Assembly (NCBI GenBank): GCA_037783415.1
Contig: JAZGTN010000002.1
Location: forward strand, 3,720,001 to 3,784,000
Length of the DNA stretch: 64,000 nt
DNA from: Leptasterias polaris
Lineage: Eukaryota; Echinodermata; Asteroidea; Forcipulatida; Asteriidae
Reading direction: 5' to 3'
Each line of letters begins with the position of its first letter. Within the stretch, counting starts at the first letter, position 1. Position numbers and translations under genes: made by a program. The notes under the pieces are model-generated. The model searched no databases. It was given only the letters and a program-made list of their open reading frames with translations, and had not been told where the DNA came from. Positions 1 to 64,000 of the stretch are shown in pieces.

Positions 1-650
1 GTTCATGAAGTCAGAAAAAGCCCGATCAAGAGACCACTGTGGAACATCCAGGCAACATGTGCAACTTTGGGAAACCGCTTATGCACGTATCTGGCATTTC
101 TTCATACACTGTGGATGCGATACCAAATCTGCAATGCATGGGATCGGCAAAGTGTTAGATCTGAAGAAATCCGTCGAGCTGATGCAAATTGGCAAATGTT
201 GCATGTCAAGTTCAGCTAGCCATGACGAAATCAAAGATGCAGGGGCCAATGCATTGACATGTGTGTATGGTGGATGCAACACAATGTTAAATAGTCTGAG
301 GAAAAAGTTGTTTGGTAATATAAAGGTAGCAAAGAGCCTCAAGAGTGTCGCCATCAAATGACTACCCCAATCAGATGGTATACTTGCAGACCCAAGTGTG
401 GACCGGCAATGTAGCTCTGCAACCTGATGACTGGGGATGGAAAACCCAGTGTGAACGTTTGTTTCGCAAGAAAATGGACAACACTCCAGCCCAAGACGCA
501 ATATTGAAAATAATACGCTTTAAATGTATGGAGTATTGTTACACCATGGTATGTTCCTGCAAGAAAAATGGGTTATTTTGCACCGACTGGTGTGGAAAAT
601 GTCAAGAAGGACTTTGCACAAGCATTCCATTGGACGAACTTGGTTATTAA
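1..650 (+). pseudogene. Frameshifted fragment of a multicopy invertebrate gene with a Cys-rich C-terminus
   Basis: Two overlapping open stretches in different frames (about 5-361 and 345-650) together resemble one protein type that I recall as abundant and repeat-like in cnidarian, mollusc and echinoderm genomes. The first has an HCGCDTKSAM-type motif. The second has VWTGNVALQPDDWGWK followed by a Cys-rich tail (residues about 60-92 of the second stretch) with C-x3-C, CSC, and C-x3-C-x2-C spacings, like a small metal-binding domain. The frame changes near 330-361, and nothing upstream is in the window, so this is a broken copy. It lies upstream of the first helicase exon, probably inside intron 2 of BRIP1. 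Function of the family is not known to me. The frameshift is seen directly; family membership is from memory. Confidence 0.55.
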
Positions 651-1265
651 TGCACAATGTTTATCCAAAAAGGTAAAATTATAAAAAATATTTGTGTGCT
701 ATGTTTATATAGATGGTGTGCGACGTTTTTGATTATATTGAATGCCTTTGATATAGTTCATTGGGGACAGGATGGAATCATTCAAACCGAAAAATACAAT
801 AATTTTTAATTAAACTATGATGATATGCCATGTAATAATGCATATCAATGGAGAAAACACATTATACGCATTTTTGGCACCTTGACCTTTGACCTAGCTG
901 TTTAGAGAGGTCATTTTGAGTATATAAATTTGTTTTTTAGATTCACAAGGTCAGGTTTCTATTCACTTCTAATACACTTTTTGTCCTGAAAATGAATAGT
1001 TTTAGAGATAATTGACCTCGAAATTTGAAAATTACCGCCTAATTTAAATATGCTAATTAGGTCACTTCTGGGTCAAAACTCTTGTCCCATTTTGGATATG
1101 TCATAAATTACTACCTAATAAACAAGAATCAACAATAAAACAAACTTTTGCAATTTGTGTGACTAATAAGTTTAAATCTGGTCCTCTATTTATATTTTGA
1201 CACTTTCCACTGTTACAAACACCCTTTAATAAGAATCCCCCTTCCCTTGGACACATATCCGACAG
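651..1265. other. Intronic sequence, no feature seen
   Basis: AT-rich sequence without an ORF, repeat or recognisable exon. The missing N-terminal BRIP1 exon was looked for here and not found. The pyrimidine-rich tract at about 1237-1249 followed by AG at 1264-1265 is the acceptor for the first exon. Confidence 0.5.
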
Positions 1266-1377
1266 ATCATCAAAGGAATCGAGCGCCAACAGAATGGTCT
1301 TCTTGAGAGCCCAACTGGAAGCGGCAAATCTCTGGCCCTGCTCTGCGCCACCTTGGCCTGGCAAAGGAATGAACAAA
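1266..1377 (+). CDS. BRIP1: BRIP1 exon w1: helicase motif I
   Basis: Begins in phase 0 after GACAG and ends one base into a codon before GTAAGT. It encodes [11 protein letters not shown] followed by [15 protein letters not shown], the Walker A motif that binds ATP phosphates. Its length of 112 nt, and its start at the residue matching human Ile32, fit the human exon 3 boundaries as I remember them (c.94-205), so the exon for residues 1-31 is upstream of the window. An alternative acceptor at 1233 would also stay open but fits the family less well. Confidence 0.92.
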
Positions 1378-4300
1378 GTAAGTTTAACTCTAGAAGCGCT
1401 TCGTGTTCAATATTTGTAGTACCATATATTTTAGCTCTCCGCATAAGCAGCCCTACTTGAGATAACCCCCACAAAATCACTAACTAGTTAATACAAAATC
1501 ACTAACTAGTTAATACAAAATCACTAACTAGTTAATACAAAATCACTAACTAGTTAATACAAAATCACTAACTAGTTAATACAAAATCACTAACTAGTTA
1601 ATACAAAATCACTAACTAGTTAATACAAAATCACTAACTAGTTAATACAAAATCACTAACTAGTTAATACATGATATTCTTCCTACTTTAGTCTGTTTTC
1701 CAATTTTTTTGCTCTTGGGAAAAATCAAAAAAATTGTTAGTGCAAAGGCCTTAAAAGAAAATTCTATTAGAGCCTACACCATGTGTGCGTAGGTCAGCCC
1801 CAAATATCATGCCTGTTAATAAACTATGATGAATTTTTCTATCAGATATATAATATATTTTTTGGTATAGTCTATCCTCATTTCAATGCAACCAACCAGA
1901 AACAATTTTGACCTGTCTCAGACAAAAAAACACCCACTTCATCGTTCAGGCGTAACTTCTTATGACAGAAAGTTATAATTCTGAGACGTCCTTGAGTATT
2001 TGAAGAACGTATGTAAAAGCCAAGTTCAACTATTAAACTTTTCTTGCATAAATAATCAAAGAAGAAAAAAGCTGATGCATTTTTATATGGGCCTCTGGTA
2101 ATCTTTACCGCCATTTGTGTGAAGTGGACGTGGCCTACAGTGGAATTACGCAACATTTATGAACAGGATACTTTGTTTTGGACACAAGTTGAACTTTCAT
2201 AATTGTCATTTTAATGTCACATTGTGTGTTGTTTTCAAAATACATTATAAATATGACCGATTGAAGTGCCAATAGACTGCGAAAATCTCGCATGTATCGA
2301 CTTGGGAGTGTCATTTCTGGTCTTAAGTTGGTAAGCACATACATTTGCTAAGCACAGGCAAATCAGGTTTAGTAGAAACAGTTTTATAAGATGTTTTCTC
2401 TGGGTAAGCTGTTGAGGGCGCACTGCTTTGAATCAATCGTATTCAGCAATAAACAACATTTTGTTTGTCTTAATACTTGCAGATTTTTGTGTCTGTCTTT
2501 AATATTTACCTATAAGTTTTTACTGTGTAAATCCTTTTTGTTGTTGTAATGTTGCAGAAAAACAACATGATGAAGATACTGAGAAAGATAAAGAAGGTAA
2601 TACTCTGAAGTATTAATAATAATAATAGTGGCTTCTTATATAGCGCTCATATCCGTCAGTGACGCTCAAGGCGCTTCAACAGTCAATATTTTTCCTGCAA
2701 GGTATATATGTGGAGCTACTTTTTGAAGTTTGAGACCTATTTCTTTACATAGCACCATGTAATGGTTTACAAGGTGTTGTGGCGCAATATGCAGCCAATC
2801 AAACCAGGAACACCGGGGCAAACCCCCTTCTCTTTTCGATAAGTGCACTGGGTTCTTTTACGTGCATTACACAACACACGGGACCAACGGCTTTACGTCC
2901 CATCCGAAGGACGAAGCAATAATGGTTAAGTGTCTTGCTTAATAAGGACACAAGTGTCACGACCGGGACTCGAACCCACACTCTGCTGAACAGAAACACC
3001 AGAGCTTGAGTCCGGTGCTCTTATCCGCTCGGCCACGACACTAACCAAATTAAAGATAATTAAAGATATTATACAGGATTGGAAGAGCTGACAATACAGT
3101 AGCAGACATTGTTCAGGTTTTGTGTGATCAACCGTACATGAAATAACAAACCTGTGAACATTTGGGCTTAATCCGTGGTGTGAGGCAGGAGAAAATAGTG
3201 ACAAAACAATGCACAATTTTCAACTTAAACACTTTGTCCTTAAAGGGACACGTTGCCTTGGATCGGACGAGTTGGTCTATAAAAAGCGTTTGTTAACCGT
3301 TTGTTATAAAATGCGTATGGTTAGAAAGATGTTGTAAAAGTAGAATACAATGATCTACACAAATATGCCTCGAAATTGCGTGGTTTTCCTTTTACATCGT
3401 CAACTAACACGGTCGGCCATTTATGGGAGTCCTATTTTTGACTCCCATAAATGGCCGACCGTGTTAGTTCGCAAAGTAAAAGGAAAACCACGCAATTTCG
3501 AGGCATATTTGTGTGGATCATTGTATTCTACTTTTAAAACATCTTTCTAACCATATGCATTTTATAACAAACGGTTAACAAACGCTTTTTATAGCCCAAC
3601 TCGTCCGATCCAAGGCAACGTGTACCTTTAATTTTGGTTGTAACAACCGAAATCAGCTGTTGCGTTTTTGTAGGTTTTTAGAAACAGTTTTCTCTGATAT
3701 GACTTCATTTCAGAAGGAAATATTTCAAAGAAAAAATTGTTATATTATGGACTTCATAATCATAAACTAAAATAAAACAATTATGTTTTTTATCCTCCAT
3801 TTCCATTTCTCTGCCTTGATCTTCCTGTGATATCTTTGACCTTCTATTGTTTGTTTTAAAAATTTTGCCTTGTTTGTGTGTGGATGGAGCCATAAACAGG
3901 AGCAGAAGCTGAAGGCGTGGTTTAAAAAAGTTCCTATGATTTTCAAATTCAAAGTCGAACCCACCTAAATCAAAATACAAAAATATGATAACATTCCGAC
4001 GCTGACATCACGTATCAAGTGACTCATGACATTCCATTTTTACGAGAGAGGACACTAGCCAAAAATCCTTCCAGGAAAATGGCTGAAGTCCTCAAGATCG
4101 GACATTTGTACATTGTTTGTGATAGTCATATATTACATTTTTAACCTTTGATAAACATGTTTTTAAAGTTTTTTAAAACTTTCTTGGCTGTTTTTTTTTT
4201 CCATATAAAACTGTTATACTGCTCAATTTGTTTTACATCCAGTTGTGGGAAGGCGGGTCTACAGATCACAGTAATTTTTTTGCTGTTGTTTCTCGAAGTC

Positions 4301-7300
4301 CATCTTGTTTGTTGTATTGTTTTGTATTGCTGTTATGGCTAAATTACAATAATAATAACAATAATTGTTGTATTTGAATGTCTTTTTCTCTCAGATGATG
4401 TTTTGTGCAAATGCAGTTGTAACAAAACCCCATCGTCGTCGAGGAAGACATCCACAGTGACGTCACCCCCCGAAGAGGTTCATTCAAGCCCTGCATTTTC
4501 CCCTGACAACATACCACCAGAAGTTGACGCTACTCCCAAACACCCCTCTAGTAACAATGCAACAGGCCAAACTTTGAGCCCTGGCAAAAACTGCCGCACT
4601 CGAGGTAAACATGCTACACATGTATATGCAATAATAAACTTGGCAAGTCTTGTACGAAGTCAAATGTTCAAGTTATGCTACTTTTTGCCCCTCCCCCTCT
4701 TCCCTGTGTAATGTACTTGTTTACCAAGATCTCCCCAAAACACTTGAAAAAGTTTGCAAGATGCTTTACTATAAAGGCTTATGTTCACCCAGGGGTATAA
4801 ATGGGTACCTGCAAGGGTAGAGGTTGATATTGTGTATGAAAAAGCCTTCTGAGCGCCACGGCAGCCCGGGCTGTATACTCCCCAGGGAGCTGAGAAAGAT
4901 TAAAGGAATGTTATTGGCCCAATGATCAGGGCACTAAATGTAAAGCGCATTGATGCGTTATTGTCAAATGTGCTAAATAAGAACTAGTTTTTTATTAAAC
5001 TTTTCATTTTGGCTTTGGCTTTGGTTATTTTAGTTTGTATTTCTTTACTACATGTATTGTATTCTGGATTTTTTCTAAGCTTAGGCGTAAGTTTCCAATT
5101 TTGATTATTGTACGTTTGTATTAGCGTCATGAGCACTTTAGTGAATTTGTGCGCTTTATAATTTTGATTATAATTATTATTATTATTAATAATACTATTA
5201 TTATTACTGGTATAAACTTCATAATCGGTGAGCTTTCAGACTGAATCTAATCATTTTGGGGGTATTTTCGGTGTGTGTTTAACTTTTTAGAACGGACTCC
5301 AAGAAAAGCAAAGAGAGGACTGACGTCAGACGACCAAGATGCAGATGATTTTCAACCCAGCAAGAAGAAACCCAAAAGAACTTCCTCGGTGAGAAACAAA
5401 ATGAAGTCATTTTTATGTCAACTGTTTGTTACTAGCAAGACAGTGTTTGTCAGTCACGGTTTTAGTGAATAGCTAGCGGGACCAGTCAGCTTGTTTTTTT
5501 CATTATTCCAATGCTTTAGGTCGGTACTCGGAAAAATTTACCATGCCAACCCGCGGTAATATTTTTCTGAACTTTTTTTGAGGTTCTGGAGCATTGCCTT
5601 GAAACCCTGACTTGAGATAGGACTACTTTTATGTGAACTCAACACTTTCTATGTCTACCTGGTGGAGAAAATTAGCTGTTTATGAGAAGAAATTCTGCAC
5701 TTTGATCTGCTCCCATTGCGCTGAGAATACTTTTCCCAGAAGCTCCTTGAAGTCTATAACTCTAGGGGTCACCAAAAGGTGGAAATGCCATCATTTCAAC
5801 ATAACCTCCTGGCATTTGGATCCTTATTTCAGACCTTTTTGTCAGCAATGTCTCTCACCCCTGCTTTTACAGCACAGGTCATTTTGCAAATGTTTATTTA
5901 TATATTTGTGCCCGTTTACATTTAGGTTAAAAAGAAGAAGAAAACAACAGAAGTTACAGGTATGTGAATTGGAGATTTCATGCACGTGATTTCCTAGTAA
6001 CATTTTCGAGTGAGTTGACCTACTGTTTGTAGCCATTCAACAGTATACAATTGCTGCACGCTGTGATGGGGTCCATAGTGTCTTGTATACAGGCATGCAA
6101 CTCTTCCGCGGATCGGCGGATTTCCGCTTTTTATAAAATAGAATACCGTTGTTACGAACAAAATCCGCGTAAAAAAAAATCACGCTGCATGAAAAAAAAA
6201 AAAATCCCGCTGAAGGAAACATTGCTTATTGAAAAGAAATAAAGGTTCAGGATTCTTAAAGTCTGGCTCCGCGGAAGTTTACACATACAAAAGCATTACA
6301 CAGTCCAGACACAGACATACCTCCTCGTACAGCATACCTTCTACACTATTTTTTGCACAGTCTGGCTCCGTAGTGTTTTTATTGCTATTTGTGTAAGGGG
6401 ATGCGGCGGAAACCAGACGCTGTAAGAGTGCAAGTGAACCACGCGATCGATAGGTGTTTGCTCGAAAAATAACGATGGCGTCCACTAGGTAAGACATCGT
6501 TGATCGGTAATTTTCCGGTTTTTTTTCGGCTGAAGAGTTGCATGCCTGTGTATACCCGAGGGGGGCAAATGGCACCTGAGGTGAAGTGGAGGGTGCTATT
6601 TGCCCTAAAGGCAAACCATGGATCTTGTCATAAAGTGTGCAAATATTGGTTTGTTATACTATGGTAATAGATTCTTCTTCTTCGGATGCGATTTGTTGTC
6701 GTCCTTCAACATTGTTACAACGAAATTGGCACCGTTAAAAAAGCAGACTACCATTGGTAAACGTTGACAGAACTATTGTTTCTTACGGCGCACATCGGAC
6801 AGGAATGTAAGTCAATTTACCTAGTACCAGTGTAATACAACCTCCAGCCCAGGGCTATTTCTAATGTTGTGCAAGGCACTGGAAAGGACCAACGGTGACC
6901 ACGCTCAAGGTAATGCACCCCGTGGGGTACATCACTCATATTCCCCATAGCCGCTTACATACGTCTTTGTAGCACATCTCGTGATTTGTCGTCGACCAAT
7001 ACAAAATCACAATCTATTACCGTGGTTTAACAATATAAGTTGTTGGCACATCTGTGCATATATTTAAACTGAACTATGCACATGTGTGAACTGTGTTGAT
7101 GCATTCAACATATTGCAAACTGACAAAGTGTATCAATCATTCAAAACCACAGTGGATGATATTGAATGGTCAGAAAGTAGGAGGGTTGACTGTGTACTTT
7201 GTAGATGCCTTAAGTACATCATATATTGCAGGCTGGCATAGTGCCTCTATCATACAAACCCACAGTGGGTGATGTTAAACGGTTGAATGGTCGGACAGTA

Positions 7301-10300
7301 GGCTGTCATTAGAATACAAAGCCTGTGAATTGTCATGATAATTCCCACTTTCTGAACTGCGTTTATTTGTCAGTCTGGCATTTGCATTATTGCTTCCGGA
7401 AGACTCTGCTGGTCTTCTCCTAAAGATGAAAATAATACTGTTCAAAACGTGGAGACCACACCGGTTCTTCTCGGAACCAACACTTGTCCCAAAAGATGGT
7501 TGTACCCAAAAGTTTACTGCTATAGACCATGTGACTTGTGACATCACATGTTTACAAAGGAGCCACAGAGCCTGGACTTCCTGCAGGCACATTTGTACAC
7601 AGATCAATGGAAGAAAAAACAAATCTTATGTTTTATGGAGATTGCATTGTCTGATTTTTCTCAACTTTTGATATGAAGAAAGGGGGGACATCTTAAAAGC
7701 TGTACAGCTGTTGCTTGTGTAAATTTTGAATTTATGTGAAAATTATGACACAAAATGTAAATTTTCCCATATAGCCTGTGTAGTATCATCTTGCCCGTCA
7801 GGAAACGCTTTAGAATGTACAAGGTCACCACTCTGTAAACAAGGTCTATGATTTCACTTAGGAATCTAAGTGTTTTGTGAAATTGAGCCCAGTGTGTCTG
7901 GCGTCAATCACAAGCCTGAAAGTGATATTGTTTGATGTTCAGACTACCCTGAGTTAATCATTCATTACTTGATTTCTTTTTCCTGCTGTTTAACATCATC
8001 CAATGACTGAGTAGAATGTGAGGAGGAAGTGATAGAGGTGGATAGTGCAGAAAAGACGCCATGTCAGTGTCACTGCCATTCAGCCAAAGATAAGGATAAA
8101 GATATTTACAAGAGGAGGAGGTAAATAATAATAATAATAATAATAGTAAGGCTAATAGACCTTATGCACATGATGTCGTTTGGGAAGGGCTCCCTCGCTT
8201 AGAGGTTAAAAGGACGTCGTTCATTGGCCAGTCCTGTGCGCCGTGCTTACAAATCTGTGGGTTTCTATTCTTTCATCATCGGTTTACCTCTAAGTTGGCG
8301 GCTGGATGATCCAATGCATAAGGTCTATCATCCTTACTTGCAGCTGAGAAAAGACGTGACGTTCGGGTCACAGGCATGCGAGGGCACCTTTGGCAGACAG
8401 CCACATCGACCCGTATATGACCATGAAGTACAGCCAGAAATCGGAGGTGTTTGATTTGTCCTGAGGGAGGAAAACCTGAGGGCCCGGAGAAAAACCCTTG
8501 TGGCACAGGAGACTCCAACGTACAACTCTGTTCACATGTGGCCATAGCCGGGAATCAAGCAAGGGCCACAGTAGTGAGAGGCGAGCACTTTACGCACTGG
8601 CCACCCATGCCACCCATGCCACCCGTAATAATGATAATGACTATAATAATAAAAATAATAAACCATTCATGAATCAATCTAAATTCCTATTCCGAGGCCT
8701 GTTAATTTTATATCCAAGATCATTTAATATATTTGTATTTACTTTACTTGTATTTCATCTTGTCAGTGCAAGAAGAAGCAGTTATGCGAAATAGAAAGTT
8801 CGCTTTGTATTTTGTTTTTAATTTGTCCTGCATCTACATGCTAAATCTTATGTACATACAATAGACATTTCAAGGATCATTTAATCTGCAAAATCTAATT
8901 TGCACGTATGTCATTGTATCAGTGCAAATAATTATATTGGGGAAAAAAAAGCATTTATGCGAGTTTGAAGAAACACAACAAAGTTTGTTTAACATGGATG
9001 AACATGCAAAACCTTAGCTGCCGAGATAAAAACATTTTTACTTGGCACCTCTGTCGTGTGAGATACAATGTTATTACAACAAAGAGATACCAAGTTGTTG
9101 TAACTCCCGGTTGTATTTTTGTCTTTGTTGTTGACATTTGTTAGGTATGGGCAGGGGGGATCGAAGCCCCACGACACTAAGGTACAGCATGGCTGCCCTG
9201 CCCAGGGGTCTCTTGTTTTATAACAACCCCAAGATCAAAAATTAGGGCCTCGAGGTTTTTTTTCAGTGAAAAAATTGTAATGTGTAATTTGACCCCTTTT
9301 TATCCATCAAGAGTGCCGAAGATTTACTTTGGAACCCGAACACACAAGCAGATCGCCCAGCTCATAAAAGAACTTGGCAAGACGGTGTACAAGGATGTTC
9401 AGTAAGTTTACATTTAGTTTGTTATTCTTGCTTTTTGTTTTTTCGGTTTTCCAATAACAAACCACAAGGGAAACTGACTGGGTAAGTTTTAATTGATTGG
9501 GGGTTGAACAAAGAAAAATTGGCTAGAGCGGGATTTGAACCAACTACCTCCGGATTAACGTGTCGGCACTCTACCAACAGAGCTATCTATCTAGCCTTAT
9601 GTTGGCGGTCTCCCCCTTTTAAATTTTTTTTTATATCGATCGTTTTTTGCCCAACACTTGTGTTGGAAGAAGCACTTTAATACAAAAATCTTCCAGAGTC
9701 CTGCAGGAAAAAATTAAATAGTTTCTTTCAATAAGCAAGGCATGGAACATTTGACCTGATCAGCTGATATTAAAAAAAATATAAACAATCTGCATCCGAA
9801 TTGATTACTTTGGCTGTGGCTGCAGCTGGAATGCTGAAAAGTCATATTCTTCAACATTGTCATTACGACCATTGGCCGTAGCCATAGTCAAAGTCGCTTG
9901 ATCTGGACCTGACGTAAAACAGCCAAAGAGCACTGAAAAAACACTAAACAAATTTTTTTTTTTTGGTCATTTCCAAAGTTGCATGTCTGAGTAAGGAAAT
10001 TATGTCCGCAAAAAAATTCCAGGGAACCATTTCGTCCAGCAATTCTGCATAGCAAAATACGTAGACTGAATAAGTTTTGTGCACACTGAGTGCTAATATT
10101 GAGTATCAAGTGATGATTTTTGAGTAGCAACTGGTACAGACATGCCAACTAGTACGTTTTTCCCGTATTTCGTACGTGTTTTCGTTAGAAATACATGTGT
10201 ACAGGTTTTGCCAAAAAAATACGGTTTTGACCGCCGCCACCGCAAGAATAATCCCGTTCCAAAAAAAACAAAAAACAGCTGCGAGTAAAGACTAAGCTAG

Positions 10301-13300
10301 CGCTATAAAGCCATGTGGTACAACCTCGTTTCCAATGGTGTACAATCTCGCCCAGAATGATCAATACGGCATGCGCGCTACCCATGTTAGCGAGGTCGTC
10401 TGTGGCACGAGGCAACGGAGGCTCGTTTATTACCAATTCGTAAGCGCATTCGTAATTGGTGCATGGTATGTAAACAAACCTGTATTAACCAATCGGAACA
10501 CTGCATGCAAAGCTTTAGGTTACGATTGTTCGTCTTTCGATCGTCGTAGAGCTGTCAGTTCACACTGTTTGCGGAAATTTTTTATTGTTCCTGCATGAAA
10601 TTGTAACATAAATATCTTATTATGGCTTTGACCTCGTCGAATAAAAGGAATCATATAGTCTTGATATTTGCAAGATTCAATGTGGCCGCGTTCGTTCATT
10701 TCAGTATCAACGTTAAAACCCGCATGCACATCATTAGTCTGGCTCTCTCCTCCATGTTCAATACAACAATACTTGGGCGAGTGGGGAAACACACAACTGA
10801 AATTTCCAGGGTTGGGAAGACACGGAGCGGAGTCTATTCTCAACCTCGTTCTGTATATATTTCATGCAAAATGATAACCTCGTACTCATAAACACATCAA
10901 TCTCGCCGCATAATTATTTCCCAACGTGCGTCGGCGACCAATAAATCACGAAGGTTTCATTGCAAAAGAAGTCCTATACAACCGATCCTTCAATCACGAA
11001 TCCATGAAAATGATTGATGATGAACAAAGTATTATTAAGGGTAGAAATAAGGGGATAAGATCGTTCAAAAACGCAAAAAAAAAAAAAAATGAAGTTCGCA
11101 AAACTTCAATTTTTTTTTTATTTATTTGTTTTTATTTTATTTTTTTGAAAGCTTTGAAAATTGTATGCATACATGCAGGCTAGTGGGGAAAAAAGGTTAA
11201 GGGAAACCCCTGCATAGTATTTACAAACACAATACCCATAAAAAAAATAGTCTGGGCTTAAAATTACTGAAGTTAACTTGTTATGCACGTTTTTTTCCAA
11301 AAATACAGGTTTTTAATGAAAAATACAGGTTTTGGGGTTACAGAATACAATTTTGTGATCCTAGAGGTTGGCATGTCTGCTGATACACTTTGCTCTGCCA
11401 TACAAGGGAAATCGTTCACTGAGACCCCTCAATTCTAAGTTGCAAAGCTGATGATATTAATATTTCTTTTTGTGTCCATAGGATGTCAATCCTCGGTAGT
11501 AGGGAGCATACTTGTGTCCATCCGGTTGTCTCAGCTGGTCCTTATAAGAATGAAGGGTGTAAGGAGCTTCTGGACGGACGAACTGTAAGTTTGAAAAAGA
11601 CGATTTGTTGTCTCTAATTTTGGCAATTCATAGTATGGTGTGTGTTCAAATCTCGGCCACTTGTTTCCTGGATTCAAGAAGATTTGTTGTCTCTAATTTT
11701 GGCAATTCATAGTATGGTGAGTGTTCAAATCTCGGCCACTTGTTTCCTGGATTCAAGAAGATTTGTTGTCTCTAATTTTGGCAATTCATAGTATGGTGAG
11801 TGTTCAAATCTCGGCCACTTGTTTCCTGGATTCAAGAAGATTTGTTGTCTCTAATTTTGGCAATTCATAGTATGGTGTGTGTTCAAATCTCAGCCACTTG
11901 TTTCCTGGATTCAAGAAGATTTGTTGTCTCTAATTTTGGCAATTCATAGTATGGTGAGTGTTCAAATCTCGGCCACTTGTTTCCTGGATTCAAGAAGATT
12001 TGTTGTCTCTAATTTTGGCAATTCATAGTATGGTGTGTGTTCAAATCTCGGCCACTTGTTTCCTGGATTCCTTGATCAAGGCACTTTACCATAAGTGCTT
12101 CATAAAAGGAAACAAATCAACCAATTATGGAAGGTGTTTCAGCTCATGAATCTTTACAGAAAATGTTGAATTTAGTCACAACATTTTTAAACACGATTGA
12201 ATGTTTTGCTAGCATTCGGCCGTCCATGCCAACCGGCGCACTTTGTTTATCAACAGTGGAAAGGTCTATACACTCGGTGTATCAGTATTTGCCCCTTGCA
12301 CGGTCAGCCATTTGGGGGTAGAGCCTCGAATTGGGGACAGCAGTGAATAGAAGCATTATATAACTCTGTATTGTCACGGTAATGTAATGACACTTTCATC
12401 CAAACAGATGCATAAAGGGTGTCATGGCCGAGTGGTTAAGAGCATCGGATTCAAGTTCTGGTGGTTTAGTCATCGGGGTGTGGGTTCGAGTCCCGGTCAT
12501 GACACTTGTGTCCTTGAGCAAGACACTTTGCTATAATTGCTTCTCTTCACCCAGGGGTATAAATGGGTACCTGCAAGGGTAGAGGTTGATATTGTGTTTG
12601 AAAAAGCCTTCGGAGCGCCATCACGGCAGCCTGGGCTGTATACTCCCCAGGGAGCTGAGAAAGATTAAAGGAATGTTATTGGCCCAATGACCAGGGCACT
12701 AATGTAAAGCGCATTGAGACGTTATTGTGAAATGCGCTATATAAGAACTAGTTATTATTATTATTATTATTAAATACAACATGAAGTATTGCATGAAGTC
12801 GAGGCTCTGTACACACGGATCTGTACAAGGAGTGAATATGGTGAAAACCATCAATATTATTCTGTTTTGTTCTTGTTTTGATAATTTGATGTTATTTTCT
12901 TTGATTATTATTTGAGGTTTTTTATTTGACCTTTTTTTCTTTAGGGTGGTTCCTGCACATACTTCAATGGAGTTCACAAAATGAAGCATCAGTGGCAATT
13001 GAGAGACCGTGGCCTGACCGAAGTGTGGGATATAGAGGACCTTGTGACTCTCGGCAAGAAAATTAAGGTAAAGCTTATGGTGCTGTTCGGCCCTTGTAAC
13101 CATGGCCCAGTTTCATAAAGCATGTAAGCACAAAAACTTGCTAAGCACCGAAAAATATTGCTTAGCAGAAACTGGTTACCAGCCAAAACACCATAAAGTT
13201 TACATTGTTGTGACTGGTCCCCCCCCTCATTTTTTGCTTAGCATAGAAATTTGCTAAGCAGTATTTTTTGCTTAACAGCTGTATGAAATTGGGCCCATAC

Positions 13301-16300
13301 AGCTGCTTTTAAGCACACAAAGTAGCTCAGCATAACAAAAGTATGCTTACCAGAATAAGGTTACCAGCCAAAACACCTTGTCCCATGTACTGTCTATGAC
13401 TGGTATCCTGCTCATTTTTGCGTAGCAGAAAATTGTTAAGCAAGATTTTCTGGTATGTCTGCATCACAGCTGTGTATTGAGAGAGTTGCGACAACGTGTG
13501 ATTAGAAGCCATTTTGTGTAAAAAAAAACCTATTGGCAAATACAGGGTGCCAGACTAGTCTGCCCATTGGGTTGTGCTGTATTTGGACCATAAATGGTGT
13601 CCAGCAACCACGTAACCAAAGAAAACTGGTCCCTCTATGTCGCAACTCTCTCAATACACACCTCTAGTCTGCACAAAACAGACATCTGTTGAACTTTGAA
13701 CATTTTGATTTGTGTGTCACGTCACTGTTTTTCTTTTCTTTTTCATTTTTTTTTTTTCCAGGCCTGTCCCTACTACGCAACGAGGTCCCTAAAAGACGAC
13801 GCAGATATTATTTTCTGTCCATACAACTACCTAGTAGACCCCATAATAAGATCCACGGTAAGAGACAAATCAGAGCAATTTCATGGCTCTGCATATCGCC
13901 GAATTCTACGCTTGCGATCCTCATTCCTTGCTTACAGGGCAAGGGAAAAGTTTCTGCGGTTGCTCTGTAAAGCAAAGAATGCCTTGTATAGTGGAATACA
14001 CACGCGCACAAGCAGAAATTTCCTGCTAATCTGTGAAATACACTTGAGGTAAGCTCGGTATTCCCTGCTTGTGTAAGCGCCAATTCTTAGCTTACGATAA
14101 GCAGAGCCGTAAAATTAGGCCCAGTTAGCTTCCTTTTGTCAGCATTTAACCTTAAATTTTTTTGTTTTTTAAGGGAGTTTTTCACTATTTTTGTGTCCAA
14201 TGACTGATTGAGCTTAAAAGGAAGGTATATGCTTGGTAATTGCTCTTAAAATTAATGGCAATAAAAACTTACTTGGTTTAGAAGTACAGCAGCTTTCGAT
14301 AGTATAAAGCATTTTGAGAATCGGTTCACTTCAAAGTAATGTGGTTATGGAAAAATATATCAGTATTATCCCCCAAATTTTCAATCTGATAAATGTTTCT
14401 GCCAGATACGTTTCTCAGATTGTGTATTTTGAATAAGGAATATTCTTCCTGCGTGGACATAACTGCGCCGGATTTTCAGTGATTTCTCAAAAATGCTACC
14501 ACCATTTGAAATGGAATTTTCACGGGTTAGTTTTATTGTATATTTCTACATTTCTATAGGATTAAAACAATCAAGCGGTTCCAAAAATCAAAGGTATACA
14601 TTCCCTTTGACCAGTTTAAAATAATAATAATAATGACGTCTTCTATAGCGCCGGTATCCACGAAAGTGCTCATGGCGCTTGCTCCAATAATAAAGTTCCT
14701 CTGAGGATGTCTTCCAGTGGTGCACAAGCAAGAAAAGGTGAAAATGGGGTGCTGAATATACAGTACAGCTTCAGGATTAAAAATCTATTTGCCAATACCA
14801 ATGTGGGATAAATGTTTGGTATGTTATTGTGTTCTTTGAAGCGAACGGGTTGAGTTTTATACGATTGGTATTTCATGCATATTTTGGGTCACACAAAGTG
14901 CAGATACTGCAGGCTCGTGGTTTCTCAGAATTTGTCCTGATTTCAAGATTTTCTCAAAATCTCCTGAGCCTTCAAAATTATCTGAAAAAAAGGAAGCAGT
15001 CACAAAAGGGAGAAAGAAATAGTCCACCTTCAACTTCATTGCACCTTCATTATGGAATGACTTACCTCTTAATATTCGCCAAGCTGACTCTCTTCAGATT
15101 TTCAATGGACTTTTAAAAACTCATTTGTTTGAATCTTTATTTGTGTAACTTGCTTTTAAAATAAGATTCTTTTCAATGTTTTTTGTTTTGTTTTTGTGTT
15201 GCGCATAGAGGCTTCTGCATTATGCGCTATATAAATTTCTTGTATTTATTATTACTTTGTGTCCAAGCCTGTAGCTTGGTGTGTTTCTTGCTATGCATCA
15301 AGTCGGTGTTTTTTGAATTGTAGCATCTTTGAGGTTCTAGGTCTAGAATAAAGGGGGAACCCATAAGGGAGAATACCGCAGACCATTTTCAGGTTTGTTC
15401 ACCTTTAGCAAATCTCACCCCTGAAACTGGTCTTTTACCAGCATTGTAGCAATCAGCAACAGAGTTCAGCATTCTCCTGAAGACAGTCGGAGCATACTGA
15501 TCGAAACGTTGAGTTGTCAACCACTGGTTCTTTCAGAACCAACACTACTCACAAGAGATTTGTGCACATGGTGTCACCGCAAACTTCCTTTGATTGTACT
15601 CCCACCATGTAAAGTTCCAAATCCTACAATTACCATGCTTTAAAGTCGCCATATTGTTTGATTTCCAGATGGAAATCAACCTTAAAGGTCAGATTGTCGT
15701 GCTCGACGAGGCGCATAATATTGAGGACTCCGCTAGGGAAGCTGCCAGCTGTAGTGTGACTGGGAATCAGCTGGAAGACACAGTGAATGAGCTGGAAACT
15801 CACAGTAAGTTAATTTTCCCCAAATTTGACACCTGGGCTATGTTCGGAGTCGCTGAATAGTGCAGGGCCAATTTCATGGCTCTGCTAAACCCTCTGCGCT
15901 TGCGATCATAATTCTCCGCTTATTGTGCAAGTGCCGAATTTCTGCGGCAGCTGTGTAAGCGAAGAATGCCTAGTAACGTTCCCTGCTAACCCGTGAAATC
16001 GCTTGACGTTAGTGTGGAATTCCCTGCTTCCGTAAGCCCTGATTCTTTGCTTACGGTATTAAGCAGAGCCATGAAATTGGCCCCAGTTCTTCAGCGTTGC
16101 TGGAACAGCAAACTGCCGTAGCCATAGCTCTAGTTGCTTGATTTGGTCGCGGCTTACTCTGGCTCTTTTTGAGTTAATTGCTCTTTTCTTGTTTTGCAGT
16201 CACGAATAAGTGGAGGAAAAAGCCCTGCAAAATTCTGCACGCTGTGGTAAGTTTTTTTGGGTTCCTCCTCTCCCCACCCTGTGGATCCCACTTTGTGGTC

Positions 16301-19300
16301 CCAGCTCATTCGTATCTTTACAGGTATTACTGTCATTACTGCAAAGTATAATACATCAAATTGTCTTAGTGATATAACATGAGTGATGACACTGGGGGGG
16401 GGGGGGTTCTATTATCTTTCTAAAAACCACCGGAGAAGGGTATTAAAAATGGGGTTTTTTCTTACATTTAAAATCTGTTTACTCGCATGTGAGCTCAATT
16501 TTCTTATTGATTGAACACATTTTAAATGAATTTCAGCACAAATTACTTGTTGTTTTTGTTCAAGGTGGTCTTGAACAAAAATCATAATGAGCCAGAGCTG
16601 TTTACGTGTGTATATTCCTAGAAAGCATCATACAAAGTGAAATAAATTAAGAGATATATACAAGGGGGGGGGGGGGTGTCACAGCAGGTATCTTTTCAGC
16701 TGTTTTATTCTTCGCTAATAACAAACTTTCACATGAAGTATGACAGGGATGTGATTTCTCTGTTTTTAACCGGAAATCTTTTTTTTTTCTTAAGATCAAA
16801 TTCATTTAAAACGAATGAAGATAAAACCATATAGAATGCCCCCAGATTGCAGAGTAGTGCTTTTAAAACCAAAGATAAATGTATATTAGTGGGTTTCATC
16901 CTCGCAAGCTTTCGAGCTTTGCGCTCACAGTTCAGGGTTTTTTTTCCCAACAGCCTTTCACATCCCTGGTATGAAAAAGGTCGTGTGACTCACATTCTTT
17001 GAAACTCAGCACTGTTTTTTCCCCACATAGATGAATGCGTTGCTGACGTGGTTCAAATGTCAGTCATCAAAATTTGATAACCGAAAGGGCCGGTTGTTTG
17101 ATAGGGCGCTCAAAGTTTGGTCTGGAGTGGAGATGGTGGCCGTCCTGAAAGATTTTGGCATAGCTGAGGATACCCTTTCAACATTTATGGTAAGTCGTAA
17201 GACGGAAACATTTCTCAACCTTAAATTGTGGGCCAGCGGGACCAGGGCCAAATTTCATGACTCTGCTTACGGTAAGCACAGAATCACCGCTTACGGAAGC
17301 AGGGAATTCCGCGCTTACTTCAAGCGTATTTCACGGGTTAGCAGGGAATTTTTGCTTGTGCGCGTGAGTCCACGTTACTGGGCATTCTAACCTTACTTAG
17401 CTAGTGCAGAATGGTGATCGCAAGCGCAGAATTCGGCAGTAAGCAGAGCCATGAAATTGGGCCCAGTTTGCTTGTTGTGTGTCAATTGCCACCATCATTT
17501 TCAGTTTCCCCTCAATGTTGTCCTTTGTGTTGGATTTAACTCTATGCTTAACGTAAGCTGGTATATTCTTTTGCACGTGCGCCTTCTCAGTTTGTCCCAC
17601 AAACTACAAACTAATGTATCGGCCCGAAACGTTCACTTTACAACATGTATTTTACTTTTCGATTTCAACACATATGTTGTCCAGTGACAATTCAAAACAC
17701 AGAGGAATCTGTGAAAGGGAAAGATTTCAATTTGAAGATGCCGATATGCACAATATTTACATACAGTGGTTTACCAGGAAGCGTTAGCAAGCGATAAACT
17801 GACCAACTAGAAGATAATTCTTACCAGTTCTCTGGTAATTTTACTGCCATTTGACGGGGTAGGATTTTAAACTTTGCATGGTGGTAATACAATCTATCTA
17901 TTGAGGCTTGCAGAGACACTTTGTTCATAAAAACTATCTCTATGAGTTGTGGTTCTGAGAAGAACCAGTGGTTTGACAACTCATTTTGTTTCAGTTTCTT
18001 ACCTGGGCCCAATTTCATGGCTCTGCTTACTGTAAGCAAAGAATCGGCGCTTACGGAAGCAGGGAATTCCCCGCATACGTCAAGCGATTTCATGGGTTAG
18101 CAGGGAATTTTTGCTTGTGCGCTTGCATAGTCCACTTTACTAGGCATTCTACGCTTACACAGCTAGCGCAGAAATTTGGCGCTTGATCAGTAAGCGGAGA
18201 ATGGCGGTCGCTTGTAGCGCAGAGATTTGGCGCTTGATCAGTAAGCGGAGAATGGCGGTGGCAAGCGCAGATTTCGGCGGTAAGCAGAGCCATGAAATTG
18301 GGCACTGATGCACCACTGAGCACAAGGCTTAATATAAGCCACCCTCAGGTAGTCTTGTAATCTGCATTGGTTTTTAAATAAGTGAATAAAAGAGTGGGTG
18401 ATGAGGTATTAGACGGTCGTTTAAAACCAGCAGGGTCGTGGCTTTGCCATAAAGGATCTCACCTTCTGCTCGGTTCTTTATCGCACGGCCACGACTCTGC
18501 AAGGTTTTAAACGGACGTTTAAGACTGAGTCACCACTCTTTTATTCCCTTTCATACATACCTTCCATTAGAATCACCCAAAAACCTTTAAAAGCAAGTTC
18601 AGAACAATTCTGATAGTTTTGTCTCAGCTCGCCTTGACTCTACTTTGAACTTCCAGCCATGTTGAGCGCTGAGTACATGGCTGGAAGTTCAAAGTAGAGT
18701 CAAGGCGAGCTGAGACAAAACTATCAGAATTGTTCTTGCGTAAGTTTACCCTGTCAGTTTCCCTTGTGGTGTATAATTTGATATCTGATATAAAAAGTCG
18801 CATCCCCTTAAGGTGATCCCCTGGCTGCCGCTTCCCAGGTTGTATCGTATACTTGGGTGTGATCCCTGGCTACACTGCAGTTTACGGTTGAATGGCTTCT
18901 GACTGGCACCCCCCGAACAAAGATATTGACAAATTAGGGAGACCGCCAACATAGGGCTAGATAGCTCAGTTGGTAGAGCGCCGGCACGTTAATCCGGAGG
19001 TCGTTGGTTCAAATCCCGCTCTAGTAAATTTGTCTTTGTTCAACCCAAAATCAGTTTAGAATTTGCACGCTTAAGTTTAAAAGTATTGCATGCAAGTTTC
19101 AATCCTACTCGAGTCAAATATGCGACCGACCAACTTAAATTGTGCTTTGAAATTTGCAGGCTCCTTGCAATCATCTGATAGCGCCCTCTTTTGACTCAAT
19201 TTCCTTAGGTCATGTTTGAACACTCCGCAACATGTTTATGTCACATGTTTAAACTTGGCCACCTGCTCTCCTCTCAACCAATCAGACTGGATGAACTGTC

Positions 19301-22300
19301 GCATGTATTTATGAGTTGATTTTAAAGGTAATTGTTGTATATTTAGTTTGCGGTAACAACATGTAACATATCTACTTGCTAGGTAGATTTTGTTTCTTGA
19401 GAACTTGTCTTGCTATTTATTCTACTGCCGCGGAGTAGATTATTTGAAATTTGGGAGACTTCTTAGTTCTGAAAAGAACTGTCCTGCTTAATAACTACTT
19501 ACCTGGGTGGAAGGTAGGAAATCGGGAGGGGACAACTACTTTTGCTTAGTGGATTGAGGGGACTTCTCGTTTTTAACTTCACTGCCGCGGAGTGAGTTCT
19601 TAATTGGTCTCAGCTTTTTTACTAGTTTGCTCTAGTTATCGTCAGGAAATAGCAAGACAAGTTCTTAAAGAACAAAATCTACCTAGCAAGTAGATATACA
19701 CATGGTGTTACCGCAAACCAAATACACATTGACACCTCACCATGCGATGCCTCAAATCCCATATAAGGTAATTGTTCTTTACATTCTGCTCTTTGTTTCA
19801 TTTTTTAAAGAAAAACCTGGCGCTTCTCTTGGAAGATGCTGAACCTCAAAAGAAGGAACAGGAAGAGGGAGTCAGTTTCAGCTCCAGCAGTGGCATGACA
19901 CTCAAGAATCTCTTTGTCATCTTCGGTTTCCTATTAAAAGACAGATGCAAATTCATGAAAGACTTCAAGTAAGTATGTATGTGAGCCAGAGGGGATGGGA
20001 TGGAAAGAGTGGAAGAGTTTTTGGGGTTGGGGGCTCAAGGGTCTGTTTCTGTCCAAAGGTCTGTTTTGCATCTTGGTATTCTGATTAAAAAACTGGGTAG
20101 GAGATGCAAATATGTATGTGGCCCAGATGAGATTGGAAGGGAGATTTTGTTTGGGGTGAGGGCTAATTTGTTCACAGCATAACTCAAAAGTTAAAAGCGG
20201 GTCTTTTAATATTCAATGATGAAATTATAAGAAATTGTTATGACAATTGTTATGACAATTGTTATGACAATTGTTATGACAATTGTTTCTGTGTATGTAT
20301 ACATGCCAGGGCCCACTTTATGGGCTGCCTAAGTACAAACGGTAGCTAAGCACAACAAAATTATGCTAACCAGAGTAAGGTTACCAACCCAAATGTCATG
20401 TTACATGTAGCATTTGTGACTGGTATCCTGCTCATTTCTGCTAAGGAGAAAATTGTTAAGCAATAGTATCTGCTGAAGAAGTTCTGTGAAATTGGGCCTT
20501 GGTGGGATGGGAAGGATATAGGGGGAAAGGGAATGGATTTGGACGATTCTCACATGGCAGTAATGTTAATTGCCCAATCTCACTTGACAAAAGTTTTCAA
20601 CAATTTCACCCAAAAACATGACATCTGAAGTGCACACATTTATTTTTCTGAATTGCAGAGTGGTCATCATGAGAACTCAGACCTTTGCAAAACCAAGACA
20701 ACAGAGCACAGTAAGTAATTTTTGAGAATGTTTTTTTCATCTGTTAATAAAAAGTGGCAATCATTAGGCACTTCTCAGCTGAAGTAGTTATCATGGTCAC
20801 TGTTGTATTTTTGTGTTTGGAGCAAACACAACTCAAATTAACAGACTTCAATGTCTTCAGAATTGGGCTGCCAAGTCAATATTTTGTTCCTCTAAACATG
20901 ATCACGTAACTCCTTTTCTCAAACAACTATATTGGCTCCCGGTGAAAGAGCGAATTCGTTTTAAAATATTGGTGTATGTTTATAAATGCTTAAATGGACA
21001 TGCACCAGCATATCTTGCATCATGTTTTACTTTTTACAGTCAAACTAGGGCTGGGCTTCGCTCAGCATCAGACAAAACCCGTCTTGCTGAAAATAAACCA
21101 AGCAGCAAATCTCTCCAATCTGCTGCCTATACAAGAAAAATTATTAGCCGCTCCAGCAGTGTTGTGACCAGAAGTTTTTAAGAGCCGGTTAATTTTCACA
21201 GAGGAGCGTGCTATGCGAGGTACCGAGCGCTTGCGCGAGGCGTTCATCAGGGGTCCAAAGGGGGTGGCCCCGAAAATGTTTACATTTTACACCCTTAAAA
21301 ATACATATTTTATGGGTTCTAGACACTAACAACATACAATGTATTTTGCTGAATTAGAAGTACACATGTTGAGCCATATATCAAGTTTTTATACCCAGCC
21401 TGCTTATACCTCACAAATTCTAAAATCCTTCATATATCTGGAGCTGACAAGTGAAATGAGACGAGTGTCAAATTTAATCAAATAAAGTATTTGTTATTTA
21501 TTAAATGTAAGTTGTGTAAAATTCTTGCAACTTAATAAGGTAAGTTAGTATTAAGAAAACATAGAATGATCCAGGGATGTGATTCCTCCGGTTTTTGCCG
21601 GAAATTCTTTTTTTTAAACCAAAAAGTCGACCCGTGTGAATTGTGTAAATCCAGTGAGAAAAATGGGGACACAGATCGCGATACATTTGGTGTGCGAGCG
21701 CTGAACGCAGAAACCTTTGAAAATTGATGGACTTTTAACAAGTCTAATGTGCAGTGAGTCAAGTACCCAGTAGAAGTCAATGTGGTTTGCGCAGTTACGC
21801 ACGTACGGTCCAGACTAAAAAAAAAAATATTGGATTGTGCACTGCTCGGAGATGTGCGCTTTCTTTCTTCATACTTCCGTAAGAAAATAATTTTCTTGTC
21901 TATATCTCCCTCGTGAACACATAATGTGACAAAAATAATGAAGAAACAGTGGAGAACGATTTGTGAACAACTGGTATGGCGGAGCGGCGTGAAGCGAGGG
22001 TTCTAATGAGCGTCGTTTCTGTCGTACAATAGCGACAAGAAAAATAACACCGCCGCGTGAAAGAACGACATGTGTGCTCACAACTTGGTGAGTTAGATAA
22101 AAAATAAAACACATGCATCAAAAGGAGGAAGTCTGGCTACGTGTACTGATGTGTAACGTAGAGCTATACGTTCTACTATCGTCTGGTTCCTAGGTTTTTC
22201 TAATGTTTTACTCAAAGGATGCGGCAGCAATCAGACGCTGTGAGAATATATTTTTTTCTGCTAACATGGAAAGGGGAAACATCGCTGCATCAAACAGTCA

Positions 22301-25300
22301 ACTTGAAATAAAAATAACACAACAAGAAATGATCAATCGCGATCGTCGAGGCCAAGATTTAACAACACTTTTGATTTTGATAGTTTTCAGTTACGTAAGA
22401 AGAATTCCTTAGTTTTTAAGCTTATTTAGTAGCAAAAAGTACCGGTCGGCAATGTCGTAACATTGCTTGAGAGCCGGTCGGGAATTTTTAGAACTGGTTA
22501 GTGCCGACCAGCCCCGACCAGTGTAGTCACAACACTGCGCTCCAGGACTGTGGAACAACCTTCCCATCACCATACGCACCTCAAATTCGCTGCTCTTAAA
22601 AAAATTCTTTTTCCTTAGTTGCTTTCTGTAAATAGCTTTTTGTTCATTTGTTGTATTATTTGCATTGCTATTGTCTGTTTGCTAAAGCGCTGTGGTCTGA
22701 ATGAAATGGCGCTATGTAAGAGCCCATTGTATGTATGTATATATGTTTCAAAAGAAGATGCCACTGTTAAAGGGTGTGTACAACATTGGTAAGATTGAAA
22801 ATATAAATGCTCACAGATTTGCACATAACTCACATGGTATAAAGATGGTCATGGTGGAAAACTTCCCTTGAAATAGTTTTGCTTGAAATGCCATGGTTTT
22901 TAGGAAATGAGTAAAACAATAGTTTTTATCCTGAAGGATAAATTCCGATGTTTGAAAAAAAAGTTAAAACACATAAGTTTTTTTTTCCACTGTTTTCTCA
23001 TGACTCCGAAAGCCGATTGAGCTTAAACTTTCACAGGTTTGTTATTTCATGTATATGTTGGGTCACATCAAGTTTGAATACAGGTCTTTGGCAATTACCA
23101 ATGTTGTACACACCCTTTAAAAGGAAGCGGTCAGAGATAAACAGTAGGACAAGTTCTTATAAGAACAGATCTACGCATCAAAGTAGATTCTATCACATGG
23201 TGTTTTATACTCTTGAGTTCTGATGATGTCTACAGCAGACTAGTCAAATGTTGAGCCCAACAGTTTCACTCTGCAGCAGTGAAGATAATTTCTGTGAGTT
23301 CTCCCTATCCACTTTGTGAAAAGTTGAAATCTCCCATTTTCACTACTCCACGGTTGCAGGTTAATGGTAGGACATGTTCTCATCAGAGTTTAGTTAGTCT
23401 CCCGATTTGTCCAATCTACTTTGCAGCCTTTTTGTGCTGCTTTATAAACCTTTCAAGGGGATTTGTGAGATCATCGGTTGTTTTGTTTTTTCTTGAGAAA
23501 AAGTCTCAAAATATGATTTTCTTTCAATTAAAACCTTTCTCCCCTCTTCTTTGTGACAGGATGATCGCTGGATAACGAAAAATAAGAGAAGTAAGTTGCT
23601 CTGTTTATCGGTTAAAAAACATTTTCTCCAAACGACAAATGTATTTTCCTAAATTAGAGAAGTGGTTTTGTTTGAAATTTGTGATAATTTATTTGTGACT
23701 GAAATATCCTGCAGATGACAACAAGCAGATTGTGTTTATTAAAAAAAATTGCTTGTCTGTTCAGGAATTGTTTTAACAAGGACAGGTTCACTGAGAAATA
23801 AGTAAAGATGCTTTTGAATAAGAACAGGTTCACTGGCGAACAAATAAAGCCAGCCACCCGTTTGTCAGGATTTTGATAAAGTGGAGTCTGGAAGGTGTGC
23901 TCTGCTGAGCTTCAGGATGAAACAGATCTCATGAAGACGACTGGAGCGGCTGATTGAAACTTTCAGGCTCCACTTTATCAAAATCCGAGGAAGTAGAGAT
24001 TCAGCTCAGAACAAGTTCTGACAAGTTCTTATCAGAACCTAAGTAGTCTTCCAAATTTTCCTAATCTACACCGCGGCAGTAGACAAACGGCTGGACAGTT
24101 CTAACAAGAACAATCTACACAGCAAACTGCAAACCAAAATAAATAAAGTCAACTATTGTATGCCCAGAAAATTTAAAGGGTTTCATCTCTAGACCAAGAG
24201 GAGACCACTGCTCAGTTTTTTCAGGAAGTTTCCAGTTTCTGAAACCCACCCCACTTATTTGCATCATCTTGTTTCTTTTTCATTTTACAGCTCCGTCATG
24301 GCCCATCACTCTCAATTTCTGGTGTCTTAACCCCGCAGTTGTAAGTTTCTTTTTGTTTTGTTTTTTTCTTCTCTTTTGTTGAACAAGTGGAGTGAAAATC
24401 CAGTTTACATCAGGGCCCAAAGAGCTGTTGAAGCAGAAAATTTTGCTTGACAATTTCATGCTATGCAAAAATGTGCAGGATACCAGTCATAAGTGTTCCA
24501 CGCGTCATGGTATTTCGGCTGGTAACCATATTCTGGTCAGCAAAAATGTGCAGGATACCAGTCACAAATGGTCCACGTGTCATGGTTTTTTGGCTGGTTA
24601 CCATATTCTGGTCTGCAAAAATGAGCAGGATACCAGTCATAAACTGTCCGTGTGACATGGTATTTTGGCTGGTAACCATATTCTGGTCATTAAATTTGTG
24701 TTGTGCTTATTTACTTTTTGCGCTTATGCAGCTCCATGAAATTGGGCTCAGAACTGAGGCCTTTGAATGCTGTGGCCGTAATTTGTTACTGCTTGACCCG
24801 GAAGGCACTGAGTTTTGACCTCTTGTACTGGCGTCACTTTCGGCTACTGTCTTTCCATGGTCTGCCATTTCGAGAGTCAAATTACAAATTGCATATGAAG
24901 ATATGGTGTACCCTAAGGGCGTGCAAGTCGCCTAAAATATACATAGTACAGTTACACGCAGGGAATCTGACTACCAGATGTCTCAACCAAGTTTATCACT
25001 GGTGATGACGTCCGAGTGAATTGGACCAATACATGAAATATTAATAAGAAGACAAATATTGGAGTATATGGTGCTCAAAGAACAAAGAGAAACTTTTTTA
25101 AAGACAGGTTTTGAAGTTTATGAGTTATGAGACCTATTTATGAAGCACCTTATAAGGGTTTACAAGGTGCTGTGGTGCATTCAGCAGCCACTGCCAGACA
25201 CACCGGGCAAACCCCTTTACAATAAGTGTACCAGGTTCTTTTATGTGCATTACACAACACACTGGACCTACTGCTTTTCGTCCCATCCAAAGGACGAAGC

Positions 25301-28300
25301 AACAATGGTTAAAGTATCTTGCTAAAGGACCCTAGTGTCTAGACCGGTTCTCAAACCTACAGTCTGCTGATCAGAAACACAATAGCTTGAGTCCAGTGCG
25401 CTAGACCGCTTGGCAACGACATGCCACTAACAGTGTGTACCACATATTGGTGTGAAGGGGAAAAAAAAAATCTTTTTATTAATTGATTATTAAGAACTCG
25501 TCTTTTCTGATTTGTAGGCATTCACCGATTTCGGAGAAGAAACTCGTACCATCATTTTGACATCAGGCACTCTGTCCCCGATGGCATCCTTCCAATCGGA
25601 GCTCGGTGTTGAATTTCCCATACAGCTGGAATACAGTCACGTAGTGAATATGTCACAGGCAAGTGGTCTGTTTGTTTTTCAGGGTTTTTGTTTGTTTGGT
25701 TTTGTCTCTGGATTTATTTTGTAAAGTCTCCTTTATTGAGTTTGTTTGCCATTTGATTCTAAGTTTTATTAATTTGTAAATTGAAATTGTAATGGATTCA
25801 TTTTATTGGGTATTTGCTCCTAATTGGAAAATCCCTCTGCAATGTTCTTAGGAAGCCCAATAAAGCAAGTTTCCAGCAAGAATATATATTTTGTGTCTTT
25901 AGTTTCAGCCTGAAATGTCACTGACTACATAATCTATATCTGTACCAATCTTCCAGAGATACATTTCCGTTCAAAATATTGTCAAAGTCTCTTGGCATGT
26001 TGTGGCTGAGCGGTCAAGCACACCGGACTCAAGCTCTGGTGTTTCTGACCAGCAGTGTGGGTTCAAGTCCAGATCTTGACACTTACGCAACCCACTTCAC
26101 CGTTATTGTTTTGTCCTTCGGACGGGACATAAAGCCGTAGATCCTGTGTGTTGTGTAAGGCACGTAAAAGAACCCAGAAATGTTTTGTTGGCGGAACTAT
26201 TTCTCTTGATACTTTGTACTTGTTTGATCTTTATAATCTACAAGTTTTTAGGGTGTTTTCTCATTAACTATCCAATCTGTATTGACTCTCTAAAGATGGT
26301 CGTTGATGTTTGCCAATTTAATAAATAAACAAAAGTTCATTTTGAAATAATTGATTTAAGTATCAGATTTTTGTTTTTTTCATTTTCATTGTAAAACATC
26401 GACTTTCAAAATTTGGTCGAAGAAAACGTTAAAAACATTCTTGTCTTTCAAAGAAAAATCAGGTTAATTCTGGTAATGCAACTTGAAATGACAGGGTTAG
26501 TAATTGGATCGAGGATAAAGACCAAAAGAACTGATTGTTGCTGTAGGCTGGGTCTGAATTGGTGGCTGCGGCTGCGGCTGCTTCTAAAGGTGTTGCTAAG
26601 GGCAGCCTATGCTTCAATGCATGTTGACATGGTGATCAAGCCACAGCCGGTAAATCAGACATAGCCTCACATTATGGGATTTGAGGCATTGCATGGTGAG
26701 GTATCAATGTATCTATTTGGTTTGCGGTAACACCATTTGTGTATCTACTTGCTAGGTAGATTTTGTTCTTTGAGAACTTGCTTGCTATTTATTATACTGT
26801 CGCGGAGTAGATTATTCGGAATGCTCAGTGCACTCGGACTCCTGCGTTATTAGATCTTACTTGTTTTGATATGCCCTTCATTTTTAGGTTTGGATTGCGT
26901 CGATTGCAGAAGGACCCAACGGAGAGACCTTAAATGGCTGCTACAAAAATGCTGAGGTAGGAGAGCTGTCTAGTTCTGGCGTGTCGTGGTCGAGCGGTCA
27001 AACGCACCGGACTCAAGCTCTGGTGTTTCTGATCAGCAGAGTGTGGGTTCGAGTCAGGCTCTTGACACTTGTGTCCTTAAGCAAGACACTTAACCATTGT
27101 TGCTTCGTAATTTTGATGGGAATTAAAGCTGTGGTTCCTGTGTTTTGTGCAAGGCACGTAAAAGAACCCAGAAAAATCGTCATAAAACAAAAGGGGCATG
27201 CCCAGTCTTTTTGGCACGGTTAGGCAGCACGTTGCGCCACTATGCTTCCCTAGTGGTTTGAAGCTTTGTGTAATAATTTTTTCTTCATCAATCTTTCACC
27301 TGCTTGTTTCTCTTTGTTCAAGCGCCATGAATACCTTATATTAGTAGATACGCGCGCTAGACAAGACTCCAGTATTAAATGTATCTACAAGGTACGGAAA
27401 CAATTCTGTTTTACCCCAGCATTTTAATGGTTCTATACTTTATCATAATTTTCTGGTTTTCAACTTTCAGACGTTCAAGTTTCAGGATGAGGTTGGTTGT
27501 CTTCTCCATCAAGTGTGTCAAAAAATCCCCTTCGGAGTCTTGTGTTTCTTTCCCTCCTACGGAATGATGGATAAACTCACCAAGAGGTGGAAGGTAAGAT
27601 CCTAATTAAGAAATATTAAAGGTAAGGTCATCTCTCCCTAATAACCCTTTCAACTCGACCCTATGTAAAGTTGGTCACCAGTGACTGATACAATAAATAA
27701 AATATGAAATCGAAAAATGGCCACAATTTGTTTTTTCCAAAACCTTCTGAGATGTAAAAGGTAAATACAAATGTAAGTTTTATAAGGGTGTATAATGTTA
27801 ACCGGTTTGTGAGAAGTAAACCTGATCACATGATGCAGTGGGTTGAGGTTTAAGTCCGTTAGGGTGTCAGCCATCCCGTGGTGGTCGGAGAACTCCCTCC
27901 AAGCATCCCTGTCCAGTGCGGTCGTTGTTGGCTCATGCATTCTACTTCTTCTATGTGCACGAATGTTGTCAGTCCACCTAGCTTTCGGCCTTCCTCTGCC
28001 AGCACGACCAGCAACACGTCCTTCCATGCACTGCCTCTCAAGATTTCCGTCTCTCCTTGCAATAGACTGTGCAAGTCTCGCGCGTAATCGAACTTCCGGG
28101 ACCATAGTGGTCCTAACCATATGGAGTTTTACGTGGGCGAGATTTTGTTTCGTCAATTATTTTAGTTTAACGTAGGTTATGACCTAGAAAAGTATACATG
28201 TTGTTGGGAATGTAATACTAAGTGATAACAACATATGAAAGTAAAACCAATTCAACAATATAACGAAGAAATTCCAAGAATTAAACTTGACCTCAGCTTC

Positions 28301-31300
28301 CGGTTATTGCAAAAAATTAAGAATTTTGTGCTCGCCTCCGATCATAAAACTTACGTAAACGCTTGTTTTGGATGCGCAATTATAATCGCCAGATGCTGTA
28401 ATTGCAAAGCAAACCCTTTTCATTGCAGTCTATGGTTGTTGAGGCATCAGCATCCTCTTTAAACTGCGATACGGGTCCATTTAAGACCCGTTTGACCTTC
28501 ACGAATCCGCGTAAGGGGTTTCTAAAAAGTTAACATCAAATATGCATCCTTGTCCCAGAGTTTTAATTTTTGTTCAATAATAATATACACACTATTGTGA
28601 TTGTTTTTTCAAAAGCTAAAACTTTTCATAAAATTGTAATGATTTATTTTTGTTCTTCAGATTTTGTCATGAGATATAATTTAAAACAAAGATTTAATTT
28701 CAGAAATAAACATGTTCTTCGTTTGACGTGTTTTCTCGTTCGGATACGCGCGAGACTTGCACAGTCTATATGCCCAAATTACTCCAGCTTCTTCTTTAGC
28801 TTTTTGGGTTATGGACTTTCTCCAACACACTGATGTTAGTTGTATGGTCTTGCCATTTGATATTTAACATTTGGTCTCAAGCACCTTCCTCCTTTTGTTT
28901 TACAAACCAGGGCTCAATTTCACTAAGTGCTAAGCAAAAGGTTATGTCAAAATTCAAATTACAATGTAATTTGTTTAGTGCATCGAATTCAAGTTCTGGT
29001 GGTTAAGTCATTGGGGTGTGGGTTCAAATCCCGGTCATAATATATAATAATAATAATATCGAAGTCTTATATAGCGCACGTATCTACCAAACAAGGTACT
29101 CAAGGCGCTGAGTATATACATTACTTTCAGAAAGATAGGTTATTGCAGTGATGAAAATCTGAGACCCAATTATTTAGCACCTTATAAGGGTTTACAAGGT
29201 GCTACGGCGCATTAAGCAGCCACAACCAGGAACACCGGGGCGAACCCCTTCTCTTTTCGATAAGTGCACTGGGTTCTTTTACGTGCATTCACAACGCACG
29301 GGACCAACGGCTTTACGTCCCATCCGAAGGACGAAGCATGTGGTTAAGTGTCTTGCTTAAGGACACAAATGTCACGACTGGGACTCGAACCCACACTCTG
29401 CTGATCAGAAACACCAGAGCTTGAGTTCGGTGCTCTTAACCACTCGGCCACGACATAACACTTGTGTCCTTGAGCAAGGTATTTTACTATAATTGCTTCT
29501 CTCCACCCAGGGGTATAAATGGGTACCTGCAAGGGTAGAGGTTGATATTGTGTTTGAAAAAGCCTTCGGAGCGCCACGGCAGCCCAGGGCTGTACACTCC
29601 CCAGGGAGCTGAGAAAGATTAAAGGAATGTTATTGGCCCAATGACCAGGGCACTAATGTAAAGCGCATTGAGACGTTATTGTAAAATGCGCTATATAAGA
29701 ACTAGTTATTATTATTATTATTATTATTATCTTAGTACTTTGTGAGATTTACCGCAGGATAACAGTATTCACAAATCCTAACATTTCCCCTTGTAGAACA
29801 CGGGACTATGGGAGAAACTGATTAAGGTGAAGGTTGTGATGTCAGAGACCAGGGGAGTGGATAAAGTCAACTTTGAGCGGAATCTACGAGAATACTATGA
29901 AGTCATCGAGAACCTTGAACAAAAACTTGAACAAAAAGCCAGCTTTGGAGAGGGGGAGGTAACAGGAGCTCTGTTCTTAGCTGTGTGCAGAGGCAAAGTG
30001 AGCGAAGGCATGGACTTTGCCGATAACAATGCCAGGGCGGTCATGACGGTGAGTTGCAACTAGTATTTTTCTCTCTACTTTAAACTCTAACAGCTACTTG
30101 AGTGAACACTTTTTTAATGGGAATGCTATTTAAACTTGTTTATAGTGTGTTTGCTTATTATCTAAATGTAATTTTGATATTTGAACACCTCTGAATATTT
30201 CGTAATTATCAATCAAAAAATTAGGCTTCAACCTCAAAGATTTGAAAAACTAGAAACGTTTCTCAGATTGTGTATTCCTATTAGGGATTATTCTTCCTGT
30301 GTGGACATATTCGCTCCGGATTTTCAGCGATATCTCAAAAACACGACCATCTTTTGAAAATAAATTGTTACAGGTTAGTTTTATTGTATATTATCTACAT
30401 TCATATAGGATTGAAACAATCAAACAGTTAAAAAAAAAAAAAGGTATACTTACCCTGAAGCGCGCAAAATAAAAGGCACAGAAGCCGATTGTGCATCAAC
30501 ATCATATCTTGCATGAAAACGCTTTGAGAAAAAATATATTATTGCGGTTTCTGTAAGTTTTATGTGTACATTTGGGAAATTCTGAGCAAATACAACATTA
30601 TGAAACTTTCAAATTCGCATGTAATGAAAGTGCTTTATTTAGGAGAAGAGACACTGTTGCACTGACACGACAAACTGGGCCCAATTTCATGGCTCTGCTT
30701 ACCGCCGAATTCTGCGCTTGCGATCACCATTCTCCGCTTACCGAGTAAGCGCCGAATTTCTGCGCTAGCTGTGTAAGCGTAGAATGCCTAGTAACGTGGA
30801 CTACGCAAGTGCACAAGCAAAAATTTCCTGCTAACCCGTGAAATACGCTTGACATAAGCGCGGAATTCCCTGTTTCCGTAAGCGCCGATTCTTTGCTTAC
30901 GGTAAGCAGAGCCATGAAATTGGGCCCGGGTCTTCTGTAATTTTGTATGCTTGTTTAAAATGGATCAGTTTAAGGTGACCAAGTAAAGTATGTTTTAATG
31001 AAAGTGTCATTGTAAGAAACCTGCACTTTTTGACAGGCTACAAGTGTTTGTAAGTTTCTAACAAGCATACATGTATGCTAATCAAGCATGTGCTAATCAA
31101 GCATGTGCTAATCAAGCATATGCTAATCAAGCATATGCTAATCAAGCATATGCTAATCAAGCATATGCTAATCAAGCATATGCTAATAAGTAAATGTAGT
31201 TTGTTTCCAGGTGCCAATGAGCATTGTTTGTCAGCTTTTCAGATTGTTTTTCAGCGTTTGAGTTCCATAGGTTAGTGAAGAGGGAAATTAATACGGCTTA

Positions 31301-34300
31301 ATATTGTCTCCCTTAACACTGGCCCGCTTGCCAAATGCCAGTTAAAACACCCGAGGACCAGTCACAATTCTCTTCAAGTGGTCTGGCTGGTTAGTTGAAA
31401 TATGGACACATGGAAAGCTGGGGGACTAGTGAAATGGCAAGCTAACTGGTCCCCTGGCCAGTCACTGAGAAAGCTGGGGGACTAGTGAAATGGCAAGCTA
31501 ACTGGTCCCCTGGCCAGTCACTGAGAAAGCTGGGGGACTAGTGAAATGGCAAGCTAACTGGTCCCCTGGCCAGTCACTGAGAAAGCTGGGGGACTAGTGA
31601 AATGGCAAGCTAACTGGTCCCCTGGCCAGTCACTGAGAAAGCTGGGGGACTAGTGAAATGGCAAGCTAACTGGTCCCCTGGCCAGTCACTGAGAAAGCTG
31701 GGGGACTAGTGAAATGGCAAGCTAACTGGTCCCCTGGCCAGTCACTGAGAAAGCTGGGGGACTAGTGAAATGGCAAGCTAACTGGTCCCCTGGCCAGTCA
31801 CTGAGAAAGCTGGGGGACTAGTGAAATGGCAAGCTAACTGGTCCCCTGGCCAGTCACTGAGAAAGCTGGGGGACTAGTGAAATGGCAAGCTAACTGGTCC
31901 CCTGGCCAGTCACTGAGAAAGCTGGGGGACTAGTGAAATGGCAAGCTAACTGGTCCCCTGGCCAGTCACTGAGAAAGCTGGGGGACTAGTGAAATGGCAA
32001 GCTAACTGGTCCCCTGGCCAGTCACTGAGAAAGCTGGGGGACTAGTGAAATGGCAAGCTAACTGGTCCCCTGGCCAGTCACTGAGAAAGTTAAGTGCAAA
32101 CCCTGCTTATATCTCTCGAGAACAAGACTGGTACCGGAGAAGCTTTAGTCTCAAGTCTCTAAACGGCTTTTCATAAAATGTCCAATGTACCCCGCAGGTG
32201 GGAATCCCATATCCCAGCATCAGAGACACACAAGTGGAGCTGAAACAGCAGTACAATGACACGTACGCAACTTCTAGAGGTTTATTGACTGGCAGTGAGT
32301 GGTACGAGATCCAAGCTTACAGAGCTATCAACCAGGCTCTAGGCCGATGTATCAGACACAAGTGAGTATTTTATATTTGAGTTACTTTATATAATTGACT
32401 GGTAGTGAGTGGCACAAGACTCGAGCCTAGATGACTATCAACCAGGCCCTAGACTGATGTATCAGACACAAATGAGTAGTGTACATTTGAGTGACTGAAA
32501 ACAATGACCAATTCTCGGCTGTGAAAGGTCAATTGACAGGTACGAGATCCAAGCCTTCACATATGCAAGAGAACGAATGAGTTCTTGAGTAATTAAAGTT
32601 GAAGTTAAAGTTGTATAATTTGTTTTTACTCTTACACCGATGTGTATTAAGCACTGTATACTCAGTACTCTCCCGAGTTTTGTAGAAAAAAATCCACAGG
32701 CGTGATTCGAACCCACAACCTTTGCATCGCTAGAGTAGATGTCTCACCACTAGACCACCGAGTTTAAGTTGGTTTTTAGGGAAGGGCAATGGAGGACAGC
32801 CTTAAGAAATGCTTGCTTATTTCTTTCAGGAAAGATTGGGGTGCCTTGATACTCGCTGACCATCGCTTTTCTAAAAATCCCAAGAAGTACACACCAGGTA
32901 AGTTTAGTAAATCAAGTTTATTAAGCAGAGGGCAGTACACACCAGGTAAGTTTAGTAAATCAAGTTTATTAAGCAGAGGGCGGTACACACCAGGTAAGTT
33001 TAGTAAATCAAGTTTATTAAGCAGAGGGCGGTACACACCAGGTAAGTTTAGTAAATCAAGTTTATTAAGCAGAGGGCGGTACACACCAGGTAAGTTTAGT
33101 AAATCAAGTTTATTAAGCAGAGGGCGGTACACACCAGGTAAGTTTAGTAAATCAAGTTTATTAAGCAGAGGGCGGTAAAATGCTTTGTTGACTTTCCTGC
33201 TCAGGGGTTTCCCGCAGGTTTTTTTCACTAGACCGCATGTATTGACGCAATCGATTTTCAAAACCTAAAAAAACACCCCAAAACACGGAAGTGAAGGTCA
33301 CAAAATTGCGTTTTGGGACGATTTTATCCCTTAATTTCTGCCCTAAATTATTCTTTTTCCAGCAACAACCATTTTCATGTATTCGTGAGTGGAAGATCGG
33401 TTGTTTTGAACTTCGTTTGCAATAAAATATTTGTGAATCAACGATCGGTCGACAACGCACATTGAGAAAAACATTCAATGAACTTTGCCTTGCATCGCCC
33501 TCTATCGGCAAAGGTTGTCGATGTTTGAATAGTCTTAATCCAGGGCTGTGTACTGTACACAATCTGCAGGCGTGCGACACAATGTGGGGCAATTCTTTGC
33601 TCGGTTTGTAAACGTGTATTGCGTTGAAGTCTAGCCAAGCTCTCTTTTGAATATGGTAATTATCAACGGCCAATCACAGTGTAACGTCCGCCGATATATC
33701 AATATTACTCATAAAAACAATACTATTTTGACATCGATATCGCCGATGTCACTTTTTAATCATATCGAAATATCGACAATTTAGATATATCGAAAATGTT
33801 GATGAATAAAAAATGTTGATGTTCCTAAATGATATCGAAAACACCGACAAAGTATCATATTATCCAGAAAACCTCCGGGTTTTAGTATTAGAAAAGACGC
33901 CAATTTTATTTGCAGCTTACAACATTTGAGTAGCCTTATTAAATAAAATAGTTTGGCGACCAAGTCCGCTTGTTCCTCTGTGTTTCACCCACGGTCCGCT
34001 GCAATATATAGTTCACGATCGCTTGCGCAGTAAAATCGCAAAAGAAATCGGTCTTGCCGCCCATCCTATCAGTTGTTTGGGACGTAACCCTCCATTGATC
34101 TGATTGGTTAACATTAAATGTTGCGAGATGGCTATTCTCTCGCTGGTATCTCCAGGTGTTTTTGATTGTTTTTAAAAAGGTTGGGCGATGCGCTTGTGTG
34201 TGAGTAAGCCGAGGGGTTGAATTTGCAAAGCTACGCTGTGCTGTACCTCATTCCTAGTTCCTTATGAATATGGTACTTATCAACGGCCAATCACAGTGTG

Positions 34301-37300
34301 CGGAATTTTGGTAAGCTTGCACTTTGGACCCAGTGTTGCACTGCATTATGCATGGTTTACCGGTGAGCGACCGAATGTTGTGGGGCCCAGGCCGATGTAC
34401 GTGCATTGGAAACTCAGCAGTCAGCACCATGTGCGTCGTGTTTTAACGTTTGTATACTGAAATGAACGATCGCAGTTCTGATTGCGGCCACATAAATATC
34501 CAGACTTGTCAAACTATTTAAAAGACTTTAAAAAAAATAATCTTTGGGCTTTTACCACCATACCCTCATTTATTGTGAATTGTTTTGTTTGACTCGCCCG
34601 ACGGACTAGTTAAGGAAGGGTTGATTCGCCCACTGCTGTTTTCACTCAGTGTTTGGTGAACAGGCGACCGCTAATTTTGAACCCTGATGTATGTTGAGTC
34701 ATGACTTTGCCAACTCCTTGCGTCGGCACCCGACTCCTTATGTCAGCAACTCACAAAGGCGCTGTGTTACTTTTGGGCGGCCAATCACGAGTCGGGAATC
34801 GCGGGGATTGTCTGTGCACCCTTGCTATTTGCCAAGCCAGCGGAAGCGGCAATGGTAATCATGTCTTATCCTTTTGTTTAACCAAAAGCAAGCGGGGCGG
34901 CGGGCGTAGTTTGATACTTTTTGGACTAATAACAAGTGCGGAAGATCAATCCAAAACCGCAACCCTATTCTATTAAACTGTCGGACTTCAGTATATAAGT
35001 TGCTGTTTTTAGGCTTCATCTTACGCACGGGAAATACTCGATATATCGAGTATACTCGATATTGAATTTCCGATATATCGGTTATTGAAAAAACTGACAT
35101 CGATGGACGTTATCACAGCGTGCGGAATGTTGGTTAGCTTGGACTTTGGACCCTGCTGTGTTGTGTATGCGCTATGCATGGAGTACCAGTGGGCGACCAA
35201 ACGTTGTGTGGGGCCAGCGGTGCACACGCGGTGGATACTCAGCAGTCATCACCATGTATCGTGATTTAGCGTTTGTATACCGTAATGAACGATCGCAATT
35301 CCAATCGTGATTGCCGCCACATTAAATCTAGCAAAGATCCAGACGTGTCAAACTATTTGAAAAACTTTAATACCATTCAGTAACATTTATTTCTCATCAT
35401 GGCATGGTTCAATATAATAGATAAAGCTACACTTGTATTGAGGCCATAGACGAGAGGCAAGACCTAAAAAGCAAAAGCTTGAGTAAGGTATGCCTTTACA
35501 AAAGGACAAGACAACCATAAGGGTAACAGACACAGACAAATCCGAGGTTACATTTAAAGTAATTTAAGCAGAGGAAAACGTAAAGCGTCTAGATTAAGTA
35601 GGTTTTCAGTTTACGTTTGAATATGTTTAGAGAAGTAGAGTTTCTAAGTGACAATGGTAAGGTATTCCAGATACTTGGGCCAGAAAATTTAATGGTATGC
35701 TGGAATGCAGAAGTTCTATGGTGAGGTAAATGAACATGTAAATTAACAGACACACGTGTGTTGTAGGTATGTAAGTTACAACCAAGTATAAACATGCCTT
35801 GCATAGAAGGTGGAAACAAGCCATTCAAGTACTTATACATAAATATACATTGTTGATACTTATTAAGGTTCAAAATATTTAGAAACTTCAGGTCACGAAA
35901 AATAGAATAAGTGTGAAACCTATAAGGATGATTTGTAATAATACGAACAACCTTTTTTTGAAGAACAACAAGTTTATCTAAATTAGTACGAAAGGTATTC
36001 CCCCAAATAATATTACAATAAGACAAATATGGAAGAACCAGAGAGCAATAAAGTGTTTTAAGTATTTCCAAAGGAACAACATGTTTAAGTCTATTTATAA
36101 TCCCGATGCTTTTGGAAACTTTATTTTCAATACCAGTGATGTGATGCTTCCAGGTTAACTTTTCGTCAATAAAGACCCCTAGAAATTTATACTTGTTGAC
36201 TCTGTGTATTACTGTGTCATCAATAGCAATATTAAGGTTAGAACAGTCACATGGCTTATTCCTGTTGCAAAAAATAATATAGTTACATTTTTTTAAATTC
36301 AGGGACAAACGATTAGCTTTAAACCAGTCACAGATACTAATCAGTTCCCTATTAACTACGTCAAAGAGGGAATTAAGATGTTTATTAGTATATATAATAT
36401 TAGTGTCATCTGCATAAAGTATGAAAGACAAAAGGTCAGAAGTATTGCATATGTCATTAACATAAATAATAAAAAGTAGCGGTCCGAGTAGGGAACCCTG
36501 TGGGACGCCACAGGAGATATATTTAAAATCTGACAGACAGGAATCAAACTTGGTACATTGAGGACGGTTATTCAAATAACTTGCAAACCAGTCAAAAGCA
36601 ATACCACGAAAGCCATAATAACTTATTTTGTCTAAAAGAATGTCATGGTTAATGGTATCAAAGGCTTTCGATAGATCCAGAAAAATACCAACAGATACAA
36701 ATATTCTTTGGGATTTTTCCACCATACCTTCATTTATTGTGAAAAGGAACAAATATTTGACTAGTAAAGGAAGGGTTTTGACTCACCTGCCGCTGTTTTC
36801 ACTGGTATTTGGCGACCGGGCAACCGCTAATTTCAAAACCTGCTGCTAAGCAAAGAGTACCTAAGAACTTTTCCCAATTCTGAGAAGAAAAAAAACTGCT
36901 GCAATGAAAATTTGCCTTAATGCAGAAACTAATTTTATACACCTAGATGCAGAGAAGCCAATTAAGGTAACGCTGTCTTGCATAAGGACCACACGGGCAG
37001 TGACTGTCATTCTGCTGACGGTGCCACTAGATTGTGAATCTTGTGTGGTCGACTGCTGGACTGGAACACTCCAAGACTTGTGAATGTTTTTAAAATTTGT
37101 ATTTCCAGTAGTTTGCACGATTGGAAGGATTGATCAAAAGTTATTTGTAAAAGTTTAATTGTGTGACTTTTTTATGCATCTTTAGGACTGTCTAAATGGG
37201 TGAGAAATAACTTGAATCATCACACGTCTTCGAAGACGGCCTTAACATCTTTGGAGGAATTTGCCAAAGAAAGACAAAGGAAGAAATATTCACGTCTCCC

Positions 37301-40300
37301 AAGGTAACATTACAAAAAAAATTAAAAGTGAAGACAATTTTAAATTTCTGTTCGAGGTTGTGTAATAATATATTAAGTTGGCATTTATTTTGAGTGGAAC
37401 TTTGTGAGATGCCGCTTTTGTCATAACTGTGCTCTAATAAATTCTGAAATTGTTTGTTTTGGTCCTGCAGTACTCCAATTTGTCCGAAACCATCTCCGAA
37501 ACCATCTCCAATTTGTGCGAAACCATCTCCAGGGCCACTTACTCAATTTATTCACAGTTTGATGTCCCCTCTATCTTCCCCTGTGCCAGGAGAACCCGTT
37601 GCTGTACCAAGTGCTCGGCCCATGGTCAAGTATGCTCGTACACGGAAAGGCGAAACTCCTGGTTTACCTTCTGTACCCCTACCTTCCGTGCCCATACAGC
37701 CCAGGAATCTTGTCCCTCTTTTACCCAAACTTAAACCTTCTCAGAAGAGTTCCACTTCTCAGGAGAGTTCCTTTAATCCGTACTCCCTGGGTCCCAACAA
37801 AGAACTGATAATCAGTATGAACCCTTCTCAGAAGAATTCCATTTCTTCGTACTCCCTGGGTCCCAACAAAGAACTTATAATCACGATGGACCCTTCTCAG
37901 AAGAATTCCAATTCTCCGTACTCCGCGGGTCCCAACAAAGAACTTACAATCAAGATGAACCCTGAACAGAAGAATTCTATTTCTACGTACTCCCTGGGTC
38001 CCAACAAAGAACTAGTAATCAAGATGAACCCTCAACAAGGCCAACCTGGGAATGTGGTTGCCCCAGCCATGGGGCAGCAAGCGACACCGGTAACAACAAC
38101 CCCAATGAAGTTCTTCATGAATGTACCCAACACCTCAAACACAGCACCGTTGACTTTGGTCTCGGGTCCTTCTCCAGTTCTAGCAAACAGTAGTGCGACC
38201 GGGTTTGGACAAGCAGTGCAGTCACCAATGCTGGCTTCCAACCAGCAAGTGATGCCAGGGTGTTTGTACGCACTTGGTCCCAAGAATAAGCTCATACCTG
38301 TGCTTCCAGGCACGTCGATGGGAAGTCCTGCCCAATTGGTTTCAAATAGTTCTAACAATACACTCGGGAACCTCACTAACCCAGAACTTGCGCCTACCCA
38401 ACCAACCTCCTCAAAGTTTGTTATGGTTGCACCCAAACCTTCAAACGTGGCTCCCAATACTTCAAACGTGGCTCCAGCAATCTTGGCATCAGGTCAACCT
38501 GGAGTGCCAAGTCAGACGCCTTCCGTAGCAGCCAAGAATTCCCTTAAGCAGGCCAGTCCCAACAATGAATCGACAGTCAAGAGCAACTCCGCAGCAGGCG
38601 ATTCCAGCAAAGTGGTTGTACCCAGAATTCAGGGGACTAAGGTTCTGAGGGTGGTAAAGGTTGCACCGAAAATTAAGGGGACTGCGATTGACACACCTGT
38701 CGCCCTGCAAAAGGCTCCAGGGGTTGGTTGGTTCTCCACAATTACTCCCGACTCCCATAAAAGGGTCAATTGTAAAGTGACGTTAAAGAAGGTTGAGGGG
38801 CTAAACACCCATGGTAATGTGGTATTCAATACGCCAAGAGAAAAAATTAATTTTGACGCGACTCCAAGCAGAGGTCCAGTCAGAACAAAAAGCGCAAAAG
38901 GTGTTTGTTGTCCGATCATTGACCTAACAGATGAGGGGCCAACCAAGGACAGTGCCAAGGGACAGGGAAACGACAATCCAACAACAACACCACAGCCTGG
39001 AGATGAACAGACTATCCTGAACAAGCAGATTATCCGAGCGGAGCATGACTACACCCCGCCGCTCTTCGATTCAGACATCGTCGACGCCAACACAACCACC
39101 ACTCACACTGACCACAGTGACGATACCAGCCCTGCGAAAACCACAGATCGCCGAGAGGACGGCGGCAGCAAGAAAGATCTGATGAAGTCGGCAAAATTAT
39201 CAAGACAGTTGAAGAAGAGCGGCGGAGTTTACTTTGCTGATGAAACTATCCCGAAAAGATACATGGTAAGATTAAATCAGTAATAGATTTACATTAGGGA
39301 TAAAGATTGTTTGATTTCATTTCATTTATTAATTCTGGTTGTGAAGACCAGGATTCTCAGAAAAAAAAACTGGCTTCCACTTCCCAGGTTGTATCGTAAA
39401 CTTGGGTGTGGTCCCTGGCCACATGGCAGTTAATGGTTGTAAGGCTTCTGACTGGCACCCCCGAATAAAGATATTGACAAAATAGGGAGACCGCCAATAT
39501 AGGGCTGGATAGCTCAATTGGTGGAGCGCTGAAATGTTTATCTGGAGGTCGTTGGTTCAAATCCTGCTTTAGTCAACTTTTCTTTGTTCAACCCCAAATC
39601 ATTAAAAATTTATCCAGTCAGTTTCCGTTGTGGTTTATTATTTGATAAATGCAAACTTAATCACTGTACTAGCCAAGAACCCCATGGAGAGAAGACAAGG
39701 AAGTTTCAGTTTTAGATGTGGGAGGAAAACCCCCAAGAGAATTCCTTGGAAAACAAACGCAGGGACTGAAAACCCAATCCATATAGTGCCCCCGGGTGAT
39801 TTGAACCCGGGGTCCTAGAATTAATAAATACTGTAAAATAAAATAAATTCATTAATGTACAGTCTGACCATTTAATATCGTTCACTGTGGTTTTGAGTGA
39901 TAGATAAACTGTGCCAGCCTGCAATATGATTGATATCATGTAGTGAATGCATACTACACAGTACACAGTCAACCCTCCTACTTTCTGACCATTCAATATC
40001 ATCCACTGTAATTTTGAGTGATAACAAATGCAAGCCTGCAATTTGATATGTAGTGAATGCATCTACACAGTACACAGTCAAACCTCCTACTTTCTGACCA
40101 TTCAATATCATCCACTGTGTTTTTGAGTGGTAGATAAACTATGCCAGCCTGCAATATGATATCATGTGGTGAACGCATACGCAGTATTATAAGTAAAATT
40201 ATTATTTTTAGTAGTAGTAAATTGTAGTTTGATCTGTGGACAGTTGCGCTACCAGACACTTGAGACTTGCGCTGTTTTGTTGTATGGTTTCAAAGGGTTG

Positions 40301-43300
40301 GTCAAACTTGCTGGAAAGTTGCCAAGAGTTAGAGGTTGAAAAGCCTAACTTTCAATTTAAGCAAAGAATCAGCGCTTATGGAAGCAGGGAATTCCGCGCT
40401 TACGTCAAGTGTATTTCACTGGTTAGCAAGGAATTTTTGCTTGTGCGCTTGCATAGTCCACGTTACTAGGCATTCTACGCTTACACAGCTAGCGCAGAAA
40501 TTTGGCGCTTGCTCGGTAAGCGGAGAATGGTGATCGCAAGCACAGAATTCGGCGGTAAGCAGAGCCATGATAATGGGTCCAGGTCCAGCCTGTGGTGATT
40601 GTTATAACTGTACCCTCTTGATACATTCACAACATGGTAAAATAGATAACAGAATTGTCTAGTTCCCCCACTTGTAATAGCCATTCTGAATCTGAATCCC
40701 ATTTTACATACAAGGGAACAGACTATTATTACTTTTTATTTTTTCAATGTCTTGATTTGGTTACATACTCTGTTGAGTATTTTTTTTAAAACAAAGAACG
40801 TTAGTCTTTGGGAAGTCAAAGACGAGGTTTTTAGAAATAGACTAAAACAAATGTTCTTTTCTAGTTTATTTTGTTCTTTGCACTACACAGCAAAATTAAG
40901 AAAATGAAAACAACAAATAAATACACAAATTGTTGTTCACTAGAGGGCGCTCTTTGGCTACACCAAACTTTCCCACTAGCATCAGCCTTGAAAATGAATA
41001 AATGATCACAGTTACTACCCGTGGCATATGGTCGATCAACCATGCGTTACTCTCTGAGTTCTTACACCGAGGAAATACAGGGCAGCAGAAAACAAAGTAG
41101 CAGTTTTCCCTGATCATCCCCCCCCCCCCCCTCGGAAAAAAAAGCACACTCACTTTTGTTTTTCATTCGAGTTAGGTCTCTGCTAAGAGACGTGAGGTGT
41201 TACCACACATGGCCCCTCAGGCTAATTTTATGACAACATTTGATGACATTGAGGGAAAATGAAGGTGGGGGGTAGGGGAAGAGAAAGGAATGAGCACGTT
41301 GATCATACTCATGTTGTGTGTATTCGCTGTGTTCACAGAAGGCTAGTTCACGGTCAATGTTAGAAGTGTCTGCCTGATCGAGGTCTTTTGACAATGTTGT
41401 TGACATAAAACATGTCTCGGAGACAATTTAGCGTTGTACTAAAATGTGGTTCTATATAGAAGGTTTCTGGTGTTCTGAATCTCACCACGTAGACCTTGAA
41501 CCGTTGAAAGGCTTGAATTTCAGGGAAAGTGTCCACGAGGCCACAGGTGTTGCACCTTTCTCAAACAAAGACAAGTTATAAACAACAAGAGAAACTGACT
41601 GGGTACATTTGAAATGATTTGGAGGTTGAACAAAGACAAATTTACTATGGCTTCTGACTGGCACCGCCGAATTAGGATGTTGACGTTATAGGGCGACCGC
41701 CGACATCGGACAACGTAGGGCTAGATGGCTCAGTTGCAGTGTCGACACGTTAAACTTGAGGTCGTTGGTTCAAATCCCGCTCTCGTCAATTTCTCTTCGT
41801 TCAACCCCAACTTGTTTTGAAAAGACCAAATATATTTCTTTCTGAGTCTACAGTGTTTGACAAAAATAATAAATGGTGTCCAAATAGATAAAAAAAAGAT
41901 ACTCCATAGCCAACCAGACATCTTGCCGGTTACAGATGCCTCATATTTAAAATTTGTCTCTGGGTAAAAAGTTTGTTTTTCTTTTTTTGAAGCGCTCATT
42001 TTTTTAATGACGGGCATGCAGAGCCAAGTTTCATTCTAAGGACAAAGCAGATCCTTGTATGGTTCAGTTTCTAACTCGAGAACACATGATCCGTGACTGG
42101 AACCTGTTCCCACACTCTAACAACACCTTTCGCAATCGATTTTCTCAATCTTTTGTTCTGGAACTGTTAGAAAACACCTCTTCTGGAACCAAAGTGTGTT
42201 AAATCTGAATGTCGTTGTTTCCATTGGGTTGCCTCAGAGTTTTGCAATTGCTTGTGTGGCATGGTTCATGTACTTTAACAAACAGTTTTCAAACCGCAGC
42301 CAAAAGTTTTTTGCCAACAGCAGGGGGGGCGGACACGGAAAAAGAAAAAGGCGCCATCAACGTTGATACTCATCTCATTCATGAGCATGCCTTACATGCA
42401 TGCAGTCGAATCTCTGTTCATGCAGTCAGGTCGCAGCAATAAAGCGCTCTGATTGGTCCCAGGCTTCATACCAGGAAACGCAGCCTTTGTGTGTCACCCT
42501 GACTGCTCGGTATATCATACCAACACACACAAACTCCAGACGCCGACTGGTCCACACATGAAACCGTTAACGGAAGTTACTATTTAATTCGAACGTTACA
42601 TTTTGAAAATCATAAAAATCGATTGGGTAGAATGGGTGGTTTTTACAAAAAAATTCACAATGGTAGAAAACTATATATTTAAACAAGAACTTGAAAAATC
42701 TCAGGGGTAGAATGGTTCAATTTTTCACTTTCGTCGCGTTTTGTGACACTGTTTTAGGGGTGTCGAAATTTTCGTTCAAAGCAATATTATACATTGATTA
42801 ACGGTATGGTGCTGTTGCCTGGCCATGCGCCTAAATGTTGGAGGGACGAATGCATTTTTAAAATAGTCTTGTCTAGTATTTGTCAAATATTTGCATTTTA
42901 TTCCACTCCAAAAACCTGACAAATAAACTATACATATATAATTGGTAAAATACTGCCTTACTTTTATCTAATTTAATCCATTCGTGTTAATGTAAAAATT
43001 AAACACCCCTATTTTTGTAATGGTACGTTCACACAGCATGGGGGGGGGGAAGAATTGCGCAATATCGTGTCCGCCCCCGCCCCCCCCCCCCCCCCCCCCC
43101 CCCCCTGGCCAACAGGTTGTGTATAGTATTTAACTTTAAATCGATACAGTGCAGAAGCGTATTGTTAACCTTGTTCATTGGTGAAGAGTTGGGATCATCG
43201 TTACAACCTCTTTCCCACTGTAGGTCTGTAGCCAGCCTCTGTCTTTTCTACAGATTTTGTCATGGTAAATGTTCCACCAGTGTGTCTGACCTGGTTCCTC

Positions 43301-46300
43301 CTATCAGGGTGTTTGATTGTGAAACCAGGCTTTCTGTTTGTTCTAACCCATACATTCTTGCTTTGCTGAGATGTAGAACAAAGAACCATTCTAACACTAA
43401 CAGTTGTACTCCATGTTCTGCATCTCTTTCAAACTCCTTACCTGGTGCATGGTTCCTTCCATCCTACAATCTAAACTGTTTCATATCAATTACTACCTTC
43501 AGCTCCCCTGAGTTATTTTCATCTAAAATGTTTTCTTCTTGTAGTCCCTTACCAACAATGGATTTTTACCTTGTGTGGGGTGAACTTGCATTACAAAAAA
43601 ACATGAAAAAAGGTAGTGATGTTTTTAACACTGAACGAAATTATTAAAATGAAAATGATATTGGCGCATACAATTAGTTAAGAATACTCACAAATCACTA
43701 AATATGCAAATTTGTTCAATTTTTAACCCATCAAATTGACTGAGAGTTGTTTATTATTATCAGCTTATTGTTGACGTTCACACGGTGTTGTTTACAAACA
43801 ATGGGCCCTTTCCGGTTGTTATTGGGTCCCATGTGAATGCTTCAGTGACTTTACTCGCCCTCACCAAAGTGATACCAGGCCTGGCGCCAGCATGGTTGGC
43901 CAGGTATGATGTGGTGGTCTTAATTTCACACGGCTTTTAAGCAGAGAAGATAGCGCTTAGCACATTTCTATGCTGAGCAAGATAATTGCCAGGGCACCAC
44001 TTGCAATGATTTAAACTGTATACATTCTGGCAGGTCAACTGTTTCTGCTAAGCCCAATGTTTATGTGCTAAGCGAATTTTTTAGTACTCATTAGCTCAAA
44101 ATGAAAATGTTAGCCTCGTAGCAAACAGTGAGTTTGCTCACCAGATAGAAAGGTTACCAGCCAAATTAAAATGTTGTGTTGGGTGTAAACTGGTTTCCTG
44201 CCTTACTTGGTTGGGGGTTTTTTTTCAAAGAAATTTTGGTGTTTCTGTAAAAAGGGAGATCCCAATTTCATAAAGTTGGTGAAAAGTGAAAAAGAACTTG
44301 CAAAGTATAGAACAAATTTTGCTTAGCAGAAATAGGTTACCAGCTAAAACACCATTAAATTTATATCTTTGTGTCTGGTGCCCTGTGACTAAAAATTGCC
44401 TGGCAACAGCAATAATGAAATTGGTCTCCTGTTGACTAGACCATGGCTAGACCGTGCTGGTGAATTTGTTCATTGCATCACGTCTATTATTTAGCTTTTC
44501 TAGCAGTTTATGGGGTGCATTCTATTGTTGTGGGAACTGTTCCAACGCTGCGTTTATTACAGTCGTTTCATTTCAATTGTCGTGTAACTTTTATGATGGG
44601 GACATTTTATTGCCATTGATGCTCACGTTTTCTCTTTGTAGAAAAAAATGAAAGGGCCTATACTTGATATTGAGAAATTATTTTGGGTTGAACAAAGAGT
44701 CAGTTTCTCTTGTGGTTTATCACTTGGTATTGGGAAATTGGCGTGAATTGTTGACTTGTTTACATTATATCTGTAGAAAATAGTTTACTGGATGCAAAGT
44801 ACATCGTATTTGTGTTTCAAGATTTGCTACTAATTTTACCAGTGCTGGCGTTAATTGTTCAGCAAACATCGATGGTAGAGTAGTAGTACAAAGATTTCTA
44901 CTCTACTATTCTCAAGGTAACTTTCTTACAAAATGTGGATGTTAGGGATGTTAACCTGCTCAGAAGAACAAGAGAATGATCAAATGTCGCGTGACGTTGC
45001 TGAGCAGTTAAGAGCATCGAACACAAGCTTTGGTGTTTCTGATCAGCAGAGTGTGGGTTCGAGTCCCGGTCATGGCACTTGAGCAAGATACTTTACCAGA
45101 ATTGCTTTGTCCTTCAGATGGGACATTAAGCCATAGATCCAGTGTACTGGGATTGGTAGTGCACATAAAAGAACCCAGAACACTTATCAGGGAAGAGTAG
45201 GGGGTTAACCCTGGTGTTTCCGGTTCACAAAGCAAGCACCCTTGTTTGCAGGTTTCCTGAGGATGGCAAGCTTCTTATGATACATCCTTGGTTTCATTAC
45301 CAGAAATGTATGATAACAACAATTACAACATAGATTTAGGGATACCCTTTTCACACTGCCGAGCCACTTCCCAGGGAATAATAACATCAGAAGATTGCCG
45401 GGAATTAAAAGTCCTACCGCCACCCCTTGTTGATTTCAAACCACTGCAATTTTCCTGGGCAAAATGAACATTCAATACGCTAACCCCAAGGTGACCTGGC
45501 TTAACAGCCCTGTTCCCAAGCAGGGCTACCTATCTCCCTGAAAAAATGACCAGCGTTGGCTGTTCAAATATGAAAAGGTCAACCTAATTTTCAACCCAGG
45601 AATTTCTCGCGGAAATTTGTCTAGGTTCGAGTAGGAGAAAAACAGGGCAGCTTTGCCATAAAAAAGGCTGATTGGAACAACAAATTATACAGTTCAGTTT
45701 ACACCAAAAATACAAACTCTTTCATTTTTCCCACGTTATAAATGTGCTGCTTACTGTTAAAAACCTACCTGCAAAAAGTCGGTGTGTTACTAATGGTGTC
45801 CATGTTCTTTAAATGCAGAGGACTTGATGATATTATGGGAGTCCATATTTTACCTCTGATGGTAGGTTTGTAATTGTTCTGCAAAAACTTGCAACAATTG
45901 ATCGGATTAGTGAACGCATGCACTGCAGATGGGAAGAGTTTTCATAGATGATTTCTACAGGTACCACCCTACCCCTAACAGGAACTAGGGCTGAACTCTG
46001 GTACTGAACCCTGCGAACTGGGATTCAAGTCCATTCACATGTTGAATCCCTATTGAGGTTGCTTCAGGGGTGACTGCTCTATATTCCGACACCCCTATGT
46101 TCCGACACCCCTAACCTATGTTCTGACAACCCTATGTTCTGACAACCCTATGTTCCGAAAAACCTATGTTCCGACAACCCTATGATCCGACAACACTATG
46201 TTCCGACAACTCTATGTTACGACACCCCTATGTTCCGACACCCCTATGTTCCGACACTCCTATGTTCCGACACTCCTATGTTCCGACACCCCTATGTTCC

Positions 46301-49300
46301 GACACCCCTATGTTCCGACACCCCTATGTTCCGACACCCCTATGTTCCGACACCCCTATGTTCCGACACCCCTATGTTCCGACAACCCTATGTTCCGACA
46401 ACCCTATGTTCTGAAAACCCCTTGATGATTAAAACATTTGGGTTAGGGTTAGGGTTATAAGTTTAGGAGAATACACTAGGGGTGTCGGAACATAGGGATG
46501 TCAGAACAAAGGGGTGTAACTGTTTCAGGTACTTAAAACAAACTTACAATCATTGTTAACTGTTTCAGGAACTTAAAACAAACTTACAATCATTGTTAAA
46601 TGTTTCAGGTACTTAAAACAAACTTACAATCAATAGGAAAAAAAATGCATATATATGATGGTCCCCTTTGTTGTATTTCTTGTCTGTTTTGGGAATTTGC
46701 GGCAATTTTTAACACCATAAGATATTTCAAGATCCAGTTAATAATAATAATAATAATATGGATTTATATCGCGCTTTATCACACCCAAGGGTGTCTCAAA
46801 GCGCTTCGAACATTATTACCCCTGGTCACTGGGCCATTTATTTCATTCCTTAAACCATCTCAGCTCCCTGGGGAGTATACAGCCTGTGCTGCAATATATG
46901 CGCTACTAAGCTAAATCAATCACAAGAACCATCTCTGCCCTCACAGGTACCCATTTTACCCCTGGGTGGAGAGAAGCAATTATAGTTAAGTGTCTTGCTC
47001 AGGGACACAAGTGTCACGACCGGGACTCGAACCCACACTCCGCTGAACAGAAACACCAGAGCTTGAGTTCGGTGCTCTTAACCGCTCGGCCACGACAGTT
47101 AGATCTGGATTACAAAGTCAGTAGCTTTTATCCTGCAAGTTGAAATCCAGTAATTAGCAGTGGTCACCACAAACAATTCAAAACGATATTTTTAGCATTG
47201 CTTTTCAAAAATACTCCTGCCTAAATGTTTCTTTGTTTTGTACGATTTTCACTCATAATTCATCAAGCATACTACACTCAACTTTGGAATTCTCTCCCTA
47301 AAACTATCGTGGGGATCAAGACGCCTGAGAAATTCAGACAATCTTTGACCAGACACTTTTTTCAGTTTGGCGTGAGTTTCATCGTAAGTCTCTGCCCAAC
47401 TTTCTTTGGAATATACTTTTTTTTTTATTTATTTAAAAATTGCTCTAAGCGCAAAATTTCCTTGTTTCTCGTGTAAATCTTGAAAACAAAAAGTAGGTCA
47501 CTAATTGAACAAATGGATGTTTGGACAGATACCCTTATGTATGGAAGCAGTTGTCCGAGACAATAGATGATGACAATGTGCTGGTAGGTTCTAAAGAGAT
47601 TTGCTGATTAATGATGGGGGATCACACGCGGCTATAAAACCCCATAGTTTTAAATTATGGGAAGCTTTACTGTTGCGTACGAGTAATACCCATATGATTC
47701 TATACATGGTATTTAAGTCCCAGACATGGTTAATTGGTTGTTGAATTTTTTAATGTCGAGGAATTTTTTATGCTAATTTTGTAGGGGGCCGTATTTTGCG
47801 GGCAGTGACTGGCTGTCTAATTTTTTTAGTGTTTCAGGGTTTCGAGAAGGGGGGCGGGTGAAAAACAATTATTTTTGGTGTAAGCATGCAGGAGACAATA
47901 GTCATTAAAAAATATGTATAAATATTTTCAAGCTGCTTTACCGGTAAGCCACCTCAAGTCGTTATACATTGTAAAAATTGATTGGCTTTATTTTCTTGTA
48001 AATATTTGAACGCAAGGTAAAGGTGACGCAGATGTGGCTTGGACTTTTCTAACCGTGGACATTTTAAAAAACGTAAAAAAGAAAATTGTCAAGAATGTTT
48101 TTTTCATACGTTAAAAAAGAAGTCCTTACTTTGCTCTTTGTGGTTCCGGTTTTTAAAAAGTTGGTATGCAGAAAACATTCTGTTATGGTGTGATACATTA
48201 TTCTAAAAACAAAATTTACGTTCTGCGTGAGTTTGAAGGTGTCAATCATTGTATCTCACTTAAAGTAAGCCAGCTGTTCTCACAAAATAAGTACGCCCCA
48301 TTATACAACGAAGCATTTTTGTGTGAGATACAACGTATTCGCACAATCAAGATACATGTACAATGATTTTATCAAAAGCACATTTTAAAACAAACCTTTG
48401 CAGTGTGTTTTCAATTGTCACAATCTTTAACCCCTGCAATGTGTCCAGGCCGATGAAATAGTCTAAATTTTTGGACTGAGTTAATCGGCGCAATTTTTTC
48501 CCCAACGCATTTGTATTGATTACAACACACAGGTGACCTTATGGGTCATGAGTGATGTATCTAACAAAGCAATTTGGCTGGTAACCAGGGCCTAATTTCA
48601 TAGACTAGCTTAAGCAGAAAATACTGCCAAGCAAAAATGAGCTGGGTACCAGTTTCAGATGGTAGTGATATGGTACTTTGGCTGGTAATGTTATTCTTGT
48701 ACGCAACATTTTATTTTGCTCAATGAAATTGGGCCATTTGAGCTGCAATTCACATAGAAATATTGCATAGCAACAACAGGTTACCAACTTTGGTCTGAGT
48801 GCTTGAAAACTCACGAACCATTGTGTTAGAGCACATAAATTTGCTAAGCACGGTAAAAGTCTTGCTTAGGAGATTCCGGCTCCCAGCCAAAGTCACTCAA
48901 TCTAGTATCGCTCATGACTGGTTCCCATCAGCTTTTAGCTTAACCAATATAATTTGTAGAAGCTCTGCTTCATAATTTTATAAAAATCGGACAAAGATTC
49001 TGTTTTGCAGAATGTTTCTATACTAAAGCAGTTTGTACTTGAGCTCTGCTAAATTACTACCTTAGCAAAAAATAATTGAATCACTCACTTGCTAGTTTTG
49101 AACACTTTTTTTCTAGGCTCGGTGCCAGCCAATTTGTTGTCATATCCAGACATGCACTGGTTGAGTGCCTTTTTGCAAATCACATGGTGGAATTGTCTGC
49201 TTGATCGCTCGCTCGTGTACTAAGCCCGAGGCGCCTGTGATGTCATTGGAGGTCTGTGAATACAGAGGGAGCTTTTGTTTGAGTTGCTTGACATTTGAAC

Positions 49301-51188
49301 AGTCAATAGCAAATGGGTCAATGATTTGCAGCTCTCAATTTGCCGGCTGAGTTAGTCTTGCGTTGTCATTTGACTCAAAGCGCCTTTGGATACACTTTAA
49401 TGTAACAGTTTTGAAAGAAAGAAAGAGCGTACTTTTAAAGAATTTTTGGGGTTATCACAAAATAAATATATACATTTAAGCCGGAGTTTAACCATTCTGG
49501 AAAGTCAATTTGACTCACATGATTATTGTTGAGGGTTTCACTCTAGCCAAGGTCTAAAAAGGGGGGTGCAGAATGATAAAGCAGGGGCTGGTATTTGTTC
49601 ACGTAGCCCAAGTAGTCGCATGTATCTATCTAATAATTTCTGGTGGCTGTGTCAAAATGTTGGCTCAAATCCGGGTCGTGGCACTTTAGCCTGTGAGTTG
49701 GATTCTTTAACTGTAATGACAGACTTTGGAATGTTAGTTGGCAGTAAAAAACAGTGGGTAACGTTGCATTGTTTTTCGTGGTTCTGAGCATGAGCACTTT
49801 GCCAAGAAGGAGGGATTCACCTGGTAAGTCTGCTGCTACCAAACAAATGTAGAAAGACTGTACGGGGGAACTGTGAACTAAAGTGTGGTTTTTTGCTTCA
49901 CCTGATTGAAATTTTCACCCCCCCCCCCTTCCAGTCGTCTAGATCTGCTTAATCTCTGCAAAGCTTCTCATAAGTTGGAGAGAACTAATCAATTATCAGA
50001 TTTAAAGTAATTGGTCGTTTGAAAAGAATTGCTAGAAAATTGCTGGTAGTTTTTTATTTTTTGTCTACGTAGATTCTTCCCATTGGCTCCATTAGTTTTA
50101 ATGGTTTTATGGGAGTATGGTATTTTGTCAATATTATGCAGAATCCCCTCCCCTTCCCCCTTTACTAATTCAAATAAATTAGTACAATGACCTTGTCGGC
50201 CTTGTCATTGAACCATTTCAAAACACAGTACAAGCAGTCCTGCTGTGGCTTGAAATGTCCTCTTTTTGACAAACTACAACACTTCATACATGCCTCAATG
50301 ACCCCCAAAAGGTAAACTTATGGTGTCTTTTTTCCTCCGAAAGCTATCAACAAGTTATGAAGGTCAACTGTTGTGTGGTGCCGACAGTGTTTTCAGTTTT
50401 GATCATGGGATGAACAATTGACTGGGCCATATGCCTCGAATTGGGGACAGCAGTGAAAAGAACTCTGTATTGTCTTGATAATGTAATGACACTTTCATCC
50501 AAACAGATAACATAAATACAATAATAATAATAATAATAAAGACTTGTTATGCGCACATATCCACCCTGCTGGGTGTTCAAGGCGCAGTAAACCAAAAAAA
50601 CAAACAAAAGAAAAACAGAAACAACTAAATTATTCCTTGAAAACCTGTGACATTAGATAAGTTTTGAGAAGTGATTTAAATTTTGTGGTACAAAGACAAG
50701 ATCTAAGATTATGTGGTAGAGAGTTCCAGATGCGTGGCGCAGCTACAGAAAAAGACCTGTCACAATACAAATGAAGCATGAAGACGAGGCTCACATGGCA
50801 GATCTGTGCAAAGAGCAAATGAAGCATGAAGACGAGGCTCTACATGCACATGGCAGATCTGTGCAAAGAGCAAATGAAGCATGAAGACGAGGCTCTACAT
50901 GCACATGGCAGATCTGTGCAAAGAGCAAATGAAGCATGAAGACGAGGCTCTACATGCACATGGCAGATCTGTGCAAAGAGCAAATCAAGCAGTCTTTAGA
51001 TCTCCTGCAAGTTATGACTATAAACTTTAAACTCCACACCTGGATTCTGTCCAACCACTATTTGACCTGTCAAAGAAGAAAAAAAGAAATTGATAGGGAG
51101 AGGCTCTATAACAGAAGCCAGGGCTCGAATTTTACATTGGACAGCAGGTCTGAGGCCAGTGATTTTAGCATTGGGCCAGTAAACTCAC

Positions 51189-51223
<35 letters not shown>

Positions 51224-54200
51224 CATTTTTTTTTTCACTTTTAATAATATACTTCACCGTGTACCAACGTGTAATAACAAACAATTTATGTTCAAATGTT
51301 GACTTTGAGTCTGGTAAATATTCAATTATTTTGAGTATCAAAGTATACTTACCCATAAAACAAAAGAGATACATGTAAATCTTCTCTTAGTGCGTGTTCA
51401 AATAAAAACAGTTTACATGTTAAACTTCTCATTTAGATTCTGGTCTTGTTAAATAATTTCTGGTCTGGTAGTTCTTTTGATCTAGAAGCTCTGGTAGAAT
51501 TTTTTCCCCAAATTGGAGCACTGGAAGCTTTGTTTATTTTAAAGCAGTCTGTCATGCTCTAGCTGGTTGGACTTGTTTTCTTTTCTTGCTGTTTTTGTCG
51601 TTGTAACTTATATGTTTGTTTGTGTAAATGTACTTACATTTTTATACTGGCCCGAGAAATGAAATAATGAACAACTATTGAGGTCATGTGAGTGCATTGT
51701 CGCAGAAAATAATCACGGGATGAAATCTGGACTATTCCATTTCGTGAGGAAAAGTAAGATTTCAACAAGTACCGGTATTTGTATTCTGCACGAACTAAAT
51801 ATTCATTCAATATTTGTTTTATGTGGTACACATAGCGATCCTTGACATTTGAAAATTTGTTTTGATAAACTACAAATAGACACGTCCGTCCCACACTCTG
51901 AAAATTCTATTTTAAAAAAAAACCTTCCAAACAACGCGGACGATGACTCTATGTAGACACCTACCTTAGCACGACCTTGTTTCGTTGTGAGGAACGGGCA
52001 TGAATAATTATTTTTTATCATTTTGGTCCCAAGCGTCTGATATTTATCAATATAGAACTCCTATATTAAAATTCAGAGCGTCACACGTTGTGGCGGTAAT
52101 TACATGGCAAAATAAGTATGGCATGCGATCTATGTTTGTGGTATATGATTATAATTATAAATAAACACCCTTTTGATTTAGATTTATTTTGCTCTTCTTG
52201 CGTTTTCAGAGACTTGCTTTCGAGAAGTCACTCTGCAGAATTGGACTCTTTTGTAGGACCTGTGGGAAACGTGTCTTGCTGCATATGAAAGGTAAGCGTA
52301 AGTATGTCCTCAGTTACAGATCCCCAATAGGGCTCGGAGTTTACACTTGACCGCTGGCCTGAGGCCAGAGACTTTAGCTGTGACTCTTGAAGTTTTGAGC
52401 TACAAGCTCCGTGGTCTTGTTGATTCTTCCCCCGAATTCGAGCCCTGCCCAAAATTCAGTGTTCTCTCTTTACGGTGGTTTGCTGTTCAAATGCTAGTTG
52501 ACAGACTAGCTCAGTCTTAAAAAGCATCACTATATAACAGTGTCTTCCCATGCACATGCTTGCGTATTGAGCGGATACGCTATGGTGTTTCAGATTAGCA
52601 CAGTGTGATTTCAGGTTCTGGTCGTGACACTTGTGTCCTTATTGCTTCGTCCTTTCGGATGGTCCTGTGTGTTGTGTAATGCACATAAAACAACCCAGCG
52701 ATAATTAATCAGAGTTTGCCTCAGTGTTTCTGCTGAATGCGCCGAATTGCTTCATAAACCCTTACAAGGTGACCTTATATAAATGTGACTTGAAGTTCAA
52801 AAAACTTAAAAACCTGTCTTTAAAAAAATAATAAATTGGGCCGAACAAAGAACGGGATTTGAACCTGCAACCTTCGGAATATTATGCCGGCCCTCTACCA
52901 CCTGAGCTATCTAGCCCTGTGATGGTGGTCTCTCTAATTTTGTCAATATCTTTGTTCGGGGATGCCAGTCAGAAGCCAAATAACCTGAGCAAAAAAAATT
53001 ATAAAAAAATTAAAATTAATAAACACTCTGAGACGCCCTAGATAAAGCACTATATAAAAACTATATATTAGTTATTATTATTATTGTTATAGCCAAGTCA
53101 TATGTGATATTTGGAAACAGTTTCTGGAGTGTGTAGTACTTTTTTTATTACTGTTTGACGATTTGCAAAAAATTAATTTGTTTCGGAAAACCAACAGCGA
53201 ACAATTCCTGTGATGGTGAACTCAGTCTGATCACAAAATTAAAAGCGTTGTCTCTTGTTTGTTCTCGACTTTCTTAAATGACATCCTGAACTCAATGTTA
53301 AGCCATGTGTATCCCCAAAGTGGATCGACGGGATTCTGACGCGACCGAAAGCAAACCCACGAATACAAAGTATGATTTTTCATACTTATACGATTAAATT
53401 GCTTAATATTTCATGGAGAATGGGGGGGGGGGGGGTACGGTAGTAGACATGTCGATTGGATACCGCCATCCCCTTGATATAAAAAATTCAACAGTGGATT
53501 TATTGATCCGACACTCCACCATTTAACAGCAGAATACGGCCACCAGGCATGGAGTAGATCAGTGGGGGCTTATGGTGGGGCTTTGCCCTCCGGCTCTTGC
53601 CACCCGGCCGTGATTTCCAGCGTCTTGTTGTCCCCTCCTTGTTTTTTTGTTGTTGTTGTGAGTAATGGCGCATTTGAAATGAAGTGGCGTGTGTTTTGAC
53701 TTTGGGGTTGTTGGTATTCATGAGCTTGGGAACAATCAACGCTAAGACTGTACCTGTTGGCTTAGTTGGCTCATGAATATTAATGACGGTGCTGTAAAGG
53801 ATCTGATCCGATGTTGGCGAAGCCAGGGGGGGCACTGGAAGCATTGACTGTCATCAGTTTCCTTAATCTGTTTTTCTGTAGTCTAAAACGGTTGCGGGCA
53901 AGCTCTCGGGTCTACATTTGTCATGGTCTATCTCTTGTGATCAGACGGTTGCACTTGCAATCAAGCAGTTGTGGACTGTTGCTTTGCGTCCATTCCATCC
54001 CGGTCCAACACCTTGAGGGTTGGGCATCTATCACCTACAGTGGGCTTGGGCTATATACGTCCTGGCTTCCAACACCTTGAGGGTTGGGCATCTATCACCT
54101 GCAATGGGCTTTGGCTATATATGTCCTGGCTTCCAACACTTTGAGGGTTGGGCACCTATCACCTGCTGTGGGCTTGGGCTATATACCTCCTGGCTTCCAA

Positions 54201-57200
54201 CACCTTGAGGGTTGGGCATCTATCACCTGCAATGGGCTTGGGCTATATACTTCCTGGCTTCCAACACTTTGAGGGTTGGGCACCTATCACTTGCAGTGGG
54301 CTTGGGCTATATACCTCCTGGCTTCCAACACCTTGAGGGTTGGGCACCTATCACCTGCTGTGGGCTTGGGCTATATTCGTCCTGGCTTCCAACACCTTGA
54401 GAGTTGGGCATCTATCACCTGCAATGGGCTTGGGCTATATTCGTCCTGGCTTCCAATTAAATTTGAGAATCATTTGTAAACTCATGATCCTGCCATGTCA
54501 CTTAGAACAAGGTACCTCACTACTATACTTATCTAAACTCATCACTCTGTATCTTCCGAGTCAAGCTGGTCTTCACTCCGCTAATCAACACCTGACTGAG
54601 ACTATCACGACATTTTTATCAAGAACGTTGAATCCATCCACGGTCAGTGAGGTGACAGAGGGTACCAACTGTATCTCTGGCCATATTTAGGGCAGCATTC
54701 AAACAGGCAACTTGCAGGCAACTTGTGGAGAAAAAAATTTGTCAACCTGCTGTTATTGATTCTTAATCAACGGGGGCGATTCACAAGAAATATTTTTGCA
54801 GGATTCTTACCATTTTTATAACAAGAAGGCTGTCAGTTAAAATTTACACAATTTGTTTTCAGGGTCATTACCAAAGTATGACCCAACTTAAATAACGTTT
54901 TCTCGGACAAGTGCGTTATGTTGAAAACTTCAAAATTTTTAGAATTTTAAGAATGTTGTCTGCAGCCTTCCAAAGTCTCCCATTGTTACATGACAGTTTT
55001 CAGTTGTTGAAAAGGAAGTTACATAACATTTAATTTATTCATGAATATTTGGGGTCTGAGTTTAAAAATTCAGGGAACCCTTTGTGATTTTACTTACTGC
55101 CGTCTATATTTACCTAAATAAATTGAGCTCAGTTAAAGTTCTCTTTCCCTTATGCAAGCTTCTACACCCCCAGACATCAAATATTCATGCAAATCGTTGG
55201 CTCTACTTCATATTTCACAAACAAACTTAATCGTTTAGATTCCATGGTATGCTCTATGTATAAATAATTCCCCCTTTAATTTTTAGCATCAAGGTTTTTT
55301 TTTCTGTTTTTGTGTGTGTGTGTTTATGTTCTTCCCCTCGGTCAAAGCTCCGTCATCAATATTTATTTATTCACACTCATAAATTTTCATGGACGTATGA
55401 GATGGGGCAACAGCTCAGTGGTCTTATCTGGTGGATGGAGCGCTGTGTTTCTACCAGCAATACTTAACGTTGAAATTATGCGAGAAAAAAAAAACTGTCA
55501 GGAACTCAGACGACACAACCCTTTGATTCGTAGAATCCCCTTGTGAAAATGTTGTCATCCTGGGTTGGATTAACTACCATCTGTTCCTTCTTTTTTTCTT
55601 TTTTCTTTCCCCCTAAAACTTTATTTTTAAATTTGTATTTGTTGTTTTACTTTTGTATGTTTGGGTTTTTTGCTTTTTTTGGGGGGGGGGGTTCTGATTT
55701 TCTTACGGGTTGTGGGAAATACTTGCATCCTTCACCTCTAAGGATGGGTGGCTGCCGTTGAGATTGAACCGTTGGTGCGCCCTACCTTTTATGCAAATCC
55801 TGGCCTCGACGCTGTTTAGACCATATGGTAATACATGTACTTCCCTGAATGGGAAAATGATTATGGAAATACTTCTGCATGGCAACTATTCATAATTTTG
55901 TTTTTAAACATCAAGGGGAGTACAGTACAAATAAAAAATAAAAACAAAAAAACAGGGATCAGTTTTTAAGTTTGAATAGCCCTCCTCTTCAGATTTTCTT
56001 ATTATAAAAGATTGACACAAACGTGATTTTGAAGACTACTGAGCTTTTATAGTTGAAAAGTTTCATCAAAATTCAAATACTTGCCATCGTTCAGATTGTG
56101 TTTTTTTAATATTATTTTTTATAACGGTTGCTAATGCTTGTGACCAGAACTGTCAAATACGTCTCTTGGAACCAAATCTCAGGTATGTTTCAAGTTCTTG
56201 GGTTCAAGTTTCAAGTTCCAGGGTTAAGTTCTCAAGTTAAGTCTTCAAGTTCTAGGGTTTAACTCGCAAGTAAAGTCTCAAATTCCAGGGTTTAGTTCTC
56301 AAGTTCTAAAGTTCAGTACTCAAGTTACAGGGTTCAGTTCTCAAGATAAGTTTCAAGGTCCAGGGTTCAGTTCTCAAGATAAGTTTCAAGGTCCAAGGTT
56401 CAGTTCTCCAATTCAAGGGTTCAGTTCTCCAGTTCCAGGGTTCAGTTCTAAAGTGCACTCTAAAGATCCAGGGTTTATTCTGAAGTCCCAGGGTAAAGTT
56501 TTCAAATAAAGTCTAAAGTTCCAGGGTTCAGTTCTCAAGTGAATTCTCAACTTCCAGGGTTCAACCTTCAGGCCGAGTCTCAGGTCCCAACTCCTAGATT
56601 GGATCAAAAAGAATTTTCAGCTTGTGATTTGTAATTTTTGTAACTCTTAAGTATGATTTAATGGAATGGTTCTGTATAGGAACTACACTGTATACTCAAT
56701 GCTTTCTTGAGTTCTGTTGGGGGGAAAAAAATCCACAGGCATGCGCTACCAGGCTCAGGTGGGATTCTAACCCATGCTCTGGTGTTGTCAGCAGCAGAGT
56801 GTGGGTTCGAATCCCGGTCATGACACTTGTGCTCTTGAGCAAGGCACTTGCTTCCTAAAAAGCTGGGAAGGTAGTGCATTCTGCTCTACCAGACAGGCTC
56901 CTAGTAGATGATACCCATGCCTACATCCTTACAGACTGTGAAGGGGGTGACCCTGTTTCAGCCCCAGGAGTAGGTGGCAATGTGCCCCTGGTGATAGTTG
57001 ATTTGGGTCGATAGCCCAAATCAGTTAAGTGTAACCCTCACCTTGAAGTGGCCGTCCGGCCTTGTGATGTGAAGCGATGTCTCATAAGAACAATTAAAAG
57101 GCAAACATAAATTGTAAAATGTACTCACATAAAAATGCTTAAGTTAATGGTAAACATTCAGGTTTCATGAAGTGTTTTAATTTCACTTTTTAAACTAATG

Positions 57201-59900: not shown

Positions 59901-60432
59901 GTGAGAATAAAAGTCATATTTGGGGGAATGGCGTGGGGCACAGCTACAGAATGTTTCTGTTAAGCCACAAAGTTAATCTGATTTCCAATTTTGTTTGCCC
60001 TCTCAGTGAGTTTGTCATGGGAACAAGTACATGTAACAGATGATGTTGAACTTCAACATTTATTTGTATTTATTTAATTTTATTTTAATTTTTTTATTTT
60101 TATACGGTAGTTTCACAAGAAACATCCAGAGAAAACCTTATAGAGTGCTCCAATAGATTGCACAGTAGGGCTTTTAAAATCAAGATAAACACCAAGTAGA
60201 AAACATTCCGAAGACCTTGTTTCAAATTCAGTGCTCTTCAGCCAAACAACCTAAAATTTTGGCCCAGACCGCCCCGCAGTTTTGAAACAACCTGGAGAGA
60301 ACCCTGATTATTTATATGTTTTTTTAAGATACCCTCACACATGGTTGATTGTTTAAGGAATGATAAATCTTCCTACTTTGATCTGATCCCGATTTTGTTT
60401 GCCCTCTCAATAAGCAAAAGCAAATACCATGG

Positions 60433-60775
60433 GTGTCATGGCCGAGTGGTTAAGAGCATCGGATTCAAGTTTTGGTGGTTTAGTCATCGGGGTGTGGGTT
60501 TGAATCCCGGTCGTGACGCTTGTGTCCTTGAGCAAGACACTATGCTATAATTGTTTCTCTTCACCCAGGGGTATAAATGGGTACCTGCGAGGGTAGAGGT
60601 TGATATTGTGTTTGAAAAAGCCTTCTGAGCGCCACGGCAGCTCGGGGCTGTATATTCCACAGGGAGCTGAGAAAGATTAAAGGAATGTTATTGGCCCAAT
60701 GACCAGGGCACTAATGTAAAGCGCATTGAGACGTTATTGTAAAATGCGCTTAAGAACTGGTTATTATTATTATTA
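60433..60775 (+). mobile_element. tRNA-derived SINE, family 1, full length
   Basis: GTGTCATGGCCGAGTGGTTA (A box), GGTTTGAATCCCGGTC (B box), CACCCAGGGGTATAAATGGG, and tail GCGCTTAAGAACTGG-TTATTATTATT. The closest relative here is 12419-12773. Confidence 0.88.
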
Positions 60776-60892
60776 TGGGTCATCCCTTGTACTCAACAAT
60801 ATTTACCTGCTGTTTTCCCAAGTTCCAAACATGTCTGTCTTGAACAGTTACTTCGTCACTGTTTTTGTGAAGAGACGGGCGGTCAACATGCA

Positions 60893-61268
60893 TTAAAGGC
60901 ACTGAACATGTTTGGTAATTATCAAAGACCAGTATTGTCACTCGGTGTATCCCAACATATGCATAAAATAACAAACCTGTGAAAATTTGGGCTGAATCGG
61001 TCATCGAAGTTGCAAGAAAATAAAGAAAGAAAAAACACCCTTGTTGCACAATTTTGTGTGCTTTCAGATGCTAATAAAAGGCTTCATGCATGAAGTTTTT
61101 TATTATTTTAGTGAGAAGTTACCTCTTTCTCAAAAACTACGTTACTTCAGAGGGAGTCGTTTCTCACAATGTTTTATACTATCAACAGCTCTCCGTTGCT
61201 AGTTACCAAGTAAGTTTTTATGCTAATATATATTTTTAGTAATTACCAAACGTGTTCAGTGCCTTTAA
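60893..61268. mobile_element. TTAA-type MITE, first family
   Basis: Ends TTAA-AGGCACTGAACATGTTT and AAACGTGTTCAGTGCCT-TTAA with TTAA on both sides. Interior ACAAACCTGTGAAAATTTGG and CTACGTTACTTCAGAGGG. Confidence 0.9.
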
Positions 61269-61342
61269 GAGTCTATTTCGAGCTACATGCATTTGAAAAG
61301 GTGTTCAATTTGAAACTGAAAGCTCTGCAGTATCAAGACTTT

Positions 61343-61741
61343 TTAAAGGCAAAGGTCATTTTTGGTTTTCGGAACCGTTCCAATTTTTTAACTTATACAA
61401 AAATGTAGATATATACAATTAAGCTAACCCGTGGAAATTTCATTTCAAAAGGTGGTCGCGTTTTTGAGATATTGCCAAAAATCCAGAGCGAATATGTCCA
61501 CGTAGGAAGAATAATCCCTTATAAGAATACACAGTCTGAGAAACGTTACTGACAGTAATGCTTCTCAGATTCAGATTTTGGGGCATAAAAACTGATATAT
61601 TTTTACATAACCACATCTCTTCAGAGTGAAATGTTTCTCAAAATGCTTTATACCATCGAACGCTGCTGTAGGCTTCTAACCAATACGTTTTTATCGCCAC
61701 CAGTTTTAGGAGTGATTACCAAACGTATACATTCCCTTTAA
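61343..61741. mobile_element. TTAA-type MITE, second family
   Basis: TTAA-AGGCAAAGGTCATTTTT at left and AACGTATACATTCCCT-TTAA at right. The interior is inverted relative to 14214-14610. Confidence 0.85.
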
Positions 61742-62029
61742 GCGCCTTGCATCCTTTGATAATTTGGTAATTTAAAACTGAAAGCTCTACAGTATCAACA
61801 TTTTCTTCTGCAGTTTAAATGCCCTAACATGTTTTTCTAGAGTTAAACCGCCCTTATCAAAAACATAAAAAACAAAAAAAACAAAATACAAAAACATTGA
61901 TCATTAGTACAATTATTTGTCATAAATACCTGGGACAGTTTATTCATTCTGATTGGTCGAGAGGACATCAGTGTCACGTGGCCATGTTTAAACGAGTGAT
62001 ATAAACACGGCTAGAAGTGTTTAAACACA

Positions 62030-62165
62030 GTTTGCACAACGCGGAACGCACATTCAGACATGATACGCGCACTTCCATTTTGGGAGTCAAACTGTACACA
62101 AGAATCATAGAGTTAACTCCCAAACTGGAAGGGCGCGCATCTTTCCGCGTTCTGCGTTGTGCAAT
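62030..62165. repeat. Imperfect palindrome
   Basis: TTTGCACAACGCGGAACGC pairs with GCGTTCTGCGTTGTGCAA, continuing through GCGCACTTCCATTTTGGGAGT against ACTCCCAAACTGGAAGGGCGC. Probably a small MITE. Confidence 0.75.
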
Positions 62166-62697
62166 GGGTCTAGAAATTTAACGCAGAATCGAAGTGAGCT
62201 AGCTAGCTGCAGACGACCAAAGGGGCAAAACTGTACGATTTGTTCTTAACTTGTTCAGGTTTTTTTCGCTTTATTTTCAAGGGGAAGATATTTATGAATG
62301 GGAATCAAAGTGTGTTGGTAAAATTATCAAGAACCAGGCCTCGGCGGATTTAAACCACTAGTTTAAAACCTCTTCACCACACATTGATTCCCTTAGTCAA
62401 ACATGCTCGCCTCTTCGTGAAAAGGCAAAATCATGATAACCTACTTTTCCGCACATCTATAGTGTTTCTTTTTACATAGTGAAGGGCGGGCATGTCACAT
62501 GATCACACGCAGGCTGACAAGCCGTCTCTTCCTCAATATGCACATTCCACTTGACTTACTTGCCTGTTCATTTTTTTTACAATGTATTTTGCACATGATT
62601 GGGGATGCCTGTCTCTTTGTGAAAACACAGAATGCAATTACTTAGATGAATGTCCACTTACCAATTAATGTAATTAAGAAATTAAGCATAATTTTCA
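62166..62697. other. No feature seen
   Basis: No exon or repeat recognised. Confidence 0.4.
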
Positions 62698-63345
62698 TTA
62701 AAGGGAGTGTACATCTTTGGTAATTACTCCAAAAATTATTGACCATAAAAACTTACTCGGTAAAGAGCACTGGAGAGCTGTTAATATTATAAAACATTGT
62801 TAGAAATGGCACCCTTTGAAGTAATGTAGTTTTAGAGAAAGAGGTAACTTTCCACCTAAAAATTTGAATCTGAGAAAGGCTTCAGGCATGAAGCCTTTCT
62901 CAGGCATCTGAAAGCACACGATTCTATGCGATGAGGTTTTTTGTTTTCTTTCATTATTTTCATGCAACCTCGATGACCAATTGAGCCAAAATTTCCACAG
63001 GTTTGCAGGCCTCGAATAACACGGCGGCCACGACGGCCAGTGCCGTCAATGCCCTTGTAACTGGCCGTGGTGCCCCTAAAAAAAATTGCCTTCTTCACGG
63101 CCATAATTGCCGTGCCCTTAATCCCCGTTGGCGGTCGTGCCCTTTCTATTTTTACATTTTTGGCCTGAGTGCCCTATCTACTGGCCTTGGTGCCCTTCAA
63201 AACTTGGCCTGCTCCAAGGCCAAAGTGGCCTTGCCCCCCAAAATTTGTAATTCAAGGTCTGGGTTTGTTTTTTTATGCATATGTTTGGATACATCAAGTG
63301 AGGATACTGGTCTTTGAAAACTACTAAAAGTATACCCTGTCTGTA
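62698..63345. mobile_element. TTAA-type MITE, first family, interrupted
   Basis: Starts TTAA-AGGGAGTGTACATCTTT. The body has CAATTGAGCCAAAATTTCCA CAGGTTTG, is opened at 63006 by another transposon, and resumes GGTTTGTTTTTTTATGCATA at 63262. The right end is decayed. Confidence 0.85.
63000..63267. mobile_element. DNA transposon, 256 bp, CAGGCCT ends, 6-bp target duplication
   Basis: Element 63006-63261 starts CAGGCCTCGAATAAC and ends GTAATTCAAGGTCTG (imperfect inverted repeats). It is flanked by perfect GGTTTG (63000-63005 and 63262-63267). The GC-rich interior repeats GGCC-TGGTGCCC motifs. It sits within a TTAA-type MITE, which defines the empty site. Confidence 0.88.
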
Positions 63346-63486
63346 AGCATCTTAAGCAGTAATTCAGTATGGCTTACAATTGTATTCAAAGGCAAGAAGT
63401 AAAAAAAGCTCCAAAATGTAGAAAGCGTGATTTTTGAACTGCCCGTCCACTTCGTGAAAATGGTGACGACTTAACTCCACCATAAG

Positions 63487-64000
63487 CAGACATGCCAACT
63501 AGTAGGATTTTCCTGTATTTCGTACGGATTTTTGTTAAAAATACGTGTGTACAGGTTTTGCCAAAAAAATACGGTTTTGACCACCGCCACCGCAAAAATA
63601 ATCCCATTCCCAAAAACGGCTGCGAGTAAAGACTTTGCTAGCGCTATAAGCCATGTGGTACAAACTCGTTTCCAATGGTGTACAATCTCGCCCAGAATGA
63701 TCGATACGGCATGCGCGCTACCCATGTTAGCGAGGTCGTCTGTGGGCACGAGGCAGCGGAGGCTCGTTTATTACCAATTCGTAAGCGCATTCGTAATTGT
63801 TGCATGGTATGTAAACAAACCTGTATTAACCAATCGGAACACTGCATACAAAGCTTTAGGTTACGATTGTTCGTCTTTCTATCGTCGTAGAGCTGTCAGT
63901 TCACGCTGTTTGCGGACATTTTTTAGCACTCCTGCATGAAATTGTAATATAAATATCTGATTATGGCTTCGACCTCGTCGAATGAAAGGAAGCAGTCATT
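63487..64000. mobile_element. DNA transposon with CAGACATGCCAAC end, cut by the window edge
   Basis: Second copy of the element at 10137-11379, from its left end. The right end is outside the window. An ATG at 63963 opens MASTSSNERKQS at the edge, more protein-like than the equivalent [10 protein letters not shown] of the other copy. Confidence 0.85.

Follow-up and report, generated by a model that had tools for sequence, protein, structure and literature searches.

A 48-bp minisatellite repeats the 5' splice site of a FANCJ/BRIP1 exon six times in the sea star Leptasterias polaris

The minisatellite of the human gene IFI6 (6-16, G1P3) reportedly provides multiple splice donors, an observation said to go back to Turri, Cuin and Porter in 1995. 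Its unit of 12 bp, present in about 26 copies, is stop-free and of a length that keeps the reading frame, and the 130-residue form of the protein is the one made from the most upstream donor. Tandem duplication of AGGT has reportedly been put forward as a model of intron gain by Rogers in 1989 and by Hellsten in 2011. At the ratchet points of recursive splicing, AG is juxtaposed to GTAAGT, and a pyrimidine tract precedes the AG|GT. According to a report on IFI6, two downstream repeat units act as donors, giving three mRNAs, and mainly the 130-residue form is made (PMC4526556). Three other papers describe an intron gain in fission yeast in which a 24-bp unit with AG|GT occurs in several copies (PMC4974935), the unc-73(az100) allele of C. 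elegans, which has a duplicated donor doublet and splices mostly from its upstream copy (PMC8865678), and the promotion by SRSF1 of the intron-proximal of two competing donors (PMC5585400).

We analyzed a window of 64,000 nucleotides of the L. polaris genome, in which an exon of the FANCJ/BRIP1 gene ends in such an array. As in IFI6, a minisatellite-size array overlaps the real donor of a coding exon, its repeat units supply candidate extra donors to that one exon, the donor consensus is present in every unit (6/6), and the unit keeps the frame and is stop-free. Unlike in IFI6, there are six units of 48 bp with 9/9 consensus, each step would add 16 residues, and the gene and the phylum are unrelated. 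Tandem copies with AG|GT at both ends of the unit also recall the AGGT duplication of Schizosaccharomyces (SPOG_01682/SOCG_00815); there an exonic segment became an intron, whereas the unit of L. polaris straddles an existing donor, so that the duplicated segment is not purely exonic. Compared with ratchet points, the juxtaposed AG|GTAAGT is present and the pyrimidine tract is absent. The array shares with unc-73(az100) a donor region copied downstream of itself; both copies are used in the worm allele, which differs in having two engineered copies 18 nt apart with unusual /G/UU sites (PMC8865678). A literature search found no paper joining this gene, this animal group, and this feature.

The FANCJ exon and its repeated donor

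The gene had been named BRIP1 in a preliminary description of this DNA, and the homology data bear out that assignment. Similarity to FANCJ spans the XPD-type helicase motifs; exon 29797–30060 is similar to the Fanconi anemia group J protein of PDB entry 9ej9, and the joined exons around the array match the same entry with an E-value of 5.4e-44 (phmmer). The nearest proteins come from two sea stars and are both FANCJ homologues: within the helicase core, that of Asterias amurensis is 84.6% identical over 299 residues and that of Acanthaster planci 73.0% over 300 residues. Exons were placed from 1257 to 37277 by tblastn, with human FANCJ fragments as the query. The features of the locus, all on the + strand and numbered by window position, are the following.

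32830..32897, + strand: FANCJ/BRIP1 exon of 68 bp, placed by tblastn, with acceptor TTTCTTTCAG, donor CAG/GTAAGT, and a match to 9ej9
32887..33174, + strand: six 48-bp tandem units (TRF, unit comparison)
32895..32903, + strand: donor 1, CAG/GTAAGT, canonical (U1 duplex of −12.1 kcal/mol)
32902..32926, + strand: predicted RNA hairpin of 11 bp with a 3-nt loop, starting at donor position +5, in every unit
32943..32951, + strand: candidate donor 2, adding 16 aa (motif match, U1 energy, joined frame)
32991..32999, + strand: candidate donor 3, adding 32 aa (same evidence as for donor 2)
33039..33047, + strand: candidate donor 4, adding 48 aa (same evidence)
33087..33095, + strand: candidate donor 5, adding 64 aa (same evidence)
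33135..33143, + strand: candidate donor 6, adding 80 aa (same evidence)
32898..37185, + strand: intron after donor 1, 4288 bp, containing the array and a presumed antisense reverse-transcriptase-like ORF
37186..37303, + strand: next FANCJ exon, with acceptor CTTTAG/GACTG common to all six joins (tblastn, joined frame)

The 68-bp exon encodes 22 residues and the first base of a glycine codon, directly after motif VI. Its 3' border lies in the array, whose six units are followed by an extra GTA and differ at a single base over their 288 bp: unit 1 ends in A, and the other five end in G. TRF gave the array as 32887–33177, with a period of 48, 6.1 copies, and 99% matches. One unit consists of 11 nt of exon end and 37 nt of intron start, the donor GTAAGT included; only 10 exonic bases had been counted before. 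The donor CAG|GTAAGT agrees with the consensus at 9/9 positions in all six units and stands in the identical phase in each. The first intron bases (32898, 32946, 32994, 33042, 33090, and 33138) are those of the preliminary description, whose claim of six exact 48-bp repeats, each with a full donor, is confirmed. The recent amplification that it proposed fits the single mismatch. In the 64-kb window, the + strand has six occurrences of the motif CAGGTAAGT, all within the array, and the − strand has one, with an expectation of 0.28 per strand under an order-1 Markov model. The repeat itself is certainly beyond chance.

The modelled frame of eight exons (25518–39283) stayed free of internal stops whichever of the six donors was connected to the acceptor at 37186, in agreement with the earlier view of units that share one phase and contain no stop. 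These joins add 0, 16, 32, 48, 64, or 80 residues, corresponding to 0–5 copies of a repeat made up of 11 residues and [Q/R]YTPG. If the array is read through continuously, a stop comes after the last unit, as had been noted. The insertion site had been correctly located behind YTPG; the sequence across the junction had been given as YTPG followed by GLSKWVR and has to be read as YTPG-LSKWVR, in which the intron interrupts a single G codon.

Several other features of the gene were recorded. A GC donor, CAG|GCAAGT, closes a FANCJ exon at 25658. The last modelled FANCJ exon contains an in-frame coding repeat of 69 bp (23 residues) in about four copies (37737–38032, SLGPNKEL type), and its GPNKEL motif was absent from the best 120 of 4541 homologues. 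The − strand of the intron that holds the array carries an ORF of 397 residues (35589–36782), which we take, by eye, to be of the reverse-transcriptase-like family.

Predicted donor strength and RNA structure

Predicted pairing with the 5' end of U1 was −12.1 kcal/mol for each of the six array donors and from −5.4 to −9.5 kcal/mol for 13 other donors of the gene, among them two (1377 and 15804) that were placed solely by the ends of the homology. Because the energy is equal at all six, donor 1 is not favored by sequence alone. Ranking of the 2403 GT sites on the + strand between 1301 and 39300 by this energy placed the nine best in two arrays, namely the six donors described here and three units of a 79-bp array at 11597–12070. 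The − strand of the whole window served as a control: 12 sites reached −10 kcal/mol or better, none of them in an array, and four of these reached −12.2 kcal/mol or better, which is stronger than the array donors. Strong U1 matches are therefore not rare in 64 kb. Six evenly spaced donors on a real exon border are the product of duplication.

The 79-bp minisatellite has six copies and begins 12 nt past the donor at 11584. Three of its units carry ATG|GTGAGTGT (11716, 11795, and 11953) with a predicted U1 pairing of −11.1 kcal/mol, compared to −5.4 kcal/mol for the weaker real donor at 11584, ACT|GTAAGTTT. With this second array, nature provides a test of whether splicing ignores strong decoy donors.

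The hairpin is predicted in all units of the 48-bp array and is also present in the centroid of the array fold. The segment 32898–32935 folds with −7.4 kcal/mol, whereas its shuffled versions averaged −1.54 kcal/mol (z = −4.41), and 2 of 1000 shuffles were as stable. For the minimum free energy of the whole array, z was −4.95 with none of 100 shuffles as stable, a value inflated by the loss of periodicity on shuffling, so that the single-unit test is preferred. In the RNA, the predicted hairpin could mask bases +5 and +6 of every donor; alternatively, it could favor slippage at the DNA level. Predicted accessibility of positions −3 to +6 was tried as a donor ranking and rejected, as it did not separate the array donors (0.000–0.003) from the 13 others (0.000–0.17).

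Reading frame, placement, and protein context

From the shared phase and the absence of stops, the preliminary description had proposed that the array could generate a length-variable isoform series. Outside the arrays, 20265 of 45054 random 48-mers were open in one frame; multiplied by 1/3 for a period in frame, this gives a chance of about 0.15 for an in-frame period with an open unit. Array periods divisible by three were found in 9 of the 27 arrays of the window. With these values, a unit that is in frame and stop-free is weak evidence of function; the earlier interpretation is supported in part, and an isoform series may exist. The array set was non-redundant, had periods of at least 12, was kept apart from five regions of very short period or homopolymer, and covered 5018 bp (7.8% of the window). 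Placed at random, 1.10 of the 14 listed donors would fall inside arrays, and two were observed (P = 0.68 for one or more donors and 0.30 for two or more; the test covered exons modelled outside 15804–24281). The next 37 intron bases were stop-free at 7 of 13 tested donors. The open frame and the placement on a donor are not beyond chance.

The second donor inside an array is that of the preceding exon, which lies in a 110-bp duplication of 1.9 copies (32284–32496, 82% matches). This duplication copied the exon end together with its donor. In the copy, two stops interrupt the frame, and GTGAGT has become ATGAGT at 32472, which is what neutral decay gives. No sign of selection for frame was found in the chance of open 48-mers, the donor placement, the stop-free intron starts, or the array periods. 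Elsewhere in the window, a 56-bp array of 12.1 copies with 100% matches (31413–32089) stops 109 bp before the acceptor at 32198. A 22-bp array of 9.1 copies (1471–1671), also with 100% matches, lies in the intron that follows an exon with its end near 1377.

The protein context of the insert point was surveyed in the best 120 of 4541 hits, mostly predicted gene models, and the motif VI pattern was found in 119 of them (all except P0015). Among these 119 FANCJ-like proteins, GRCIRH and LSKW were separated by 30 residues in 109 and by 29 in eight; the remaining two read LSKWM and have a spacing of 30 by eye. None of the 119 (best of 4541), Asterias amurensis included, had an insert after motif VI, which likewise speaks against the open frame as a sign of function, and the peptides KFSKSS, SSLLSR, LLSRG, and YTPGK occurred in none of the best 120 of 4541 homologues. 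The survey of 119 proteins says little on minor isoforms. Of 8000 candidates scored against the array peptide (P0001), none reached E ≤ 0.001. In the predicted model of a sea-urchin homologue (P0007; pLDDT of 76 for the block and a model mean of 69.9), the insert point corresponds to the loop 903–907 between helices, and the Rad3/XPD alignment has a 4-residue gap at the same place, so a change of length there may be tolerable.

Origin of the array and choice among its donors

In all likelihood the array arose by recent repeat expansion, of a type for which a human gene already gives an example, and a passenger role is more probable than that of a selected device. On balance, we favor as probable a young minisatellite that was duplicated over the exon/intron border and tolerated via its open frame, with donor 1 as the main donor and the later donors giving minor products longer by multiples of 16 residues. 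A segment of 48 bp spanning the 3' end of the FANCJ exon and its donor would have been duplicated in tandem and then amplified to six units. The single-copy ends share GTA (exon AAGTACACACC, intron GGGCGGTAAAATG), which suggests an origin by short homology or slippage. As every copy kept the full donor, the transcript presents six identical 5' splice sites at intervals of 48 nt. By chance, presumably, the unit has a length of 16 codons and is stop-free in the frame of the exon, and the array may have been tolerated because wrongly chosen donors would leave the protein untruncated. Donor 1 probably serves most of the mRNA, as expected from the precedents of unc-73(az100) and IFI6, and the next donors would be in minor use, each adding 16 residues in the loop after motif VI. 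Protein versions differing by 16-residue steps may thus be formed. The predicted hairpin at +5 hints at some structure beyond a plain passenger.

Identical downstream donors could nevertheless win over donor 1, since SRSF1 favors the intron-proximal donor of a competing pair (PMC5585400). In this case as many as 80 residues, basic in character, would be inserted behind motif VI in the main FANCJ isoform, at a point where, judging from the loop of the P0007 model and the 4-residue gap of Rad3/XPD, they may be tolerable. However, none of the 119 FANCJ-like proteins (best of 4541) has such an insert, and the duplicated-donor allele of C. elegans preferred the upstream copy (PMC8865678); we regard dominance of the proximal donors as unlikely. 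Still less probable, in our estimation, is a ladder of isoforms set by copy number, with full-strength donors, each partly masked by the hairpin of its own unit, chosen stochastically by U1, and the repeat number of the allele determining the share of FANCJ with 16-residue basic inserts after motif VI. If it were true, repair-helicase activity would differ among individuals through minisatellite length alone. The downstream donors might also be unused for splicing and form a U1 cluster that shields the 4.3-kb intron from early polyadenylation, or a decoy. The stronger U1 pairing of the six sites (−12.1 kcal/mol against −5.4 to −9.5 kcal/mol at the 13 other donors) would suit such a role, as would the polyadenylation hexamers on the sense strand within the intron, with raw counts of six for AATAAA and four for ATTAAA. 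Yet the − strand, where the gene has no donors, also has strong U1 matches, four of them stronger than the array donors, and the match alone proves little; we find a U1 cluster or decoy very improbable.

An assembly error in the copy number, by collapse or false expansion, could be suspected from the near identity of the units and their total of 291 bp. Against it stand the one unit-specific base, the unique flanks on both sides, and the assembly of other perfect arrays in the same window (56 bp × 12.1); we consider such an error quite improbable, and a true count of a single unit unlikely. Finally, all units begin with GT and end with AG ahead of GTAAGT (GTAAGT...CACACCAG|GTAAGT), so each could be viewed as a tiny intron, a recursive splice step, or an intron in the making, and the fission yeast paper describes tandem AGGT duplications that made introns (PMC4974935). 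The pyrimidine content, however, is 0.35 before the five internal AGs and 0.47 before the first, compared to 0.59–0.94 at 12 real acceptors (13 were listed, and 24281 was dropped as having no AG). A unit of this kind would have no usable 3' splice site, and the differences from the AGGT duplication extend to its composition of 11 exonic and 37 intronic bases. Introns in animals are also usually much longer than 48 nt. Recursive splicing and intron gain were rejected because the units have no pyrimidine tracts, and we hold this reading to be extremely improbable.

The kind of arrangement is already known from IFI6; particular to L. polaris are the larger units, the perfect donors, and the hairpin in each. 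If several donors are used, the locus would offer a natural experiment on spliceosomal choice among six identical, evenly spaced 5' splice sites, with the length of the product directly readable in this gene. It would then add an independent case of the IFI6 arrangement among animals and reveal how minisatellites on exon borders are tolerated in a repeat-rich genome. If donor 1 alone is used, the locus would demonstrate that splicing can pass over five perfect donors lying a short way downstream.
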